A stretch of DNA of 64,000 nt from Mycobacterium sp. 3519A (GTDB lineage Bacteria; Actinomycetota; Actinomycetes; Mycobacteriales; Mycobacteriaceae), in assembly GCF_900240945.1 (NCBI RefSeq), contig NZ_OESG01000011.1:158778-222777 (forward strand). The letters are read 5' to 3'. The translations under genes were made by a program, and so were the position numbers. Each line of letters opens with the position of its first letter. The stretch's first letter is position 1. The notes under the pieces are model-generated. The model saw only the letters and a list, made by a program, of their open reading frames with translations. It did not search any database and was not told where the DNA came from. Shown here piece by piece: positions 1 to 64,000 of this stretch.

Positions 1-1
1 G

Positions 2-1123
2 GGGGTGCCCAAGTCGCGGCAGGGTCGTGGGTTGGGCAGTGAGGTCGCTTTGGCGCGCCGCGAGTCGCCGAATCAGGGTGGTCGGCTGTTGGGGTTGGCG
101 CAGGCGTTGGTCGAGGAGATGCCGCGCACGCTGGCCGCGATGGAATGCGGGGTGCTCTCGGAGTGGCGGGCGACGTTGATCGCGCGCGAGTCGGCGTGTT
201 TGGCCGTGGCGGATCGGCGGCTGCTGGACGCTGAGATGTGCGGTGATGTCTCGGCGTTGGAGGGGCTCGGTGATGGCCGGATCAGCGCCAAGGCCAAGGA
301 GATCGCCGCCCGGTTGGATGCCGCGGCGGTGGTGGATCGGGCGGCCAAGGCTGAGGCGGATCGCAGCGTGACGGTGCGCCCGGCGCCCGATTGCATGGCC
401 CGGGTGACGGTGTTGTTGCCGATGCGTCAGGGGGTGGGGTTGTGGGCGGCATTGAAACGCCAGGCTGACACCACCTTTGATGGGCGTTCGCGGGGTCAGG
501 TGATGGCTGATACCGCCTATGAACGCATCACCGGCTGTCCGGCGGTGCAGCCGCAGTCGGTGGCGTTGAATTTGGTGATGACCGATGCGGCGTTGTGGGG
601 CAGCGACAATGCCCCGGCGATCCTGGACGGTTATGGGCCGGTTCCGGCGCCGCTGGCCCAACAGTTGGTCGGCGATGCGGTCGCTGATGAGCGGGCGCGG
701 GCCAGTCTGCGGCGGTTGTATCGGCACCCGCGCAGTGGGGCGTTGGTGGCGATGGAGTCGCGGGCGCGGTTGTTTCCCAAGGGGTTAGCGAAATTCATCG
801 GGGTGCGGGATCGCACCTGTCGTACTCCGTATTGTGATGCCCCGATCCGGCATCGTGATCACGCCATACCGCGGCATCGCGGTGGTCCGACCAGCGCCGG
901 CAACGGGTTGGGGGCTTGTGAGCGGTGCAACTACGTCAAAGAAGCAGCCGGTTGGCGGGTGTCCACCGCGCTGGACAACGACACCCACAGCGCCGAATTC
1001 GTCACCCCGACCGGCAAGACCTACCGCTCCACCGCACCCCCGCTGCCCGGGGCCCCACTGATCACCATCAGCGAACTCGAAATCCGCATCGGCGTCGAAC
1101 TCACCGACCTACACGCAGCCTGA
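2..1123 (+). CDS. 13E12/DUF222-family HNH endonuclease-like protein, 5' end cut off
   Basis: The frame is open to the left edge of the window, so the true start lies outside; a GTG at 5 is only the first possible start inside. The visible 372 residues carry the DUF222 core (the GRLLGLAQALVEEMPRTLAA region near the N-terminus) and a C-terminal HNH module with CRTPYCDAPIRHRDHAIP, an RHRGGPTSAGN loop and CERCNYVKEAAGW. The Cys pairs fit a structural zinc site and the HRDH/N residues the beta-beta-alpha metal nuclease fold. This family (REP13E12 in mycobacteria) is highly multicopy; its role is unclear, and phage attachment inside such genes is known in M. tuberculosis. No integrase or repeat boundary is visible here. 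It is unrelated in function to the catabolic genes that follow. Confidence 0.85.
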   Translation, partial: GVPKSRQGRGLGSEVALARRESPNQGGRLLGLAQALVEEMPRTLAAMECGVLSEWRATLIARESACLAVADRRLLDAEMCGDVSALEGLGDGRISAKAKEIAARLDAAAVVDRAAKAEADRSVTVRPAPDCMARVTVLLPMRQGVGLWAALKRQADTTFDGRSRGQVMADTAYERITGCPAVQPQSVALNLVMTDAALWGSDNAPAILDGYGPVPAPLAQQLVGDAVADERARASLRRLYRHPRSGALVAMESRARLFPKGLAKFIGVRDRTCRTPYCDAPIRHRDHAIPRHRGGPTSAGNGLGACERCNYVKEAAGWRVSTALDNDTHSAEFVTPTGKTYRSTAPPLPGAPLITISELEIRIGVELTDLHAA

Positions 1124-1126
1124 CGG

Positions 1127-2569
1127 CTAGCCTGCTACCGCAATGGATTTGGTGTCGGTGTAGCCGTCGATGCCCTCGCGGCCGAGTTCGCGGCCGTAGC
1201 CGCTGGCCTTGACGCCGCCGAACGGCGCGAACGGGTCCATGGTGTAGCCCTGGTTGACGCCGAATGTTCCGGTGCGCACGGCGGCCGCCACTTCGAGACC
1301 GCGCTCGACGTCGTTCGTCCACACCGAACCGGCCAGGCCGTAGTCGGAGTCGTTGGCGATGGCCACCGCCTCGTTTTCGTCGGTGTAGGGGATCACGGTC
1401 AGCACCGGGCCGAAGATCTCCTCGCGTGCGATCCGCATCGAGTTGTCGGCGTCGGCGAACAGCGTTGGCTTGACGTACCAGCCGCGGTCGAGACCGTCGG
1501 GCATCTCGGGGCCGCCGACGACAAGGCGGGCGCCTTGGTCCAGGCCGCTCTCGATGTAGCCGCGGACGCGTTGCTGCTGGCGTTGCGCCACAAGGGGACC
1601 CACGTGCGTGGCGCTGTTCGTCGGATCGCCGACGACCATCGACGTCATCTCGGCGGCCAACGCGTCGGTGAAATCGTCGGCCCGATTCGCGGGCACCAGG
1701 ATGCGGGTCAGCGCGTTGCAGATCTGCCCGCTGTTCGACAGGCTGGCCGACCGCACGCCCTTGGCGACGGTTGCCGGGTCGGCGTCGGCGAGCACAATCG
1801 CGGCGGACTTGCCGCCCAGTTCGAGGCTGACGCGGCGCAGATCCGGTGCGCATGCCGCCGCGACGGCCCTACCCGCCGCCGTCGATCCGGTGAACGAAAC
1901 CTTGTCCACACCAGGATGTTTCACCAGGTACTCGCCGACTCCGGCGTCGCCGGGCAGCACACTCACCACGCCGTCCGGCAACCCCGCCTGGCCGATCATC
2001 TCGGCGAGCAGCAACGCGTTCAGCGGTGATTCCGGCGCAGGCTTGACGATCACGCTGCAGCCAGCCAGCAGCGCGGGAATCAACTTGGTCGCGATCAGGA
2101 ATTGCGGCATGTTCCACGGCACGATCGCCGCGACGACGCCGACCGGCTCGCGATGGATGTGGATGTCGGCGCCGTAGCGCCCCGGCCGCGCCTCCTGCCA
2201 CGGATACGACTCGGCCACATCGCAGAACGCAGTCATCATCATCGCCGGCAGACCGACCTGCGCGCGCTGCGCGAAGCTGATCGGGGCGCCGACCTCGGAC
2301 GTGATCACGTCGGCCATCTCGGCGCGTCGTTCACCGTAGATCTTGGCCAGCCTGCGCACCGCGTCGATGCGCTCCGCGGGATCCTGTCGCGGCCACGGGC
2401 CGGTGTCGAACGCTTCCCGCGCCGCCGCGACGGCCGCGTCGACGTCGCCGGGTTGTGCGGCGGCGACGTGCGCCACGCCCACCTCGGAGTGCGGGGAGAT
2501 CACCTCGATACGCCGGTCGGTGCTCGGCTTCGCCCAGTGACCCCCGATGAACAGCGCGTCCTGACGCAA
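1127..2569 (-). CDS. NAD(P)-dependent aldehyde dehydrogenase
   Basis: An ALDH-superfamily enzyme of about 480 residues, near the usual length. It shows the oxyanion/cofactor segment around PWNMPQFL, the SFTGSTAAGR nucleotide-binding turn, the general-base Glu in SLELGGKSAA and the catalytic Cys in NSGQICNALTR; the C-terminal EEIFGPVL is also present. I chose TTG 2569 because a perfect GAGGAG lies 8 nt upstream (2578-2583); the frame extends to 2608 but those extra residues are Arg/Gly-rich and unlike the family. It diverges from the first Rieske oxygenase gene, and its promoter overlaps the MarR-type operator at 2602-2615. The likely job is oxidation of an aldehyde made by the neighbouring oxygenase pathway to an acid; the substrate is unknown. 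Confidence 0.92.
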   Translation of the reverse strand: MRQDALFIGGHWAKPSTDRRIEVISPHSEVGVAHVAAAQPGDVDAAVAAAREAFDTGPWPRQDPAERIDAVRRLAKIYGERRAEMADVITSEVGAPISFAQRAQVGLPAMMMTAFCDVAESYPWQEARPGRYGADIHIHREPVGVVAAIVPWNMPQFLIATKLIPALLAGCSVIVKPAPESPLNALLLAEMIGQAGLPDGVVSVLPGDAGVGEYLVKHPGVDKVSFTGSTAAGRAVAAACAPDLRRVSLELGGKSAAIVLADADPATVAKGVRSASLSNSGQICNALTRILVPANRADDFTDALAAEMTSMVVGDPTNSATHVGPLVAQRQQQRVRGYIESGLDQGARLVVGGPEMPDGLDRGWYVKPTLFADADNSMRIAREEIFGPVLTVIPYTDENEAVAIANDSDYGLAGSVWTNDVERGLEVAAAVRTGTFGVNQGYTMDPFAPFGGVKASGYGRELGREGIDGYTDTKSIAVAG

Positions 2570-2601
2570 TCGACCGTCTCCTCGTCCGCGGCGCCACACT
2601 A

Positions 2602-2615
2602 ATATCAACTACTTG
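2602..2615 (-). promoter_or_regulatory. MarR-type operator copy, divergent ALDH/Rieske promoter
   Basis: On the minus strand this reads CAAGTAGTTGATAT, identical over 14 bases to 5948-5961 and close to 5968-5981. The core CAAGTAGTTG is a near-palindrome, as expected for a dimeric winged-helix regulator. A GATATT hexamer at its 3' end (minus strand) could be the -10 of the aldehyde dehydrogenase gene. That the MarR protein at 5491-5958 binds here is an inference from the shared sequence. Confidence 0.6.
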
Positions 2616-2648
2616 TTATTGCTGCTGACAGCATATACCGTCGGCGCT

Positions 2649-3914
2649 ATGGCTCGTTTCCCGAAACCGCCCGAAGGTAGCTGGACCCAGCACTACCCGG
2701 ATCTGGGAACAGAACCGGTGTCCTACGAGGATTCGATCAGTCCGCATTTCTACGAACTCGAGCGCAAGGCGGTCTTCAAACGCGCATGGCTGAATGTCGG
2801 TCGGACCGAACAGCTTCCACGCAAGGGCAGCTATTTCACCAAGGAACTGAAGGTCGTCAACACGTCGATCATCGTGGTGCGCACGACCGCAGGCGAGATC
2901 AAGGCGTATCACAACATCTGCAGGCACCGCGGCAACAAGCTGGTGTGGAACGACATGCCCCTCGAGGAGACCAGCGGCGTCTGCAGGCAGTTCACCTGCA
3001 AGTACCACGCCTGGCGCTACGACCTCGACGGCAACCTGACCTTCGTCCAGCAGGAGGAGGAGTTCTTCGATCTCGACAAGAGCCGATACGGACTCGTCGG
3101 GGTGCACTGCGACGTCTGGGAAGGCTTCATCTTCGTGAACTTCGCGGACGAACCCGAGCAGACCCTGCGGGACTTTCTCGGCCCGATGATCACCGGTCTG
3201 GAGGGCTACCCGTTCGATCAGATGACGTCACGGTTCTACTACCGCTCCGACGTGAAGGCCAACTGGAAGCTCTACATGGACGCGTTCCAGGAGTTCTACC
3301 ACGCACCCGTGCTGCATGCGAACCAGTCACCGGCCAAATACTCGAAGGCCGCCGCCGAGGCCGGATTCGAAGCGCCGCACTACCGCATCGACGGACCGCA
3401 CCGGTTGGTCAGCACATCCGGAGTTCGCGCGTGGGAGATGGACTCGGAGATGCGCAAGCCGATCGAGGATATCTGCCAGAGCGGGCTGTTCGGGCCATGG
3501 GACAAGCCGGACCTTGGGGCGATGCCGGACGGCCTCAATCCGGCGAAATGCGATCCCTGGGGCCTTGATTCGTTTCAGCTGTTCCCGAACTTCGTGATCC
3601 TGATCTGGGGGCAGGGCTGGTACCTGTCCTACCACTACTGGCCGACGTCCTACAACTCGCACATCTTCGAGGGCACCGCGTATTTCCCGCAGCCGCGCAC
3701 TCCGCGGGAGCGCATCGCGCAGGAACTGGCGGCAGTGTCGTTCAAGGAGTACAGCCTTCAGGACGCGAACACGCTGGAGGCCACCCAGACGATGGTGGAG
3801 TCTGGCGTCGTCGACAAGTTCCTGCTGTGCGACCAAGAGGTGTTGATCCGCCATCTGCACAAGGAGACCGCCGCGTGGGTGGACGATTACCAGCGCAGGA
3901 CGGTGACGGTATGA
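2649..3914 (+). CDS. Rieske non-haem iron oxygenase, alpha subunit (copy 1)
   Basis: Ring-hydroxylating-type oxygenase of 421 residues. The Rieske centre is C91-x-H93 and C117-x2-H120; the loop between them is 23 residues, longer than the usual 15-17, and holds an extra Cys in SGVCRQFTC. The mononuclear iron site is NWKLYMDAFQEFYHAPVLH, with H218 and H223 as ligands; the position that normally holds the bridging Asp (D-x2-H-x4-H) is Glu215. ATG 2649 is used because upstream in-frame codons are hydrophobic and lack homology to the second copy, which starts with the same MARxPKP. There is no obvious ribosome site, so the mRNA may be leaderless. The stop overlaps the next small gene by 4 bp. A close paralogue sits at 7043-8302. 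Electrons could come from the ferredoxin at 5993; substrate unknown. Confidence 0.92.
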   Translation: MARFPKPPEGSWTQHYPDLGTEPVSYEDSISPHFYELERKAVFKRAWLNVGRTEQLPRKGSYFTKELKVVNTSIIVVRTTAGEIKAYHNICRHRGNKLVWNDMPLEETSGVCRQFTCKYHAWRYDLDGNLTFVQQEEEFFDLDKSRYGLVGVHCDVWEGFIFVNFADEPEQTLRDFLGPMITGLEGYPFDQMTSRFYYRSDVKANWKLYMDAFQEFYHAPVLHANQSPAKYSKAAAEAGFEAPHYRIDGPHRLVSTSGVRAWEMDSEMRKPIEDICQSGLFGPWDKPDLGAMPDGLNPAKCDPWGLDSFQLFPNFVILIWGQGWYLSYHYWPTSYNSHIFEGTAYFPQPRTPRERIAQELAAVSFKEYSLQDANTLEATQTMVESGVVDKFLLCDQEVLIRHLHKETAAWVDDYQRRTVTV

Positions 3915-4240
3915 CCGCCATGCTGCCCGCTGAATTCGCCGATCTGGAGCCATATTCCGACTGGTGCCTGGCAACCGAATCCGAGCGTTACGCCAAGCGG
4001 ATGGCCAGTTCGATGGCCGAGATGCAGGCGTTCTACGACGCAATCACGCCGCGCGCCGAGGAGGCGATCTCATACTGCGACAAGTTTCCGCTCGACGACA
4101 TGCCCGACGACGTCCTCAACCTGATGCACCTGCTGTATTCGATGATCATGGTGTCGTTCCCCGTCGAATGCTGGAAGCAACCACGCGTACCGGATTCCGG
4201 TGCTGCGGCCATGGACTGCCTGTCTGAACCGGTCCCGTGA
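3911..4240 (+). CDS. Small protein co-encoded with Rieske oxygenase (copy 1), unknown family
   Basis: A 109-residue protein translated from an ATG that overlaps the Rieske stop (ATGA). I do not recognise a named family. It is clearly related to the protein at 8299-8637, which follows the second Rieske gene: both share an N-terminal W-C-L-x-T-E-x-E-R block, a central FYD..TPR.EEAI segment and the strongly conserved YCDKFPLDD followed by DVLNL.HL.YSMIMVS. It looks mostly helical, with no signal peptide and no cofactor motif. It is too short and too different to be the SnoaL-like beta subunit of ring-hydroxylating dioxygenases. Translational coupling in both copies suggests a dedicated partner, assembly factor or small subunit of this oxygenase type; that is inference. 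Confidence 0.8.
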   Translation: MTAMLPAEFADLEPYSDWCLATESERYAKRMASSMAEMQAFYDAITPRAEEAISYCDKFPLDDMPDDVLNLMHLLYSMIMVSFPVECWKQPRVPDSGAAAMDCLSEPVP

Positions 4241-5472
4241 CCACCGTCCTGCACGCGGCGCGGTGGGCCGACGTCGACGCCGGCGAGGTGCACTCGCCCG
4301 CCGTGGTGGTGGTCGACGGCGATCGCATTCAAGCGGTCAATCCCGCTGAGCTGCCTGCGGATTCGACCGACATCGACCTCGGCGACGTCACCCTGTTGCC
4401 CGGGCTGATGGACATGGAACTCAACCTGCTGATCGGGGGACCGGGTGGCCCGGAAGGACTGCCCAATCCAATGCACGGCGTCCAGGACGACCCCGCGTAC
4501 CGGACGCTGCGCGGCGCGGTGAACGCGCGAACCACGCTCGAAGCCGGTTTCACGACCGTGCGCAATCTCGGGTTGATGGTGAAGACCGGCGGCTATCTGC
4601 TCGACGTCGCGCTGCAACGCGCCATCGACCAGGGCTGGCACGTCGGGCCGCGCATCCATCCGGCCGGACACGCCGTCACACCCTACGGCGGGCACCTCGA
4701 CCCCACCGTCTTCCCACGGTTGGCGCCGGGCATCATGCCGCTCTCGGTGGCCGAGGGCATCGCCAACGGCGTCGACGACGTCCGCGCGTGCGTGCGATAC
4801 CAGATCCGGCACGGCGCCAAACTGATCAAGGTGTCCGCGTCGGGCGGGGTGATGTCACACAGCACCGCTCCCGGTGCCCAGCAGTACTCCGACGACGAGT
4901 TCGCCGCGATCGCCGACGAGGCGCACCGCGCCGGTGTTCGGGTGGCCGCACATGCCGTGGGCGACAGTGCGATTCGCGCCTGCATCCGGGCCGGCATCGA
5001 CTGCATCGAGCACGGCTTCCTGGCATCCGACGAGACCATCCAGATGATGGTCGACCATGGCACGTTCCTGGTGTCCACCACCTATCTCACCGAAGCGATG
5101 GCCGTCGACCGCATCGCACCCGAACTGCGCAAGAAGGCCGAAGAGGTGTTCCCGCGCGCCCAGTCGATGCTGCCGAAGGCGATCGCGGCGGGCGTGCGGA
5201 TCGCCTGCGGAACCGACGCCCCGGCGATTCCGCACGGGCAGAACGCCAAGGAACTGTGCGCCCTGGTGGATCGGGGCATGACGCCGATGGAAGCGATCCG
5301 GGCGGCAACGGTCACCAGCGCGGAACTCATCGAGGTGGAGCACGAATTGGGCCGTCTCGCACCGGGGTACCTCGCCGACATCATCGCGGTGGCCGGCGAT
5401 CCGTCCCGCGACATCGCGACCACACTCGACGTGCGGTTCGTGATGAAGAACGGTCAGATCTACAAGCGCTGA
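4237..5472 (+). CDS. Amidohydrolase-superfamily protein with altered metal site
   Basis: A 411-residue member of the imidazolonepropionase/prolidase-like amidohydrolase group (COG1228 type), starting at a GTG that overlaps the previous stop (GTGA). The TIM-barrel landmarks are present: the Lys in GAKLIKVSASGG, His in VAAHAVGD and CIEHGF, and Asp in CGTDAPAIPHG, followed by the C-terminal DI..V.GDP of the composite sandwich. The first metal motif is not: where the family has D-x-H-x-H after PGL.D, this protein has D59-M-E61-L-N63. Both His ligands of strand 1 are therefore replaced by Glu and Asn. It may bind one metal, a different metal, or have lost hydrolase activity. It lies in the operon between the small Rieske partner and the MarR gene. 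Confidence 0.85.
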   Translation: MTTVLHAARWADVDAGEVHSPAVVVVDGDRIQAVNPAELPADSTDIDLGDVTLLPGLMDMELNLLIGGPGGPEGLPNPMHGVQDDPAYRTLRGAVNARTTLEAGFTTVRNLGLMVKTGGYLLDVALQRAIDQGWHVGPRIHPAGHAVTPYGGHLDPTVFPRLAPGIMPLSVAEGIANGVDDVRACVRYQIRHGAKLIKVSASGGVMSHSTAPGAQQYSDDEFAAIADEAHRAGVRVAAHAVGDSAIRACIRAGIDCIEHGFLASDETIQMMVDHGTFLVSTTYLTEAMAVDRIAPELRKKAEEVFPRAQSMLPKAIAAGVRIACGTDAPAIPHGQNAKELCALVDRGMTPMEAIRAATVTSAELIEVEHELGRLAPGYLADIIAVAGDPSRDIATTLDVRFVMKNGQIYKR

Positions 5473-5490
5473 CGTCGACAGGAGGCGAGC

Positions 5491-5958
5491 GTGGAACAAC
5501 GCGACAACATTCTCTGGCTGCTCAAGCAGGCTTGGTACTTCTCGCTGACGACCGTGAACGAGGCGGTCAGCGAGCACGGTGTGAGCACCGCGCAGATCGG
5601 CATGCTGCGCCAACTGGCCACCGAACCCGGCCTGTCCGGAGCAGATCTGGCTCGTCGGCTGCTGATCAGCCCGCAGGGCGTGCAACTGGCGCTCAAGGAA
5701 TTGGAGCGTCGCGGTTTGGTCGAGCGTAAACAGGATCCGCAACACGGCCGGATCCTGCAGGCGTTCCTGACCGATCACGGGCGCAAGGTCGCCGAGGCGG
5801 TGGTCAGCGATGCGATCGCCGCCAACGACAAGGTGTTCGGCGTGCTCACCGCAGCAGAACAGGAAACGCTGCGTGAGCTGCTCGGTCGCGTCATCGAGCA
5901 GGGCACCGGACACCCCCTGCACACCGACCACATCGGCCCCGACGTAGCAAGTAGTTGA
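5491..5958 (+). CDS. MarR-family transcriptional regulator
   Basis: A 155-residue winged-helix regulator with a GTG start 5 nt behind an AGGAGG-like site. The DNA-binding region is visible as SGADLARRLLISPQGVQLALKELERRGLVERKQDP, with the wing carrying the HGRILQ..LTDHG pattern typical of MarR proteins; the flanking helices would form the dimer interface and ligand pocket. It is the last gene of the first oxygenase operon. Its stop codon lies inside the operator-like CAAGTAGTTGATAT, and a second copy follows 20 bp later, in front of the ferredoxin. A third copy lies in the ALDH/Rieske divergent promoter. It probably represses both operons and responds to the pathway substrate or a metabolite. 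Confidence 0.9.
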   Translation: MEQRDNILWLLKQAWYFSLTTVNEAVSEHGVSTAQIGMLRQLATEPGLSGADLARRLLISPQGVQLALKELERRGLVERKQDPQHGRILQAFLTDHGRKVAEAVVSDAIAANDKVFGVLTAAEQETLRELLGRVIEQGTGHPLHTDHIGPDVASS

Positions 5959-5992
5959 TATAAATGACAAGTACTTGATAATGTTGCTGTCG
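5948..5992 (+). promoter_or_regulatory. Tandem MarR-type operators overlapping a sigma-A promoter
   Basis: Two operator copies spaced 20 bp apart: CAAGTAGTTGATAT at 5948-5961 and CAAGTACTTGATAA at 5968-5981; the second contains the perfect palindrome CAAGTACTTG. They overlap a good promoter, TTGATA (5955-5960), 16 bp spacer, GATAAT (5977-5982). Transcription would begin at about 5989-5992, almost at the ATG at 5993, so the ferredoxin message is probably leaderless. A repressor bound here would cover both promoter boxes. Confidence 0.65.
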
Positions 5993-6277
5993 ATGAGCGA
6001 GGACACCGAGAAGGTCGTCATCGAGTTGAACCGGGGCACGACGACGGCTGCCTACCGGGCAGGCGACACGTTGCTGCAGACCGCGCGTATCGCCGGATTG
6101 CAGGCGCCGTACTCGTGCGAAACCGGTTCGTGCGGAACGTGTATGGCGCGCATCGTCGAAGGTGACGCCCGGATCGTGAACAACGACGCGCTCGAAGACG
6201 ACGAGGTGGCCGAAGGCTGGGTGCTGACCTGCCAGGCGCTGCCGACCAGCCGCACTGTTCGAGTGGTCTACGAATAG
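5993..6277 (+). CDS. Plant-type 2Fe-2S ferredoxin
   Basis: A 94-residue ferredoxin with the chloroplast-type ligand pattern C42-x4-C47-x2-C50 and C80 (SCETGSCGTC and VLTCQA). It carries electrons, most likely to one or both of the Rieske oxygenases that flank it; no matching flavin reductase is visible nearby. The ATG at 5993 is chosen because the -10 box at 5977-5982 puts the transcript start just upstream. Earlier possible starts at 5975 and 5981 lie inside the promoter/operator. It heads the second oxygenase operon and is followed 9 nt later by the SDR gene. Confidence 0.88.
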   Translation: MSEDTEKVVIELNRGTTTAAYRAGDTLLQTARIAGLQAPYSCETGSCGTCMARIVEGDARIVNNDALEDDEVAEGWVLTCQALPTSRTVRVVYE

Positions 6278-6286
6278 GAGGCAGGC

Positions 6287-7030
6287 ATGAGTCGCGTCGC
6301 AGTGGTGACCGGCGGTGCGTCGGGCATGGGGGAGGCGACGTGCCACGAGTTGGGCAGGCGCGGGCACAAAGTCGCGGTGATGGACATCGATGGGCAAGCC
6401 GCACAACGTGTCTGCGAAGAACTTCGCGCCGAAGGCGTGACCGCTCTGGCTGTGGCGGCCGACGTCAGCGATCGCACCGCCGTCGAGGAAGCCTTCGCGA
6501 AAGTGCGCAGCGAACTCGGGCCGGTGCATGTCCTGGTCACCAGCGCGGGCCTGGTCGATTTCGCGCCGTTCACCGAGATCACACCCGAGGCGTGGGACCG
6601 GTTGATCGCGGTGAACCTGACCGGCACCTTCCACTGCTGTCAGGTTGCGATCGGCGACATGGTGGAGGCGGGGTGGGGTCGCATCGTGATGATCTCGTCG
6701 TCGAGCGCCCAGCGTGGCTCCCCAAGGATGGCGCACTACGCTGCCTCCAAGGGTGCATTGCTGTCGCTGACGAAATCGCTTGCCCGCGAGTACGGTTCAC
6801 TGGGCATCACGGTGAACAACATTCCACCGTCGGCCATCGAGACGCCGATGCAGCATCAGTCGCAGGCCGCCGGGCACCTGCCGTCCAACGAGCAGATGGC
6901 CGCCAGCGTCCCCGTGGGCCATCTGGGTACCGGCGACGACATCGCCGCCGCGGTCGGATTTCTGTGTTCGGAGCAGGCCGGCTTCATCACCGGTCAGGTG
7001 CTGGGTGTCAACGGCGGGGCGGTGCTGTGA
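6287..7030 (+). CDS. SDR-family oxidoreductase
   Basis: A classical short-chain dehydrogenase of 247 residues. The Rossmann motif TGGASGMG is at the N-terminus, followed by an Asp that favours NAD(H) (VMDID), the NxAG-like TSAGLVD strand, the catalytic Ser in MISSSSAQ, and Y-x3-K in YAASKGALLSLTKSL. It ends in the usual TGQVLGVNGG. An AGGAGG overlaps the preceding stop, so translation is coupled with the ferredoxin gene. It resembles the SDR at 32389-33087. The likely role is oxidation of a hydroxyl or dihydrodiol made by the adjacent oxygenases; the actual substrate is not known. Confidence 0.92.
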   Translation: MSRVAVVTGGASGMGEATCHELGRRGHKVAVMDIDGQAAQRVCEELRAEGVTALAVAADVSDRTAVEEAFAKVRSELGPVHVLVTSAGLVDFAPFTEITPEAWDRLIAVNLTGTFHCCQVAIGDMVEAGWGRIVMISSSSAQRGSPRMAHYAASKGALLSLTKSLAREYGSLGITVNNIPPSAIETPMQHQSQAAGHLPSNEQMAASVPVGHLGTGDDIAAAVGFLCSEQAGFITGQVLGVNGGAVL

Positions 7031-7042
7031 GAGGAGGACAGG

Positions 7043-8302
7043 ATGGCGCGATGGCCCAAGCCGGCCGAGGGTAGCTGGACCGAACACTACCCGGAACTCG
7101 GGACGGGCCCGGTTTCGTTTCGGGACTCGATCTCACCGGAGTTCTATGAACTCGAACGGGAAGCGATCTTCAAACGTGCATGGCTCAATGTCGGTCGGGT
7201 AGAGGAGCTTCCGTGCGTCGGCAGCTATTTCACCAAGGAGATCGCCGCGGCAAAGACGTCAGTCGTCGTCGTCAAGGGAAAAGACCATGCGATTCGGGCG
7301 TTCTACAACGTCTGCCGTCACCGCGGCAACAAGCTGGTGTGGAACGACTTTCCGAACGAGGAAGTCAGCGGAACCTGCCGCCAATTCACGTGTAAGTACC
7401 ACGGATGGCGCTACGACCTCGAAGGCGCGTTGACGTTCGTGCAGCAGCCTGGCGAGTTCTTCGACCTCGACCCCACGCAGTACGGCCTGCGGTCGGTGCG
7501 CTGTGACGTGTGGAACGGCTTCATCTTCATCAACCTCGACCCCGAACCGAGGCAGACTCTGCGCGAGTTCCTCGGGCCGATGATCACCGCGCTGGACGAC
7601 TATCCGTTCGAATTGATGACCGAGCGTTACGATTTCGTCGCGCACAACAACAGCAACTGGAAGATATTCGCTGACGCGTTCCAGGAGTACTACCACGTGC
7701 CGTCGCTGCACAGCCAGCAGGTGCCCTCGTCTGTGCGGCAACCCAACGCGACGTTCGAGTGCGGTCATTTCCAGATCGACGGGCCGCACCGGTTGGTGTC
7801 CACGGCAGGCACTCGCAGGTGGCTACTCGACCCCGAGTACATGTATCCGGTCGAACGGGCCACCCGCAGCGGGCTGGTCGGGCCATGGCGGACACCGGAG
7901 ACGCACCAGTCGGCGGGCCTGAACCCCGGCGGCATCGAGCCGTGGGGCATCACGAACTTCCAGATCTTCCCGAACCTCGAGATCCTGATCTACCACGGGT
8001 GGTACCTGCTGTACCGGTACTGGCCGACGTCGCACAACACCCATAAATTCGAGGCGTACAACGCGTTTCACCCCGCCCGGACGGTGCGCGAGCGCATCGA
8101 ACACGAGGTCGCCTCCGTCGTGCTCAAGGAGTTCGCGCTTCAGGACGCCGGCATGCTCGGTGGCACGCAGGCGGCGCTGGAGTACGAGGTCGTCGACGAT
8201 TTTCCGCTCAACGATCAGGAGATCCTGGTGCGTCATCTGCACAAGGTGGCGGTGGACTGGGTCGAGCAGTACCAGCGTGAGCGCCGCCCGGTGGAGGTGT
8301 GA
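7043..8302 (+). CDS. Rieske non-haem iron oxygenase, alpha subunit (copy 2)
   Basis: A 419-residue paralogue of the oxygenase at 2649-3914, alignable along its whole length without large gaps. Rieske ligands are C91/H93 and C117/H120 with the same long loop and extra Cys (SGTCRQFTC). The catalytic iron site is DAFQEYYHVPSLH with H218 and H223, and again Glu215 where Asp is usual. An AGGAGG stands 5 nt before the ATG. The stop overlaps the start of its own copy of the small partner protein. The two copies diverge most between the catalytic motif and the C-terminus, which fits different substrates or successive steps of one pathway. Confidence 0.92.
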   Translation: MARWPKPAEGSWTEHYPELGTGPVSFRDSISPEFYELEREAIFKRAWLNVGRVEELPCVGSYFTKEIAAAKTSVVVVKGKDHAIRAFYNVCRHRGNKLVWNDFPNEEVSGTCRQFTCKYHGWRYDLEGALTFVQQPGEFFDLDPTQYGLRSVRCDVWNGFIFINLDPEPRQTLREFLGPMITALDDYPFELMTERYDFVAHNNSNWKIFADAFQEYYHVPSLHSQQVPSSVRQPNATFECGHFQIDGPHRLVSTAGTRRWLLDPEYMYPVERATRSGLVGPWRTPETHQSAGLNPGGIEPWGITNFQIFPNLEILIYHGWYLLYRYWPTSHNTHKFEAYNAFHPARTVRERIEHEVASVVLKEFALQDAGMLGGTQAALEYEVVDDFPLNDQEILVRHLHKVAVDWVEQYQRERRPVEV

Positions 8303-8637
8303 CCGTGTCCAAACTCCTGCCCAGCGCCTTCGCCGAACTCGAACGGTTCGCCGACAAGTGGTGTCTGCCAACCGAACCCGAGCGGTGGCAGGCCAGACTG
8401 TCCACGCCCATGCCCGAACTGCGCGAGTTCTACGACACGTTCACCCCACGATTCGAGGAAGCCATCGACTACTGCGACAAGTTCCCGCTCGATGACCTAC
8501 CCGAAGATGTACTGAACCTGCTGCACCTCGTCTACTCGATGATCATGGTGTCGATGGCCATCGAGGTCTTCGGCACACAGAAGCCGACCGACTCCGCGGA
8601 CGCTGTCATCGACCGCATCGGAGCGCCGGTGCCGTGA
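8299..8637 (+). CDS. Small protein co-encoded with Rieske oxygenase (copy 2), unknown family
   Basis: A 112-residue paralogue of the protein at 3911-4240, starting at a GTG that overlaps the Rieske stop. The central block FYDTFTPRFEEAI, the YCDKFPLDD signature and DVLNLLHLVYSMIMVS match copy 1 almost residue for residue, while the last 30 residues differ and keep only the terminal APVP/EPVP. No transmembrane segment, signal or metal motif is apparent. The repeated pairing with a Rieske alpha subunit is the only functional clue. It is not the ferredoxin, which is encoded separately, nor a recognisable beta subunit. Confidence 0.8.
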   Translation: MTVSKLLPSAFAELERFADKWCLPTEPERWQARLSTPMPELREFYDTFTPRFEEAIDYCDKFPLDDLPEDVLNLLHLVYSMIMVSMAIEVFGTQKPTDSADAVIDRIGAPVP

Positions 8638-9479
8638 CCCTGCTGACGATCAACAAGCTCACCGACTCGATCGGCGCCGAGGTCGTCGGCGTCGACGCCG
8701 ATCGGTTGGCAAGCGACGACCTGCTCGGCGATGCGGTGCTCGATGCGCTCGAGGATAACGGCGTGCTGGTGTTTCCGCGGCTCGGGCTGAATCCCGAAGC
8801 GCAGGTGGCGTTTTGCCGCCGGCTGGGGGAGATCGACCACTCGTCCGACGGGCATCATCCGGTGCCGGGCATCTATCCCGTCACGCTGGACACGTCGAAG
8901 AACGCGTCGGCGGCGTATCTACGGGCCACGTTCGACTGGCACATTGACGGCTGCACACCGGTGAACGACGAGGTTCCGCAGAAAGCGACCGTGCTGTCCG
9001 CGTTCCGGGTCGCAGAGCGTGGCGGCGAGACCGAATTCGCCAGCACCTACGGTGCGTACGACGAACTGACCGATGCGGAGAAAGCGCACCTGGCCACGCT
9101 GCGCGTCGTGCACTCACTGGAAGCGTCGCAGCGCCGGGTCAACCCCGATCCGACGGCCGAGCAACTGGCGCGGTGGCGGGCCAGACCCACCCATGAGCAC
9201 CCGCTGGTGTGGACACACCGCAGCGGTCGTCGGTCGTTGGTGCTTGGCGCGTCGGCCGATTACATCGCGGGCGTGGACCGCGACGAGGGCAGGGCGCTGC
9301 TGGCGGAGTTGCTCGCCCGCGCGACCACCTCGGACAAGGTGTACCGCCACACGTGGTCCGTCGGCGACACCGTCATCTGGGACAACCGCGGGGTGCTGCA
9401 CCGGGCGGCGCCCTACGCCCGGGACTCCGACCGCGAGATGCTGCGGACCACGGTGCTGGGGGACGAGCCGATTCAGTGA
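8634..9479 (+). CDS. TauD/TfdA-family Fe(II)/2-oxoglutarate dioxygenase
   Basis: A 281-residue protein starting at a GTG that overlaps the previous stop (GTGA). It has the two-His-one-carboxylate triad of the family: H103-x-D105 in TFDWHIDG and the distal His in GVLHRAAPY, with the 2-oxoglutarate-binding Arg shortly after in RDSDREMLRTT. Length is typical. TauD/TfdA enzymes hydroxylate small sulfonates, phenoxyacetates, betaines or similar molecules and can cause C-S, C-O or C-N cleavage. As last gene of the second Rieske operon it adds a third oxygenase chemistry to this pathway. A stem-loop follows its stop. Confidence 0.88.
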   Translation: MTLLTINKLTDSIGAEVVGVDADRLASDDLLGDAVLDALEDNGVLVFPRLGLNPEAQVAFCRRLGEIDHSSDGHHPVPGIYPVTLDTSKNASAAYLRATFDWHIDGCTPVNDEVPQKATVLSAFRVAERGGETEFASTYGAYDELTDAEKAHLATLRVVHSLEASQRRVNPDPTAEQLARWRARPTHEHPLVWTHRSGRRSLVLGASADYIAGVDRDEGRALLAELLARATTSDKVYRHTWSVGDTVIWDNRGVLHRAAPYARDSDREMLRTTVLGDEPIQ

Positions 9480-9480
9480 G

Positions 9481-9498
9481 GCCCTCGTTGACGAGGGC
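9481..9498 (+). terminator. Short stem-loop after the dioxygenase gene
   Basis: A perfect 7-bp inverted repeat GCCCTCG / CGAGGGC with a TTGA loop begins 2 nt after the TauD-family stop. No T-run follows, so it is at best a weak intrinsic terminator of the kind common in mycobacteria. It separates the dioxygenase operon from the P450 promoter. Confidence 0.5.
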
Positions 9499-9523
9499 GA
9501 GCCGCTGTGGAAATCTAATACCC

Positions 9524-9550
9524 GCATATGAGAATCGCATTCTCGTATGC
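9524..9550. promoter_or_regulatory. Palindromic operator (GAGAAT-N3-ATTCTC class) before P450 gene
   Basis: The core GAGAAT-CGC-ATTCTC (9530-9544) is extended by matching flanks, GCATA on the left and TATGC on the right, giving a 27-bp nearly perfect palindrome. It lies 25 bp before the P450 start. The same core occurs at 22849-22863 and, with small changes, at 33127-33141. The length and symmetry fit a TetR-type repressor; which one is not known. Confidence 0.65.
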
Positions 9551-9574
9551 CGAGATCGTCGAAACGGAGCAAGC

Positions 9575-10849
9575 ATGGCGGAAGACCTGACCTCGGTCGA
9601 CTTCTTCCGGGACGGTCGTCTGACCGATGACCCGTACCCGTTCTACCAGGCACTTCGCGATAAGTGCCCGGTCAGCCGCGAGGACCACTACGGCGTGACC
9701 ATGGTGACGGGCTGGCAGGAAGCCGTCGACGTCTACAACGACGAGAAGACGTTTTCCTCGTGCATCTCGGTGACCGGGCCGTTCCCAGGGTTCCCGGTAC
9801 CGCTGGAAGGCGACGACGTCACCGAGCTGATCGAGCAGCACCGCGACGAGATTCCGTTCAGCGATCAGCTGCCGACGCTCGACCCGCCGACGCACACGAA
9901 CCACCGCGCATTGTTGATGCGGTTGATCACGCCCAAGCGCCTCAAGGAGAACGAGGACGCGATGTGGCAGATCGCCGACGACATGCTCGACGACTTCCTG
10001 GCGCCCGGCGAAGGCGAATTCATCAACGGCTTCGCGGGTCCGTTCACGCTGCGCGTGATCGCCGACCTGCTGGGGGTGCCCGAGGAGGACCGCCCGGAAC
10101 TGCTCGACCGGCTGGCCCGCGGCACGCATGGCGGCGGCCTCGGCAACGCCGAGAAGTCGCTGAACAAGACCCCGCTGGAATACCTCTACGAGATCTTCGC
10201 GACGTATGTGGAAGACCGTCGACGCGAGCCGCGCGACGATGTGTTGACCGGTCTGGCGACGGCGGCGTTCCCCGACGGGTCGGTGCCCGAGGTGGGCGAC
10301 GTGGTGCGGGTGGCCACGAACGTGTTCTCTGCCGGGCAGGAGACCACCGTGCGGCTGCTCGGCACGGCGTTGAAGGTCATCGGTGACCGGCCGGACATAC
10401 AAGCCAGACTGCGCGAGGATCGCAGTCTGCTACCGAACTTCATCGAGGAGTGTCTGCGCATCGAGAGCCCGGTCAAGGGTGACTTCCGGTTGTCGCGCGT
10501 CCCAACGACTGTCGGGGATCAAGCGATCGCGGCCGGGTGCACGGTGATGGTGATCAACGGGGCGGCCAACCGCGACCCGCGGCGCTTTGACGATCCGGAC
10601 ACCTTCGACGCCGAACGCAAGAACGCCCGCCAGCACCTGGCTTTCGGCCGCGGCATCCACAGCTGCCCCGGCGCCCCGCTGGCGCGGGCCGAAACGCGCG
10701 TCGCCCTCGAGCGCCTGCTGGATCGCACCAGCGACATCCGGATCAGCGAGAAGCATCACGGTCCGGCGTCTGACCGCCGCTACCAATACATTCCGACGTA
10801 CATCCTGCGTGGACTCACCGAGTTGCATCTGGAGTTCGATCTGTCATGA
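9575..10849 (+). CDS. Cytochrome P450
   Basis: A 424-residue bacterial class I P450. The I-helix motif is SAGQETTVR, the K-helix ExxR is in EECLRIESP, and the haem ligand is C364 in FGRGIHSCPGAPLAR. The ATG at 9575 is preferred because the family begins with the short EDLTSVDFFRDGRL segment; the longer frame reads through the operator and the preceding gene. The next gene, a 3Fe-4S ferredoxin, overlaps by 4 bp and is the likely electron donor. A close paralogue is at 61300-62577 (shared RLITPKRLKENED and LRGLTEL segments). The promoter holds a 27-bp palindrome. Substrate unknown. Confidence 0.93.
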   Translation: MAEDLTSVDFFRDGRLTDDPYPFYQALRDKCPVSREDHYGVTMVTGWQEAVDVYNDEKTFSSCISVTGPFPGFPVPLEGDDVTELIEQHRDEIPFSDQLPTLDPPTHTNHRALLMRLITPKRLKENEDAMWQIADDMLDDFLAPGEGEFINGFAGPFTLRVIADLLGVPEEDRPELLDRLARGTHGGGLGNAEKSLNKTPLEYLYEIFATYVEDRRREPRDDVLTGLATAAFPDGSVPEVGDVVRVATNVFSAGQETTVRLLGTALKVIGDRPDIQARLREDRSLLPNFIEECLRIESPVKGDFRLSRVPTTVGDQAIAAGCTVMVINGAANRDPRRFDDPDTFDAERKNARQHLAFGRGIHSCPGAPLARAETRVALERLLDRTSDIRISEKHHGPASDRRYQYIPTYILRGLTELHLEFDLS

Positions 10850-11037
10850 AAGTCACCGTTGACGAAGACCGCTGCCGAGGCCACGGCATGTGCTTGACGC
10901 TGTGCCCGGAGGTGTTCCACATGCACGACGACGGTTACGCCGTCGCTGATCCGTCCGACGTGCCCGAAGGTCTGGAGGGCGGGGCGAAGGACGCGATAGC
11001 CAACTGCCCCGAACAAGCCATCAGCGAAATCGACTGA
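10846..11037 (+). CDS. 3Fe-4S ferredoxin, P450 partner
   Basis: A 63-residue ferredoxin overlapping the P450 stop (ATGA). The cluster motif is CRGHGMC near residue 10, with a downstream NCPEQAI; His replaces the fourth Cys, as in mycobacterial [3Fe-4S] ferredoxins that serve P450s. An additional Cys sits in LTLCPEVF. Its position makes it the probable redox partner of the P450 at 9575-10849. A reductase is not encoded beside it. Confidence 0.9.
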   Translation: MKVTVDEDRCRGHGMCLTLCPEVFHMHDDGYAVADPSDVPEGLEGGAKDAIANCPEQAISEID

Positions 11038-11053
11038 ACAACAAGGAGTTTGC

Positions 11054-11338
11054 GTGCCCAAGGGTTACATCATCATCACCGAGGACGTCAAGGATCCGGC
11101 CGGCATGACGGAGTATGCCAAGTTGGCGGGCAAGGCGATGGCAGGCTCGACACTGCTGTCGTTCGATTCGAAGCCCGAGGTGCTGGAGGGGCAGTGGCAC
11201 GGCACGCAGACCGTCGTGCTGGAGTTCGAATCCGTTGAGGCCGCCCGCGAATGGTACTACTCCGACGCCTATCAGGAGGCGGCCAAGCTGCGTCAGGCGG
11301 CAGCCGACTGCAACGGCGTCATCGTCGCGGGCCTGTAA
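11054..11338 (+). CDS. DUF1330 (YciI/ABM-fold) protein
   Basis: A 94-residue protein starting at GTG 11054 with AAGGAG 5 nt upstream. It has the DUF1330 pattern: KGYIIITEDVKDPAGMTEYAKLAG, an LEGQW.G..TVVLEF.S...A..WY.S..Y..A...R block and a final ILVAG-like strand. These are dimeric ferredoxin-like alpha/beta barrels, some acting as small isomerases or decarboxylases, most uncharacterised. It is the third gene of the P450-ferredoxin unit and may act on the P450 product. A large inverted repeat directly follows the stop. Confidence 0.85.
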   Translation: MPKGYIIITEDVKDPAGMTEYAKLAGKAMAGSTLLSFDSKPEVLEGQWHGTQTVVLEFESVEAAREWYYSDAYQEAAKLRQAAADCNGVIVAGL

Positions 11339-11415
11339 CTTTCTCCCGCGAGCAGACGCAAAGTGTCGCGACACGCCGAGGATTTGGGACACTTTGCGTC
11401 TGCTCGCGGGGAAAG
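11339..11415. terminator. Large inverted repeat between convergent genes
   Basis: Arms of about 28 bases, identical except for one inserted base near the outer end (CCCGCGAGCAGACGCAAAG.. at 11345 pairing with CTTTGCGTCTGCTCGCGGG at 11391), enclose a 20-base loop. It starts at the DUF1330 stop and ends 13 bp before the ferredoxin stop on the opposite strand, so it can serve as a bidirectional terminator. Its length and symmetry exceed what termination needs and suggest a dispersed genomic repeat. Confidence 0.75.
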
Positions 11416-11427
11416 GTCAGTGCAGCA

Positions 11428-11628
11428 TCACTCGTCAGATATCGAGATGGCCTGCCGCGGGCACTGCCTGACCGCCTCGCGGATCTGCTGCTCGTTCTCC
11501 GGCGTCACTTCTTCCTGCAGGATGTGCAGATAATCCTGGTCGTCGAGATCGAACACCTCCGGAATGATGCCCATACACACCCCGTTGCTTTCACAGAGGC
11601 CGAAGTCGACGACGACTTTTCGGGTCAC
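11428..11628 (-). CDS. 3Fe-4S ferredoxin, P450 partner
   Basis: A 66-residue ferredoxin starting with GTG that overlaps the P450 stop by 4 bp. The cluster motif is CESNGVC with a downstream QCPRQAI; the residue replacing the fourth Cys is Asn rather than the His seen in the ferredoxins at 10846 and 31296. The middle is rich in acidic residues, as usual for P450 partners. It is the last gene of the leftward operon and probably serves the P450 at 11625-12827. Confidence 0.9.
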   Translation of the reverse strand: MTRKVVVDFGLCESNGVCMGIIPEVFDLDDQDYLHILQEEVTPENEQQIREAVRQCPRQAISISDE

Positions 11629-12827
11629 TTCAACACCTTCACCGGCACGTTGTGGTATCCGGCGACGTTTTGCATCGTGACTCGTTGCAGCCCATCGAAA
11701 TCCACTTCATAGCGCGGCATGAAGTCGAGTAGATGTTCGAGTGCGATCGTCGTCTCGAGTCTGGCCAACGCGGCGCCGAGGCAACTGTGGATGCCGTAGC
11801 CGAGGCCGAGATTCTGCGCCTGCGTCTTGTCCCTGGTGATGTCGAACGTCTCGGCGTTGTCGAACGCACGCGGGTCGCGGTTGGCCGCGGCCTTCATCAG
11901 GAACACCGGCTTGCCAGCGGGCACGGTGCCGCTCGGCACATGGGCTTCCTTCAGCGTGTAGCGGACGTTGTACTGCACCGGTCCGACGTAGCGCAGCAAT
12001 TCCTCGACGGCGTCGGGCACCTTGCTGCGGTCGTCGAGCAGCATCTGCCACTGCTCCGGGTGCCTGGCGAATTCGACCACCGCGCTGCCGACCAGTTTGG
12101 TGACGGTCTCGGCACCCGCGCCGCCCAACAGCGTGGTGAATCCGGTGATCTCGATGTCGTCGAGTTTGCGCAGATTGCCTTCGTCGTCGGGGATCTCGGC
12201 GGCGATCAGACGGCTGATCATGTCGTCCTGCGGGTTCTGCCGCCGCTCCTGAACCAGGCTGTAGTAGTACATCGCCGAGTCGATGTTGGCCTTCATGTTC
12301 TTCTCGGACAGTTCGATCTGGCCGGGTTGACGTTCCAGGCTGGTGTCGATCCAGTGCCGGACCTGTTGCCGGAAGTCCTCCGGTACGCCGGCCATCCTGG
12401 TGATCACCTCGACGGGGAACGGGCCGGAGAAGTCCTGCACCACGTCGAAGTTGTCGGGATCGACCTTGCTCAGGTAGTGCTCGACGAGTTCGACGATGGA
12501 GTCGCGCTGCGACTGGATGGCGCGCGGGGTGAACGCCTTGTTCAGCAGGCTGCGCATGTGCCGATGGTCTGGCGGGTCCATGAAGATGATCGACTTCTGC
12601 GGCACCTCACCGGTCCGCACCATGCCGAGGTCACAACCGCGCGACGACGAGAACGACTCGTAGTCCTTCAGCGCCGCCGACACGTCCGCGTGCCGCGTCA
12701 GCGCGTAGAAGTCCTCGTCCTCGTCGTAGTAGATGGGCGCCTCGTCCCGCATTCGCTTGTAGATCTCGTACGGGTTCTCGAAGTACTCCTGCGCGACCGG
12801 GTCGAACTTCAATTTCGGCTTGGTCAT
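11625..12827 (-). CDS. Cytochrome P450
   Basis: A 400-residue P450. The I-helix reads GGAGAETVT, ExxR is in EELLRYVGP, and the haem ligand is C349 in LGYGIHSCLGAALAR. Overall form resembles the actinobacterial fatty acid/terpenoid-hydroxylating P450s. ATG 12827 has a GGAGGA site 6 nt upstream. The ferredoxin gene follows with a 4-bp overlap. Sixty-three bases separate it from the 3-hydroxyisobutyrate-dehydrogenase-like gene upstream, and that gap holds overlapping inverted repeats (12861-12899), so this pair may have its own regulated promoter. Confidence 0.92.
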   Translation of the reverse strand: MTKPKLKFDPVAQEYFENPYEIYKRMRDEAPIYYDEDEDFYALTRHADVSAALKDYESFSSSRGCDLGMVRTGEVPQKSIIFMDPPDHRHMRSLLNKAFTPRAIQSQRDSIVELVEHYLSKVDPDNFDVVQDFSGPFPVEVITRMAGVPEDFRQQVRHWIDTSLERQPGQIELSEKNMKANIDSAMYYYSLVQERRQNPQDDMISRLIAAEIPDDEGNLRKLDDIEITGFTTLLGGAGAETVTKLVGSAVVEFARHPEQWQMLLDDRSKVPDAVEELLRYVGPVQYNVRYTLKEAHVPSGTVPAGKPVFLMKAAANRDPRAFDNAETFDITRDKTQAQNLGLGYGIHSCLGAALARLETTIALEHLLDFMPRYEVDFDGLQRVTMQNVAGYHNVPVKVLK

Positions 12828-12860
12828 GGGCTCCTCCTGAGCGGCGGGCTGATTGCCGGA

Positions 12861-12899
12861 AGCGTTACGAGAGACGCTATAACTGTAACGCTAACAGTT
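12861..12899. promoter_or_regulatory. Overlapping inverted repeats upstream of P450-ferredoxin pair
   Basis: Two overlapping dyads: AGCGTTAC (12861-12868) with GTAACGCT (12885-12892), and AACTGT (12881-12886) with ACAGTT (12894-12899). They sit 34-72 bp before the P450 start and run into the 3' end of the upstream gene. The second dyad looks like an operator; the protein is unknown. Confidence 0.45.
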
Positions 12900-13709
12900 T
12901 CGGTCACCGGATTCATCGAATCCGGCGTTTATCAGTTCATCGAGCAGCCCGAGTTCGCTGCCCAGTTCGGCCGCGGTCTTGCGCACGACGGCGATGTCCT
13001 TACCCACGAACTCGCCGACCATGCCGATGAATGCGTCGACAGAACCGCGTGCGCCCACGATGTCCGCCACCCGGCTCGCGGCGCTGCCGTGCCCGATCGC
13101 CTCCAGCAGTCGCCTCTCGTCGACGCCGAGTCGCTCACCGAGTCGCACGCCCTCGTTTAGCAGCCCGATCTGCGCGGCGAACATCGTGTTGTTGATCAGC
13201 TTGACGGCCTGCCCCGCACCGATGGGGCCGACGTGTTGGATCGGATCGCCGTAGCAGGCCAGGATCGGGCGGACGCGTTCGACGGCGTCCTCTGAGCCCC
13301 CGACGAACAGCGTCACGTGGCCCGCGGCGATGTCGTGTGGCCCACCGCTGACCGGGGCGTCGACGACCGCGACGTCATGCGACCGGGCCTCTGCCGCAAT
13401 GGCCTCCGCCGTGCGCGGGCTGCCGGTGGTGTGGACGACCAGCGCGGCGCCGGGTCGCAGCGCCGACAGCAGCACGCTGTCCAGGCAGACCTGCCGCACC
13501 TGCTCGTCGGTGAACACACAGACGATGACGACGTCGGCGTCGGTAGCGACGTCGGCCAGGTCGGTCACCGGCTGCGCGCCGAGTTCGCTGACGGCCCTGC
13601 GTTTCTCGACGGACCTGCCGAGCGCGCGCACCTCGTGGCCCGCCTCGACGAGGCGGCGCACCATGGGTGCGCCCATCCGGCCCGCCCCGACGAATCCGAT
13701 CTCACTCAT
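12891..13709 (-). CDS. NAD(P)-dependent 3-hydroxyisobutyrate-dehydrogenase-like protein
   Basis: A 272-residue beta-hydroxyacid dehydrogenase. The Rossmann start IGFVGAGRMGAPMVRRL, the substrate loop DAPVSGGPHDIAAG and the catalytic Lys region GAGQAVKLINN are all present. Its ATG overlaps the stop of the next upstream gene, a paralogue, by 4 bp, so the two are translated together. Tandem copies suggest two related hydroxyacid or tartronate-semialdehyde-type substrates, or a heteromer. Family members also act as imine reductases, so the exact reaction is open. Confidence 0.9.
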   Translation of the reverse strand: MSEIGFVGAGRMGAPMVRRLVEAGHEVRALGRSVEKRRAVSELGAQPVTDLADVATDADVVIVCVFTDEQVRQVCLDSVLLSALRPGAALVVHTTGSPRTAEAIAAEARSHDVAVVDAPVSGGPHDIAAGHVTLFVGGSEDAVERVRPILACYGDPIQHVGPIGAGQAVKLINNTMFAAQIGLLNEGVRLGERLGVDERRLLEAIGHGSAASRVADIVGARGSVDAFIGMVGEFVGKDIAVVRKTAAELGSELGLLDELINAGFDESGDRNC

Positions 13710-14524
13710 CGCGGATGGTCCATCGACTTCAGCGCGGCATCGGCAGCCGTGAACACCGCACCCTCGGGTGCCGATGCGTTGGCCGCGAGGCTGGCGGCGT
13801 GCCGGACGTCCTTCTGCAGCAGGCCACCGGCGATCGGCGCCAGCCCCTCCAACGTTCCGCCGAACACCGCAATGCTGCCGAGTGCCTTACTGACCGCCGA
13901 CCCGCCGTTGAGCACCTCGCAGAGTTTGGCGCGGGAGATGCCCAGCGCGTCACCCAGTTCGAGCGTGCTGATCGCGCTGCCCAGATTGGCGCTGAACAAC
14001 AGGTTGTTCAGGATCTTCGTGACCTGGCCGCTGCCGAGCGGGCCGAGGTGCACGATCGGGTCGCCGTAGCTGGCGAACACCGGCCTGCACCGGTCGACGA
14101 CTTCGTCGTCTCCGCCGACCATGACGAGCAGCTTGCCTTCCTCGACAGCGGGAGCGCCGCCGCTGACGGGGGCATCGATCACCGAAACATCTTGTGCCGC
14201 GGCCTTCTCGGCGATCTCCCGACATGTGTCGGGGTGCACCGTGCTGTGGATCGCGACGACGCCGCCGGGCGCCAGGCCTGCGAGCACGCCGGTGTCGCCG
14301 TACAGCACCTGCCGGACATCGTCGTCGCCGACGACGCAGAGGCAGACCAGGTCGCTCGCGGCGCCGAGTTCGGCCGGGGATCCTGCCGTCTTCGCTGCGG
14401 TGTCCGCATACGGTTCCAAGCTGGCCTCGCGGCGCGCCCACAGCGTCGTCTCGTACCCGGCTTCGACGATCCGCCGCGCCATGGGACCGCCCTGGCTGCC
14501 CAGTCCGATGAATCCGACGCGCAT
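13706..14524 (-). CDS. NAD(P)-dependent 3-hydroxyisobutyrate-dehydrogenase-like protein
   Basis: A 272-residue paralogue of the downstream gene. It starts at ATG 14524 (MRVGFIGLGSQGGPMARRI), which overlaps the hydrolase stop by 4 bp; the frame extends 12 residues further but that stretch belongs to the hydrolase gene. The glycine-rich turn has Gln where Met is usual (GSQGGP). The substrate loop DAPVSGGAPAVEEG and the Lys in GSGQVTKILNN are present, so the catalytic apparatus appears intact. It probably oxidises a hydroxyacyl or hydroxymethyl intermediate released by the adjacent hydrolase or aldolase-like protein. Confidence 0.9.
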   Translation of the reverse strand: MRVGFIGLGSQGGPMARRIVEAGYETTLWARREASLEPYADTAAKTAGSPAELGAASDLVCLCVVGDDDVRQVLYGDTGVLAGLAPGGVVAIHSTVHPDTCREIAEKAAAQDVSVIDAPVSGGAPAVEEGKLLVMVGGDDEVVDRCRPVFASYGDPIVHLGPLGSGQVTKILNNLLFSANLGSAISTLELGDALGISRAKLCEVLNGGSAVSKALGSIAVFGGTLEGLAPIAGGLLQKDVRHAASLAANASAPEGAVFTAADAALKSMDHPR

Positions 14525-15417
14525 CAACCCGCCTCCAATTCCTGTTGTGCCACTACACATTCGCCGATGAACGACAACACATTGGCGTGGTACTCCGCCG
14601 CCATGACGGACAGTGACACGTTGTGTCCGGTGCCTGGCTGCTCATTGACGAGGAACCGTGGCGAGGCGCTGAACATGGTTCCGATCCGCGCGAGCGTCTC
14701 GGCGTCCGAACGCCACACCCGCTCGTGTTCGGCGACCGTGAACTGCACCGGCACCGGTACTTGCGCGGCCAGGGTGGGGAAGTCCTGCTGCGGCCAGTTC
14801 CTGGTCATCTCGACCTCGTACAGCGCGCCACCGGAGGAATTCGTCATCCCGGACAACACGTCGCCGGGATACACCTCCGCCGGCTGCCAGAGGATGTCGC
14901 GCAGCCCGGTGGGTCGGCGGGTGGCCGTGGCGGTCTCGAGGATCTCGGCGGTCTCCGGGTGGTACTGCACACCGGTGCCCGCCAGTTCGAGACCGATGAT
15001 GTCGGCGTGCTCGACTGCCATTCGCACCGCCAGTTCGCAACCCGCGGAGTGCCCGACGAAGAACACCCCCGCCCCGCGGGCGTTGTCGCCGATCAGCTTG
15101 TCGATCGCCCCGGATATCAGGGACACGCGTTGCTCCGGCCGCTGGATCGCATCCGGATACGGCGCCGAGCTTCCGTAGCCGGGCCGGTCCAGCGCCACCA
15201 TGGTGTAGCCCTGCTCGGCGCCTGCGCGCAGCAGCGACAGCTCCGGATGGCCGGGACAGTCGAAATAGGCTGCGGTGCTTGCGCCCCCGTGAAATGCGAC
15301 GACGACGGCTTTCGGATCCTCGGCCGCCGCGACCAGTCCGGACATCGGCACGCCGTCGACCAGGACGACGCGAGGCCGCGGAGCCGCGCCGGCGGCGACA
15401 TTCCGCCTCGGAGTCAT
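14524..15417 (-). CDS. Alpha/beta hydrolase
   Basis: A 297-residue alpha/beta-hydrolase. The oxyanion loop AFHGGASTAAYFD is reminiscent of the HGG type, the nucleophile elbow is GHSAG, and the catalytic His lies in GTGHNVSLS near the C-terminus. ATG 15417 overlaps the stop of the upstream fused protein (ATGA). A longer reading frame continues to 15765 but is out-of-frame sequence of that gene. Within the operon it could act as an esterase, thioesterase or C-C hydrolase. No signal peptide. Confidence 0.88.
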   Translation of the reverse strand: MTPRRNVAAGAAPRPRVVLVDGVPMSGLVAAAEDPKAVVVAFHGGASTAAYFDCPGHPELSLLRAGAEQGYTMVALDRPGYGSSAPYPDAIQRPEQRVSLISGAIDKLIGDNARGAGVFFVGHSAGCELAVRMAVEHADIIGLELAGTGVQYHPETAEILETATATRRPTGLRDILWQPAEVYPGDVLSGMTNSSGGALYEVEMTRNWPQQDFPTLAAQVPVPVQFTVAEHERVWRSDAETLARIGTMFSASPRFLVNEQPGTGHNVSLSVMAAEYHANVLSFIGECVVAQQELEAG

Positions 15418-17057
15418 TGGGCGGCCCGTAACAAGATCGCCCCGCTCGGCGTGAGACCGCCGCTGCTGACCACCGCGACGCGCGCGTCTTTCACCTGACG
15501 CTCGCCCGCCTCGCCGCGGAGTTGGCTGACGGCTTCGTGGATCAGGCCCATGCCGTGGGTGCGGCCGTGGGAGAGTTGGCCGCCGTGCGTGTTCAGCGGT
15601 ATCACGCCGTCGCGGGCGATGGCCTTCCCGCCGTCGAGGAAGTCCCTGGCCTCCCCGATGCCGCAGAAGCCGAGCGCCTCCAACCACGACAGGCAGTTGA
15701 ACGTGAAGCCGTCGTAGAGCTCGGCGACGTCGACATCCTTGGGCCGCAACGTGGTTCGCGTCCACAGGTGTGCGGACTGGCCTAGCACCTGCGGCTCATG
15801 GGTCAGTGTGGTCTGGTCCCAGTCGGTGCGCTCGACAATCTGGGTGCCGACGGCCTCGAACAGCACCGGCCTCTTGGGCAGGTCTTTGGCCGCGTCGACG
15901 GCGGACACCACCACCGCGACTGCGCCGTCGCAGGGGACGTCGCAGTCGTACAACCCGAACGGGGTGGTGATCAGCCTGGCATCGAGGTAGTCGTCCATGG
16001 TCATCGGATCGCGGTAGATCGCCGTCGGGTTCAGCGCCGCGTTGGCCCGCTGGTTCAGTGCGATCCAGCCGAGGGTCTCGCGGGTGGTGCCGTACCGGTG
16101 GAAGTGTCGCTGGGCGTTGAGCGCCAACGTATGTGCCGCCGACGTCGCACCGAACGGCATCTGCCAACTGGAGGTGCGGGGGCCGCCGGGCGGCGACGTC
16201 CTGCCCTCCTTCATCAGCTGCTGGAACGTCGCCTCCCACAGCGTGCGGAAGCACAACACGTGGCGGGCCATGCCGGTGGCGACGGCCATCACCGCCGCGA
16301 TGACCGAGCCGCCGGGGCCGAACGTGTCCATGCCGCCGTTGATCCACACCGGACGCAACCCGAGCGCGCCTTCCAGCGCGCTGACCCCGCCCTCGCCCAT
16401 ACCCGCGATGTCGAGGCCGGGATATGTTGACAGCCCGTCGATGTCGTCGAACGTCAGCCCGGCGTCGGCGACGGCTCGCTCACACGCATCGATGGTCAGC
16501 GACAGCGGCGGCACCATCTGCCGCCTGCCGATCTTCGACATGCCGATCCCGATGATCGCCGCCGCGTCCTCGAACTTGTCCGTGGTGAGCATCGGCGAGA
16601 CGTGCTTGCCGAAGTCCTGCGGCGCGATCTCGTCGACCGCCTGCGGTCCGGGCCCGGTATCAGTGGCGGGCCGGAACAGCGGCAGCCAGACATCCTCGAT
16701 CTTCTCGAAGGCCACTTCGACCAGCTGGCCGAGTTCGAGGTCGTCCGGATCGCAGTCGATGATGTTGGTGGTGAGCCGGACTCGCGGATCCTCCACGATG
16801 GCGACCTGGGCGACGACATATGGGGGCGGTAGGTCGGGGAAGCCGAACCGGTGGTTGACCGTGAACGCCGACAGCGTCGCATTTCCGGATACGTCACGGA
16901 CGCCCATGTTGCGGCTGCGGCAGTACCGGCAGATAGGTTGCGGCGGGTGGATCAGCGCGTCGCAGTCGCGGCATTCCTGGATGCGCAGCACGCCGTCACC
17001 GCCTGCGGTCCAGAAGAACTCGTTCTGCAGCGTCAGTTCGGGAAGCGGTCGTGTCAC
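15414..17057 (-). CDS. Fused DUF35 (zinc ribbon-OB fold) and SCP2/Ltp-type thiolase-fold protein, probable acyl-CoA retro-aldolase
   Basis: A 547-residue two-domain protein. Residues 1-150 are a DUF35 unit: zinc-ribbon C29-x2-C32 and C43-x2-C46 followed by an OB fold. From about 170 on it is a lipid-transfer/thiolase fold (IIGIGMSKIGRR...). The thiolase nucleophile Cys is missing (INGGMDTFGPGGS in that region), and the usual His of E-V-H-D is Tyr448 in ELYDGF. Loss of Cys with Tyr at this site is what the Ltp2-type steroid side-chain aldolases show; those need a separate DUF35 partner (ChsH2), which here is built into the same chain. GTG 17057 overlaps the ferredoxin stop. I infer C-C cleavage of a beta-hydroxyacyl-CoA. 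Confidence 0.85.
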   Translation of the reverse strand: MTRPLPELTLQNEFFWTAGGDGVLRIQECRDCDALIHPPQPICRYCRSRNMGVRDVSGNATLSAFTVNHRFGFPDLPPPYVVAQVAIVEDPRVRLTTNIIDCDPDDLELGQLVEVAFEKIEDVWLPLFRPATDTGPGPQAVDEIAPQDFGKHVSPMLTTDKFEDAAAIIGIGMSKIGRRQMVPPLSLTIDACERAVADAGLTFDDIDGLSTYPGLDIAGMGEGGVSALEGALGLRPVWINGGMDTFGPGGSVIAAVMAVATGMARHVLCFRTLWEATFQQLMKEGRTSPPGGPRTSSWQMPFGATSAAHTLALNAQRHFHRYGTTRETLGWIALNQRANAALNPTAIYRDPMTMDDYLDARLITTPFGLYDCDVPCDGAVAVVVSAVDAAKDLPKRPVLFEAVGTQIVERTDWDQTTLTHEPQVLGQSAHLWTRTTLRPKDVDVAELYDGFTFNCLSWLEALGFCGIGEARDFLDGGKAIARDGVIPLNTHGGQLSHGRTHGMGLIHEAVSQLRGEAGERQVKDARVAVVSSGGLTPSGAILLRAAQ

Positions 17058-17359
17058 CGGACGAACTCCGAAATGGCCTCGCTGTCTTTGGGTTCGGGCT
17101 CCGGGGACTCCTGAGCTTCGTGTGCAGCCGCGCTGTCCCCGGACGGCCGGTGTTCGCCCATGTAGATGATCGCGTGCACCGGGCAGTCCAGCAGGGCACG
17201 CATCACCGCGTCACGGTCCTTGTCCGGCACCGTGCCGTCGCCGATCAGCGATGCGTAGCCCCAGTCGTCGAGCGAGAAATAGTCCGGCGCGTGGCGGGCG
17301 CAGACGCCGAAGCCGTCGCAGAGCGTTCGGTCGAGCCGAATCCGCAAGCCGTCACTCAT
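17054..17359 (-). CDS. 3Fe-4S-type ferredoxin with C-terminal extension
   Basis: A 101-residue ferredoxin starting at ATG 17359, 8 bp inside the preceding gene. The cluster motif is CDGFGVC with DCPVHAI downstream; Phe occupies the place of the fourth Cys. After the ferredoxin core a 30-residue Glu/Pro/Ser tail (HEAQESPEPEPKDSEAI) is unusual for this family. Its overlap with the NuoF-like flavoprotein gene indicates that the two form an electron-transfer pair, perhaps for a P450 or oxygenase of this region. Confidence 0.87.
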   Translation of the reverse strand: MSDGLRIRLDRTLCDGFGVCARHAPDYFSLDDWGYASLIGDGTVPDKDRDAVMRALLDCPVHAIIYMGEHRPSGDSAAAHEAQESPEPEPKDSEAISEFVR

Positions 17360-18611
17360 GAGACTCCACTTCGTATGGCCGTACGGCGTCGAATGGCGCG
17401 GTGCGGCAGGTGTCGCAGTCGTTCGCGAGATGCTGTGTGACGAGTTGAGGGAACTGCCGCAGCACGCTCGCCGCGACATTGGTGGCGCCGTCCAGGGTGC
17501 CGCATGCGCCGCGACCGCGTAACACCACCGACCACCGCTCGAGACGGGCCAGATCCTCTTTCGTTGCCACCCCGTCGCGCAACGCCGACGTGACGGCGGA
17601 CATCGCCGCGGTGCCGTTGAAGCACGATCCGCATTGGCCGGCGTTCTCGCGGTCGAAGTACGCCATCACCGAGGCGGCCACGGCGACGGGGCAGTCGTCG
17701 GTGAGGATCGAGATGGCGCCGCAGCCCAGACCGCTGCCGAGCGTGCGGATCGTCTCGTGGTCGAGTGTGGCGTCGAGGATGTCGGTGTTGAGCAGACCCG
17801 CGAAATAGCCGCCCATCAATGCGCCGCGCACCGACTCGGGCGCCAGGCCGTGCCGCGTCAACAGCTCGGAAAACGGTGTGCCATGCGGGAGTTCGTACAA
17901 CGCCGGGGGCCGGCCTGCGCCGGTGATGGTGGCGAGAAACGTGCCGGGTGACATCGGCGTACCGACGGCGCGAAACTCCTGTGCGCCGTGCTCGTGGATG
18001 AAGGGGATGTTGGCCAGCGTCTCGACGTTGCTGACCATCGTCGGCAGCCCCAGCACTCCTTCCTCGAACGGCCGCGGCGGCTTGTCGGTCGGCTTGGCCG
18101 GTCCGCCATTGATCCGTCGCACGGCGGCCGTCTCCTCGCCCGCCACGTAGGTGGGGTCGACGGTGACCACGTTGACTTCGGTGCCGCCGAACGTATCGGG
18201 GTTCAGCTCCGCCAGCGCTGAGGCCACCGCGGCGGCCGACTGTACATCGGAGACGTACACGTACGCGCGACCGGCGCCGACCATCGCGGTGGCCAGCCGC
18301 AGGCCGTCCAGCACCAGGTGCGGCCGGTTGCGAAGCAGCCAGCGATCCTTCACCGAAGCCGGTTCGCCCTCTTCACCGTTGGCGACCACGACCGTTTCCG
18401 AGCCACGGCGCCCGGCGTCGCGCACCGTGCGCAGCTTGGTGCCGAGCGGAAAGGCCGCACCGCCACGGCCCAGCAGACCCGAAAGGTCGACCTGCTCCAG
18501 CAACGCGTCCGCGTCGGCGAGCGGTAGGTATGCGCTGGCGGCCGAGGCCAGCAGTCGCGGTTCGCAGTTCGACCATGCGGCCACGACGAGATCGGTGGTG
18601 GTGGACGTCAT
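17352..18611 (-). CDS. NuoF/Nqo1-like NADH-binding flavoprotein (ferredoxin reductase candidate)
   Basis: A 419-residue protein of the complex I 51-kDa subunit family. The FMN/NADH region shows GRGGAAFPLGTKL and ANGEEGEPASVKDR; the C-terminal iron-sulfur segment has GQCGSCFNGTAAM and later ACGTLDGATN, a reduced version of the NuoF 4Fe-4S motif. No other complex I genes are near, and the next gene is a ferredoxin, so it is better read as a stand-alone NADH:ferredoxin oxidoreductase than as respiratory chain. It is the first gene of the leftward operon running to 11428 or 12891. It could supply several ferredoxins in this window. Confidence 0.85.
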   Translation of the reverse strand: MTSTTTDLVVAAWSNCEPRLLASAASAYLPLADADALLEQVDLSGLLGRGGAAFPLGTKLRTVRDAGRRGSETVVVANGEEGEPASVKDRWLLRNRPHLVLDGLRLATAMVGAGRAYVYVSDVQSAAAVASALAELNPDTFGGTEVNVVTVDPTYVAGEETAAVRRINGGPAKPTDKPPRPFEEGVLGLPTMVSNVETLANIPFIHEHGAQEFRAVGTPMSPGTFLATITGAGRPPALYELPHGTPFSELLTRHGLAPESVRGALMGGYFAGLLNTDILDATLDHETIRTLGSGLGCGAISILTDDCPVAVAASVMAYFDRENAGQCGSCFNGTAAMSAVTSALRDGVATKEDLARLERWSVVLRGRGACGTLDGATNVAASVLRQFPQLVTQHLANDCDTCRTAPFDAVRPYEVESHE

Positions 18612-18644
18612 GACGGGTCCTTCCCGCCGGATAGGCTGATGGAC

Positions 18645-19118
18645 ATGAGGACCGCGGTGGTGCGCGTCGGCGTCGACGCGGCCGGCGAGCTTGCTCCCGC
18701 GCAGTTACGCGACGGCATGGCCCGGCTGCGCGAACTGGCCGGGCCCGCGGGTTTCGAGGTGGTGGAGAACGATCTTGCGAACCTGCCGCCGCAGCGCCGC
18801 GAAGTGGAGTTGCTGATCGCCGGTGACGATCCCGCCGACCTCGAGCGGCGCGCTGTCGAGTTGTGCGCCAACGCGTTCGGCACCACACCGGTGCCGGGAG
18901 TGCTCACGTACATCAGCCGTGGCACCGACGACGACGCCCACGGCGTGCTGGCCGGCTTCGGGCTCACCGGCGACGTCGAACGCGTGCCGGGCGACGACGG
19001 CTGGGACATCGTGCACGTGACGCTGCGCAAGGTAGACATGGAGCGCGTTCCGGAAAGCCGCGTCCATACTGCGCTCGAAGCGTCGCTCAACTGTGAAGTC
19101 CAGATCCGCACCATCTAG
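18645..19118 (+). CDS. Conserved-looking hypothetical protein, unknown function
   Basis: A 157-residue cytoplasmic-type protein that I do not recognise. It begins MRTAVVRVGVDAAGELAP and has alternating beta and amphipathic segments (VEVVEND, REVELLIAGDD, GVLTYISRGTDDDAHGVLAGFGL, IVHVTLRKVDMER). No signal peptide, transmembrane helix or cofactor motif is seen. The ATG at 18645 is preferred over 18639 because a TAGGCT hexamer at 18632-18637 could be a -10 box giving a leaderless start. It diverges from the NuoF-like gene and is convergent with the hydrolase at 19115; its stop overlaps that hydrolase stop by 4 bp. Confidence 0.7.
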   Translation: MRTAVVRVGVDAAGELAPAQLRDGMARLRELAGPAGFEVVENDLANLPPQRREVELLIAGDDPADLERRAVELCANAFGTTPVPGVLTYISRGTDDDAHGVLAGFGLTGDVERVPGDDGWDIVHVTLRKVDMERVPESRVHTALEASLNCEVQIRTI

Positions 19119-19987
19119 CCGTCCAGGAACTTCAGGATCGCGGGCGCCGCCTGCACCCACGTGTCGAACATGTTGAAGTGCTTGACCTTTCCCAGCGCGT
19201 TGTCCTTGGCCGCCTGCTCCCAGGCGTCCTCCGGCCACGGCGGGTCGATCAGTTCGGAACCCTTGATCAGACAGCTGACTTCCAACGACGTCCGCTTCGG
19301 ATGGTCCCAATCGCCGTCACCGCCGCGGATGATCAGCGTGGGTACCTTGATGTTGTCGAACATCTCGTCATCGACGCCGGGAATCGTCTGACCGGGCTTG
19401 GACACGAACGCGTTCAGCCAGCGCATCATCACCTTGACGAACTCGTCGGGGTCTTGCGACAGAATCCGCTCTTTGTTGGCAGGGTTTTCCTCGATCCGTT
19501 CCTTCCACTCGCGCAGGTGCAGAAGGCCTTCCATCCCCATGGTGAGGACAGGCCGGATGTTGGGGGTGATGTAGTGCGCGCCGAGCGCAAAGGTGCCGTA
19601 CACGCCGCCGACGATGTTCCACACGACGAGCTTCGTGGCGATGTCCGGGTACAGCATCACCGTCAGCATGGAATCCCTTGCGCCGCCCGAGCCGCCGGCG
19701 ATGATGCACGGCCCGATGCTGAGCCCCGTGATCAATGCATGCAGCGTCTCGGCCCGCATATGCGATTCGGACTGCCCGTAGAACTGCACGTCGGATTTGC
19801 CGCAGTTGGGTCGGTCCCACAGCAGGACGCGATAGCCGCCGTCGACCAGCGCCTCGGCAAGCGGCCGCAACCCGGGGATGTCCTTGCTGAACCGCCCGCC
19901 GGGCGTCAGCACGATGAAATCGCCGTCTTCGCCGAGGATTTCGTAGACGACATTGCCGCCGTTGATCTCGATGCGCTGTTCTGTCAT
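19115..19987 (-). CDS. Alpha/beta hydrolase
   Basis: A 290-residue alpha/beta hydrolase. It has the LTPGGRFSKD oxyanion region, LLWDRPNCGKSD after strand 4, the nucleophile elbow GGSGGARDS, an acid Asp in IRGGDGDWDHP and a C-terminal His in GKVKHFNMFD. The shape is that of C-C hydrolases or esterases acting on ring-cleavage products. ATG 19987 overlaps the Rieske ferredoxin stop by 4 bp. It is the last gene of the leftward operon starting at 22628, together with two amidohydrolase-2 proteins. Confidence 0.88.
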   Translation of the reverse strand: MTEQRIEINGGNVVYEILGEDGDFIVLTPGGRFSKDIPGLRPLAEALVDGGYRVLLWDRPNCGKSDVQFYGQSESHMRAETLHALITGLSIGPCIIAGGSGGARDSMLTVMLYPDIATKLVVWNIVGGVYGTFALGAHYITPNIRPVLTMGMEGLLHLREWKERIEENPANKERILSQDPDEFVKVMMRWLNAFVSKPGQTIPGVDDEMFDNIKVPTLIIRGGDGDWDHPKRTSLEVSCLIKGSELIDPPWPEDAWEQAAKDNALGKVKHFNMFDTWVQAAPAILKFLDG

Positions 19988-20376
19988 GCCTGCACCAGTA
20001 CCTCGTTGCCGACCACCCGCACCGGGTAGGTGCGGATACTCCACTCCGGTTTCACCGCGGTGGTGCCGGTCGCGAGCTCGAAGCCCCATTGGTGCCAGGG
20101 GCAGTAGATGTATTCGAGGTCGCGCACCATCACCGCATCGCCCGGCACGCTGTCGTCCACGATGGTGCGGCCGCGGGCCCGGCCCGAGCACAGCGGGCCT
20201 CCCTCGTGCGGGCAGTAGTTCGCGATCGCGTAGAACGTGCCGTTGACGTTGTAGACTCCGACGCCGTGACGCCCGATCGGGACGAGTTTGTGTGTGCCGG
20301 GCGGGATCTCGTCCACCGTGGCGACGACATGTTCACGCCCCTGGGCAAGCCGAGGCGTCTTCTCCGTGTTGGTCAA
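19984..20376 (-). CDS. Rieske 2Fe-2S ferredoxin-like protein
   Basis: A 130-residue single-domain Rieske protein, starting with TTG one base after the amidohydrolase stop. Ligands are C55-x-H57 (NYCPHEGG) and C92-x2-H95 (YCPWHQW); the loop between the pairs is 34 residues, about twice the usual length. No catalytic iron domain is attached, so it is an electron carrier for an oxygenase, or a redox sensor. No terminal oxygenase is encoded in the same operon; the nearest ones are the Rieske proteins at 2.6 and 7.0 kb and the P450s. Confidence 0.88.
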   Translation of the reverse strand: MTNTEKTPRLAQGREHVVATVDEIPPGTHKLVPIGRHGVGVYNVNGTFYAIANYCPHEGGPLCSGRARGRTIVDDSVPGDAVMVRDLEYIYCPWHQWGFELATGTTAVKPEWSIRTYPVRVVGNEVLVQA

Positions 20377-20377
20377 T

Positions 20378-21520
20378 TCAGAACACCCGCACCTGGCCCT
20401 CGAGGGCAGGCACCGTCTCGGGCAGATGGTAGGTCGCGATGCCGTTGCGGAACATCACCGCTTCCCGTGCATGCTCGGGCAGATGCTTGACCAGCCACCG
20501 TGGGTCGTCGAACGTCCAGTGCGGATAGTCCGACGAGAACAGCAGGATCTTCTCGCACTCCATCCACTCGAACGCGCGGGTCAACTCCGTCTTGTCCTCG
20601 GGGTAGTCCAGCGGTTGGGTGGTGAACTTGATGTGGTCCTTGACGTACTCCGACGGCTTGCGTTTGATGTCGACCCACGACTTACGCGCTTCGTAGATGG
20701 CGTCCATCCGCCACATCAACGGCAGGATCCACGTGAATGCGTGCTCCACCAACACGATTCGCAACGTCGGGAAGCGGTCGAAGAGGCCGTCGAAGACCAT
20801 GCTCATGACCTGGTTGGCGGCCAGCAGCGAGTACGTCACCATGAAATCGTGGTTGTAGCTGGGGAATCCGACCGGCGGGATCGGCAGCTCCTCGTGATGG
20901 CTACGCGACAGGTGACAGCTCACCGTGATGTCGTGCTTGGTGGCGGCTTCCCAGATCGGGTTGTATTTGGGATCGCCCCACGCGGGCCGCGGCTCCGCCT
21001 TGATCAGGATCTGGCCCATGTAGGGATGCCCGGCCCATCGCTCGATCTCGCGGGCGGAGTCTTCGGGCGCCTCGATCGCGACGCAGATCGAACCGCGCCA
21101 CCGTTCGTGCCAGTTGTTGTGGCTGTCCAACCAGTGATTGTCCTGCCAGTCGTTGAGCGCACAGCTCATCGCGTGATTGACCTCGGGGAAGCGCGCCGGG
21201 TACGCGGCCGGTTCCAGGATCGCGATGTCGGCGCCTGCCTCCATGATCAGCTGTTTGAACGCCAGATCCGGGTCACTGCCCGCGAACTCACCGTCGGCGG
21301 GGAAGGTGTCCGTGCGCATCGCGTAGGCGTGCGCGTAATCCGGTGCGTCGTAATAGATCTGGTCACCGATCCGGCGCGGCAGGAAGTACTTGCTGCGCCA
21401 CGGTTCCGGGATGTACTGCGCGAGCACCCCGCTCTTGGGTACCGGATGCACATCGGAGTCGACGCATCGGACGGCGACGCGCTCCGCCGCCGGCTTGCGC
21501 TCTGTCACTGTGACCGTCAT
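20378..21520 (-). CDS. Amidohydrolase-2 family metal-dependent hydrolase/decarboxylase
   Basis: A 380-residue protein of the ACMSD-like amidohydrolase-2 family. Metal ligands are visible as D-x-D-x-H in RCVDSDVHP near the N-terminus, His in VSCHLSRSHHEE, and D331 in LLFSSDYPHWTFDDP. Such enzymes decarboxylate aromatic acids or hydrolyse lactone-like compounds. The gene has a GAGGAG site before ATG 21520 and follows a paralogue by 19 bp. Because that paralogue has lost the matching Asp, this copy is probably the active partner if the two form a heteromer. Confidence 0.9.
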   Translation of the reverse strand: MTVTVTERKPAAERVAVRCVDSDVHPVPKSGVLAQYIPEPWRSKYFLPRRIGDQIYYDAPDYAHAYAMRTDTFPADGEFAGSDPDLAFKQLIMEAGADIAILEPAAYPARFPEVNHAMSCALNDWQDNHWLDSHNNWHERWRGSICVAIEAPEDSAREIERWAGHPYMGQILIKAEPRPAWGDPKYNPIWEAATKHDITVSCHLSRSHHEELPIPPVGFPSYNHDFMVTYSLLAANQVMSMVFDGLFDRFPTLRIVLVEHAFTWILPLMWRMDAIYEARKSWVDIKRKPSEYVKDHIKFTTQPLDYPEDKTELTRAFEWMECEKILLFSSDYPHWTFDDPRWLVKHLPEHAREAVMFRNGIATYHLPETVPALEGQVRVF

Positions 21521-21539
21521 CGTGGGCTCCTCAACTTCC

Positions 21540-22628
21540 TCACTGTGCGCCGACCCCGGCCCCGACGTCGATGCCGTAGAGTTCCGCGGCGTTTCGCCAG
21601 CACAACTTGTCGCGTTGGTCGTCGGTGAAGGTCGAGGGCACCGACAAATCGTTGAGCTGCCAATGCGGATAGCTCGACCCGTACATCACCATGTCGTCCT
21701 TGCCGGTGAAGCCGAACCACTCGCCCGCGAACTCGGTGTCACCCGGGCCGTCCATGGCGCCCTGCACGAAGTAGGTGTGGCCGGGCAGATAGTCGCTCGG
21801 CATCTTCGGCGCCCACGGCGTCTGCTCGAGGTGCGGCCTGCCGAAGCAGTCCATCCGCCAGATGAACGGCGTCAGAAGGTCGGCGGCCCCGTCCGCCCAC
21901 ACGAACTTCAACGTGGGCATCCTTTCGAATACCCCTTCGACGATCAGGTTCATCAGGTGATACAGGAAGTTCAGCGCCATGAAGCTGACGTAGTTCTCGT
22001 ACGTCCTCGGCACGCCCGAGGGCGTCGGGGCGAAGGACACGCCTGCACCGACCTCGATGTGCACTGAAACCGGCAGACCGGCGTCGGCGGCCGCCTCCCA
22101 CAGCGGCCAGTACTGCGGTTTGCCGTACAACTCGCGTGACTGCAGCGGGACACCGATCTGCACCACTCGTGGGTGATCGGCGTACTTGGCGATCTCGCGC
22201 AGCGCACCGGTGACGTCGTCGGGGTTGACCCGGATGGTGCCGCGGAACCGATCGGCGTAGGAGTTGTCCGCCAGCCAACGCGACACCATCATTTCGTTGT
22301 GCGCGGCCGCGATGGCCGTGCCGAGATGGCGGTCGGGCATGATGCCCCGCGTCATCGGGTGCAGGACGGCCACGTCGACGCCGCGTTCGCCGAACAACTG
22401 TCCGCCGACGAACTCGGGATCCGAGCCGGGATAGCGGCGGTCGCCGTCGGTGTTCGGGGCGTATTCGCCGCCGGGGGCGCCGTACCAGTCCATCTCGTAG
22501 TCGGGGAAGCCGCGGCTCTTGAACGGTTCGCGCATGAAGCTGCGCAGGTCTTTGTTCGACTTGCTGAAGATGTGCACGCTGGCATCGATGACGGGGATGG
22601 TGACCCCGTCCTGTGTCTGCATCGCCAA
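21540..22628 (-). CDS. Amidohydrolase-2 family protein with substituted catalytic Asp
   Basis: A 362-residue paralogue of the downstream gene. The fold landmarks are kept: VIDASVHIF at the N-terminus, HP(M)TRG, VSVHIEVGAG and YPHWQLND near the end. The conserved Asp of the SSDYPHW motif is Ser319 (YGSSYPHW), and the N-terminal D-x-D-x-H is D-A-S-V-H. Loss of this Asp, a metal ligand or general base in the family, suggests reduced or different activity, or a structural role. TTG 22628 is used because GGAGGA lies 5 nt before it; ATG 22622 is the alternative. First gene of the leftward operon. Confidence 0.88.
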   Translation of the reverse strand: MAMQTQDGVTIPVIDASVHIFSKSNKDLRSFMREPFKSRGFPDYEMDWYGAPGGEYAPNTDGDRRYPGSDPEFVGGQLFGERGVDVAVLHPMTRGIMPDRHLGTAIAAAHNEMMVSRWLADNSYADRFRGTIRVNPDDVTGALREIAKYADHPRVVQIGVPLQSRELYGKPQYWPLWEAAADAGLPVSVHIEVGAGVSFAPTPSGVPRTYENYVSFMALNFLYHLMNLIVEGVFERMPTLKFVWADGAADLLTPFIWRMDCFGRPHLEQTPWAPKMPSDYLPGHTYFVQGAMDGPGDTEFAGEWFGFTGKDDMVMYGSSYPHWQLNDLSVPSTFTDDQRDKLCWRNAAELYGIDVGAGVGAQ

Positions 22629-22908
22629 AGCTGTCCTCCGATGTCATCCGGGCGACGTGAGCGCGTTCGAGCGCTGCGCGAGGCGCGCCGAATAGTCCCA
22701 GTGTAAAGCGTAGTTCTTCAATAGCAAGAATCTAGTTCTCAGCGAATCGCTTACCTTCGCGCAGGTCAGAGTGTGTGCTGGTCAGTCGCTTGGGATCGAC
22801 GTGGCGAAACGTGGTAGTCAAAACAAGAGAACGATTACGACATCTAATGAGAATGCTATTCTCGTCGTGGCGCGGCCCGCCGCGATCACGTCCCCCAGGA
22901 GGCTTTAG
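22629..22908. promoter_or_regulatory. Divergent promoter region with two operator-like dyads
   Basis: A 280-bp gap between the amidohydrolase operon (minus) and the acyl-CoA dehydrogenase operon (plus). At 22849-22863 it holds GAGAAT-GCT-ATTCTC, the same core as at 9530. At 22727-22740 it holds the weaker GAAT-CTA-GTTC dyad, and TAGTTCT is repeated directly at 22711 and 22733. A TATTCT inside the first palindrome could be a -10 box of the rightward operon. The stretch 22750-22820 shows nothing I can interpret. Confidence 0.6.
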
Positions 22909-23901
22909 GTGTTACTGGAGTTCGATGCCGATCAACGGCTGTGGCAGGAGACGGTCCGCGACGCCGTCACCAAGCAGTGCCCGCCGTCCCTGGTGCGCGA
23001 CGTCGCCGAGAACGGCGTCGACCCGACACCGCTGTGGCAGGCCTACGTCGACGGCGGCTGGACAGAGTTGACCGATGCCGAGAACGCCGTCGAGTTGGCG
23101 ATCCTGCTCGAGGAACTCGGCCGCGCCACCGATCCGACGCCCTTTCTCGCGACACTGAGCCAGTACGCGCCGCTCGCAGGCGACCGCTTCGACCCGCAGC
23201 AGGCAGGCGCCGCGATCTACAGCGGCGTCACCGCGCACCGCGACGCCGACGGGTGGGTGCTCGACGGCACCGCACACCATGTGCTCGACGGCGATCGCGC
23301 CGAAAAGCTCGCGGTCGTCACCGAAGCCGGGGTGTTCCTGGTCGACGCCGGCCAAGTGGTGACACGTCGCAGCCCGGTGTTCGATCCCGTGCTGCACATC
23401 GCCGAGGCGTCGTTCGCGGGTCTGCAGGTGCCCGATTCGGACCGGGTCGTCGTCGACGCCGAAAAGGCCCGGCATGTGGCGCTGGCCGGGATGGCCATCA
23501 CCATGGTCGGCGCATGCCAGCGGATCCTGGACCTGGTGCTCGAACACGTCAAGCAGCGTCAGCAGTTCGGCGTGGCGATCGGATCATTTCAGGCCGTACA
23601 GCACAAGGCTGTCGACATGCACGTCGCCATCGAGCGGGCCCGCGCGCTGTGTTACTTTGCCGCGCTGACCATTTCGGCCGACGACCCGCGCAGGAGGCTG
23701 GCCGCGGCGATGGCCAAGGCGGCCGCAGGGGAGTGCCAGGCACTGGTGTTCCGGCACGGCCTGCAGTTGTTCGGCGCCATGGGATTCACCTGGGAGAACG
23801 ACTTGCAGTTCGCACTCAAACGGGCCAAGGCAGGCGAACTGCTCCTTGGCGGCGCGGCCGAACACCGGGAAGTCATCGCGAACGAATACAGGCCCTTCTG
23901 A
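22909..23901 (+). CDS. Acyl-CoA dehydrogenase, short alpha-type subunit
   Basis: A 330-residue acyl-CoA dehydrogenase, shorter than the usual 380-390. The C-terminal half is well conserved (KQRQQFGVAIGSFQAVQHKAVDMH and FRHGLQLFGAMGFTWEND), but the N-terminal flavin-binding domain is compressed. GTG 22909 has AGGAGG 6 nt upstream. The next dehydrogenase gene overlaps by one base. Pairs of unequal FadE proteins encoded side by side form the alpha2beta2 heterotetramers used for steroid side chains and other bulky acyl-CoAs in mycobacteria; this pair fits that arrangement. An operator palindrome lies 46 bp upstream. Confidence 0.9.
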   Translation: MLLEFDADQRLWQETVRDAVTKQCPPSLVRDVAENGVDPTPLWQAYVDGGWTELTDAENAVELAILLEELGRATDPTPFLATLSQYAPLAGDRFDPQQAGAAIYSGVTAHRDADGWVLDGTAHHVLDGDRAEKLAVVTEAGVFLVDAGQVVTRRSPVFDPVLHIAEASFAGLQVPDSDRVVVDAEKARHVALAGMAITMVGACQRILDLVLEHVKQRQQFGVAIGSFQAVQHKAVDMHVAIERARALCYFAALTISADDPRRRLAAAMAKAAAGECQALVFRHGLQLFGAMGFTWENDLQFALKRAKAGELLLGGAAEHREVIANEYRPF

Positions 23902-25076
23902 TGCAGCTGACCTTTGATTCCGACGTCGAGGAGTTCCGCGCGGAGTTCGCGGCCTTCCTCGACGAGCATCTGCCCGCAGAAGCCGACACGTTGGACCGGC
24001 CGAAGTCGGTGTCGCACATGCCGCAGTGGGCCCGCGACTGGCAGCGGCTGCTGTTCGACAACGGTTGGCTGCTGCCGGCCCAGCCGCCGGAGTTCGGCGG
24101 CCGCAACGCCACGGTGCTGCAGCAGTTCGTGCACCTCGACGAGCTGTGCAGGCGCCGCATCTACCACAGCTTCAATCCGCAGGGCGTCAACATCGTTGCC
24201 GCGTCGCTGATTTCGTTCGGATCCGACGAGCAGAAGCACCGCTGGGCGGTGCCGGTGCTCCGCGGCGAGATGACCGCGTCGCTTGGCATGAGCGAGCCGA
24301 GCGCGGGTTCGGACCTGGCGTCGCTGCGCACCCGCGCTCAGCTGGACGGCGACCACTTCGTGGTCAATGGGCAGAAGGTGTGGACGTCGGGCGCGCACGA
24401 CGCCGACTTCCTGCTGACGTTCGTGCGTACCGACCCGGATGCGCCCAAACACAAGGGCATCAGCGCGCTGATCATTCCGACGGACACTCCAGGAGTGGTG
24501 TGCCGTCCGTTCGCCGATATGACCGGGCAGGACAACCTCGACTTCAACGAGGTGTTCTTCACCGATGCCCGGGTGCCCGCCGAGAACCTCGTCGGCCCGC
24601 TCAACGGCGGCTGGGGGGTGGCGAACGGATCCCTCGGCCACGAGCGCACCATGATGTGGCTGGGGTTCGCCGACCGGATCGACAACATGATCGCCGACTT
24701 CCGGCCCCGCACCGCGCTGGAACGCGATCAGTACGCCACCACGATCATGGACTATCAGGCGCTGCGGGCGATGGGGTCGGCGGCGCTGGCCCGCGCGGCG
24801 CGCGGTGAGATGGACACCGCGTCGGTGTCGGTGCTCAAGCTGTTCGGATCCGAGGCCGAACGGCAGGCGATGGAGAACGCGTTGACCGCCGCCGGCCCCG
24901 ACGGGCTCACCCACCCGTCGATGTCGGGCCCTTACGCGCACATGAACCTCGACCACTACTTCGCCAGTTGGTTCGAGCGCTATGCCCGCAGCTTCGGCGG
25001 CACCATCGCGGGCGGCACGTCCGAGATCCAGCGCAACATCATCGCCACCCAGGTACTGGGCCTGCCGCGGCGCTGA
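23901..25076 (+). CDS. Acyl-CoA dehydrogenase, second subunit
   Basis: A 391-residue acyl-CoA dehydrogenase. It has the FAD/substrate signature LGMSEPSAGSDLASLRTRA, the following V.NGQKVWTSGAHDADF sheet region and the C-terminal GGTSEIQRNIIATQVLGLPR. The start overlaps the preceding stop (TGATG). The residue corresponding to the catalytic base cannot be fixed by eye. With the shorter protein upstream it probably forms one heteromeric dehydrogenase that introduces the alpha,beta double bond of the first beta-oxidation round. Confidence 0.92.
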   Translation: MQLTFDSDVEEFRAEFAAFLDEHLPAEADTLDRPKSVSHMPQWARDWQRLLFDNGWLLPAQPPEFGGRNATVLQQFVHLDELCRRRIYHSFNPQGVNIVAASLISFGSDEQKHRWAVPVLRGEMTASLGMSEPSAGSDLASLRTRAQLDGDHFVVNGQKVWTSGAHDADFLLTFVRTDPDAPKHKGISALIIPTDTPGVVCRPFADMTGQDNLDFNEVFFTDARVPAENLVGPLNGGWGVANGSLGHERTMMWLGFADRIDNMIADFRPRTALERDQYATTIMDYQALRAMGSAALARAARGEMDTASVSVLKLFGSEAERQAMENALTAAGPDGLTHPSMSGPYAHMNLDHYFASWFERYARSFGGTIAGGTSEIQRNIIATQVLGLPRR

Positions 25077-25081
25077 GTCCG

Positions 25082-25849
25082 GTGACCGAGACGCTCATCC
25101 TCGACCGGCCCCGGCCCGGTGTGGTTGTGCTGCAACTAAATCGGCCGAAGCGGCTCAACGCGATCAACGAGGTGATGCGCGACGAACTCGCGCAGACCCT
25201 CGCAACGATCAGCGCCGACGCCTCGGTATCCGTCGTCGTGCTCACGGGCGCGGGCCGCGGATTCTGTTCGGGTATCGATGTGCGCGACTTCGGGCCGACC
25301 CCGCTCGAGGCGACTGACCCGGCGATCGACCGATTGCGGTTCCAGGAAGCCATGGCCGCGCTGCCGCAGGCGATTTGGCATCTACCGCAGCCGGTGATTG
25401 CCGCCGTCAACGGGCCGTGTGTCGGCGCCGGCTTCGCACTGTGTCTGGCATCCGACATCCGGATCTGCTCGACGGCGGCCACCTTCGGCAACGGTGCGAT
25501 CCTGCTCGGGCTGTCCGGCGCCGAGATGGGCATGAGCTACCACCTGCCCCGGATCGTCGGCACCAGCGTCGCCGCCGACTGGATGCTGACCGGCCGCACG
25601 GTGTCCGCTGCCGAGGCTGACCGGCGCGGCCTGGTCAGCGAACTGGTCGAACCGGAGCGCCTGCTGCAGCGTGCGCTGGAATTGGCCTCGGGCATCGCGG
25701 AACTCGCGCCGCTGGGGGTGCGGATGACCAAACGCGCATTGCAGGTGAACACCGACGCGACGAGTCCGGACGCGGCGATGGAACTGGAGAACCGCAATCA
25801 GGTGCTCACCCACGCGACCGACGAGGCTGCGGCACGACGGAAGCGTTGA
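25082..25849 (+). CDS. Enoyl-CoA hydratase/isomerase (crotonase) family protein
   Basis: A 255-residue crotonase starting at GTG 25082, 5 bp after the dehydrogenase stop; a longer frame reaches back into that gene but lacks homology. The oxyanion-hole strands are visible as GRGFCSGIDVRDFG and NGPCVGAGFALCLASDIRI. At the position where hydratases have the first catalytic Glu the sequence reads GLSGAEMGMSYHLPRIVG, so a Glu is present near there. The enzyme likely adds water to, or isomerises, the enoyl-CoA made by the dehydrogenase pair upstream. Confidence 0.9.
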   Translation: MTETLILDRPRPGVVVLQLNRPKRLNAINEVMRDELAQTLATISADASVSVVVLTGAGRGFCSGIDVRDFGPTPLEATDPAIDRLRFQEAMAALPQAIWHLPQPVIAAVNGPCVGAGFALCLASDIRICSTAATFGNGAILLGLSGAEMGMSYHLPRIVGTSVAADWMLTGRTVSAAEADRRGLVSELVEPERLLQRALELASGIAELAPLGVRMTKRALQVNTDATSPDAAMELENRNQVLTHATDEAAARRKR

Positions 25850-25862
25850 GAGGGGACGAACA

Positions 25863-27158
25863 ATGGCGTGGGACTTCTCGACCGACCCCGAGTGGGCCGA
25901 ACAACTCGCATGGGTGGACGACTTCGTCCGGTCGGAGTGCGAACCGATCGACCTGATCGTCAAGGAGTCACACGACCTCAACGATCCGGTGCGCCAGGCG
26001 TTGATTCCGCCGCTGCAGCAGATCGTCAAGGATCGCGGCCTGTGGGCCACCCACCTCGGTCCGCACCTCGGCGGTCCCGGCTATGGCCAGGTGAAACTGG
26101 CTCTGCTGAACGAGATCCTGGGCCGATCGGAGTGCGCGCCCATCGTGTTCGGGTCCCAGGCTCCCGACTCCGGCAACAGCGAGATCCTGGCCCACTACGG
26201 CACGCCCGAACTCAAGAAGCGGTACCTGGAGCCGCTGCTGGACAACCGCATCGTGTCATGCTTCTCGATGACCGAACCGCAGGGCGGCGCCGACCCGAAG
26301 GTGTTCACCACCACCGCCACCCAGGACGGCGACCACTGGATCATCAACGGCGAGAAGTGGTTCTCGTCGTTCGCGTCGATGGCGTCCTTCATCATCGTGA
26401 TGGCGATGACCGATCCGGACGCGCCGCCCTACGAACGCTATTCGATGTTCGTCGTGCCCGGTGAGAAGCCCGGCATCAACGTGCTGCGCGACGTCGGGCT
26501 GGGGCATCAGCCGCTGGGCGGCGGCCGTGAGGGCTATGTCCGCTACGAGAACGTCCGGGTGCCTGCGGATCACATGCTCGGGCCCCGCGGTGGCGCGTTC
26601 GTGGTGGCCCAGACCCGGTTGGGCGGCGGACGGATTCACCACGCCATGCGGACCGTCGGCCTGGTCCGGCGCATCTACTACATGATCTGCGAACGCGCGG
26701 TATCGCGGTACACCCAGGGCGGCCTGCTGTCGGACAAACAACTCGTCCAGGAGATGGTCGCCGACTCGTGGATGGAGATCGAGGCGTTCCGCCTGCTCAC
26801 CCTGCAGACGGCGTGGAAGATCGACCAGCACAACGACTACAAGGCGGTGCGGGCCGACATATCCGCGGTCAAGGCGATGATGCAGAAGGTGCTGCACGAC
26901 GTTTCGGCCCGCGCCCTGCAGTTGCACGGCTCGTTGGGCACCACACACGAGATGCCGTTCGTGCAGTACCTGACCGAGTCGTTCGTGCTCGGGCTGGCCG
27001 ACGGCCCGACCGAGGTGCACAAGGTGACGCTGGCCCGGCTGCTCCTCAAGGATCAGAAGCCGGCACCCGACATGTTCCCGTCGGAACACCTGCTTCGGCT
27101 ACGGGAAGCGGCCGAGGCGAAGTTCGCCGACAAGCTGGCCGGGATCAAGCGGTCATGA
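25863..27158 (+). CDS. Acyl-CoA dehydrogenase (third, long)
   Basis: A 431-residue acyl-CoA dehydrogenase with a slightly extended N-terminus (MAWDFSTDPEWAEQLAWVDDFVRSECEPID). The flavin signature is FSMTEPQGGADPKVFTT, then IINGEKWFSS; the C-terminal QLHGSLGTTHEMPFVQYL and GLADGPTEVHKVTLARLLL are conserved. Its length and the GP.EVH ending match the FadE group acting on branched or aryl-acyl-CoA. The upstream spacer has GAGGGGA. It is followed by the SDR with a 4-bp overlap. Confidence 0.92.
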   Translation: MAWDFSTDPEWAEQLAWVDDFVRSECEPIDLIVKESHDLNDPVRQALIPPLQQIVKDRGLWATHLGPHLGGPGYGQVKLALLNEILGRSECAPIVFGSQAPDSGNSEILAHYGTPELKKRYLEPLLDNRIVSCFSMTEPQGGADPKVFTTTATQDGDHWIINGEKWFSSFASMASFIIVMAMTDPDAPPYERYSMFVVPGEKPGINVLRDVGLGHQPLGGGREGYVRYENVRVPADHMLGPRGGAFVVAQTRLGGGRIHHAMRTVGLVRRIYYMICERAVSRYTQGGLLSDKQLVQEMVADSWMEIEAFRLLTLQTAWKIDQHNDYKAVRADISAVKAMMQKVLHDVSARALQLHGSLGTTHEMPFVQYLTESFVLGLADGPTEVHKVTLARLLLKDQKPAPDMFPSEHLLRLREAAEAKFADKLAGIKRS

Positions 27159-27940
27159 CGACGTCGTGTGAGGGCAAGGTGGCGTTGGTGACCGGCGCAA
27201 GCCGCGGCCTCGGCAAGGCGATCGCACAACGGCTGGCCGCCGAGGGCGCGACGGTCGCGTTGACCGCCCGCACCATGGAGCCCGACCCGAAATATCAAGG
27301 CTCGCTTCGGCAGACGCGCGAGGAGATCGAGGCGGCGGGTGGCACCGCGATCGCGGTTCAGGCTGATCTGTCCGACGTCGACGACCGCAATCTCCTCTTC
27401 AACGAGGTGGTCGATGTCGTCGGGCCGCCCGACATCCTGGTCAACAACGCCGCCGTCACATTCCTGCGTCCGCTCGACCAGTTCCCGGAGCGGCGGGTGC
27501 GGCTGATGATGGAGATGCACGTGCTGGCCCCGCTGCACCTGACTCAGCTGGCGATACCCGCGATGCGCGAGCGCGGTCGAGGCTGGGTGCTCAACGTGAC
27601 ATCGGTCGGCGGTGATCTTCCGGACGGTCCGCCGTTCTCCGAATTCGACCGCTCGGCGGGTTTCGGCATCTACGGAACGGTCAAAGCGGCCCTCAATCGG
27701 TTGACGAAAAGCCTTGCCGCCGAACTGTTCGACGACGGGATCGCCGTCAACGCCGCGGCGCCGACCAATCCGGTCGCCACCCCGGGCGCGGGCACGCTGG
27801 ATTTGGCCAAGACCGACACCGAGGACATCGGGCTCATCACCGAGACCGCGTTGAGGCTGTGCACGGGCGATCCGAAGGTGTTGACCGGACGCATCGCCCA
27901 CACGCAGACGTTCCTGCGTGAAGTCGGTTGGCTGACCTGA
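27155..27940 (+). CDS. SDR-family oxidoreductase
   Basis: A 261-residue short-chain dehydrogenase. The start ATG 27155 overlaps the FadE stop (ATGA). The cofactor motif is TGASRGLG, followed by ALTARTMEPDP (an Arg that favours NADP), NNAAVTF, Ser in LNVTSVGG and Y-x3-K in YGTVKAALNRLTKSL. Between the Rossmann start and strand 2 there is a PDPKYQGSLRQT insertion found in a subset of mycobacterial SDRs. It is the last gene of the beta-oxidation operon and may be the hydroxyacyl-CoA dehydrogenase of that set. Two stem-loops follow. Confidence 0.9.
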   Translation: MTTSCEGKVALVTGASRGLGKAIAQRLAAEGATVALTARTMEPDPKYQGSLRQTREEIEAAGGTAIAVQADLSDVDDRNLLFNEVVDVVGPPDILVNNAAVTFLRPLDQFPERRVRLMMEMHVLAPLHLTQLAIPAMRERGRGWVLNVTSVGGDLPDGPPFSEFDRSAGFGIYGTVKAALNRLTKSLAAELFDDGIAVNAAAPTNPVATPGAGTLDLAKTDTEDIGLITETALRLCTGDPKVLTGRIAHTQTFLREVGWLT

Positions 27941-27942
27941 CC

Positions 27943-28013
27943 CCCACGTGCCGCGAACGTGGGTTACCCGCACAAAAAAGGCGGTGTGGGCGTAGCACAA
28001 GCCCACACTCGCC
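27943..28013 (+). terminator. Two consecutive stem-loops after the beta-oxidation operon
   Basis: First stem: CCCACGT (27943-27949) with ACGTGGG (27957-27963), 7-base loop. Second stem: GGCGGTGTGGGC (27980-27991) with GCCCACACTCGCC (28001-28013), 9-base loop and one bulge. An A-run (27974-27979) lies between them. Together they probably stop transcription before the amidase gene. Confidence 0.6.
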
Positions 28014-28042
28014 GATGATTTGTCAGGCACGATGTGCACACC

Positions 28043-29404
28043 ATGTCCGACATCGCCATGCGGCCCGCCCACGTCCTTGCCGAGGCCATCGCTCGGCGCG
28101 AGCTGTCCAGCCGTGAACTGCTGGAGCACTACCTGGCCCGGGTCGAACGGCTCAACCCCGCGTTGAACGCCGTGGTCACCGTCGACGCCGATGCCGCGCG
28201 GCGCGCCGCTGACGACGCCGACGCCGCGTTGGGCCGCGGCGAGGTCGTCGGGCCGCTGCATGGCGTGCCGATGACGGTCAAGGACACCTACGAGACGGCG
28301 GGGATGCGGACGACCTGCGGGCTGCCCGCATGGGACGGTGTCCCCGACCGGGACGCCGACGCCGTGGCCCGGCTACGTGCGGCCGGTGCGGTCATCTTCG
28401 GCAAGACCAATACGCCCACACTGGCGGCGGACCTGCAGACCGTCAACAAGATCTTCGGCGTCACCAACAATCCGTGGGACACGTCGCGCACCCCTGGCGG
28501 GTCGTCAGGAGGCTCCGCCGCCGCGCTCGCCGCAGGCCTGACGGCTCTCGAATTGGGCAGTGACATCGCGGGATCCATTCGGGTGCCGTCCAATTGGTGC
28601 GGCACCTGCGGGCACAAACCGAGCTGGGGTGTGGTGCCGCAGCGGGGTCATCTGCCCCCGCCGCCCGGCGCCCTCGCTGGCACCGACCTCGCGGTGATGG
28701 GCCCGATGGCACGTGACGTCGCGGACCTCGAGTTGGCGCTCGACATCCTCGCCGGACCGGATGCGCAGCGGGCGGTCGGGTGGCGGCTCGAGTTGCCTGC
28801 CGCGCGCGGAAAGTCGTTGTCGCAGTTGCGGTTGGCGTGCTGGCTGGATGACCCGGCGTACCCGGTCGAGAACGACGTCCGTGGTGTGCTGGAACAAGCC
28901 GTCACCGCGGTGACGAAAGCCGGCGCCCGTATCGTCGAAACGCTTCCCCCCGTGGCGCTACCCGATCTGGTGGCACTACACATGGAACTGTTGACTCCGC
29001 TGACGGATCGATCGTCGACGCTGTTGCACCGCGACTGGCTGGCCGCCAACGAGCGACGAGAACGATTGCGCGCGGCGATGGCGGACTACTTCCGCGGTGT
29101 GGACGCACTTTTGACGCCGGTGGCCGTGGTCCCGGCGATACCGCATGACCACCGTAAACCTTTGACCAGCCGAGAGATTCATGTCGACGACCGCACCCGT
29201 TCGTACCTCGACCTGTTCGGCTGGGTCGGCCTCGCCACGGTGGCGTATCTGCCCGCGACCGTCGTCCCGGTCGGCTGCACAGCACAAGGCCTACCGGTCG
29301 GAATTCAAGTCGTCGGGCCGTATTTGGAGGACCACACCACACTCGCGGTGGCACGGTGCATCGAAGAACTGCTCGGTGGCTTCGTGCCGCCGCCCGGATA
29401 CTAA
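28043..29404 (+). CDS. Amidase-signature (AS) family hydrolase
   Basis: A 453-residue amidase. The Ser-cisSer-Lys triad can be placed: Lys in GVPMTVKDTYET, the cis-Ser in TPGGSSGGSAAALAAG and the nucleophile Ser in SDIAGSIRVPSNWCGTCGHKP. Length is normal. ATG 28043 is preferred to GTG 28034 because a CACGAT box at 28028-28033 could place the transcript start at the ATG; no ribosome site is seen. It is monocistronic and its stop overlaps that of the convergent secreted-protein gene by 4 bp. Substrate (amide or ester) unknown. Confidence 0.92.
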   Translation: MSDIAMRPAHVLAEAIARRELSSRELLEHYLARVERLNPALNAVVTVDADAARRAADDADAALGRGEVVGPLHGVPMTVKDTYETAGMRTTCGLPAWDGVPDRDADAVARLRAAGAVIFGKTNTPTLAADLQTVNKIFGVTNNPWDTSRTPGGSSGGSAAALAAGLTALELGSDIAGSIRVPSNWCGTCGHKPSWGVVPQRGHLPPPPGALAGTDLAVMGPMARDVADLELALDILAGPDAQRAVGWRLELPAARGKSLSQLRLACWLDDPAYPVENDVRGVLEQAVTAVTKAGARIVETLPPVALPDLVALHMELLTPLTDRSSTLLHRDWLAANERRERLRAAMADYFRGVDALLTPVAVVPAIPHDHRKPLTSREIHVDDRTRSYLDLFGWVGLATVAYLPATVVPVGCTAQGLPVGIQVVGPYLEDHTTLAVARCIEELLGGFVPPPGY

Positions 29405-29838
29405 ACTCGCTGGAGCGCGAAGGTCCAGGATTGCGTTCCCGGTGGTCCGTTGAAACACCCGGTGTCGTATTGCGAGTCGATGGTTCCGGCCAGCGTCACT
29501 TCGTTCCAGGTGTAGGTGTCCCGTGTCGGCATGGCGTAACCGGGCAAACATTGCAGGCCGTCGGGCACGTCCACCGTCAACGTATACGTGCCGTCGACCA
29601 GGTGCGCATAACCCTGGTAGTACGCGTAGAACTTCAGCCGCGGAATCCCACTGACGTAAACGCAGTCCGTGCTCGGGGGTGAGCAGTATGAGACGAACCA
29701 GACCCACGACGCGCGGTCGTACCTGCTGGTCAGCACGTCATAGTTGGCCAGCGCCATCATCGCGTTGGCGGGCGGGGCGATCACCGTCGCGGCGGCGGCG
29801 AGCGCGGCCGTCGCGATCCCTGCTAGCACCGACTTCAT
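29401..29838 (-). CDS. Secreted protein of unknown function
   Basis: A 145-residue exported protein. The first 26 residues form a Sec signal (MKSVLAGIATAALAAAATVIAPPANA) with an ANA cleavage site. The mature part has four Cys (YCSPPSTDC, QCLPG, TGCFNGPP) and many Tyr/Trp, giving a beta-rich, disulfide-stabilised domain. GGAGGG stands before ATG 29838. Its general layout (WxV.S.C..C early, DG..C..G mid, F-A-L at the end) resembles the secreted protein at 48174, so both may belong to one family of mycobacterial envelope proteins without known function. Confidence 0.82.
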   Translation of the reverse strand: MKSVLAGIATAALAAAATVIAPPANAMMALANYDVLTSRYDRASWVWFVSYCSPPSTDCVYVSGIPRLKFYAYYQGYAHLVDGTYTLTVDVPDGLQCLPGYAMPTRDTYTWNEVTLAGTIDSQYDTGCFNGPPGTQSWTFALQRV

Positions 29839-29908
29839 CGTCGTCCCTCCGTCCAACTCACCCCGATGGGGGCCTATCAAACCAGTTCATCGTCGGATTG
29901 TGTCGTGA

Positions 29909-31285
29909 TCAGTCGATGACGGCGGCTTCCTTGCGCTCGGTGATCGGCCGGGCCAATTCCTGTTCGTCGCAGATGCGTTGCAGCTTCTCCAGTGTCTCGT
30001 CGAGGCCGGGGCCCAGCGGCTTGCTCGGGGTGAACGTCGCGGGCAGGTGCTTCATGCCCTGGATGACGCCGATGGTCTCGTAGTGCTCGGTGCCCTCGGG
30101 GTCGCAGACATAGTCTGCCATCCGGTCCAGCACGGCGGTGAGCATCGACTTGAACACCGTACGCGCGACGTTGGAGCCGACGCAGCGGTGCACACCGATG
30201 CCGAAGCTGAAGTGCCGGTTGCCCTTTCGCTCCATGACGAGCTCGTTCGGGCGCTCGAATACCGACGGATCGCGGTTGGCCATCGCCCAGGAGATCCAAA
30301 GCCGCTCGCCCTCTTTGAACTTCGTGCCCTCGACCTCGACGTCGTCCGAGAAGGTGCGGCCGTCGCCGGGGGCGGGAGTGAAGAAGCGCAGGAACTCCTC
30401 GGTGGCCGGGTTGAGCAGGGTGTCGCGTTCCCGGCTGAGCAGCTCACGCTGGTCGGGGTGGTCCGACAGCCACTCCAGCGCGTGCGCGGTCAACGCGGTG
30501 GTGGTGTCGAACCCGCCGCCGATGATCAACCCCAGGTTGCCCAGGATCTCCAGGTCGGGGGCGGGTTCACCGTCGATGCGCAGTTGCAGCAGCGCATTGA
30601 TCAGGCCCGGTCGCGGGTTCTCCCGGACCTCCATCATCGTGTTGATCATGTCGATGCCCATCTGCCGATTCATCTCGGCCACTCGCGGGGCGTCGGGCGA
30701 ATGTTCCGGCGTGGACACCGACAGGTGGGCCGGTTCGCTGTACACCGGCCACTTCTTCAACTCGATGCCCATCATCGCCAGCGTGAGCACGGCGGGCACG
30801 ATGTTGGCGAGATCGTCGACGAAGTCGATGCGTCCCGATTCGATCTTCTCGTCGAGCGCGGCCCGCACGATCTCGTCGACGAACGGCTGCCACCTCTTGA
30901 CCGCGGCGGGGGACAGATAGGGGTTCAGTGCGCCGCGGTAGATGCTGTGCTCGGGCTCGTCCATCTCCAGGATGCCGCCGCGCACGACCGTCGCGCGTTG
31001 CGCCTTCGGAATGGTGATGCCTTGGTAGGGCGTCTCCCCTGAGAGGTCGTGATGATTGGAAACCGCAGGGCAGCGCGCCAATTCGAAGACGTGCTTGCTG
31101 TCCGCGGCGACCCAGTGCCCGTTGTAGGTATCCGACCACGCCATCGGGCACTTGGACTGCATTTCCTCGGTGATCTTCTCGAACTGCAGCCGGTACTCGG
31201 GAGTGTGGCGATCGAAGTGGTAGCGGTTCTTCTTGCGGTCGCCGTCGGCGTCGGCGCCCCCGACGATGTGATCGACGGTGCTCAA
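29909..31285 (-). CDS. Cytochrome P450
   Basis: A 458-residue P450, longer than its neighbours because of an extended C-terminus after the haem region (GMKHLPATFTP...ERKEAAVID). I-helix GGGFDTTTA, ExxR in EEFLRFFTP, haem ligand C368 in FGIGVHRCVGSNVAR. TTG 31285 is preceded by AGGGAGA. The last residues (LQRICDEQELARPITE) may form an added helix. It is co-transcribed with a ferredoxin 10 bp upstream and with two SDRs, one of the mycofactocin type, which suggests hydroxylation followed by alcohol oxidation. Confidence 0.92.
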   Translation of the reverse strand: MSTVDHIVGGADADGDRKKNRYHFDRHTPEYRLQFEKITEEMQSKCPMAWSDTYNGHWVAADSKHVFELARCPAVSNHHDLSGETPYQGITIPKAQRATVVRGGILEMDEPEHSIYRGALNPYLSPAAVKRWQPFVDEIVRAALDEKIESGRIDFVDDLANIVPAVLTLAMMGIELKKWPVYSEPAHLSVSTPEHSPDAPRVAEMNRQMGIDMINTMMEVRENPRPGLINALLQLRIDGEPAPDLEILGNLGLIIGGGFDTTTALTAHALEWLSDHPDQRELLSRERDTLLNPATEEFLRFFTPAPGDGRTFSDDVEVEGTKFKEGERLWISWAMANRDPSVFERPNELVMERKGNRHFSFGIGVHRCVGSNVARTVFKSMLTAVLDRMADYVCDPEGTEHYETIGVIQGMKHLPATFTPSKPLGPGLDETLEKLQRICDEQELARPITERKEAAVID

Positions 31286-31295
31286 GGTCTCTCCC

Positions 31296-31490
31296 TTATT
31301 CTTCGATCGAGATGGCCTGTTCCGGGCACGAGTGCACGGCTTCCCGAACGGCGTCCTCCTGATCGGCGGGAACGATTTCGTTCACCGGCGACGAGGTGCC
31401 GTCAATGTCGCTGAGCTCGAACGCATCCGGGGCGATCATCGAGCACAGCGTGTGCCCCTGGCAGCGCGCGGAATCAACGAAAACCTTCAT
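31296..31490 (-). CDS. 3Fe-4S ferredoxin, P450 partner
   Basis: A 64-residue ferredoxin with CQGHTLC and SCPEQAI; His stands in the place of the fourth Cys, as in the ferredoxin at 10846. A GGGAGA site precedes ATG 31490. It lies between the mycofactocin-type SDR and the P450, 10 bp ahead of the latter, and is the natural electron donor for it. A stretch of acidic residues (ADQEDAVREA) offers a docking surface. Confidence 0.9.
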   Translation of the reverse strand: MKVFVDSARCQGHTLCSMIAPDAFELSDIDGTSSPVNEIVPADQEDAVREAVHSCPEQAISIEE

Positions 31491-31505
31491 GGCGTTTCTC
31501 CCGGA

Positions 31506-32366
31506 TCAGTTGTGGTAGTCGTACCACTTGAGGTAGCCGCCTGCGTCCACCCGCACCTGCATCCCGGTGACGTACCGGGCCTCGTCGGACGCCAACCACA
31601 GCACCGCATTGCTGATGTCGACGGGCTCGATCCACGGCACCTTCATGGCCTGCTGGACGTAGAAGACCGGTTCGGCGTCGGCCTGGGTGGGGTGTTCCAG
31701 GTCGGGCCGGAACGACCGGTACATCGGCTCGCTCTGCAACATGTCGGTGTTGCAGTTGGTCGGGTGCACGACGTTGGCGCGGATGCCGCGCGGCGCGAGT
31801 TCGGTCGCCAGGTCGTGGACGTATGTCGAGAGCGCGCGCTTGGAATGCACATACGCCATGCCGCCAGGATCGTTGCCGGGGTCGGGCTTGTTGTGGGTGT
31901 CCATCAGCGCGGCGGTCGAACCGGTCGCGACGATGGCCGCGCCCTCTTTGAGGTGGGGCAGCGCGACGTTGATCGCGTTGATGGTGCCGATCAGGTTGGT
32001 GTTGATCACGTCGACCCAAGCCTGCAGCGGCGGTTGACCTTTCATGCCCGCGACGCCGGCCTGCGCGACGACGATGTCCACCTTGCCGAACTCGGCGATG
32101 CCGCGCTCCAGCGCCTCACGTAGCTGGCCGGCCTCGCGGACGTCCGCCTGCGCCGTGACGATGCCGCGGCCGGTCTTCTCGACCAACGTGGCGGTTTCCT
32201 CGAGATCCTCGGGTGTGGCCATCGGGTAGCCGATGGTCGGGATGTCCTGGCACAGGTCGACGGCGATGATGTCCGCGCCCTCTTCGGCGAGCCGCACCGC
32301 GTGGCTGCGGCCCTGACCGCGCGCCGCGCCGGTGACGAAAGCGACTTTCCCTTGCACGCGTCCCAT
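31506..32366 (-). CDS. Mycofactocin-type SDR oxidoreductase
   Basis: A 286-residue SDR with the features of the mycofactocin-coupled subfamily: TGAARGQGRSHAVRLAEEGADIIAVDLC, then an insertion after the second strand (QDIPTIGYPMATPEDLEETA) that buries the nicotinamide cofactor. Catalytic residues are Ser in VATGSTAALM and Y-x3-K in YVHSKRALS. Enzymes of this type keep NAD bound and pass electrons to mycofactocin instead of free NAD. No mycofactocin biosynthesis gene is in the window. In this operon it probably oxidises the alcohol made by the P450. Confidence 0.88.
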   Translation of the reverse strand: MGRVQGKVAFVTGAARGQGRSHAVRLAEEGADIIAVDLCQDIPTIGYPMATPEDLEETATLVEKTGRGIVTAQADVREAGQLREALERGIAEFGKVDIVVAQAGVAGMKGQPPLQAWVDVINTNLIGTINAINVALPHLKEGAAIVATGSTAALMDTHNKPDPGNDPGGMAYVHSKRALSTYVHDLATELAPRGIRANVVHPTNCNTDMLQSEPMYRSFRPDLEHPTQADAEPVFYVQQAMKVPWIEPVDISNAVLWLASDEARYVTGMQVRVDAGGYLKWYDYHN

Positions 32367-32388
32367 TCCGAGTCCTTTCTCCTTTGAT

Positions 32389-33087
32389 TTACGTGTTTCG
32401 GCCGCCGTTGACGCCCAAGATCTGTCCGGTGATGTAGCCGGCCTCTTCGGAGATCAGGAATGCACACGCGGCTGCGATGTCTTCGGGCCTGCCCATCCGG
32501 CGCACGGGCGTCGACTCGATGTTCTTGTCGATCACGAGGTAGCCGCGCTCGGCGGACTTGCGCAGCATCGGGGTGTCGATGAACCCGGGCGGCACCGCGT
32601 TGACGGTGATGCCCGCGGGCCCATACTCAAGTGCCAGCGACTTGGTCAGCCCGTTGACCGCCGACTTGGCGGCCACGTACGGCGCCATGTACGGCTGACC
32701 CGAATGCGTGCTCGACGACGAGATGTTCACGATGCGGCCCCAGCCCGCTTCGATCATGTCCGGAAGCACCGCCTGGATGCAGTGGAAGACGCCGTTGAGG
32801 TTGACGTCGATGACGCGCTGCCAGTCGTCGAACTTCAACTCCGTGAAGCGCTTGAACTTCTCGAGCCCGGCGGCGTTGACGAGCACCGTGACGGGACCCA
32901 GTTGAGCGCGGATCGCCGTCAGCGCCTCCTCGACCGCGACGCGGTCGGTGACGTCGGCGACGAAGGCGTGTCGCTCATCCGACGGGTTGAGGTCGATCGT
33001 CGCCACATCCAACCCGTCGGCGCGCAACCGTCTTGCAACGGCAGCCCCGATGCCGGAGCCGCCACCCGTAACAACCGCGGTCTTCAC
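32389..33087 (-). CDS. SDR-family oxidoreductase
   Basis: A 232-residue classical SDR starting at GTG 33087. The motif TGGGSGIG, Asp at the end of strand 2 (ATIDLN), NAAGLEKF, Ser in NISSSSTH, and Y-x3-K in YVAAKSAVNGLTKSL are present, as is the terminal TGQILGVNGG. It is similar in length and motifs to the SDR at 6287-7030. First gene of the leftward P450 operon; its promoter region carries the GAGAAY-type dyad at 33127-33141, 40 bp upstream. Confidence 0.9.
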   Translation of the reverse strand: MKTAVVTGGGSGIGAAVARRLRADGLDVATIDLNPSDERHAFVADVTDRVAVEEALTAIRAQLGPVTVLVNAAGLEKFKRFTELKFDDWQRVIDVNLNGVFHCIQAVLPDMIEAGWGRIVNISSSSTHSGQPYMAPYVAAKSAVNGLTKSLALEYGPAGITVNAVPPGFIDTPMLRKSAERGYLVIDKNIESTPVRRMGRPEDIAAACAFLISEEAGYITGQILGVNGGRNT

Positions 33088-33126
33088 ACGCAGGCCTCAG
33101 TTATCAAGAACCGTCCTTCCGATTAT

Positions 33127-33141
33127 GAGAACCGTACTCTC
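33127..33141. promoter_or_regulatory. Variant GAGAAY-N3-RYTCTC operator
   Basis: GAGAAC-CGT-ACTCTC differs from the consensus at only two positions, and the flanks (TTATGAGAA... TCTCGTCG) match the site at 22849 closely. It lies 40 bp before the SDR start on the minus strand, so it probably controls the SDR-SDR-ferredoxin-P450 operon, in common with the P450 at 9575 and the dehydrogenase operon at 22909. Confidence 0.6.
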
Positions 33142-33252
33142 GTCGCATGCAATACCGCAAGACAATCGAGCAACAGCGTTCGCACTGGTGAGACGTTGGC
33201 GGGACGATTGTCTTACCCCTCTTCGCAGGCAGGGGCAGTTCCGTACATCTGC

Positions 33253-33311
33253 TTGAGTTCTCTGTATGCGAATGTATGATTCGCCGGTGATGAGAATGAA
33301 GTTTTCATCAC
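33253..33311 (+). promoter_or_regulatory. Promoter and palindromic operator of the import/catabolism operon
   Basis: TTGAGT (33253-33258), a 16-bp spacer and TATGAT (33275-33280) form a strong sigma-A promoter. Transcription would begin near 33287, which is the first base of a 25-bp dyad (33287-33311) with perfect 7-base arms GTGATGA and TCATCAC. This dyad differs from the GAGAAY sites in its arms. It is well placed for repression of the long operon that begins at 33337. Confidence 0.65.
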
Positions 33312-33336
33312 ACTGCGAAGAACACTGAGGAGGATC

Positions 33337-34821
33337 GTGCAGGAAACGCCAACCATCTCAAGTGACGCAGCCAGTGCCGGTACGGCTGATCGGCACCTCC
33401 TGATCGACGGCAAGCTGCTCGACATCCAACGGACGTTTCCTTCACTCAATCCCGCGACCGGCGAGGTGCTCGGTCATGCGCCCGACGCCACCGTCGCCGA
33501 CGCCCAGGCCGCCGTGGCCGCCGCGCGACGCGCGTTCGACGAAACCGATTGGGCGACCAACACGGAACTGCGCGTCCGCTGCCTCGAGCAGTTCCACCGC
33601 GCGCTCGTCGAACACCGCGACGAACTCGCAGCACTGACCATCGCCGAAGCCGGCGCCACCGAATCGCTGTGCCAGGGCGCGCAGTTGGACGCGCCGATCG
33701 AGATCGTCCGCTACTACGCGGAACTACTCAAGACGTATCCGTTGACCCAGGACCTCGGCAATATCGAGAGCCGCGGCGCCCAGCACCACCGCTGGGTGGA
33801 AAAAGAAGCCGCCGGGGTGGTGGCCGCGATCATCGCCTACAACTATCCCAATCAACTGGCGCTGGCGAAGCTGGCGCCCGCGATGGCGGCGGGCTGCACG
33901 GTGGTACTCAAGGCGGCGCCGGACACCCCGCTGATCACGTTGGCGATCGGTGAGCTGATCGCCAACCACACCGACATCCCCGCCGGGGTGGTGAACGTGC
34001 TCGCTGGCGCGGACCCGGAGGTCGGCGCGGTGCTGACCACAAGTCCCGACGTGGACATGGTGACGTTCACCGGGTCGACGCCGACCGGTCGCCGGATCAT
34101 GGCCGCCGCCAGCGACACCCTCAAGAAGGTGTTCCTCGAACTGGGCGGAAAGTCGGCGGCGATCGTGCTCGACGACGCCGACTTCAACACCGCCGCGCTG
34201 TTCACCGCGTTCTCGATGGTGACCCATGCGGGGCAGGGCTGCGCGCTGACGTCGCGGCTGCTGGTGCCGCGCATCCATCACGACGAGATCGTCGAACTGG
34301 TGAAGAACAACTTCGGACTGGTCCGCTTTGGAAATCCAGCCGACCCTTCGACCTACATGGGGCCGCTGATCAGCGAGAAGCAGCGCGACAAGGTCGACGG
34401 CATGGTCAAGCGCGCCGTCGAGGCCGGCGCCACGCTGGTGACCGGCGGCCAGAAGATGGACCCCGGCTTCTTCTATACGCCGACGTTGCTCACCGACGTC
34501 GATCCCGACAGCGAGATCGCCCAGGAAGAGGTGTTCGGGCCGGTGCTGGTGGTCATCGCCTACGACGATGACGACGACGCGGTGCGGATCGCGAACAACT
34601 CCATCTACGGGCTCTCCGGTGCGGTGTTCGGCAGCCAGGACCGCGCGCTGGCGGTGGCCCGTCGCATCCGGACAGGAACCTTCTCCATCAACGGGGGCAA
34701 CTACTTCAGCCCCGACAGCCCGTTCGGCGGCTACAAGCAGTCCGGCATCGGTCGCGAGATGGGCACCGCCGGACTCGAGGAGTTCCTCGAGTCCAAGACA
34801 TTCGCGACGGTGGTCGGCTGA
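33337..34821 (+). CDS. Aldehyde dehydrogenase
   Basis: A 494-residue ALDH with the catalytic pair E268 (ELGGKSAA) and C302 (HAGQGCALTSR) at the canonical positions. TFTGSTPTGR, EEVFGPVLVV and the C-terminal SPFGGYKQSGIGREMG are also present. GTG 33337 follows GAGGAGG. It leads the long operon that continues through CoA-transferase and thiolase-fold genes into the mce genes. It probably turns an aldehyde derived from the imported compound into the acid that the next gene product activates with CoA. Confidence 0.93.
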   Translation: MQETPTISSDAASAGTADRHLLIDGKLLDIQRTFPSLNPATGEVLGHAPDATVADAQAAVAAARRAFDETDWATNTELRVRCLEQFHRALVEHRDELAALTIAEAGATESLCQGAQLDAPIEIVRYYAELLKTYPLTQDLGNIESRGAQHHRWVEKEAAGVVAAIIAYNYPNQLALAKLAPAMAAGCTVVLKAAPDTPLITLAIGELIANHTDIPAGVVNVLAGADPEVGAVLTTSPDVDMVTFTGSTPTGRRIMAAASDTLKKVFLELGGKSAAIVLDDADFNTAALFTAFSMVTHAGQGCALTSRLLVPRIHHDEIVELVKNNFGLVRFGNPADPSTYMGPLISEKQRDKVDGMVKRAVEAGATLVTGGQKMDPGFFYTPTLLTDVDPDSEIAQEEVFGPVLVVIAYDDDDDAVRIANNSIYGLSGAVFGSQDRALAVARRIRTGTFSINGGNYFSPDSPFGGYKQSGIGREMGTAGLEEFLESKTFATVVG

Positions 34822-34825
34822 TGTG

Positions 34826-34851
34826 GGGGCACCGCCCGCTTGCGGGGGACG
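34826..34851 (+). repeat. G/C-rich stem-loop in the operon spacer
   Basis: In the 55-bp gap between ALDH and CoA-transferase genes the sequence contains CCCGC-TT-GCGGG (34835-34846) inside a G-run context. It looks like a small dispersed intergenic repeat and might slightly reduce read-through, but a following GAGGAG ribosome site suggests the operon continues. Confidence 0.4.
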
Positions 34852-34876
34852 CTTGCGCGAAGAGGAGACAGCACTG

Positions 34877-36082
34877 ATGCGGCCGCTGGAAGGCATCCGG
34901 GTCCTCGAGGTGGCGATGTACGGGTTCGTCCCGTCGGCGGGCGCCGTGCTCGGCGAGTGGGGCGCCGACGTGATCAAGGTCGAACACGCCGTCACCGGTG
35001 ATCCGCAGCGGGGTCTGCGTCAGACCGGTCCGCTTCGGGTCGAGGGCGATCCCAACCCGAACATCGAGCACGCCAACCGCGGCAAGCGCAGCATCGGGCT
35101 GGACATGTCGGTGCCGGAGGGCCTGGAGGTGCTGCTCGATCTGGCGCGCCGCGCCGATGTGTTCCTCACGAGTTTCCTGCCGGGGCACCGGCAGAAGTTC
35201 GGCATCGACGTCGACGACATCCGCGCTGTCAACCCGAACATCATCTATGCCAGGGGCAGCGCGCTGGGTCCGCGCGGTGAGGAGTCGGTCAAGGGCGGCT
35301 ACGACATGACCGCGTTCTGGTGCCGCGCAGGCACCGCGGCCACCATCACCCCACCCGGCATCGAAGGCATGATCGGGCCGCCGGGACCGGCCTACGGCGA
35401 CACCATTTCCGGTACCAACCTCGCGGGCGGCATCGCGGCGGCGTTGCTGAAGCGGGAACGCACCGGTGAACCGTCGGTGGTCGACGTGTCGCTGCTCGGC
35501 AGCGGCCTGTGGTCGATGGGGCACACCGTCGCGCTGACGTCGCATCTGAACCAGTTGATGGTTCAGCCGCCGCCGGGGGTGCACGGTTCGCCGATCAACC
35601 CGCTGGTCGGGGTGTATCCGACCGCGGACAACCGCTACATCTCCTTCGTGATGATGCAGCCGACGAAGTTCTGGGCGGACGTATGCAGGCACATGGATCT
35701 CGACGACCTGATCGACGATCCTCGGTTCGCGACGGTCGAATCGATCGCAGAGAACACCGCCGCCGCGGTCGAGATCCTGCGCGAGGCGATGGCCAAGCGC
35801 ACCCTTCCGGAGTGGAGCGAGCGGTTCTCGACGCTGGCAGGCCCGTGGGCTCCGGTGCAGGACACCTTGCAGGCCGCGGCCGACGCGCAAATCAGGGCCA
35901 ACGACTACATCGTGTCCACGGGCGAACTCGAATTGGTCGCGAATCCGGTGCAGTTCGATGTCAGCGCACCGCAAACCGGACCCGCGCCGGAGTTTGCGGA
36001 GCAAACTGACGAAATCTTGCTTGAACTCGGTTTGGATTGGGACCGCATCATCGAGCTCAAGACGGCCGGCGCCGTCACCTAG
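34877..36082 (+). CDS. Family III CoA-transferase (CaiB/BaiF type)
   Basis: A 401-residue CoA-transferase. The N-terminal PLEGIRVLEVAMYGFVPSAGAVLGEWGADVIKVEH is the family hallmark, followed by NRGKRSIGLDMS and a YDMTAFW segment that carries the expected catalytic Asp. ATG 34877 lies behind AGGAGACAGCACTG; the frame is open further upstream into the ALDH gene but without homology. It would attach CoA to the acid produced by the preceding dehydrogenase using another acyl-CoA as donor, so no ATP-dependent ligase is needed in this operon. Confidence 0.92.
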   Translation: MRPLEGIRVLEVAMYGFVPSAGAVLGEWGADVIKVEHAVTGDPQRGLRQTGPLRVEGDPNPNIEHANRGKRSIGLDMSVPEGLEVLLDLARRADVFLTSFLPGHRQKFGIDVDDIRAVNPNIIYARGSALGPRGEESVKGGYDMTAFWCRAGTAATITPPGIEGMIGPPGPAYGDTISGTNLAGGIAAALLKRERTGEPSVVDVSLLGSGLWSMGHTVALTSHLNQLMVQPPPGVHGSPINPLVGVYPTADNRYISFVMMQPTKFWADVCRHMDLDDLIDDPRFATVESIAENTAAAVEILREAMAKRTLPEWSERFSTLAGPWAPVQDTLQAAADAQIRANDYIVSTGELELVANPVQFDVSAPQTGPAPEFAEQTDEILLELGLDWDRIIELKTAGAVT

Positions 36083-36098
36083 GTTCGGAGAGATCTCA

Positions 36099-37277
36099 AT
36101 GCCCTACGTCGCGTCGATCGGCACCTACCTGCCGTGTTGGGGTGCGCCCCGGCACCGGGTGGCCGGTGACGACGAGGACGCGATCACCCTTGCGGTCGAG
36201 GCCGGCCGCGCGGCGCTGATCGCCAGCGGCGCGGTCGAACGCGTCGTCCTGGTCAGTCGCGACATGCCGTTGCTGGAGAGCAGCAACGCCGCGGTGTTGC
36301 TGGCCGGGCTGGGGCTCGACCCGGAACTCGAGGTCGACGAACGCCTCGGCGGGGCACCGGCCACGCTCGACGCGGTCAGCTCGGCGCGGCCGCGGACACT
36401 GATCATCGGGACCGACCTCGACCCCGCGGGTGCGGCCGCGATCCTGACTGCCGAACGCGGCCTGCAGGTGCGCACCGCGGCCCGCGTCGCGCGCAGCCTG
36501 CCGGTGCGCACGCGCAACGCGACCGGTGACGTCACCGACTACGGCGACCCCCGACTGCTGCACGAGCGGGGATTGGTCGCGTCACTGGCCGCGGCATGGC
36601 TCGACACCCCCGCCGCCGTCGCGGGCGTCGAGCACGACCGCGCCGTCGAGATGTGCATCGGCGACCCGCCTGCGCTGCCGACCACCGGCGCGAGCGCCAG
36701 CCTGTTCGCGCTCGCAGGCATGGCCGACGCGGGGACCACCGGGCCGTTGGTCGCGGTCGAGCAGGCGAGCCTGTCCGGCATCACTGTGAGCAACGGCGTC
36801 GCCGAGATCCATCGCCGGGAACCGCCCGCGCGCCCGACGCCGGACGGCACCTATGTCGAGGGCGGTGACATCCCGATCTCGCTGGCTGCATACGAGCGAG
36901 CCTTCGAGGCCAAAACCCGTTGGGAGGCAGGCAGGTTCGCCGCGACGCCCGACGGTGCGCTGGATTTCCCGCCGCGCTTCCGACTGTCCGACGACGGCGC
37001 GCTGGCCACCGACTATGAGTTGATCCCGCTGCCGCGCACCGGAACGGTGTACACCGAAACGACCGTGCACATGCCCGTGCCTGGGCTGCGCACCCCGTAC
37101 TCTCTGGTGATCGTCGAACTCGACGCGGTGGGAGTGCGCGCGCTGGTGAAGGTCACCGGTGCCGCACCGGGGACGGTCGACATCGGCTCCCGCGGGCGCC
37201 TGGCGCTGCGCCGGGTCGCGGTGCGCTCGGGAGTGCCGGACTACGGGTACATGTTCGAGCCGGAGCAGGTCGCGTGA
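36099..37277 (+). CDS. HMG-CoA-synthase-like thiolase-fold protein with C-terminal DUF35/OB domain
   Basis: A 392-residue protein. The N-terminal part (MPYVASIGTYLPCWGAPRHRVAGDDEDAITLAVEAG) is typical of 3-hydroxy-3-methylglutaryl-CoA-synthase-like proteins, but the nucleophile Cys region is degenerate (ERLGGAPATLDAV). The C-terminal 100 residues (RFRLSDDGALATDYELIPLPRTGTVYTETTVH...GRLALRR) form a DUF35-like OB fold without zinc Cys. The stop overlaps the thiolase start. Proteins of this design often form a complex with an adjacent thiolase, so I infer a non-catalytic partner or acyl-channelling subunit of the next protein. Confidence 0.85.
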   Translation: MPYVASIGTYLPCWGAPRHRVAGDDEDAITLAVEAGRAALIASGAVERVVLVSRDMPLLESSNAAVLLAGLGLDPELEVDERLGGAPATLDAVSSARPRTLIIGTDLDPAGAAAILTAERGLQVRTAARVARSLPVRTRNATGDVTDYGDPRLLHERGLVASLAAAWLDTPAAVAGVEHDRAVEMCIGDPPALPTTGASASLFALAGMADAGTTGPLVAVEQASLSGITVSNGVAEIHRREPPARPTPDGTYVEGGDIPISLAAYERAFEAKTRWEAGRFAATPDGALDFPPRFRLSDDGALATDYELIPLPRTGTVYTETTVHMPVPGLRTPYSLVIVELDAVGVRALVKVTGAAPGTVDIGSRGRLALRRVAVRSGVPDYGYMFEPEQVA

Positions 37278-38443
37278 GACGCGTGGCGATCGTCGGCGCC
37301 GGCATGACCGCGTTCGGTGAGCATTTCGCCCTCGGCATCAAGGATCTGCTGCCGATGGCGTTCGCCGAATGCGCGGCCTCCGTCGACAAGGGGTTGGCCA
37401 AAGCGGACGTGCAGGGCGCCTGGTTCGGTGCGATGGGGACCGCAGACGGCTTTCCGTCCGGCATCCTCGCCGATTCACTCGGGCTACCCGACCTGCCCGT
37501 CACCCGTGTCGAAAACTCTTGTGCCACAGGCAACGACGCAGTTCGCAACGCGCTGTTCGGTGTGGCCTGCGGCGCATTCGACGTGGCATTGGTGATGGGC
37601 GCCGACAAACTGCGCGACACCACCTCCAAGGACATGCTGTGGGCATGGGAGGCAATGGCACGCGATATGGCGTGGGACTACCCACTCGGCCTTGTCTCGC
37701 CCGCCGGGTTCGCGCTGCACGTCCGTCGATATCTGCACGAAACGCCTGCGACGCGCGAGCACCTGGCCATGGTCGCCGTCAAGAATCACCGCCACGGCGT
37801 GAGCAATGCCAAGGCGCGGTTGCGTTTTGAGATCACCCTCGAGCAGGCGCTGTCAGCGCCGACCATCGTGACGCCCTTCGGGCTGTACGACTGCGCTCCG
37901 CAGAGTGACGGGGCCGCCGCGCTGGTGTTGGCCGCCGAGGACGTCGTCGACCGGTTCACCGACCGTCCGGTGTGGATCCGCGGTGTCGGCCTCGGCCTGG
38001 ACTCGGTGATGCATCAGCACAAACCCGATATGACGACGTTTCCGGCGACCACGCGTGCGGCAAAGCAGGCGTTCGCGATGGCGGGCATGACCCCCGCCGA
38101 CGTCGACGTCGCCGAAGTTCACGATTTCTTCACGGGGATCGAGTTGATCAGTTATGAAGATCTCGGCTTTGCCGAGCGGTTCGGGGGCTACAAGCTTGTC
38201 GAGGCTGAAGTGACAAGTGTCGGCGGTGCGCTGCCGGTGAACCCCAGTGGTGGCTTGAAGGCCAAGGGGCATCCGCCAGGGGCAACAGGTGTGGCACAGT
38301 GCGTGGAACTCTTCGCGCAACTCCGAGGGGAGGCGGCCAACCAGGTGGACGACGCACGAGTTGGGTTGGCGCACAACATCGGCGGACCGACAGCGGTTTC
38401 AGCGGTCACCATCCTGGAAGGATCGGCCAATGGCGCGCGGTAG
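37274..38443 (+). CDS. SCP2/Ltp-type thiolase (acetyl-CoA acetyltransferase family)
   Basis: A 389-residue thiolase of the lipid-transfer-protein class starting with GTG in the preceding stop. Unlike the fused protein at 15414 it keeps an intact active site: nucleophile C83 in ENSCATGND, H283 in AEVHDFF, and the C-terminal GGLKAKGHPPGATG His. It should catalyse thiolytic release of acetyl- or propionyl-CoA. The gene overlaps yrbEA by 14 bp, which ties the beta-oxidation step to the Mce importer on one transcript. Confidence 0.92.
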   Translation: MRRVAIVGAGMTAFGEHFALGIKDLLPMAFAECAASVDKGLAKADVQGAWFGAMGTADGFPSGILADSLGLPDLPVTRVENSCATGNDAVRNALFGVACGAFDVALVMGADKLRDTTSKDMLWAWEAMARDMAWDYPLGLVSPAGFALHVRRYLHETPATREHLAMVAVKNHRHGVSNAKARLRFEITLEQALSAPTIVTPFGLYDCAPQSDGAAALVLAAEDVVDRFTDRPVWIRGVGLGLDSVMHQHKPDMTTFPATTRAAKQAFAMAGMTPADVDVAEVHDFFTGIELISYEDLGFAERFGGYKLVEAEVTSVGGALPVNPSGGLKAKGHPPGATGVAQCVELFAQLRGEAANQVDDARVGLAHNIGGPTAVSAVTILEGSANGAR

Positions 38444-39242
38444 CGGCGCGGAACGGTGGTCACCGGGCCTGCCCACCATTCGCTCCTTCTCGGGCCCGAT
38501 GCAAGCGGTCGGCGGCTTGTTCGCGATGTCCAAAGACGCGGTGTTGTTCACGTTCCGGCGGCCGTTTCAATGGCGGGAATTCCTGGAGCAGTGCTGGTTC
38601 ATCGCGCGGGTCGCGTTGGCGCCGACCCTGCTGGTGGCGATTCCGTTCACGGTGCTGGTGAGCTTCACCCTCAACATCCTGCTGCGCGAGCTCGGCGCCG
38701 CGGACCTGTCCGGTGCCGGTGCGGCGTTCGGCGCGGTGACGCAGATCGGACCCATCGTGACGGTGCTGATCGTCGCGGGCGCCGGTTCGACGGCGATCTG
38801 CGCAGATCTCGGATCGCGGACCATCCGCGAGGAGATCGACGCGATGGAAGTGCTCGGCATCGACCCGGTGCAGCGGTTGGTGACGCCGCGGATGCTGGCG
38901 TCGGGTCTGGTGGCGCTGTTGCTCAACAGCCTGGTCGTGATCATCGGAATCCTTGGCGGCTACTCGTTTTCGGTGTTCATCCAGGATGTGAATCCGGGCG
39001 CGTTCGCAGCGGGTATCACGCTTCTTACGGGGGTCCCCGAAGTGGTGATCTCGTGCGTCAAGGCCGCGCTGTTCGGGTTGATCGCGGGCCTGGTGGCCTG
39101 CTACCGGGGCCTGAGCATCACCGGCGGGGGCGCGAAAGCCGTCGGCAACGCCGTCAACGAGACAGTCGTGTACGCGTTCATGGCGCTGTTCGTCATCAAC
39201 GTGGTCGTCACGGCCATCGGCATCCGGATGACGACGGGATAG
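38430..39242 (+). CDS. yrbEA: YrbE/MlaE-family permease, first Mce permease subunit
   Basis: A 270-residue polytopic membrane protein of the MlaE (ABC permease) family, with about five hydrophobic segments (e.g. TLLVAIPFTVLVSFTLNILL and SGLVALLLNSLVVIIGILGG). The cytoplasmic EExDAMEVLGIDPVQRLVTPRML signature, which contacts the ATPase MceG/Mkl, is present at about residue 130-155. ATG 38430 lies inside the thiolase gene behind GGAAGGA. With the next protein it forms the inner-membrane permease of the Mce lipid importer. The ATPase gene is elsewhere, as usual. Confidence 0.95.
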   Translation: MARGSGAERWSPGLPTIRSFSGPMQAVGGLFAMSKDAVLFTFRRPFQWREFLEQCWFIARVALAPTLLVAIPFTVLVSFTLNILLRELGAADLSGAGAAFGAVTQIGPIVTVLIVAGAGSTAICADLGSRTIREEIDAMEVLGIDPVQRLVTPRMLASGLVALLLNSLVVIIGILGGYSFSVFIQDVNPGAFAAGITLLTGVPEVVISCVKAALFGLIAGLVACYRGLSITGGGAKAVGNAVNETVVYAFMALFVINVVVTAIGIRMTTG

Positions 39243-39252
39243 CGGGCTTCTG

Positions 39253-40110
39253 ATGGGCACAATGACGATCCTGAAATCGACCTACCCGCGTCTGACGCGG
39301 GGGGCGCGCAGGCCCGTGGACCTGTTGAGCCGCATCGGCGACCACATGCTGTTCTATCTCAGGGCGTTGGGCGGCGTGCCGCACGCGGCGGTGCATTTCC
39401 GCAAGGAGATCATCCGGTTGATTGCCGAGATCTCCATGGGCGCAGGAACATTGGCGATGATCGGCGGCACCGTGGTGATCGTCGGCTTCCTGACGCTGGC
39501 CGCGGGCGGGACGTTGGCCGTGCAGGGCTACAGTTCGCTGGGCAACATCGGTATCGAAGCCTTGACCGGATTCCTGGCGGCATTCATCAACGTGCGTATC
39601 TCAGCACCCGTGGTGGCCGGTATCGGGTTGGCCGCGACGTTCGGCGCCGGCGTGACCGCCCAGTTGGGCGCGATGCGCATCAACGAGGAGATCGACGCGC
39701 TGGAATCGATGGCGATCCGTCCTGTCGAGTACCTGGTGTCCACGCGAATAGTGGCGGGCATGGTGGCGATCACGCCGCTCTATTCGATCGCCGTCATCCT
39801 CAGCTTCGTCGCCAGCCAGTTCACCACCGTGGTGCTGTTCGGCCAGTCCGGCGGCCTGTACGACCATTACTTCAACACGTTCCTGAACCCGATCGACCTG
39901 TTGTGGTCATTCCTGCAGGCCGTGCTGATGGCGATCACGATCCTGTTGATACACACTTACTTCGGCTACTTCGCCTCGGGCGGCCCATCGGGCGTCGGGG
40001 TGGCGGTCGGCAATGCGGTGCGCACCTCACTGGTCGTCGTGGTGTCTGTCACGCTGCTTGTCTCGCTGTCCATTTACGGCTCCAACGGCAACTTCAATCT
40101 GTCGGGGTAG
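39253..40110 (+). CDS. yrbEB: YrbE/MlaE-family permease, second Mce permease subunit
   Basis: A 285-residue partner of YrbEA. The ATPase-contact signature is RINEEIDALESMAIRPVEYLVSTRIVAG. Membrane segments include AGTLAMIGGTVVIVGFLTLA and SLVVVVSVTLLVSLSIYG; a longer polar N-terminus precedes the first one. It begins 10 bp after yrbEA. ATG 39253 and ATG 39262 are both possible starts. Confidence 0.95.
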   Translation: MGTMTILKSTYPRLTRGARRPVDLLSRIGDHMLFYLRALGGVPHAAVHFRKEIIRLIAEISMGAGTLAMIGGTVVIVGFLTLAAGGTLAVQGYSSLGNIGIEALTGFLAAFINVRISAPVVAGIGLAATFGAGVTAQLGAMRINEEIDALESMAIRPVEYLVSTRIVAGMVAITPLYSIAVILSFVASQFTTVVLFGQSGGLYDHYFNTFLNPIDLLWSFLQAVLMAITILLIHTYFGYFASGGPSGVGVAVGNAVRTSLVVVVSVTLLVSLSIYGSNGNFNLSG

Positions 40111-40120
40111 GGGAGCGAAG

Positions 40121-41401
40121 TTGACGAGCAACCTGGGACCAGGACCGATTCACCGGTCCGAAACGACGACCGCAGCACAACCGGTCGGCGGACGGCCTGG
40201 TCGCAGCTTCGGCGCGCAGAGTTACGCCCGGCCGCTCGCGGGGCTGGCGACCGTGGTGGCGATCGGCGCGATCGTCGCACTCGCCGTCGGTTTGTTCCGG
40301 GGCAGCTTCACGCGGTCGGAGCCTGTCACGGTGCTCTCGGATCGCGCCGGTCTGGTGATGAACCCGGACGCCAAGGTGAAGATGCGCGGTGTGCAGGTCG
40401 GCACGGTGAAGTCGATCGAGGTGCAGCCGGACGGCAGGGCCAAGCTGCAGCTTGCGATGGATCCCGAGCAGCTGCACCTGATTCCGTCGAACGTCAATGT
40501 CGACATCGAATCGTCCACGGTGTTCGGCGCGAAGTCGGTGAACATGGTGGCGCCGGCGCAGCCGTCGCCGGACAAGCTGCGGCCAGGACAGGTGATCCAG
40601 AGCCAGCACGTCATGGTCGAGGTCAACACCGTCTTCCAACAATTGGTTCAGGTGCTGGACAAGATCGACCCGGCCAAACTGAACCAGACGCTCGGCGCGA
40701 TCGCCGCGGCCTTCAACGGACGCGGCGAAAAGATCGGCAACACGCTCACCGACTTCAACGCCTTCCTGGCCAAGATCGAGCCGAGCCTGCCGAGTCTGAG
40801 CCACGACATCGAAACCGCGGCACCGGTGTTGAGCGCCTACGCGGACGCGGCGCCGGACCTCCTGGCGACCGTCCAGAACTCGACTCAGCTCAGCGACAGC
40901 ATCGTCGAGGAGCAGCACAACCTCGACGCGTTCCTGGTCAGCTCGATCGGGCTGGCCGACATCGGCAACGACGTGATCGGCGGTAACCGCCAGGCGCTGA
41001 CGGATGCGACGCACGTGCTCCTGCCAACCGCCGAATTGTTGAACAGGTACCACGAGTCGCTGTGGTGCGGTATCGGCGGCCTGATCCCGATGGCGAACTC
41101 CGTGCCGCAGTTCAAACAGGTGATTGTGTCCGCAGGACTGACGCTCGGCGTCGAACGGTACCGCTATCCGAACGACTTGCCGAAGGTCGCGGCCAAGGGA
41201 CGCCCGTACTGCAAGGAACTGGGCCTGCCCGACGTCCCGCCGGAGTTCCGGCCGCCGTTGATAGTCAGCGACGTCGGCACCAATCCTGCGAAGTACGGCA
41301 ACCAGGGCATCCTGCTGAACTCGGATGCCCTCAAGCAGTGGTTGTTCGGACCGATACCCGGCCCGCCGCGCAACACCGCGCAGATCGGAATGCCGGGATG
41401 A
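40121..41401 (+). CDS. mceA: Mce-family lipid-import protein, A position
   Basis: A 426-residue MCE protein. A short cytoplasmic tail and one membrane anchor (LATVVAIGAIVALAVGLF, about residues 45-62) precede the MCE/MlaD beta-barrel domain (VLSDRAGLVMNPDAKVKMRGVQVGTV..), then a long helical needle region (about 170-300) and a C-terminal domain. TTG 40121 is chosen because GGGAG stands 7 nt before it and the frame has no nearer start. MceA-F assemble into a hexameric tube across the periplasm that passes hydrophobic substrates to YrbEAB. Confidence 0.93.
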   Translation: MTSNLGPGPIHRSETTTAAQPVGGRPGRSFGAQSYARPLAGLATVVAIGAIVALAVGLFRGSFTRSEPVTVLSDRAGLVMNPDAKVKMRGVQVGTVKSIEVQPDGRAKLQLAMDPEQLHLIPSNVNVDIESSTVFGAKSVNMVAPAQPSPDKLRPGQVIQSQHVMVEVNTVFQQLVQVLDKIDPAKLNQTLGAIAAAFNGRGEKIGNTLTDFNAFLAKIEPSLPSLSHDIETAAPVLSAYADAAPDLLATVQNSTQLSDSIVEEQHNLDAFLVSSIGLADIGNDVIGGNRQALTDATHVLLPTAELLNRYHESLWCGIGGLIPMANSVPQFKQVIVSAGLTLGVERYRYPNDLPKVAAKGRPYCKELGLPDVPPEFRPPLIVSDVGTNPAKYGNQGILLNSDALKQWLFGPIPGPPRNTAQIGMPG

Positions 41402-42423
41402 CCCGCTCGACCGGCACACTCATCAAGTTCACGATCTTCGGGCTCGTGATGGTCATGCTGACCGCGTTCCTGTTCTTCATCTTCGGCCAGGTGAGAACCG
41501 GTGCCACAAACGGATATTCGGCGGTTTTCACCGACGCGTCCCGGCTGAAGGCGGGCGACACGGTGCGGGTCGCAGGCCTGCGGGTCGGCACCGTTGAGAA
41601 CGTGTCTCTGCAGCCCGACCGTTCGGTGTTGGTGAAATTCAACGCCGACCGCCACATCGTGCTGACCACCGCGACGAAGGCACAGGTGCGTTATCTGAAC
41701 CTCGTCGGCGACCGCTACCTGGAACTGGTCGACAGCCCCGGTTCGACGAAGCTGCTGCCCGTCGGATCGCAGATACCGAAGGACCGCACCGCCCCGGCGC
41801 TGGACCTCGACCTGCTGCTCGGTGGTTTGAAGCCCGTTATCCGGGGCCTCAATCCGAAAGATGTGAATGCCCTGACGGCATCGCTCATCCAGGTCCTGCA
41901 GGGGCAGGGCGGGACGCTGGACTCGCTGTTCTCGAAGACGTCGTCGTTCACGAACGCGATCGCCGACAACAGCCAGGTCGTCGAGCAACTGATCGATCAG
42001 TTGCGCACCGTACTGGACACGCTGTCCAAGGACGGGGACGAGTTCTCCGGTGCCATCGACCGACTCGAGCGGTTGGTCAGCGGGCTGTCGCAGGACCGAG
42101 ATCCCATCGGCACGGCGATCGAGCAGTTGGACAGCGGCACCGCATCGCTGGCGGACCTGCTCGGCCGCGCCCGGCCTCCGCTGGCAGGCACTGTCGCGCA
42201 ATTGAACACGCTGGCGACGAACATCGACAACGACAAGGACCGCCTTGATGACACCCTCGGGCGGCTGCCGGGCATCTACCGCAAGCTCGCGCGGGTCGGC
42301 TCCTACGGTGCCTTCTTCCCGTACTACATCTGCGGGGTCACCTTCCGCGCCAGCGACCTCGAAGGCCGCACGGTCCAGTTCCCGTGGATCAAACAGGAGA
42401 CGGGAAGGTGCGCTGAGGGCTGA
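41398..42423 (+). CDS. mceB: Mce-family lipid-import protein, B position
   Basis: A 341-residue MCE protein beginning with ATG that overlaps the mceA stop. An N-terminal anchor (IKFTIFGLVMVMLTAFLFFIF) is followed by the MCE domain (YSAVFTDASRLKAGDTVRVAGLRVGTV) and a helical segment rich in Gln/Asp/Leu; the C-terminal YICGV..R is typical of MceB. It is the shortest of the six subunits. The LKAGD..RVAG..VG motif is fully conserved. Confidence 0.93.
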   Translation: MTRSTGTLIKFTIFGLVMVMLTAFLFFIFGQVRTGATNGYSAVFTDASRLKAGDTVRVAGLRVGTVENVSLQPDRSVLVKFNADRHIVLTTATKAQVRYLNLVGDRYLELVDSPGSTKLLPVGSQIPKDRTAPALDLDLLLGGLKPVIRGLNPKDVNALTASLIQVLQGQGGTLDSLFSKTSSFTNAIADNSQVVEQLIDQLRTVLDTLSKDGDEFSGAIDRLERLVSGLSQDRDPIGTAIEQLDSGTASLADLLGRARPPLAGTVAQLNTLATNIDNDKDRLDDTLGRLPGIYRKLARVGSYGAFFPYYICGVTFRASDLEGRTVQFPWIKQETGRCAEG

Positions 42424-43517
42424 TGGATAAGTACCGCGGATCCCAACTGATCAGGGCAGGCTTCATCGGCGTTGTTCTGATCGTCCTCGTCATCGCGGTC
42501 GGGCTGCAACCCGAGCGGCTTGTGCAGATGGCGACGTCGCTGCGCTATCAGGCGCTGTTCACCGAGGCGGGTGGTCTCACCGCTGGTAATGACGTCACCG
42601 TCTCGGGTATCAAAGTCGGCTCGGTGTCCGATGTTTCGCTGCAGGACGGCGATGCGCTGGTCAAGTTCACGATCAACGGGCGATATGCGCTGGGTTCGCA
42701 GACCACCGCGCACATCCGCACCGGCACGCTGCTCGGCGAACGCGTCCTGGCGCTGGACTCGGCGGGCACCGGCACGTTGTCGCACAGCGACGTCATCCCC
42801 ACGTCCAGGACGTCGTCGCCGTATTCCTTGACCGACGCGGTCGGCGAGCTGACCGCCAACACCGCGGCCACCGACACCGACACGCTGAACCAGTCGTTGG
42901 ACACGCTGTCGGCCACGCTCGACCAGATCTCCCCGCAACTCGGCCCGACATTCGATGGCCTGTCCCGGCTTTCGCGCTCGTTGAACAATCGCGACGAAAG
43001 CCTGGCGCAGCTGCTCAAGACCGCGGGCGATGTGACCGGCATCCTCTCGGAGCGCAGTCAGCAGGTCAACACGCTGATTCTCAACGCCAACGACCTGCTG
43101 GCGGTGCTCAACGACCGACGGCAGGCGATCGCGAGCCTGCTCGCCAACACCTCCGCGGTGTCGAAGCAGTTGTCCGGTTTGGTCGCCGACAACGAAAAGC
43201 AGTTGGCGCCGGCGCTGGAACGGATGAACCGGGTCAACCAGATGCTGGAACGGCACCGCGACGACCTGTCCAAGATCATCCCGGGGTTGGCCAAGTACGA
43301 ACTCACCCAGGGGGAGTTGGTGGCCAACGGCGCCTACTACAACGCGTTCGTGCCCAACCTCATGTTCGCGCAGATTCTGCAGCCGTTCCTCGATTACGCC
43401 TTCGGGTTCAGGCGTGGGGTCGACGCAGGCCAGCCCCCGGACAATGCCGGGCCGAGGGCGGAGATCGGGTTCCCTGTCAACGGTATTCCGGCTCCAGGAG
43501 ACCTTCCGCCGCGATGA
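42423..43517 (+). CDS. mceC: Mce-family lipid-import protein, C position
   Basis: A 364-residue MCE protein; its ATG shares one base with the mceB stop. Anchor at about residues 11-27 (GFIGVVLIVLVIAVGLQ), MCE domain with GGLTAGNDVTVSGIKVGSV, long helical region with repeated polar heptads up to about 300, and a short Pro-rich end (NGIPAPGDLPPR). The TSLRYQALFTEAGG entry matches other MceC proteins. No lipobox. Confidence 0.93.
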   Translation: MDKYRGSQLIRAGFIGVVLIVLVIAVGLQPERLVQMATSLRYQALFTEAGGLTAGNDVTVSGIKVGSVSDVSLQDGDALVKFTINGRYALGSQTTAHIRTGTLLGERVLALDSAGTGTLSHSDVIPTSRTSSPYSLTDAVGELTANTAATDTDTLNQSLDTLSATLDQISPQLGPTFDGLSRLSRSLNNRDESLAQLLKTAGDVTGILSERSQQVNTLILNANDLLAVLNDRRQAIASLLANTSAVSKQLSGLVADNEKQLAPALERMNRVNQMLERHRDDLSKIIPGLAKYELTQGELVANGAYYNAFVPNLMFAQILQPFLDYAFGFRRGVDAGQPPDNAGPRAEIGFPVNGIPAPGDLPPR

Positions 43518-44980
43518 ACAGAAAGAGACTCGTCACCGTCGCGGCCGTTGCGCTGGTCGCCCTTCTGATAGCCGGTGCGGCGTTCGTGCTCCGCCAGATG
43601 TATTTCGGGCCCACCACCATCACCGCCTACTTTCCCACCTCGACGTCCATCTATCCGGGCGATGAGGTGCGCGTCTCCGGCGTGAAAGTCGGCAAGATCG
43701 ACTCGATCACGCCGGAGGGCACCCAGACGAAGATGGTCCTCAAGGTCGACCGTGGCGTCCCGGTTCCGGCCGACGCCAAGGCCGTGATCGTCGCTCAGAA
43801 TCTCGTCGCGGCCCGGTACGTCCAGCTCACGCCCGCCTACCGCAATGGCGCCGGCCCCACCATGCGTGACGGTGCTGTCATTCCCAGCGACCGCACCGCC
43901 GTCCCCGTCGAATGGGACGAGGTCAAGACGCAATTGATGCGGCTGGCAACGGAATTGGGCCCGAAGAGCGGTGTGTCGGGGACGTCGGTGTCCCGCTTCA
44001 TCGACAGTGCCGCCAATGCGCTGGACGGCAACGGCGACAAGTTGCGTCAGACGCTCGCGCAGTTGGCCGGTGCGGCACGGATTTTCGCCGAAGGCAGCGG
44101 CAATGTCGTCGACATCATCAAGAACCTGCAGGTGTTCGTCAACGCGCTGCGCGACAGCAAGCAGCAGATCGTTCTGTTCCAAAACCGGCTGGCCAGTCTG
44201 ACCAGTGTCGTCAACGACAGCAGATCCGACCTGGACGCGGCGCTGAGCGATCTGTCGGTGGCGTTGACCGACGTGCAGCGGTTCGTCAACGGCAGCCGTG
44301 ACCAGACCGCCGAGCAGATCAGAAGCCTGGCGAGTGTGACCCAGGTTCTGGTCGACAACCAGATGGCACTGGAGAACGTCCTGCACGTCACGCCGAATGC
44401 GATCGCGAACTTCGAGAACATCTACTACCCGCCGTCGGGTGGTGTGACCGGCGCGTTCTCGCTGGTGAACTTCTCGAACCCGATCTACATGATCTGCGGC
44501 ATGATCGGTGCGGTCGAGAACATCACCGCGCCCGAGACGGCGAAACTCTGCGCGCAGTATCTCGGCCCGGCGTTGCGGCTGATCAACATAAACAACATTC
44601 CGCTGCCCTTCAACGCGTACCTTCGTCCGGCGCCACGTCCGCAGGACATCATCTACACCGATCCGAGTATCGCGCCAGGGGGCCCGGGGCCTTCGGACCC
44701 GCCCGAACCTCCGCCGACCGTGTCCGCGTACACCGGCATGGGTGACGTGCCGCCGCCGCCCGGGTTCGGGTTGCCGCCGCCACCGCAGGGCCTGTACGGG
44801 CACGACGAGAAGCCCGCGATTCCGTCACCGGCACTGTTCCCCGGCGCGCCGATTCCCGGACCGCCCACGGTGCTCCCGGGACCGCCGCCGAGCGTCGACA
44901 GCATGCTGCTGCCGCAGACCCCGGCGCCGGAACCGCCGCCTGGGCCGCTGTTGCCCGCCGAAGGGACGCCGCCGTCATGA
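43514..44980 (+). CDS. mceD: Mce-family lipid-import protein, D position
   Basis: A 488-residue MCE protein overlapping mceC by 4 bp. Anchor VAAVALVALLIAGAAFVL, MCE domain with TSIYPGDEVRVSGVKVGKID, helical needle to about 290, then a conserved C-terminal domain (IYYPPSGGVTGAFSLVNFSNPIYMICGMIG). From about residue 375 to the end it is a low-complexity tail of Pro, Gly and Glu. Such tails are common in MceD and may cross or anchor to the cell wall. Confidence 0.93.
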   Translation: MNRKRLVTVAAVALVALLIAGAAFVLRQMYFGPTTITAYFPTSTSIYPGDEVRVSGVKVGKIDSITPEGTQTKMVLKVDRGVPVPADAKAVIVAQNLVAARYVQLTPAYRNGAGPTMRDGAVIPSDRTAVPVEWDEVKTQLMRLATELGPKSGVSGTSVSRFIDSAANALDGNGDKLRQTLAQLAGAARIFAEGSGNVVDIIKNLQVFVNALRDSKQQIVLFQNRLASLTSVVNDSRSDLDAALSDLSVALTDVQRFVNGSRDQTAEQIRSLASVTQVLVDNQMALENVLHVTPNAIANFENIYYPPSGGVTGAFSLVNFSNPIYMICGMIGAVENITAPETAKLCAQYLGPALRLININNIPLPFNAYLRPAPRPQDIIYTDPSIAPGGPGPSDPPEPPPTVSAYTGMGDVPPPPGFGLPPPPQGLYGHDEKPAIPSPALFPGAPIPGPPTVLPGPPPSVDSMLLPQTPAPEPPPGPLLPAEGTPPS

Positions 44981-46491
44981 CCCGACATCGTTTCAGGACG
45001 CTGACGGCAGCGGCATGCTGTGCCGCGGCGACAATGACCGGCTGTTCTTTCCAGGGGCTGAACTCACTACCGCTGCCCGGTGCGGTGGGGCGGGGGGCCG
45101 ATGCAGTCACCTATCACGTCGAACTCCCGAATGTGGCGACCCTGGAATCGAATTCGCCGGTGATGATCAATGATGTCGTGGTCGGCAGCGTCGGCAAGAT
45201 GACCGTGCAGGGTTGGCATGCCGACGTGGAGATCTCGCTCAAGCCGGACGTGGTGGTGCCTGCCAACGCTGTCGCCACCGTCGGGCAGACCAGCCTGCTG
45301 GGATCCATGCATCTGGCGCTCAACCCTCCGCTGGGTGAGGCACCGGAAGGCCGACTGCAGCCAGGGGCCACGATCGGCTTGAACAAGTCGTCGACCTATC
45401 CGACCACCGAGCAGACGCTGTCATCGTTGTCGGCCGTCGTCAACGGCGGCGGCCTCGGTCAGATCGGCGACATCATCCACAACTTCAGCGAGGCGATGTC
45501 GGGGCGCGAGCCCCAGATCCGTGAGTTGCTCACCCGTCTCGACAACTTCATCGGGGTGCTGGATGCACAGCGGGACAACATCATCGCCTCCATACAGCAA
45601 CTCAACCGGGTGGCCACCACGTTCGCCGGGCAGCGCGATGTGATCGACGCCGCGCTGAAGAAGATCCCCCCTGCCATCGACGTGTTGATCAAGGAGCGGC
45701 CCAACCTGACTGCCGCGCTGGAAAGGCTTGGCACGTTCAGTGATACCGCCACCCGACTGGTCAACGACGCCGGCGACGACTTGGTGGCCGACTTGAAGAA
45801 TCTCGAACCGGTGGTGAAGGCGCTCGCCGACATCGGGCCAGAGATCAACAAGGGGCTCGTGTTCGGCAGCGCCTTCCCGTACGGGCCTGCGTTCGCGGAT
45901 CGAATCGTCCAGGGCGACTACATCAACCTGTGGGCCGTTTTCGACCTGACCTATCCGCGGTTGAAGCGGACGATGTTCCTCGGCACCCGGTGGGGTGACC
46001 AGGACGCCCACCTGATCCCTGCGCCGGGCGACCCGTGGTATCTCAATTACTCGTACAACCCGTTGTCGCTCGGTGTCTCGCCACCGCCTACCGAAGCCTT
46101 GCCGCCCGCGCCGGCCGCGGCGCCGGGCGGGCCGATGCCACCGGTCAGCGAGCCGCTGTTGCCGGTTTCGCCACCACCGGCGCTGCCCAACGCGGCTCCG
46201 TCACCGGCGATCACGTCCTCGCAGTTCTTCGCCGGGCCGTTCGGACCCGAAGCGCAGGGCCAGCCTGCCGCGCCACCTGCGGCCGCCATACCTTCTGAGC
46301 CGGAAACGCCGTCGGCGCCTGACACACCGCCGGTGCCCGACGTACCCGCGCTGGACATGCCGATGCCGCCGGTCAACGAACCGCTTGTCCCGCTGCGGCC
46401 ACCCATTGACAGGCTTCAGCCCGAACGGGTGACGACGACGAGTGTCTTCGCGGGCCCGTACGGCGAAGCGATGCCGGGAGGCGGTGGCTGA
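44977..46491 (+). CDS. mceE: Mce-family lipoprotein, E position
   Basis: A 504-residue MCE protein with a lipoprotein signal: basic start MTRHRFR, hydrophobic stretch and lipobox MTGC with C23 as the lipidated residue, as usual for the fifth gene of mce operons. The MCE domain holds SPVMINDVVVGSVGKMTVQGWHADVEI. A helical region follows, and then about 130 residues of Pro/Ala-rich low complexity (from about 365). ATG overlaps the mceD stop. Confidence 0.93.
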   Translation: MTRHRFRTLTAAACCAAATMTGCSFQGLNSLPLPGAVGRGADAVTYHVELPNVATLESNSPVMINDVVVGSVGKMTVQGWHADVEISLKPDVVVPANAVATVGQTSLLGSMHLALNPPLGEAPEGRLQPGATIGLNKSSTYPTTEQTLSSLSAVVNGGGLGQIGDIIHNFSEAMSGREPQIRELLTRLDNFIGVLDAQRDNIIASIQQLNRVATTFAGQRDVIDAALKKIPPAIDVLIKERPNLTAALERLGTFSDTATRLVNDAGDDLVADLKNLEPVVKALADIGPEINKGLVFGSAFPYGPAFADRIVQGDYINLWAVFDLTYPRLKRTMFLGTRWGDQDAHLIPAPGDPWYLNYSYNPLSLGVSPPPTEALPPAPAAAPGGPMPPVSEPLLPVSPPPALPNAAPSPAITSSQFFAGPFGPEAQGQPAAPPAAAIPSEPETPSAPDTPPVPDVPALDMPMPPVNEPLVPLRPPIDRLQPERVTTTSVFAGPYGEAMPGGGG

Positions 46492-48173
46492 TGCTGACCC
46501 GTTTCGTCCGAAATCAGTTGATCATCTTCACGATCGCTTCCGTCATTGGCATCGCCGTGATGGTGTTCAGCTACATGCAACTGCCCACCCTGTTGGGGGT
46601 GGGCCGGTTGACCGTGACGTTGCAGTTGCCCGCAGCGGGCGGGTTGTACCGCTTCAGCAACGTGACCTACCGAGGCGTTCAGATCGGCGAGGTCACGTCG
46701 GTGCGGTTGACCGAGACCGGAGCCGAGGCGACGATGCGGCTCGCCAGGTCGCCGAAGATCCCTTCCGATCTTCAGGCTGACGTTCTCAGTGTCTCGGCAG
46801 TGGGTGAGCAGTACGTCGATCTGCGGCCCCGCACCGACTCCGGGCCCTACCTGCATGACGGTTCGGTGATTCCGGTGCAGGACACCACGATTCCGCAACA
46901 AGTCGGGCCGATGCTGGACCAGGTGAGCCAGTTGGTGGCCAGCATTCCCAAGGACAGGCTCTCCGACCTGCTCGACGAGTCGTTCAAGGGTTTCAATGGC
47001 GCGGGGGAGGATTTCCAGTCCCTGCTCGACTCGTCGTCGAAGCTGACCGGTGACATCAACGGCGTGTCCGACCAGAGCCGTCGGCTGATCGAAGACAGTG
47101 GGCCGCTGCTGGATTCGCAGGCGGAAACCACCGACTCGATTCGGACGTGGGCGCGCAGCCTGTCCGGAATCACCGAGCAGGTGGCGCAGAACGACCCCGA
47201 CATTCGGGCGATCCTGCAGAACGGTCCCGGGTTCGCAAGCGAAGTGTCGAATCTGCTGAATCAAATCAAGCCGACGTTGCCGGTGCTGCTGGCGAACCTG
47301 AACACCCTCGGACAGATCTTCGTCACCTACAACCCAGGGCTGGAACAGCTGTTGGTGTTGTTGCCCGCCACCATTGCCATGGAGCAATCGTTCGGCAAGA
47401 TGAAGAACAACCCCGAGGGCCTGCCCCTGAGCGACTTCGCCATCACCATCGGCGATCCGCCGGTGTGCACAGTTGGTTATCTGCCGCCCTCGCAATGGCG
47501 TTCGCCCGCTGACCGGACAACTCTCGACACACCGGACGGGTTGTACTGCAAGTTGCCGCAGGACTCACCGATCGCCGTCCGCGGCGCGCGTAACTACCCC
47601 TGCGCGGGGCATCCCGGAAAGCGCGCTCCCACGGTCGAACTCTGCAACGATCCGAAGGGCTTCCAGCCGTTGGCGATGCGCCCGCATGCACTCGGGCCCT
47701 ACCCGCTGGACCCGAACCTGATTTCTCAAGGTGTGCCGGTAGACGATCGGGTGGACTTCAACGACCGGATCTTCGCGCCGACGGAGGGCACGCCCTTGCC
47801 TCCTGGTGTCGGTCCGCCGGAGAACCCTGATCCGCTGACGGCGCCGATCGCGCCGTCGCCCGTGGCGCCGCCGCCACCTCCTGGCAACTCGCTCAACGGC
47901 GAGCCGATACCGCCCGCCGACGCCGCGCCCGCCCCGCCGTCCGAGCCGGCACCGGTGCCGACGGGGCCGCTGCCGGGCCCTGCGCCCGACGGTGCGATCC
48001 CTGCTGCGCCAAGCGCATTCGACGGCGGCCGCGCTGCAGGCCCCTCGGTGGCTGTCGCGCATTATGACCCGAACACGGGCCGTTATATGACCCCGGACGG
48101 CCGACTCGAGCAGTTGGCGAACGTGGGCGCGAAGGCAGACCCCAAGTCGTGGAAGGACTTGATGCCGACGTAG
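46491..48173 (+). CDS. mceF: Mce-family lipid-import protein, F position
   Basis: A 560-residue MCE protein, its ATG sharing a base with the mceE stop. Anchor LIIFTIASVIGIAVMVFSYM, MCE domain with GGLYRFSNVTYRGVQIGEVTSV (the F-type sequence), helical needle, and the C-terminal domain with CTVGYLPPSQWRSPAD and YCKLPQDSP. A Pro/Ala-rich tail (about 425-520) precedes a final YDPNTGRYMTPDGRLEQL segment that recurs in many MceF proteins. It ends the operon; the stop abuts the stop of a convergent gene. No mce-associated (mas) genes follow. Confidence 0.93.
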   Translation: MLTRFVRNQLIIFTIASVIGIAVMVFSYMQLPTLLGVGRLTVTLQLPAAGGLYRFSNVTYRGVQIGEVTSVRLTETGAEATMRLARSPKIPSDLQADVLSVSAVGEQYVDLRPRTDSGPYLHDGSVIPVQDTTIPQQVGPMLDQVSQLVASIPKDRLSDLLDESFKGFNGAGEDFQSLLDSSSKLTGDINGVSDQSRRLIEDSGPLLDSQAETTDSIRTWARSLSGITEQVAQNDPDIRAILQNGPGFASEVSNLLNQIKPTLPVLLANLNTLGQIFVTYNPGLEQLLVLLPATIAMEQSFGKMKNNPEGLPLSDFAITIGDPPVCTVGYLPPSQWRSPADRTTLDTPDGLYCKLPQDSPIAVRGARNYPCAGHPGKRAPTVELCNDPKGFQPLAMRPHALGPYPLDPNLISQGVPVDDRVDFNDRIFAPTEGTPLPPGVGPPENPDPLTAPIAPSPVAPPPPPGNSLNGEPIPPADAAPAPPSEPAPVPTGPLPGPAPDGAIPAAPSAFDGGRAAGPSVAVAHYDPNTGRYMTPDGRLEQLANVGAKADPKSWKDLMPT

Positions 48174-48719
48174 TTAGGAGACCTTCTCCAACCGCAACGG
48201 ATACTCGGTGACCACAGACTTGTTCTGACCGCACGCGCCGCTGGCGGCCTGCGTCCTGTCGCGGCCAGGCATCACGTCGTTGTATCTCATGTCGCGGTCG
48301 CTGGCGACAGGGTTCCATCCCCAGAACAGGAATTTCTGCGCGCCGGGGACGACGGTGCCGTCGGGGCACGGTAGCCAGTTCTCGACGAAGTGGTCGACGA
48401 CCCAGTAGTCGCCGGTGGTGGAGACCGGAGAAGACCAGCCCTGATCGCTTGTCACGGTGCCGCTGCACCGAATCGGGCTCGTACAGCTCGAAGTGATGGT
48501 CCAGGTCTGGACCACCGTCGGCTGGTCGATGAAGACCTGCGCTCCGCCCTGGCCGAATGGACCCGCGCTCGTGGTCGCCCAGTCGCCGTTCGAGATAACG
48601 CGGTAGGTGCCGTTGAGTTCGACGCCGTAGTTGGACGCGGATGCCTGCGCCGACAGACCGAGACTCCCCAGCACAGCAGCTGCCGTCGATACCGCGCCGA
48701 GCACGCCAATTGCACGCAT
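48174..48719 (-). CDS. Secreted protein of unknown function
   Basis: A 181-residue exported protein. The signal peptide (MRAIGVLGAVSTAAAVLGSLGLSAQASA) is followed by a beta-rich domain starting NYGVELNGTYRVISNGDWATT, with Cys in ITSSCTSPIRCSGTV, NWLPCPDG and SGACGQNK. I recognise the architecture as a recurrent mycobacterial secreted family without known function. Its stop directly abuts that of mceF on the other strand. It may be an envelope component related to the Mce system, but nothing in sequence proves that. Confidence 0.85.
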   Translation of the reverse strand: MRAIGVLGAVSTAAAVLGSLGLSAQASASNYGVELNGTYRVISNGDWATTSAGPFGQGGAQVFIDQPTVVQTWTITSSCTSPIRCSGTVTSDQGWSSPVSTTGDYWVVDHFVENWLPCPDGTVVPGAQKFLFWGWNPVASDRDMRYNDVMPGRDRTQAASGACGQNKSVVTEYPLRLEKVS

Positions 48720-48796
48720 GAACCGAGCCTAATACCGCGCGGAGCAATCTTCTCCGAAAGCGAGAATTTCATTCCCGCCCGTGTGAAAATGTTGCC

Positions 48797-49177
48797 GTGC
48801 GGTCCGTCTTCGCAATACTCGGTGCCTTGATGGTCTCCGCGTTGGTCACCGCCGCGCCACCGGCGGCGGCGGATCCGACCGACTGCAACTACCCGTCGTG
48901 CACACCGGGTATCAGGCCGGCTGTGGTGCTGGGCTCCAACTGTGACAACACCACGTTCTACGTCTTCGGCGTGACCTCGTGGGGCCGCCTGGTGTTCTGC
49001 GGCTCACCGCGGCGGTACGAACCACGATGGTTCCGGTCACCCGAAATGCACGGCGTCAAGAACGAGGGCGACACGTGCCCCGCATTGGACGGCGAAGTCG
49101 CCCAAGCGCCCGACGGGTTGTTTCTCACCTGCGTGTTGAAAGACGGCAGCGCGCACTGGGCCCGCGGAGACACCTAG
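48797..49177 (+). CDS. Small Cys-containing secreted protein (paralogue 1)
   Basis: A 126-residue exported protein from a GTG start, with signal MRSVFAILGALMVSALVTAAPPAAA. The mature part has six Cys in the order DCNYPSC, NC, FC, TC, TC, and a Y-V-F-G..W-G-R-L-V-F-C core. It is homologous to the convergent gene at 49197-49583: both show C.x4.C.P..., a V..G..C turn, FxFG....G.L..C, CA/CP-x-L.G, and L.C near the end followed by W. The 77-bp upstream gap is shared with the divergent secreted protein gene. Function unknown. Confidence 0.83.
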   Translation: MRSVFAILGALMVSALVTAAPPAAADPTDCNYPSCTPGIRPAVVLGSNCDNTTFYVFGVTSWGRLVFCGSPRRYEPRWFRSPEMHGVKNEGDTCPALDGEVAQAPDGLFLTCVLKDGSAHWARGDT

Positions 49178-49196
49178 ACCTGACGGCGGCCACCGC

Positions 49197-49583
49197 TCAG
49201 AAATGCACCCACTGCAGTGCGCTGTTCACCTTTGCGCACCGCAGCGGCACCCCGAAGGTGCGGGGTTGTAAGTCGTTGCCTGCCACGGGTTCCTGCGCGG
49301 TGTCGCCCAGCCTGGCGCACGGTTGCGCCACCTGCTGCTCGCCGACCAGCGGTCCGACCCGCACCCACACACCCTGTGCGGAGCAGATCAAGGTGCCGAG
49401 GTTTGCATCCAAGCCGAAGACGAATGACGGCCCTGGTGCACACGGTGCGCCTTCGACGACGTTGCGCGCCACGTTCGGGACGCACAGCGCCGCGTCGCAG
49501 TCCGCCGATGACTGCGCCGCGAGAGAGACTGCGGCCGCGGTCAATCCAACAGTCAGAACCGGTATCGCGATGATCGTACGCAC
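49197..49583 (-). CDS. Small Cys-containing secreted protein (paralogue 2)
   Basis: A 128-residue exported protein starting at GTG 49583, behind GAGGGGA; a longer frame reaches 49646 but adds a charged segment before the signal. The signal peptide is about VRTIIAIPVLTVGLTAAAVSLAAQSSA. The mature part DCDAALCVPNVARNVVEGAPCAPGPSFVFG... has the same six-Cys layout as the neighbour at 48797-49177, ending in LRCAKVNSALQWVHF. The genes are tail to tail with 19 bp between stops, a duplication followed by inversion or an inverted duplication. Confidence 0.83.
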   Translation of the reverse strand: MRTIIAIPVLTVGLTAAAVSLAAQSSADCDAALCVPNVARNVVEGAPCAPGPSFVFGLDANLGTLICSAQGVWVRVGPLVGEQQVAQPCARLGDTAQEPVAGNDLQPRTFGVPLRCAKVNSALQWVHF

Positions 49584-49642
49584 GTGTGTCCCCTCGCCTG
49601 ATCGATCCAGCCTAGCGCGGCAGCGCGGCACCGACCGCAGTT

Positions 49643-50818
49643 TCACCAGCGCACCGGCAGTTCGGTGATTCCGCCCGCCAATGCGTCCCGCGGTAGCGTC
49701 AGTTCTGACACGTCGACCGCCAGTCGCAGCGTCGGGAACCGGGACACCAGTTGTGTGAACACGGTCTGGAGTTCGATGCGGGCCAGTGGCGCGCCGAGAC
49801 AGTACCTGGCGCCGTACCCCAAGGCGAGATGACCTGACGCGGAACGTGTTACATCCAGCCGGTCGGGATCCGGATAGGCGGCCGGGTCGAGGTTACCTGC
49901 GCCGAGATCGAGAAGGACGAGATCACCCGCCTTGACGGTGACGTCGTCGATGTCGAAGTCGCGGCGGGCATAGCGTGGCACCGGGAAGCCTCCGGTGCGG
50001 GCGGCCCGCAGGGTCTCCTCGATCGCGTTGGGGATCAGCGAGGGTTGATCGACGAGTGCCTGCCACTGCGCAGGGTTCGCCAGCAACAGCATTGCGGCAA
50101 GGCCGATTTGGATCACCGTCGTCTCGTGGCCTGCGAAGAGCAGAGCCATCGTCAAACCGGCCACCTCGAGGTCTTCGACACCCTCGGTTGCGCACAGCCG
50201 AGAGATGACGTCGTCACCCGGTTCCTGGCGTTTCGCCGCGACAAGCTGCAGGCCGTAACCGAACAACTGCATCATGCCCTGTTCCGAACGGGTTCGGTCG
50301 CGGGTGTCCGCGGCGTCGTCGGCCCAACTGCGGAACTGCTCACGATCCTGGTAGGGCACCCCGAGCAGTTCGCAGATGACCTGTATCGGCAAGGGAACGG
50401 CCAGCGCGGTGTGCAGATCTGCCTGCGGTCCCTGCTCGGCCATCTCGTCGAGCAGTTGCGCCGTCATCGCCTCGATCCGGGGCTGCATTGCGCGCATGTG
50501 CTTGGGCGCGAAGTGCGGTTGCAGGAGTTCGCGCATGCGTGCGGTGTCGGTGTCCTCGGTGTCGAAATTGCCTATCGGACCGCCGAACAACAACGATTCA
50601 CCCAGTCTTGCCGCGTTCTCCGGTTCGGGGTGGCCTCGACCAAGCCGGTCGTCGTCGAGCAGGCGTCGCACGTCAGCGTGCCGGGTGACGAGCCATCCCT
50701 CGTGGCCGACGCCGGTGCGCACCCGATGGATCGGCCCTGCGGCCTGAAGCTCGCGAAGTCGCGGTGCGACTTGCAGCGGATGTCCTTGCTCGAAAGGCAG
50801 TTGCGCCGCAACGGCCAT
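49643..50818 (-). CDS. Cytochrome P450
   Basis: A 391-residue P450 resembling the CYP105/CYP107-type enzymes of actinomycetes. The I-helix motif is LFAGHETTVIQ, ExxR is in IEETLRAARTGG, and haem ligand C340 lies in LGYGARYCLGAPLARIE. AAGGGGG precedes the ATG. It has no adjacent ferredoxin, unlike four other P450s of the window. It is monocistronic and divergent from the KshA-like operon, separated by 332 bp. Confidence 0.92.
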   Translation of the reverse strand: MAVAAQLPFEQGHPLQVAPRLRELQAAGPIHRVRTGVGHEGWLVTRHADVRRLLDDDRLGRGHPEPENAARLGESLLFGGPIGNFDTEDTDTARMRELLQPHFAPKHMRAMQPRIEAMTAQLLDEMAEQGPQADLHTALAVPLPIQVICELLGVPYQDREQFRSWADDAADTRDRTRSEQGMMQLFGYGLQLVAAKRQEPGDDVISRLCATEGVEDLEVAGLTMALLFAGHETTVIQIGLAAMLLLANPAQWQALVDQPSLIPNAIEETLRAARTGGFPVPRYARRDFDIDDVTVKAGDLVLLDLGAGNLDPAAYPDPDRLDVTRSASGHLALGYGARYCLGAPLARIELQTVFTQLVSRFPTLRLAVDVSELTLPRDALAGGITELPVRW

Positions 50819-51150
50819 GCCTGACCCCCTTACATTCCGGCACGAAGGTGTATCTAAGGATGCCCGCTACCGCACGACTTGTATAGCCGGTTTTCGATCC
50901 GTCATCGGCGGTGCGGTGCGTTTGCTGCGCGGTGACCGCCGGACATTGTATGCGGTGGATGCCGATGCCGGGCACAGCAATTCGATGAGTTGACCATCAG
51001 AGCCGAAGGCGCACATCAGATTTCATCGAACGCGTCAATATCCGTTCCTTGTGTTCATTGAACATGCATGCTTGACTTCGTAATATCAGCCGTTTGCCAG
51101 AAAGAGCGAAGCTGAGCGTTATTTGCACAAGGTGATTTCGGCGGTGGTGC
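50819..51150. promoter_or_regulatory. Intergenic region upstream of the KshA-like operon
   Basis: This 332-bp gap holds a dyad TGTTC-ATT-GAACA (51052-51064), a TTGACT hexamer at 51072 that could be a -35 box, and, at 51113-51159, the first copy of a ~47-bp element repeated in inverse orientation at 59471-59517. The element begins TGAGCGTTATTTGCACAA, ends at codon 3 of the oxygenase and thus includes its start. On the minus strand a TTAGAT at about 50855-50860 may belong to the P450 promoter. I saw nothing in 50890-51040. Confidence 0.55.
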
Positions 51151-52290
51151 ATGCAGCAGGTTCGTGAGATCGAGACGGGTTCGCTCCCGACGCGCTTCGC
51201 TCGGGGTTGGCATTGTCTGGGCCTGGCGCGGGACTTCCTCGACGGAAAGCCGCATGCCGTCGAGGCGTTCGGAACCAAATTGGTTGTCTTCCAAGACAGC
51301 CAGGGAGCACCGCGTGTCCTCGACGCGTATTGCAGGCACATGGGCGGTGACCTGAGCCGCGGTTCTGTCAAAGGTGATTCGATCGCGTGCCCGTTTCACG
51401 ATTGGCGCTGGGACGGCGACGGGCGGTGTGCACTGGTGCCGTATTCGAAACGGGTCCCCAAACTCGCGCGCACCCGTTCGTGGATCACGTGTCAACAGAA
51501 TCACCTGCTGTTCGTCTGGCATGACCCGGAAGGCAGTCCGCCGCCGGACGACGTCGCCATTCCGCGTATCGACGAAGTGTTCAGCGACCAGTGGACCGAC
51601 TGGACCGTGAAGCGCTGGCTCATCGAGAATTCACACAGCAGGGAAATCGTCGACAATGTGGCCGACACCGCTCACTTCTTCTATGTGCACGACGGCTTTC
51701 CGACCTACTTCAAAAACGTGTTCGAGGGCCATACTGCGACGCAGTATCTGACCAACCGCGGCAGGCCCGACACCGACCTGGGCCCGGCGTTCGCGAACTC
51801 GATCCTGAATTCCGAATCGTCGTATTACGGCCCGGCTTACGTGGTCACCTTCCTGCACAACAACTACAGCGGCTATCGCACCGAAGCGATCCTGATCGCC
51901 TTTCACTACCCGGTGACCCACGACTCGTTCATGCTTCACAACGCGGTGGCCGTGCAGAAGCCGCAGGGTCTGGATCCCGACACCACCGACAAGCTTGCGC
52001 GGATGGTCGCGGAAGGGGTGACGGCCGGCTTCGAACAGGATGTCGAGATCTTCAAGAGCAAGGCCAAGATCGACAACCCTCTGCTATGTGACGACGACGG
52101 CCCGATCTATCAACTGCGGCGTTGGTATGAGCAGTTCTACGTCGACGTCGCCGATGTCACACCGGAGATGACGGACCGGTTCGAGTGCGAGGTGGACACT
52201 TCCTATCCGACTCAGATCTGGACCCGAGAAGTGGAAGAGAACATGGCGCGGGAGTCCGCGAGTGCCACAGCACCGTCCACGGTGCGCTGA
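51151..52290 (+). CDS. kshA: Rieske oxygenase closely resembling 3-ketosteroid 9-alpha-hydroxylase KshA
   Basis: A 379-residue oxygenase component. Rieske ligands C61-x-H63 and C80-x2-H83 have the compact 16-residue loop. The catalytic site NVADTAHFFYVH gives D172, H175 and H180, and the next FPTYFKNVFEGH is a strong KshA match; length is that of KshA. KshA with reductase KshB hydroxylates C9 of androstenedione-like steroids and opens ring B. No kshB is in the window. The context (acyltransferase, Coq4-like protein, P450s, MmpL) differs from steroid catabolic loci, so it may act on another polycyclic substrate. The start codon lies within the 47-bp repeated element. Confidence 0.85.
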   Translation: MQQVREIETGSLPTRFARGWHCLGLARDFLDGKPHAVEAFGTKLVVFQDSQGAPRVLDAYCRHMGGDLSRGSVKGDSIACPFHDWRWDGDGRCALVPYSKRVPKLARTRSWITCQQNHLLFVWHDPEGSPPPDDVAIPRIDEVFSDQWTDWTVKRWLIENSHSREIVDNVADTAHFFYVHDGFPTYFKNVFEGHTATQYLTNRGRPDTDLGPAFANSILNSESSYYGPAYVVTFLHNNYSGYRTEAILIAFHYPVTHDSFMLHNAVAVQKPQGLDPDTTDKLARMVAEGVTAGFEQDVEIFKSKAKIDNPLLCDDDGPIYQLRRWYEQFYVDVADVTPEMTDRFECEVDTSYPTQIWTREVEENMARESASATAPSTVR

Positions 52291-52308
52291 GAAGGCCGGG
52301 GGAGCGCG

Positions 52309-53697
52309 GTGAAGGTGCACCGACTCGGTGGCTTCGATGCGACGCTGCTGCTGTTCGAGAGCCCATCGCAGCCGATGCACGCGTGCTCGCTGGCCGAACT
52401 GGACGTCTCGACCATGCCGGGCGGATACAGCTTCGAGGCCTTCCGGGAGATGCTCGCTGTGCGTACCCGCGCACTTCCGGAGTTCCGCGCGAAGGTGGTC
52501 GACAGCCGGCTCAACCTGGGCACCCCGGTGTGGGCGGAGGACCCGAATTTCGATATCGACAACCACGTGCATCGCCTCGACCTGCCCGCGCCGGGCGGTC
52601 AGCGCGAATTGTGCGATATCGCAGGGCGTCTGGCATCCGAACCGCTCGATCGCAGCCGACCCCTCTGGGACATGTGGGTGCTCGAGGGGGTTTCGGGTGT
52701 CGAGCCGAAGGTCAGCGGCCGCATCGCGGTGGTCATCAGGACACATCACGTTTTCGCCGACGGGCTGACCAGCGGTGACCTGTGGGCCAAGTTGTATGCC
52801 AGTGACACCGACGCTCCCGCGACGTCTCCTGTCGACGGTTTCGGCGATATCTCACCGCAACGCCTGGCGGTCGACGGACTGCTGCGCTTCGCGGCTCGAC
52901 CGTGGTTCCTACTGACCAGGCTCATCGTCCCTACCCTCGTGGCGCTGGCGCGGACGGTGGGGCGCGCCGTGCGCGGCCGAGCCATGTCGGCCCCGTTCCT
53001 CGCACCACGAATTCCGTTCAACGGCGACGTCAGCGAACGCCGCAACGTCGCCTACGCCAGGCTCGACCTGCGCGACGTCAAGACGGTCAAGAACACATTC
53101 GGGGTGAAGGTCAACGATGTGCTGCTGGCTGTGGTGTCGGGTGCGGTCAGGCAGTTCCTGGAATCGCGCGGCGCGCTGCCCGACAGGGCTTTGGTGGCGT
53201 TGATCCCGGTGGCGGTGCAGGACGGCAGGGAGGGACTTCGCAATCAGTTCGCGCCGATGTGGTCGAGTTTGCACACCGATCTGGAAGACCCGGTGGGACG
53301 GCTCAAAGCCATCGCCGAATCCAGTTCGGTTGCCAAAGAACACAGTTCGGCGATCGGCACCACGTTGCTCGCCGATTGGGCGCATTGCGCACCGTCGCTG
53401 CCGCCTGCCATCATGCGGCTGTACGCGTGGTCGGGGCTGAGCAAGCGCCTGCCCGTCTACAGCGTGTCGCTGTCGAATGTGCGGGGAGACCAACAGCAGA
53501 TCCTCGGCGCGCACGTCATCGCGAACTATCCATTCGGACCGGTGATGAACGGAGCCGGACTCAACATCACCGCGGCATCGCTCAACGGCAACATCGACTG
53601 CGGCCTGGTCTCCTGTCCGGAACTGCTGCCGGACCTGTGGGAGGTGGCAGACGCCATGCCCGTCGCGCTGAAGGAGTTGTTGAATGCAGCGCACTGA
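52309..53697 (+). CDS. WS/DGAT-family O-acyltransferase
   Basis: A 462-residue wax ester synthase/diacylglycerol acyltransferase. The catalytic motif HHxxxDG is intact as H146-H147-V-F-A-D151-G152, and the C-terminal region has the family segment LPVYSVSLSNVRGDQQQ with a PFGPVMNGAGLNITAASLNG end. GTG 52309 has GGGGGAG upstream. Such enzymes esterify an acyl-CoA onto an alcohol to give triacylglycerol, wax or steryl esters. Beside an oxygenase that creates a hydroxyl it would be suited to acylate the product. Confidence 0.9.
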   Translation: MKVHRLGGFDATLLLFESPSQPMHACSLAELDVSTMPGGYSFEAFREMLAVRTRALPEFRAKVVDSRLNLGTPVWAEDPNFDIDNHVHRLDLPAPGGQRELCDIAGRLASEPLDRSRPLWDMWVLEGVSGVEPKVSGRIAVVIRTHHVFADGLTSGDLWAKLYASDTDAPATSPVDGFGDISPQRLAVDGLLRFAARPWFLLTRLIVPTLVALARTVGRAVRGRAMSAPFLAPRIPFNGDVSERRNVAYARLDLRDVKTVKNTFGVKVNDVLLAVVSGAVRQFLESRGALPDRALVALIPVAVQDGREGLRNQFAPMWSSLHTDLEDPVGRLKAIAESSSVAKEHSSAIGTTLLADWAHCAPSLPPAIMRLYAWSGLSKRLPVYSVSLSNVRGDQQQILGAHVIANYPFGPVMNGAGLNITAASLNGNIDCGLVSCPELLPDLWEVADAMPVALKELLNAAH

Positions 53698-54505
53698 CCG
53701 CTCCGAATACCGCAATCCCGACGGCATCGTTCCCGACCGACGGTCATGGCGAACGATCATCGCAGGCTGGCGCGGCCTGACCGTCACCGGTAAACCCATG
53801 TACGAGTACTTCTATCTCGCTTCGCTGGAGATCTCGATACCGTCGATCCCACGCCAGTTCTATCAAGTGCGTGCTCACCCCCACGGCCGCAACATCATTC
53901 GCGACAAACCCGACCTGATGGCATTACTGCGCGATGAGGCGTATCTGGCGTCGCTGCCCGCAGGCACATTGGGGCACGCATACCGCTGCTTCCTCGCCCT
54001 CAACCGTCTCGATGCCGATGTGTTCGACGAGGCGAAGGTGGTTCGGCCACACGCCGAGGCGCGTAATTGGCACGAGGACTACTACTACTTCTTGATGCGG
54101 TGCAACGCGATGCACGATCTCTCCCACGTCGTCACCGGATACGGACCCGACCTGGCCGGCGAGATCACCGGAATCGGTTTCCAGTGTGGCCAAATGGAAC
54201 CCGCAGGGCCGTTGGAGAAGCTGGGGTATGCCGCGGCGGTGAGCCTGCCGGGTGGTTCGCTACGGCACAAGTTGCGCGTCTTCCGGCAGGCCGTCGAAAG
54301 AGGCAGGCGCGCGGACAAGCTCACAGCGGCGCCATGGGAACAGCTACTCGACAAACCGCTCGACGAAGTCAGGGCTCAACTGGGGGTGGCCCCGACACAC
54401 GAGGCACATCCCGACGGCCTCTGGTTCACCGCGTGGACGCCGCCCGGGATGCGGCCACCGACCCGGTGGGACTACGACGCGATCCTGGCCAAGGAACATG
54501 CCTGA
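53684..54505 (+). CDS. Coq4-like protein
   Basis: A 273-residue protein with the Coq4 zinc/metal motif HDxxH-x11-E complete: H144-D145-L-S-H148 and E160 in HDLSHVVTGYGPDLAGE. The preceding EDYYYFLMRCNAM and following IGFQCGQ also fit the family. Coq4 belongs to ubiquinone biosynthesis, where it takes part in C1 oxidative decarboxylation of the ring. Mycobacteria make menaquinone, so a different substrate is likely here. The gene overlaps the acyltransferase by 14 bp and the P450 by 8 bp, so it is a firm member of this operon and probably a tailoring enzyme. Confidence 0.85.
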   Translation: MQRTDRSEYRNPDGIVPDRRSWRTIIAGWRGLTVTGKPMYEYFYLASLEISIPSIPRQFYQVRAHPHGRNIIRDKPDLMALLRDEAYLASLPAGTLGHAYRCFLALNRLDADVFDEAKVVRPHAEARNWHEDYYYFLMRCNAMHDLSHVVTGYGPDLAGEITGIGFQCGQMEPAGPLEKLGYAAAVSLPGGSLRHKLRVFRQAVERGRRADKLTAAPWEQLLDKPLDEVRAQLGVAPTHEAHPDGLWFTAWTPPGMRPPTRWDYDAILAKEHA

Positions 54506-55847
54506 CGCGCGAGTCGGTCGACGTCCGCCCGGCCCCAACATCGTTGAGCTGGGCTGGCTGTCGCTACGGCACGCGGCCGACCCGTTCGCACTGCTGCCGC
54601 AGATCGCGAGTCGATACGGGGACGTGGTGGACCTCCCGGTGCCGATGCTGGGCTCGACGACCACGCTGCTCAGCCATCCCGATCACGTCGAGCACATCTT
54701 CGTCCGCGACCACAGCCGTTATCACCGGCATCATCTGACCAGTCAGTTGGTGCCGGGGGAGCCCGACGTGTTGCCGGTGCTCGAAGGCGAGGAATGGCGA
54801 CGCTGGCGCCGACCGCTGAACCCGCATTTCGGGGAGGAGGCGCTGGCGGCCAGAAGCCGCTCGATGGCCGCCGCGGTGTCGGCCGGGATGGACGCGTGGG
54901 CTCCATACACGACGTCCGGCCAGTGGATCGACCTCGAACACGAACTCGGCGCCGTGGTCATGGACGCGCTGCTGCGGTCGATGTTCAGCACTGTGCTTGA
55001 CCCAGAGACATTGGGCCGCTACGTCGATGCCGCGCGAGACCTTGGCAAGTACACCATCGGCAGGGCCTTGATGTCGGCCTTCCCGCGCTTCCTGCCCCGC
55101 CCCTTCCAGAGGCGCGGTGAGGCGGCGCAGCGGACGTTCCTCGGCGAGCTCGACAAACTGATCGTCCGGCGACAGGCCGAGGGCCCCCGCGACGTGCCCG
55201 ACATCCTGGACGCCCTGATGGGGATGACGTTCGACGGATGTCCTCAGATGGCCTACCGCAGGCTGCGCACAGAGCTTTCGTCGCTGGTCTTCGCCGGCTT
55301 CGAGACGACTGCGGAATCGGTGTCGTGGTGTTTGGCGTTGCTGCACGACAATACGTCTGCGCTTGCCAAGGCGTACGCGGAGGTGGATGCCCTGGCCGGC
55401 GCGCCGATCGAGTACGCCACCCTCGCTCAGCTGCCGTTCGTGCGCGCATGTTTCGATGAGGCCCTGCGAACCGAGGCTCCGCCCGGAATCCTGCGCACGG
55501 CCGCCGAGGACGACACCATCGACGGCTATCACATTCCGAAGGGCTCCCACGTCCTGGTCTCGCCGTTCGGTCTGCATCGTGACTCGCGATTCTGGAGTCG
55601 CCCAGAAGAATTCGAGCCAAGCCGGTTTCTGACCGGGAAGATCAACCGCAACGCCTACATTCCGTTCGGCATCGGCCCGCGCAAATGCCTGGGCTGGCGA
55701 CTGGCCTACATCGACGGCCTGATGACGTTGGCTGCGGTCCTGCAGCGCTACACCATCGAGATTCGACCCGGCTGGAAACCCAAACCGACGCTGCGGATAT
55801 CCACCGGACTGGTCGACGGGTTCCCCGTGTGTCTGACGACTCGCTGA
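54498..55847 (+). CDS. Cytochrome P450
   Basis: A 449-residue P450 of the longer, CYP135/137-like bacterial type. The N-terminal proline hinge (RRPPGPNIVELGW), I-helix FAGFETTAES, ExxR in FDEALRTEAPP, a WSRPEEFEPSRFL segment and haem ligand C397 in FGIGPRKCLGWRLA are present. ATG 54498 overlaps the Coq4-like gene. No ferredoxin follows. Its stop is 9 bp from the stop of another P450 on the minus strand. Probably hydroxylates or epoxidises the same lipid or polycyclic product as the other enzymes of the operon. Confidence 0.92.
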   Translation: MPDARVGRRPPGPNIVELGWLSLRHAADPFALLPQIASRYGDVVDLPVPMLGSTTTLLSHPDHVEHIFVRDHSRYHRHHLTSQLVPGEPDVLPVLEGEEWRRWRRPLNPHFGEEALAARSRSMAAAVSAGMDAWAPYTTSGQWIDLEHELGAVVMDALLRSMFSTVLDPETLGRYVDAARDLGKYTIGRALMSAFPRFLPRPFQRRGEAAQRTFLGELDKLIVRRQAEGPRDVPDILDALMGMTFDGCPQMAYRRLRTELSSLVFAGFETTAESVSWCLALLHDNTSALAKAYAEVDALAGAPIEYATLAQLPFVRACFDEALRTEAPPGILRTAAEDDTIDGYHIPKGSHVLVSPFGLHRDSRFWSRPEEFEPSRFLTGKINRNAYIPFGIGPRKCLGWRLAYIDGLMTLAAVLQRYTIEIRPGWKPKPTLRISTGLVDGFPVCLTTR

Positions 55848-55856
55848 GCGCTTACG

Positions 55857-57176
55857 CTAGTCCAGCACCACCGTGGCACCGCGGTCGGGCACGGGGCTGA
55901 TTCCGCCCCTGCGCACTCGCTCGGACCGGTCTGTGGTGGCCCGCACCGTGCAGTCGCCGAACAGGGCAGCCAGCACCACACGCATCTCGTTTTCGGCGAA
56001 TGCTTCACCGAGACAACGGCGGATGCCGCCACCGAACGGAATATACGTGTAGGTGCCGGTTCGCTTCCCGATGAAGCGCTCCGGGGAGAACCGCTCGGGT
56101 TCGGGATAGATCTCCGGCCGGCGGTGCATCAGATAGATGGACGGCACCACATCAACGCCTGCGGGCAATTGCACACCGTTGATGCGCATGGGCGCCTTGA
56201 GCCGCCGGGACACCAGCGAGATCACCGGCCGAAGACGCAAGGTCTCTTTGACTACCGCGGCCAGGAATTCTGTTTGTCCGCTTGCCAATTCGTCCTTTAG
56301 GCGGGCGTGATGGGCGGGGTGGCGCACCAATCGCTCGACCGCCCATGACAGCGCGGTCGCCGTGGTTTCGTGTCCCGCCAGCAGCAGGGTCATCAGCTCG
56401 TCGCGGATCTCGACGTCGCTCATCGGCATGCCGTCCTCGTGCCGGGCCGCCAACAGGGCTGACAGCACGTCGGCGCGCTCGCCGATGTGGCCTGCGCGTC
56501 GCCGCTCGGCGATCTCGGCGTAGAGCAGACGATCGACACCACGAAGCAACCTGCGGGTGAGTGTGGCCCTGATCCGCCGGGGTCCCAGCGCCACCAGGAA
56601 CAGCTGAGTCGCGACACCCGTTGTCCTGACGAAGATTCGTGTCATTGCCGCGCGCAGCGCATCCAGTCGCGTGCCCTCACTGAGCCCGAACACGGTGCGA
56701 AGGATGATCTCCAGCGTCAACGTCTGCATCAGCGGGTGCAGGCGCACCGGGGTCCGCCGCGGCCATCGAGCGATCTCGGCCTTGGTGACAGCGGTCATCG
56801 ACTCGGCGTAGGAGGTCAAGTGGTTGCCGCGGAAGGGCGGCATCAACAACCGGCGCTGTTGTCGGTGTGCCTCACCGTCGAGCAGCAACACCGAATTCGT
56901 GCCGAGTGCAGGCACCAGGATCTGCTTACCCTCGCCTGCGTGGAGCAGTTCGGGCGGACCCGTGAAGATCTCTTTGACCGCGTCCGGGTGCGAGACCATC
57001 ACCCAGGGCGGCTCACTGACGAGCCGCAGGGTGAACATGTCGCCATAACGGGCCGCCGACCTTGCCATGAATTCCCACGGCCTGGTGATGTACGCGGCGG
57101 TCTGAACAGCGACCGGTAGCCGGGGACCCGGCGGCAGTGAATCGGGCGTCACCACTTGGCTATCCACTGACAGCAC
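55857..57176 (-). CDS. Cytochrome P450
   Basis: A 439-residue P450 similar in design to CYP135/138-like proteins. N-terminal PPGPRLP hinge, GEAHRQQRRLLMPPF, I-helix LLAGHETTATA, ExxR in VKETLRLRPV, PERFSPERF and haem ligand C388 in FGGGIRRCLGEAFAENE are visible. GTG 57176 overlaps the end of the MmpL gene by 17 bp, so export and oxidation genes are co-translated. It belongs to the leftward operon that faces the KshA-like operon. Confidence 0.92.
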   Translation of the reverse strand: MLSVDSQVVTPDSLPPGPRLPVAVQTAAYITRPWEFMARSAARYGDMFTLRLVSEPPWVMVSHPDAVKEIFTGPPELLHAGEGKQILVPALGTNSVLLLDGEAHRQQRRLLMPPFRGNHLTSYAESMTAVTKAEIARWPRRTPVRLHPLMQTLTLEIILRTVFGLSEGTRLDALRAAMTRIFVRTTGVATQLFLVALGPRRIRATLTRRLLRGVDRLLYAEIAERRRAGHIGERADVLSALLAARHEDGMPMSDVEIRDELMTLLLAGHETTATALSWAVERLVRHPAHHARLKDELASGQTEFLAAVVKETLRLRPVISLVSRRLKAPMRINGVQLPAGVDVVPSIYLMHRRPEIYPEPERFSPERFIGKRTGTYTYIPFGGGIRRCLGEAFAENEMRVVLAALFGDCTVRATTDRSERVRRGGISPVPDRGATVVLD

Positions 57177-59412
57177 CTAACCGGTTTGGCGCATCGGTCG
57201 GGGACTGCTCCGGGTTCAAGCGCCTGTGCAGGCGTGCCAACGGCTTTGGTGCCCACCAGTTCCAGGGACCGAGCAGGTGCATGAACGCGGGCAGCAGCAC
57301 CATCCGGATCAACGTGGCGTCGACCAGAAGCGCAAGGGTGAGTCCCACACCGAACATCCGCATGATCGACACCTGCGCGCCGATCAAGGCGGCGAACGGA
57401 ATCGCCATCAACACGGCCGCCGCCGTGACGACCCGGCCAGCTTTCGCCAAGCCCAGCGCGACGCTCTCGTCGTTTTCGGCCTGTGTCCGGCCGGATTCCA
57501 GCCAGTGCTCCCGGATCCGGGCGACGAGGAACACTTCGTAATCCATCGAAAGCGCGAACGCGAAGAAAAACAGCGGTACCGGCACGATTGCAGCCAGTGT
57601 TCCGGTGGCGGTCGTACCAAAGGCGCCCAAGTGGCCGTCCTGGAAGAGCCACACCAACGCGCCGAACGTGACGGTCAATGACAGCACACTGAGAAGCAGT
57701 GCCTTGACCGGCACCACAACGCTTCCGGTGAGCAGGAACAGCAACACGAAAACGGTCGCTGCCATCACGGCGAGCACCCACGGCAGCGGTCGCGCGATCG
57801 CCTCGACGTTGTCCCGGTTGATCTGGGCCGCGCCGCTGATGAGCGTGGACCGCCCGGCCGGTCCCGCGACCTGGTGGAGACGATCCAGCTGCACATCAGA
57901 ACTCGTCGACAGCGAAGGCGCTGCGCTGTCGACGGTGAGGAATGCACTGCCTGCTGCGATTCCGGTGGCGGCGGACGGCGGCCCGACCCTGGCGCCGGAC
58001 ACATATGTGCCACCGGGGGAGGACACGCTGGAGACGTCGATGACACGGGACAACCGTTCGGCATACCGGTCCAGTTCGGCTGGCGCCAGGTTGTCGACGT
58101 CGGGAACGACGATCGTGATGGCGGCCGCCTCGTTGCGGGGGTAGTCGTCACGCAATTGGTCGCCCACCTGGCGTGCCTGCGTCGACGTCGGCAGCATCCG
58201 ATCGTCGGCCACACCCAACTGGACCCCGCCGAACGGCATCCCCAACAGCAGCAGCAGAACCACAACGCCGATGCCGACCGGAACCGCGTGCCGCATGACC
58301 TGTTTCGTTGTCCGGTACAAGAATTGCTGCTCGAGCGCGCGGTCGCCCGCAGGCCGCAACCGCAACGCTCGCCGCAGCGGCCGACGCACATCCAATGAGT
58401 TCAACCGATCCCCCAGCAGCACAATGGCCGCCGGTGCCACCAGCAGAGCGGAAGCCGCCGCGAAACCCACCGTCACGATGCCCGCATATGCGAGCGACCG
58501 CAATGCGCTCATCGGGAAGAGAATCATCGCGACCATCGACAGCGCGACGGTGACCGCGGAGAACGACACGGTCCGGCCTGCGGTCGACAGGGTGGTGAGA
58601 AGCGCCTCGTCACGGGTTGCGCCGTCGGCCAACTCGTCGCGATAGCGGTTGACCATGAGCAGCGTGTAGTCGACGGCCAGCGCGAAACCCAAGCCAACGC
58701 TGAGGTTCAACGCGAAGATCGAGACCTCGGTGGCCAACGACACCAACATCAACGCGGCCATGGATCCGACGATCGCGATCACGCCCACCGCGACGGGCAG
58801 TGCGGCGGCGATCAGACCACCGAACACCCACACCAGCACGAGGAAGCTGAGCGGGATCGCAATGGACTCCATCAGCACGAGATCGCTAGCCGCTTGCTGT
58901 TTCATCTGCGAGGCGAACATCGTTGGCCCGCCGACACGAACTGCTACCCCGTCGGTCCCCGCGGGCAGTTGCTTCGTCAGCGTCTCGGCCCGTACCGGTG
59001 CGGTGTTCTCGGTGCTTTGGATGTTCGCGACGATCAACCCGGAGGTGGCGTCCCTGCTGAGCAGTCGAGTCGACTCCTGCGGCGGCACCGTCCACGGCGA
59101 GATCACGCTGGCGACGTCTGGTGAATGAGAGAGGTGGTCGACAATCGTCATGCCCACATCGCGGGCCGGACCGTCGAGCGCACCTGAGCGATCGGTGACG
59201 GTGACCAACAACTGCCACCCGCTCTGGCCGAATTTCTCCGACATCACCGCCATCGCCCGCGACGATTCCGCGTTCGCATCGTATCCGCCACCGGCGCTTA
59301 AGTTTCCGGTCACCGAACATGCCAGCGCCCCGAAACCGATTGTCAGCAACGCTGCGACGACGAGGATGCGTCGCGGCGCGGTAATGGCCAGCAGCGCCAG
59401 GCGTCGCAACAC
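57160..59412 (-). CDS. mmpL: MmpL-family RND lipid transporter
   Basis: A protein of about 750 residues with the MmpL/RND layout: a first membrane helix (ILVVAALLTIGFGALAC), a large extracytoplasmic domain, a block of helices containing GFALAVDYTLLMVNRYRDE, a second domain, and a second helix block with ALSMDYEVFLVARIREHWLE. The two D-Y motifs are the proton-relay sites. It is shorter than the 900-1000-residue glycolipid exporters and lacks an adjacent mmpS. GTG 59412 gives the usual LRRLALLA start; TTG 59433 is possible. It probably exports, or flips, the lipid built by this cluster. The second 47-bp element copy lies 59 bp upstream. Confidence 0.9.
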   Translation of the reverse strand: MLRRLALLAITAPRRILVVAALLTIGFGALACSVTGNLSAGGGYDANAESSRAMAVMSEKFGQSGWQLLVTVTDRSGALDGPARDVGMTIVDHLSHSPDVASVISPWTVPPQESTRLLSRDATSGLIVANIQSTENTAPVRAETLTKQLPAGTDGVAVRVGGPTMFASQMKQQAASDLVLMESIAIPLSFLVLVWVFGGLIAAALPVAVGVIAIVGSMAALMLVSLATEVSIFALNLSVGLGFALAVDYTLLMVNRYRDELADGATRDEALLTTLSTAGRTVSFSAVTVALSMVAMILFPMSALRSLAYAGIVTVGFAAASALLVAPAAIVLLGDRLNSLDVRRPLRRALRLRPAGDRALEQQFLYRTTKQVMRHAVPVGIGVVVLLLLLGMPFGGVQLGVADDRMLPTSTQARQVGDQLRDDYPRNEAAAITIVVPDVDNLAPAELDRYAERLSRVIDVSSVSSPGGTYVSGARVGPPSAATGIAAGSAFLTVDSAAPSLSTSSDVQLDRLHQVAGPAGRSTLISGAAQINRDNVEAIARPLPWVLAVMAATVFVLLFLLTGSVVVPVKALLLSVLSLTVTFGALVWLFQDGHLGAFGTTATGTLAAIVPVPLFFFAFALSMDYEVFLVARIREHWLESGRTQAENDESVALGLAKAGRVVTAAAVLMAIPFAALIGAQVSIMRMFGVGLTLALLVDATLIRMVLLPAFMHLLGPWNWWAPKPLARLHRRLNPEQSPTDAPNRLGAVSG

Positions 59413-59470
59413 GTCACACCGTCCGGTGAGCAAAGCGCTTAGGAATCACGCCGTTCGTGACCTCACATGG

Positions 59471-59517
59471 CTGCTGCTTTGCACCACCGTCAAATTCGGT
59501 TGTGCAAATAACGCTCA
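59471..59517 (-). repeat. Second copy of the ~47-bp promoter-proximal element
   Basis: On the minus strand this reads TGAGCGTTATTTGCACAA, identical over 18 bases with 51113-51130, then after about 9 divergent bases CGGTGGTGCA and GCAGCAG, as in 51141-51159. Copy 1 faces the KshA-like gene and copy 2 faces the MmpL gene, so the two copies bracket the convergent operons. It may be a common control site or the remnant of a duplicated gene start (the Met-Gln-Gln of the oxygenase falls within it). Confidence 0.7.
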
Positions 59518-59646
59518 AGGGTGCCGCGTGCCATGCTGGGCAAACACGCGCTGTGGGCATCAGTGAATCATGCTGGGTGTTCGGGGCGCAAGGGTCGCAG
59601 GGGTGGGGCCTCCAGCCGCGGCGTCAAGACCCATGCGCCTCAACCA

Positions 59647-59676
59647 TTGTCGCCGCCGGTTCGACCGGCTTACGAT
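59647..59676 (+). promoter_or_regulatory. Promoter of the methyltransferase pair
   Basis: TTGTCG (59647-59652), an 18-bp spacer and TACGAT (59671-59676) make a good mycobacterial sigma-A promoter. The transcript would start at about 59682-59685, where a GTG and an ATG stand, so the message is probably leaderless. Confidence 0.6.
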
Positions 59677-59684
59677 CTGCGGTG

Positions 59685-60512
59685 ATGACGAGGATGACCA
59701 GCCTTAAGCCGCGGGACCTGTTCTTCCGCGTGGCTTACCACCCGTTCGTGTTGAAACACTCACCGAAGTACCACTATCCATGGCTGACCGGTCAGGTCGA
59801 AGGCGAGAACGTGGTGTTCCTCAACGCCGGTTACGAAGAGGACCCGCCGCTGAACCTGCCGTTGGAGCCGGCCGACGAACCGAACAGGGCGTGCATTCAG
59901 CAGTATCACCTCACCGCCACCCAGGCGGGCATCAGCGGCAAACGCGTGCTCGAGGTGGGCTGCGGCCACGGTGGCGGCGCTTCCTACCTGACCCGCTATC
60001 TGCACCCGGCTTCTTATGTCGGAATGGATCTGAACGCCAAGGGCATAGCGTTCTGTCAGCGCACTCACGACGTGCCGGGGTTGACGTTCGTCCACGGCGA
60101 TGCCCAGTCGTTGCCGTTTCCTGACGAGTCGTTCGACGTGGTGATCAATGTCGAGTCGTCGCACAGCTATCCCGATTTCCCAGGGTTCCTGCGCGAGGTC
60201 GCCCGCGTGCTCACCACGGGCGGACATTTCCTCTACACCGATCTGCGCATCCGCAACCGGGTCGCCGAATGGGAGATGCAGCTGGCCCAGGCGCCATTGA
60301 CGATGCTGTCGAGCCGAGACATCAACGCCGGAGTCGTCAGAGGTTTCGACCAGTGGTGGGTATCCCCGCAGACCCGCGAGACGTTCGAGCGTGTGGTGCC
60401 ACCGATGCTGCGCGGCGTCGTCAAAGGTGCGATGGGCGCACCGGGTGCCGGGCTGTACCGCGCCATGCAGGACGGGACCATGGTGTACCGGATGTACAGC
60501 TTCGTGAAGTGA
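59685..60512 (+). CDS. SAM-dependent methyltransferase (copy 1)
   Basis: A 275-residue class I methyltransferase. The SAM motif is VLEVGCGHGGGASYL, followed by GMDLNAKGIAFC, the GDAQSLPFPDESFDVV motif and ARVLTTGGHFLYTDLR. Overall it resembles mycobacterial lipid O-methyltransferases such as the phthiotriol/phenolphthiotriol enzyme. ATG 59685 fits the leaderless promoter just upstream; a longer frame to 59457 runs through that promoter. A paralogue follows 6 bp later. The probable role is O-methylation of a hydroxyl on a cell-envelope lipid. Confidence 0.9.
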   Translation: MTRMTSLKPRDLFFRVAYHPFVLKHSPKYHYPWLTGQVEGENVVFLNAGYEEDPPLNLPLEPADEPNRACIQQYHLTATQAGISGKRVLEVGCGHGGGASYLTRYLHPASYVGMDLNAKGIAFCQRTHDVPGLTFVHGDAQSLPFPDESFDVVINVESSHSYPDFPGFLREVARVLTTGGHFLYTDLRIRNRVAEWEMQLAQAPLTMLSSRDINAGVVRGFDQWWVSPQTRETFERVVPPMLRGVVKGAMGAPGAGLYRAMQDGTMVYRMYSFVK

Positions 60513-60518
60513 CGACGC

Positions 60519-61313
60519 ATGGGAATTCTGTTCCGCGTGGCATTCAACCCGCTGGCGTTCAGGCTTTCGGCGAAGTACATCTATCCGCTTGCCACCCGTC
60601 GGATGGAAGCCGACGACGTCGTCTTCTTCAACTTCGGCTACGAACAGGATCCGCCGCTGGGTCTGCCGTTGGAGGCGGTCGACGAACCGAATCGGATGTG
60701 TATCCAGCTGTATCACCGCACGGCTACGCAGGCGGATATCGGCGGTAAGCGTGTGTTGGAAGTGGGGTGCGGGCACGGTGGCGGCGCTTCTTACCTCACC
60801 CGTTATCTCGGTCCGGCGTCCTACACCGGAATGGACCTGAATCCCAGAGGAATTGAGTACTGCCGACGGGTGCACGCGGTGCCAGGACTGGACTTCGTCC
60901 AAGGCGACGCCCAAGCGCTGCCCTTCCCCGACGAGTCGTTCGACGCCGTGCTGAACATCGAATCGTCGCACTGCTACCCGGATTTCCCCGGGTTTCTGCG
61001 CGAGGTCGCCCGCGTGCTCGCGCCGGGCGGACGATTCCTCTACGCCGATCTGCGCAACCGCAACAAGGTGGCGGAATGGGAGGCGCAACTGGCCGCCGCC
61101 CCGCTGACCATGCTCGACGAACGCGACATCAGCACCGAAGTCGAACGCGGACTTGAGAAGTCACGAAGCTCACCGGAACTGAACGAATTGGTCACGCGCC
61201 GGACCCCGACATTGCTGCGCGGCGTGGCCGAGCATGGGGCACGCAGGCTCAACCGCGCGCTGCAGACCCGGGAGATCTGTTACCGGATGTACGACTTCGT
61301 CAAGCCGGCGTGA
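60519..61313 (+). CDS. SAM-dependent methyltransferase (copy 2)
   Basis: A 264-residue paralogue of the preceding enzyme with the same motifs: VLEVGCGHGGGASYL, GMDLNPRGIEYC, GDAQALPFPDESFDAV and ARVLAPGGRFLYADLR, and a matching start (GILFRVAFNPLAFRLSAKYIYPL). The two are tandem duplicates that have diverged mainly in the region after residue 190, which probably contacts the acceptor. They could methylate two positions of one lipid. Its end overlaps the convergent P450 gene by 14 bp. Confidence 0.9.
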   Translation: MGILFRVAFNPLAFRLSAKYIYPLATRRMEADDVVFFNFGYEQDPPLGLPLEAVDEPNRMCIQLYHRTATQADIGGKRVLEVGCGHGGGASYLTRYLGPASYTGMDLNPRGIEYCRRVHAVPGLDFVQGDAQALPFPDESFDAVLNIESSHCYPDFPGFLREVARVLAPGGRFLYADLRNRNKVAEWEAQLAAAPLTMLDERDISTEVERGLEKSRSSPELNELVTRRTPTLLRGVAEHGARRLNRALQTREICYRMYDFVKPA

Positions 61314-62577
61314 ACTCGATGTTGAGTTCGGTGAGCCCGCGCAAAATGAACGTCGGCTCGTAGGTGTAGTTGCGCGCGTCGATCGGGCCGTGCTTCTCCT
61401 CGCTGATCCTGATGTCGGCCAGGCGGTCGAGCAGCCGCTCGATCGAGACCCGCCCTTCGACACGAGCCAGCGGGGCGCCTGGGCAGGAGTGGATGCCGCG
61501 GCTGAACGCGATGTGCTCGCGGACGTTCTTGCGGTCGAGTTGGAACTCGTGCGGATTGTCGAACCGCCGGGGATCGCGGTTGGCCGCCCCGGGGCTGACC
61601 ATCACCGTGGTGCCCGCAGGCACCGGCGTCTCGCCGAGAGTCGTTGTCTTGCGGGCCATCCGGAACACACTCTTGACCGGGCTGTCCATCCGCAGGCATT
61701 CCTCGATGAAGACCGGAATCAGGCTGCGGTCCTCACGAAGGCGTTGCTGGATGTCGGGCCGGTCGCCGAGCACGCGCAGCGCCGCGCCCAACAGCTTCGC
61801 AGTGGTCTCCTGGCCGGCGGCGAACAAGAACGTAGCGGTGCGTACGACGTCGACCACCTCGGGTGTGGAGCCGTCCGGATATTTGGCGGTCGCGATCGAC
61901 GTCAGCACGTCGTCGCGGGGAGTCTCGCGGCGATCTTCGATGTACTGCGAGAACTTGTCGTCCGCCCACGCCAGCGGATTGGTGGCGATCACCTCGTGGT
62001 CGAGGGCGCCGATGTTGGTTCCCGGCTGTCCCGCGCCGAACGACTGCCGGAACTCCTCGTGGTCCGACTCGGGAACCCCCAGCAGATCGGCCACCACCAA
62101 GAGCGAGAAGGGTTTCGCGTATGCGGCGAGGAATTCGCAGCGACCGTCGGCGATGAACTCGTCGATGTGGCGATCGGCCAACCGCCACATGAAGTCCTCG
62201 TTCTCCTTCAGCCGCTTGGGCGTCAGCAGCCGGGACAGGATCGAGCGCGCGTCCGTGTGCTGCGGCGGATCCATCGTCACCATGTGCTCGAACATCGGGA
62301 TCTCGGTGCGGTGCTGCTCGAGCAGTGCGGTGATGTCGTCGCCCTCGGGGGTGAACGGGATCGGCGTGAACGGACCCATGACCGCGACGCAGGACGAGTA
62401 GTTCTCGGCGTCCTTGTAGACGTTGTTGGCCGACTCCCAACCTGTCACCGCGAGCACCCCGTTGTTGATCGGACAGCACACCGCATTCTTCTGCCGGATG
62501 TGGTCGTAGTAGGGGTGCGGGTCTGGCACCAGCGACGGATCCGTGAAGTAGTCGACAGCGTCGTAATCGGTGGTCAT
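61300..62577 (-). CDS. Cytochrome P450
   Basis: A 425-residue P450, clear paralogue of the one at 9575-10849: both share RLLTPKRLKENED-like and GRGIHSCPGAPLAR-like segments and end in LRGLTEL. I-helix AAGQETTAKLL, ExxR in EECLRMDSP, haem ligand C365 in FSRGIHSCPGAPLAR. ATG 62577 (MTTDYDAVDYFTD) is preferred over 62616, because the longer form would run through the palindrome at 62606-62627. No ferredoxin follows. The divergent TetR regulator probably controls it. Confidence 0.92.
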   Translation of the reverse strand: MTTDYDAVDYFTDPSLVPDPHPYYDHIRQKNAVCCPINNGVLAVTGWESANNVYKDAENYSSCVAVMGPFTPIPFTPEGDDITALLEQHRTEIPMFEHMVTMDPPQHTDARSILSRLLTPKRLKENEDFMWRLADRHIDEFIADGRCEFLAAYAKPFSLLVVADLLGVPESDHEEFRQSFGAGQPGTNIGALDHEVIATNPLAWADDKFSQYIEDRRETPRDDVLTSIATAKYPDGSTPEVVDVVRTATFLFAAGQETTAKLLGAALRVLGDRPDIQQRLREDRSLIPVFIEECLRMDSPVKSVFRMARKTTTLGETPVPAGTTVMVSPGAANRDPRRFDNPHEFQLDRKNVREHIAFSRGIHSCPGAPLARVEGRVSIERLLDRLADIRISEEKHGPIDARNYTYEPTFILRGLTELNIEFTPA

Positions 62578-62605
62578 CTGATGCGTTCCCTTCCGAATCC
62601 CGAAT

Positions 62606-62627
62606 GTGCTGAGCACCTGCTTAGCAC
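62606..62627. promoter_or_regulatory. Palindromic operator between P450 and TetR genes
   Basis: A 22-bp dyad: GTGCTGAGCA (62606-62615), CC, TGCTTAGCAC (62618-62627); the arms are inverted repeats with one mismatched pair. It lies 29 bp before the P450 start and about 100 bp before the TetR start. The position is typical of a TetR regulator that controls the divergent gene and itself. Confidence 0.7.
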
Positions 62628-62727
62628 GGGCGTAGAGTCATGGTCAAGGTGACACCGCGACGCGGCGTCTAACATCTGCGTGTCGACATCGTGGGCACCT
62701 GGTGAGGCACGAATCGAAGGAGCGGGG

Positions 62728-63366
62728 ATGGCATCGGCGCGAAGAATCGGAGCGCCGGACGCGAAGAATCGCGGCGTGTTGCTCGACGCCGCCGAGCAAC
62801 TGCTGCTCGAAGAGGGCTACGCTGCGGTCACGTCGCGGCGGGTCGCCGAGCGGGCCGGACTCAAACCGCAACTCGTGCATTACTACTTCCGCACGATGGA
62901 GGACCTGTTCTCCGAAGTGTTCCGGCGCAGGGCAGAAGAGGGGCTCGGGGTGCTGAAGACCGCGCTGGCATCGCCGCAACCACTGTGGGCGCTGTGGCGG
63001 TTCAGCACGATGCCCGAAGCCACCAGACTCACGATGGAGTTCATGGGTCTGGCCAACCATCGCAAGGCGCTGCGGGCCGAAATCGTCTACTACGCAGAGC
63101 GTTTCCGCGAGGAGCAGAACAAGGCGATCGCCGCCGCGTTGGAGCGCTACGGAATCGCCACGACTGACGTCCCCCCGGTCGTGTGGACGGTGTTCGCGAC
63201 GAGTGTGTCGCAGGCGATCGTGATGGAGCGGGCGCTTGGCATGTCCTCCGGTCACGACGAAACCTTCAAGTATTGCGAGGATTGGCTACGCCGCCTCGAG
63301 GGCGACCCGCCGGGTGTCGACGATCACCAATTGCGAAGCGAGCAAAGCGCGCCCTTGGGACCCTGA
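62728..63366 (+). CDS. TetR-family transcriptional regulator
   Basis: A 212-residue regulator from ATG 62728, 5 nt behind AAGGAG (62717-62722). The N-terminal helix-turn-helix is clear: LLDAAEQLLLEEGYAAVTSRRVAERAGLKPQLVHYYFRTMEDLFSEV. The C-terminal domain has the hydrophobic helices expected for ligand binding and dimerisation. It is divergent from the P450 at 61300-62577 with the 22-bp palindrome between. Whether it also recognises the GAGAAY sites elsewhere is doubtful, as those have another core. Its 3' end overlaps the convergent secreted gene by 43 bp. Confidence 0.92.
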   Translation: MASARRIGAPDAKNRGVLLDAAEQLLLEEGYAAVTSRRVAERAGLKPQLVHYYFRTMEDLFSEVFRRRAEEGLGVLKTALASPQPLWALWRFSTMPEATRLTMEFMGLANHRKALRAEIVYYAERFREEQNKAIAAALERYGIATTDVPPVVWTVFATSVSQAIVMERALGMSSGHDETFKYCEDWLRRLEGDPPGVDDHQLRSEQSAPLGP

Positions 63367-63752
63367 TGGGTCTTCACGACCACGCCGTCGACGGCGAGCG
63401 CGCAGTGGATGTTGGGCGCTTTCGTCGACTCGCCGCCGGTACCCGCCACGACCATCGCCCACTCGTCGGGGTTGACCAGTCCGACGTCCATGTTCCACTG
63501 CTGGTTCGGACCGACGTCGGCCTGCACCTTCGGGCTGAACTGGTACGGGTTGTGGCTGAAATCGGCCCAGTTCGGCGGGTCGGTGTCGCGGTAGTAGATC
63601 GACACGCTGAAAGGCTGCTCCGCCCACACGGTGTAGTGCACGTTGTGCAGGGGCGGAGGCGGCGGATCGTCGTCTGCGGCCGCGGACGGCATGCCGGAGA
63701 TCAGACACGCGACGGCCAACACCGTCGCCGACAGCGCGGACGGAAACCTCAT
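63324..63752 (-). CDS. Secreted protein with MmpS-like features
   Basis: A 142-residue exported protein with signal MRFPSALSATVLAVACLISGMPSAAA. The mature domain has the order of elements seen in MmpS/transport-accessory proteins: VHYTVWAEQPFSVSIYYRDTDPP at the start, a middle beta sheet, and C-x-L-A-V-D-G-V-V-V-K near the end followed by ALC. The two Cys could form one disulfide. The resemblance is by pattern only. It overlaps the TetR 3' end by 43 bp and lies 4 kb from the MmpL gene, so partnership with it is possible but unproven. Confidence 0.8.
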   Translation of the reverse strand: MRFPSALSATVLAVACLISGMPSAAADDDPPPPPLHNVHYTVWAEQPFSVSIYYRDTDPPNWADFSHNPYQFSPKVQADVGPNQQWNMDVGLVNPDEWAMVVAGTGGESTKAPNIHCALAVDGVVVKTHQGPKGALCSLRNW

Positions 63753-63809
63753 TTCCGGGATCCTAGAACCATGTTTCCCACACCGGGTTCCGATTCGGCG
63801 ATCCGGTGA

Positions 63810-64000
63810 CTACAGGCTCAGGATCGTCGCCGACGCGGTGCCCGGCGCCCCGTAGACCTGGGCCAGGCCGACCCGCGGCCCGCCGGGCACCTGACGGTCG
63901 CCCGCCTCGCCGCGCAATTGACGCACCAACTCGTGCACCTGCCGCAGCCCCGACGCGCCGATGGGCTCACCGTTGGCGATCAGCCCGCCGTCGGTGTTGA
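63810..64000 (-). CDS. C-terminal end of a thiolase/Ltp-family protein, 5' part beyond the window
   Basis: On the minus strand the frame ends with TAG (63812-63810) and is open to the right edge. The 62 visible residues read NTDGGLIANGEPIGASGLRQ, then VHELVRQLRGEAGDRQV and a final GTASATILSL, which is the C-terminal motif of SCP2/Ltp-type thiolases. In the usual GGL...GHP.GASG the His is Glu here (NGEPIGASG), a change that occurs in some members. There is no start codon inside the window. It is about 57 bp from the secreted protein gene and may begin another beta-oxidation operon. Confidence 0.85.
   Translation of the reverse strand, partial: NTDGGLIANGEPIGASGLRQVHELVRQLRGEAGDRQVPGGPRVGLAQVYGAPGTASATILSL

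What the first reader, a model, noticed from the sequence alone, without database searches (positions are those of the whole stretch)
51151..61313. Possible undescribed lipid- or polycycle-tailoring and export cluster
KshA-like Rieske oxygenase, WS/DGAT acyltransferase, Coq4-like protein, P450, P450, MmpL exporter and two lipid-type O-methyltransferases stand together with overlapping genes. Families alone suggest hydroxylate, oxidise, acylate or methylate, and export. I know no named pathway with this set, and there is no polyketide synthase in the window, so the scaffold must come from elsewhere.
Basis: partly seen in the sequence, partly recalled or inferred. Interest (0 to 1): 0.75.

Follow-up and report, generated by a model that had tools for sequence, protein, structure and literature searches.

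The report
Mobile mycobacterial lipid-tailoring and export cluster
A 12-kb block of oxidising, methylating, acylating and exporting genes has been inserted between two ordinary genes of this mycobacterium, and shuffled versions of the same block turn up at other places in a few other species, so it very probably makes and exports a lipid that nobody has identified.

Summary
The genes are there and form a real unit, larger than reported. In all nine relatives examined, the left-flank gene (48797-49177) and the right-flank P450 (61300-62616) lie next to each other or with one small gene between, and no cluster gene. One Mycobacterium carries all nine enzyme/transport genes in another order elsewhere; three more genomes carry a six-gene core (KshA-like, WS/DGAT, Coq4, P450, MmpL, methyltransferase). 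Of 396 same-genus genomes, 4 (own included) hold this KshA type at 75% identity or more. GC3 is below the flanks in 4 of 4 genomes tested; dN/dS is low. The two main operons share an 18-bp upstream element; a 17-bp search found no other exact copy in 7.3 Mb. The KshA-like protein keeps all iron ligands, but 4 of 8 published putative ring contacts differ: probably an active oxygenase with a changed substrate. Best reading: a horizontally acquired cassette that oxidises, methylates, acylates and exports a small lipophilic, perhaps steroid- or terpenoid-like, molecule. Substrate, product and reaction order are inferred; the cassette has no scaffold enzyme.

The parts
49178..61300 (.). Inserted segment (island) between two genes that are neighbours in relatives
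   Evidence: 0 of 9 relatives examined (8 chosen for an 80-90% P450d, plus G128) have a cluster gene between the 48797-type gene and the 61300-type P450; in 5 of 9 only 17-132 bp lie between the matched parts, in 4 of 9 one small gene
49197..49646 (-). Small ORF of 149 aa with an apparent signal sequence; 26-39% identical over 59-148 residues to relatives of the 48797-49177 gene; overlaps the P450 by 4 nt; accessory
   Evidence: no Pfam or NCBIfam match
49643..50818 (-). Cytochrome P450 'a' (nearest solved structures PimD, pentalenolactone synthase, NysL); 81% identical copy in the G198 cluster
51113..51130 (+). 18-bp element TGAGCGTTATTTGCACAA, 20 nt before the KshA-like start
51151..52290 (+). 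KshA-like Rieske oxygenase with a changed substrate pocket
52309..53697 (+). WS/DGAT-type O-acyltransferase, HHVFADG motif intact
53684..54505 (+). Coq4-like protein, HDxxHx11E motif intact (motif recalled)
54498..55847 (+). Cytochrome P450 'b' (part of the six-gene core); start inferred, the longest ORF begins at 54252
55857..57176 (-). Cytochrome P450 'c' (80% identical copy in G198)
57160..59412 (-). MmpL (RND) transporter, short form, with the two Asp-Tyr pairs expected from MmpL3 (recalled); the longest ORF begins at 59433
59500..59517 (-). Second copy of the 18-bp element, upstream of mmpL in the same orientation to transcription
59685..60512 (+). SAM methyltransferase 1 (Rv2952/Mtf2-like); start inferred from the domain
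60519..61313 (+). SAM methyltransferase 2, paralogue of 1
48797..49177 (+). Left flank, not part of the island: small ORF with apparent signal sequence, next to an Mce operon
61300..62616 (-). Right flank, not part of the island: cytochrome P450 'd'

Best explanation
This is a horizontally acquired, self-contained tailoring-and-export cassette. A KshA-derived Rieske oxygenase and P450s oxidise a small lipophilic, probably polycyclic or terpenoid-like, molecule. The Coq4-like protein acts on the oxidised intermediate, perhaps as an oxidative decarboxylase. One or two SAM enzymes O-methylate it and the WS/DGAT enzyme acylates it. The MmpL transporter moves the product across the inner membrane. 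Shown by computation: the insertion, the conserved gene content, the shuffled order, the different composition, purifying selection, intact catalytic motifs and the altered KshA pocket. Inferred: horizontal transfer as the cause, the reaction order, the substrate class, export of the product, and co-regulation through the 18-bp element. The KshA-like enzyme would need a reductase such as KshB from elsewhere in the genome (inferred).
For: Empty site: 0 of 9 relatives examined have cluster genes between the two flank genes. All nine enzyme/transport genes lie in L003 (Mycobacterium sp. 1081908.1) in another order at 65-83% protein identity. The six-gene core is in L084, L030 and L136. Lower GC3 than flanks in 4 of 4 genomes tested, p 0.001 to 3e-6. 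dN/dS 0.10-0.26 in 15 of 15 gene comparisons. Identical 18-bp element upstream of the kshA-like gene and mmpL; a 17-bp search of the 7.3-Mb genome found 2 exact matches, both here, 1 more place at 2 mismatches, and 1 place at up to 2 mismatches for the reversed control. KshA type at 75% identity or more in 4 of 396 same-genus genomes (own included), while 370 of 396 have some match at E<=1e-150. Pocket changes M238V, N240T, N257A, W308F with iron ligands kept. Of the three closest own-genome MmpL paralogues (56-61%), one lies beside a type III PKS and an ICMT methyltransferase and one near an NRPS, which fits export of small specialised lipids.
Against: No enzyme in the cassette makes a scaffold. 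No product is known. The 18-bp element is not conserved: no exact match in the other genomes searched, G198, G255, G128 and G028 (G948 was not searched for it). P450a, P450c and the second methyltransferase were found in only 2 of 5 genomes, in the stretches fetched. No pathway regulator was recognised in the window's cassette. The MmpL role rests on family alone, and the closest paralogue (61%, L042) had no PKS or NRPS in the two neighbours scanned. The lower GC3 in the window is modest (0.79 against 0.84).
Confidence: 0.6

Rival explanations
1. Accessory steroid or lipid catabolism: the KshA-like enzyme and P450s widen the range of sterols that can be degraded, next to an Mce uptake operon with thiolase/DUF35-type genes, and the MmpL removes toxic intermediates.
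For: The true KshA family is catabolic. The window's left flank holds an Mce operon with aldehyde dehydrogenase, CoA-transferase, a ChsH2-like OB-fold protein and a thiolase, and the G128 cluster lies about 16 kb beyond an orthologous Mce operon.
Against: No CoA ligase, acyl-CoA dehydrogenase or ring-cleavage family in the cassette. Methyltransferases and WS/DGAT are not degradative. The Mce neighbourhood also exists without the cassette in the 8 other relatives. Four ring-contact residues are changed.
Confidence: 0.2
2. Tailoring of a long-chain polyketide or fatty-acyl product: the substrate comes from a large synthase such as the modular PKS (Pks12-like by recall) beside which the cassette sits in Mycobacterium sp. 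1081908.1, or from fatty acid synthase.
For: In G198 a modular type I PKS and an epimerase/PEP-utiliser protein stand directly beside mmpL. In G128 a type I fatty acid synthase begins 3.7 kb beyond WS/DGAT (L030 19329 to L087 8701, with ACPS after it).
Against: No such synthase was recognised around the G255 cassette (not every ORF was scanned) or among the window ORFs scanned in 29909-63752. The G948 stretch fetched is too short to tell. Fatty acid synthase I is a housekeeping gene of mycobacteria (recalled), so its nearness may mean nothing.
Confidence: 0.12
3. Sterol C-4 demethylation-like chemistry (as SdmA/SdmB): the Rieske enzyme oxidises a ring methyl group and Coq4 or the SDR of relatives removes it as CO2.
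For: A Rieske oxygenase plus SDR-type reductase pair does this in sterol-making bacteria (PMC10202945, passages). An epimerase-type SDR is present in the G198 and G255 clusters.
Against: SdmA model score 52 against a cut-off of 600. No match to PF13243, the squalene-hopene cyclase C-terminal family, in 4 of 4 cluster genomes. The SDR of G198 has no relative in the window (best E 0.3) and none at E<=1e-3 in L030, L136 or L031.
Confidence: 0.05

Closest known systems
KshA, oxygenase of 3-ketosteroid 9alpha-hydroxylase (PDB 2zyl, 4qck, 4qdc)
   Same: Whole-length homology (E 3e-170), Rieske motif, two His and one Asp iron ligands, bridging Asp, Gln204, Tyr232, Phe301 and, in the window copy, Val176
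   Different: Met238, Asn240, Asn257 and Trp308 are replaced by Val, Thr, Ala and Phe; falls in a separate 21-row clade; sits in a tailoring/export cassette
MmpL-linked mycobacterial lipid clusters (phthiocerol dimycocerosate, glycopeptidolipid, acyltrehalose; recalled)
   Same: MmpL exporter, acyltransferase and Rv2952/Mtf2-type O-methyltransferases together
   Different: No PKS or NRPS of its own; contains a Rieske oxygenase, a Coq4 and several P450s; WS/DGAT in place of a Pap-type acyltransferase
Variant cluster in G028 (L031: SDR, P450, MmpL, WS/DGAT, Coq4, P450)
   Same: Coq4 (63%), MmpL (50%) and WS/DGAT (50%) together with P450s
   Different: P450s only about 30% identical to those of the window; no KshA-like gene or methyltransferase match in the 20 kb examined
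MmGI-1 lipid-metabolism island of M. massiliense (PMC4263727, passages)
   Same: Genomic island of a mycobacterium with lipid genes, thought to be horizontally acquired
   Different: Far larger (105 of its ORFs have relatives in Actinomycetales), with beta-oxidation genes and an mce operon; in the main text Rieske 0 and Coq 0 occurrences, MmpL 1, P450 2
Bacterial sterol C-4 demethylation, SdmA/SdmB (PMC10202945, passages)
   Same: Rieske oxygenase, with an SDR in some of the clusters
   Different: Far below the SdmA model cut-off; no PF13243 cyclase in the 4 genomes searched

Membership tests
KshA (3-ketosteroid 9alpha-hydroxylase) | Rieske plus KshA_C domains over cut-off | tested here: met
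   KshA_C 266 bits (cut-off 23.3), Rieske 76 bits (cut-off 20.3)
KshA (3-ketosteroid 9alpha-hydroxylase) | Iron ligands His181, His186, Asp304 and bridging Asp178 | tested here: met
   Present in the window copy and in 149 of 149 aligned rows
KshA (3-ketosteroid 9alpha-hydroxylase) | The eight putative ring-contacting residues, conserved among known KshAs (PMC4064121 passages) | tested here: not met
   4 of 8 differ in the window copy (M238V, N240T, N257A, W308F); Asn257 is kept in 126 and Trp308 in 127 of the 128 rows outside the clade
KshA (3-ketosteroid 9alpha-hydroxylase) | 9alpha-hydroxylation of a 3-ketosteroid | not testable with these tools
   Needs an enzyme assay
Coq4 | Coq4 Pfam domain and HDxxHx(about 11)E motif (motif recalled) | tested here: met
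   69 bits, cut-off 22.9; HDLSHVVTGYGPDLAGE
Coq4 | Oxidative decarboxylase activity, reported for human COQ4 (PMC11495197 passages) | not testable with these tools
   Function may differ; mycobacteria use menaquinone (recalled)
MmpL3, trehalose monomycolate exporter | NCBIfam equivalog NF052608 over cut-off | tested here: not met
   331 bits against 1400; nearest solved structure is MmpL3, E 3e-84
MmpL (RND) transporter | MMPL domain and Asp-Tyr pairs in two membrane segments (recalled) | tested here: met
   224 bits, cut-off 20.5; Asp-Tyr near residues 255 and 631, and a third near 430; membrane segments were not predicted
Phthiotriol/phenolphthiotriol dimycocerosate methyltransferase | NF045823 over cut-off | tested here: met
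   369 and 384 bits, cut-off 300
Phthiotriol/phenolphthiotriol dimycocerosate methyltransferase | Location in a phthiocerol (pps/mas) locus | tested here: not met
   No PKS among the ORFs scanned with Pfam in 29909-63752; the rest of the genome was not checked for such a locus
Fatty-acid O-methyltransferase Mtf2 | NF045825 over cut-off | tested here: not met
   350 and 378 bits, cut-off 400
WS/DGAT acyltransferase | TIGR02946 over cut-off and HHxxxDG | tested here: met
   416.7 bits, cut-off 309.95; HHVFADG
SdmA sterol C-4 methyl oxidase | NF052579 over cut-off | tested here: not met
   52.4 bits against 600
Self-contained biosynthetic gene cluster | A scaffold-forming enzyme (PKS, NRPS, terpene cyclase) | tested here: not met
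   None among the cassette genes

The most novel reading that the evidence does not exclude
A catabolic steroid hydroxylase (KshA) has been recruited into biosynthesis on a mobile cassette. Some mycobacteria take a steroid- or terpenoid-like polycycle from host, environment or central metabolism, oxidise it, O-methylate and acylate it, and export it through a dedicated MmpL. That would be a class of mycobacterial envelope lipid or secreted signal not yet described.
Probability: 0.22. Interest if true: 0.85.

Novelty: new variant of a known kind. Interest (0 to 1): 0.55.

Why it matters
Mycobacterial envelope lipids shape permeability, drug tolerance and interaction with hosts, and most known ones come from PKS-linked MmpL clusters (recalled). 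A tailoring and export cassette without its own scaffold enzyme could be missed by searches that require a core enzyme (inference; no such search was run). Its KshA-like clade has a pocket signature, testable at the bench, that separates it from other KshA-type proteins. This matters for annotation: 3,890 proteins match the window copy at E<=1e-100, and among the 120 listed many are named 3-ketosteroid 9alpha-hydroxylase or monooxygenase, including clade members such as P0085 and P0086, which may be misnamed.

Tried and rejected
Other Coq4 homologues as cluster markers: of 23 matching genomes among 198, the wider context of 12 (own plus 11) was examined. In 9 of 12 Coq4 stood without the other cluster genes (one has a P450 27% identical to P450c about 4 kb away), and in 6 of these it lies next to one related family of ORFs that look TetR-like by eye. 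The other 11 of 23 were seen only as loci of about 2.6-3.8 kb, with no other cluster gene found. Wider searches with Coq4: 6 of 301 genomes at family level (E<=1e-60; 5 in the genus, own included, 1 in another genus, G415, whose contig ends soon after and shows no other cluster gene) and 7 of 397 at order level (E<=1e-40; all in the genus).

Steroid or hopanoid origin by cyclase: PF13243 absent in 4 of 4 cluster genomes; the control rang in 2 of 14 genomes. Other terpene cyclases were not searched.

Conservation of the 18-bp element: not found in the fetched cluster loci at up to 4 mismatches (L084 and L136 were fetched later and not in that scan) nor exactly in G198, G255, G128 or G028; the 6 hits at 2 mismatches lie on contigs other than the cluster contig, and the reversed control gave as many or more hits in 3 of the 4 genomes and none in the fourth. 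It therefore supports co-regulation only in the window's genome, or a recent duplication of a promoter region.

P450d (61300-62616) as a member: rejected, because its 80-90% relatives sit in the same place without the cassette.

Mobile-element ends: the repeat search shows no long direct repeat at the borders; no tRNA in the window and no integrase or transposase family among the cassette and nearby ORFs scanned. The transfer mechanism is unknown.

Literature: searches listed 15 of 40, 8 of 21, 0, 1 of 1 and 7 of 7 papers. Judged by titles and abstract starts, none of those listed describes this gene set. The library holds open-licence papers only, so this is weak evidence of absence. One search led to the KshA review, search 59 to the COQ4 review and search 86 to the SdmA paper. 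Seen as passages only: PMC4064121, PMC11495197, PMC4263727, PMC10202945, PMC6429209.

Structure prediction and fold searches were not used: the key protein is homologous over its whole length to solved KshA structures.

G128 has a type I fatty acid synthase 3.7 kb away, and the rival built on it was raised from 0.10 to 0.12.
Full report
What was checked. The listed genes are all in the window. They form four transcription-like units: 49643-50818 plus 49197-49646 on the minus strand; KshA-like, WS/DGAT, Coq4 and P450b on the plus strand with an 18-nt gap and then overlaps of 14 and 8 nt; MmpL and P450c on the minus strand with a 17-nt overlap; and two methyltransferases on the plus strand. The long start at 59457 for the first methyltransferase is probably wrong: the family match starts near residue 99, and an ATG at 59685 fits. 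MmpL probably starts at GTG 59412, where its relative in L003 starts.

The edges. Eight relatives carrying an 80-90% version of P450d were fetched. In all eight, and in G128, the Mce operon and the small gene 48797-49177 are followed by P450d with no cluster gene between. In 5 of these 9 the gap between the matched parts is 17-132 bp; in the other 4 there is one small extra gene and up to about 0.7 kb of further sequence. The window holds about 12.1 kb there. So the cassette runs from about 49178 to 61300.

Conservation. Mycobacterium sp. 1081908.1 (L003; the same place as G198 and G286 C155) holds all nine enzyme/transport genes within 12.5 kb at 65-83% protein identity, in the order MmpL-, P450a-, Coq4+, P450b+, P450c-, SDR-, MT1+, MT2+, WS/DGAT-, KshA-. 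G128 and G948 hold MT, MmpL, KshA, Coq4, P450b, a further P450 (broken in G128) and WS/DGAT; the ORF beside WS/DGAT in G128 is an SDR of another type. Core in 5 of 5: KshA-like, WS/DGAT, Coq4, P450b, MmpL, one methyltransferase. G128 and G948 share a site, so there are four different sites in five genomes. The rpoB region is 87-90% identical in DNA among G000, G198, G255 and G128, so these are separate species (inference). G948 was not among the 396; it came. A looser relative, G028 (L031), has SDR, two P450s, MmpL, WS/DGAT and Coq4, without KshA or methyltransferase in the stretch fetched.

Neighbours that make chains. In G198 the cassette abuts a modular type I PKS (two KS, two AT, DH, ER, KR and ACP matches in the part scanned, plus the end in L003). 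In G128 a type I fatty acid synthase begins 3.7 kb beyond WS/DGAT. No such synthase was recognised near the G255 or window copies, where not every flanking ORF was scanned. So the scaffold source is open.

Foreign make-up and function kept. GC3 of cluster genes against surrounding predicted ORFs: window 0.79 against 0.84 (10 genes against 41 ORFs, p 0.001), G255 0.78 against 0.91, G198 0.79 against 0.87, G128 0.77 against 0.84 (p 4e-5 or less). The flank ORFs come from a simple caller and may include false ones. dN/dS lies at 0.10-0.26 in 9 of 9 comparisons of window and G198 and 6 of 6 of G128 and G948, by a simple count method with near-saturated dS in the first pair. Catalytic motifs are present in the enzymes (motifs recalled); P450a has Leu in place of the usual Phe at the start of the haem loop, and so does its G198 copy.

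Shared upstream element. TGAGCGTTATTTGCACAA stands 20 nt before the KshA-like start and 87 nt before the probable MmpL start, in the same orientation to transcription. A search with 17 of these bases finds exactly two exact copies in the 7.3-Mb genome, both here, and one other place at 2 mismatches; the reversed control found one place at up to 2 mismatches. It was not found in the cluster loci scanned or exactly in four other cluster or variant genomes, so it is evidence for co-regulation in this genome only.

The oxygenase. The KshA-like protein aligns over its whole length with M. tuberculosis KshA (2zyl, E 3e-170). A review lists Val176, Gln204, Tyr232, Met238, Asn240, Asn257, Phe301 and Trp308 as putative substrate contacts and says that residues predicted to touch the ring system are conserved among known KshAs (PMC4064121, passages). 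In the window copy the iron ligands and Asp178, Val176, Gln204, Tyr232 and Phe301 are kept, while Met238, Asn240, Asn257 and Trp308 are Val, Thr, Ala and Phe. In a 149-row alignment (4 cluster genes, 119 database hits, 26 genome loci), the 21 rows of this clade have Thr240 21 of 21, Phe308 21 of 21, Ala257 19 of 21 and Val238 18 of 21. The other 128 rows have Asn240 116, Trp308 127, Asn257 126 and Met238 126. The one outside row with Phe308 (P0168) also has Thr240 and Ala257 and was not in the tree. Some rows are duplicates (P0086 is the G255 protein), and the database rows are the best 119 of 3,890. The clade is set apart with SH-aLRT 100 in a 66-row tree, in which the four cluster genes are mixed with 17 database rows of unknown context. 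The G948 copy, examined later, has the same four residues. This supports an active oxygenase with a changed substrate; what substrate is not known. Losing two Asn and gaining smaller or apolar residues may mean that the 3-keto end is not read in the same way (inference).

The other parts. The nearest solved relative of the MmpL is MmpL3, but it fails the MmpL3 equivalog cut-off. Of its three closest paralogues in the same genome (56-61%), one lies next to a type III PKS and an ICMT-type methyltransferase and one near an NRPS with an ABC transporter between; the closest, L042, had a methyltransferase and a CoA-transferase among the two neighbours scanned. Small specialised lipids are therefore plausible cargo. 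Both methyltransferases pass the NCBIfam cut-off for the phthiotriol type and miss that for Mtf2; with no phthiocerol locus beside them the substrate should differ. Human COQ4 is reported to replace a ring carboxyl by hydroxyl in one step (PMC11495197, passages); the same chemistry here is a guess.

Reading. A mobile tailoring and export cassette is the best-supported account (0.6). A polycyclic substrate is plausible from KshA ancestry, the P450s and the WS/DGAT, but unproven. The strongest points against certainty are the missing scaffold enzyme, the variable accessory genes, and the absence of any expression or product data.

Noticed in passing
window 29909-48173: Block of P450, two SDRs, aldehyde dehydrogenase, CoA-transferase, ChsH2-like OB-fold protein, thiolase and an Mce operon, largely kept in order in G128 and in the 8 relatives fetched (one contig starts inside the Mce operon); looks like a lipid or steroid uptake and use locus.
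   Followed up: partly
window 48797-49177 and 49197-49646: Two related small Cys-containing ORFs with apparent signal sequences, no known family, one on each side of the island's left edge.
   Followed up: partly
L043 (G000 C13:158500-178400): Own-genome paralogous MmpL next to a type III PKS and an ICMT-type methyltransferase, with a P450 46% identical to P450c nearby: a probable polyketide-lipid export locus.
   Followed up: partly
L044 (G000 C12:827500-847400): Another MmpL paralogue, with a TAG stop inside its frame, near a large NRPS with a terminal reductase-type domain and an ABC transporter.
   Followed up: no
L030 3204-4588: The second P450 of the G128 cluster is split between two frames, while the G948 copy (L136) is intact; a pseudogene or an assembly error.
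   Followed up: no
L003 1-6405 and L049: The cassette of Mycobacterium sp. 1081908.1 sits beside a large modular PKS (Pks12-like by recall) and an epimerase/PEP-utiliser fusion protein.
   Followed up: partly
L030 19329 to L087 9129 (G128): A type I fatty acid synthase and an ACPS gene begin 3.7 kb beyond the G128 cassette.
   Followed up: partly
window 51113-51150 and about 59480-59517: Similarity of the two upstream regions seems to extend past the 18-bp element (a shared CGGTGGTGCA further on), which suggests a duplicated promoter region.
   Followed up: no
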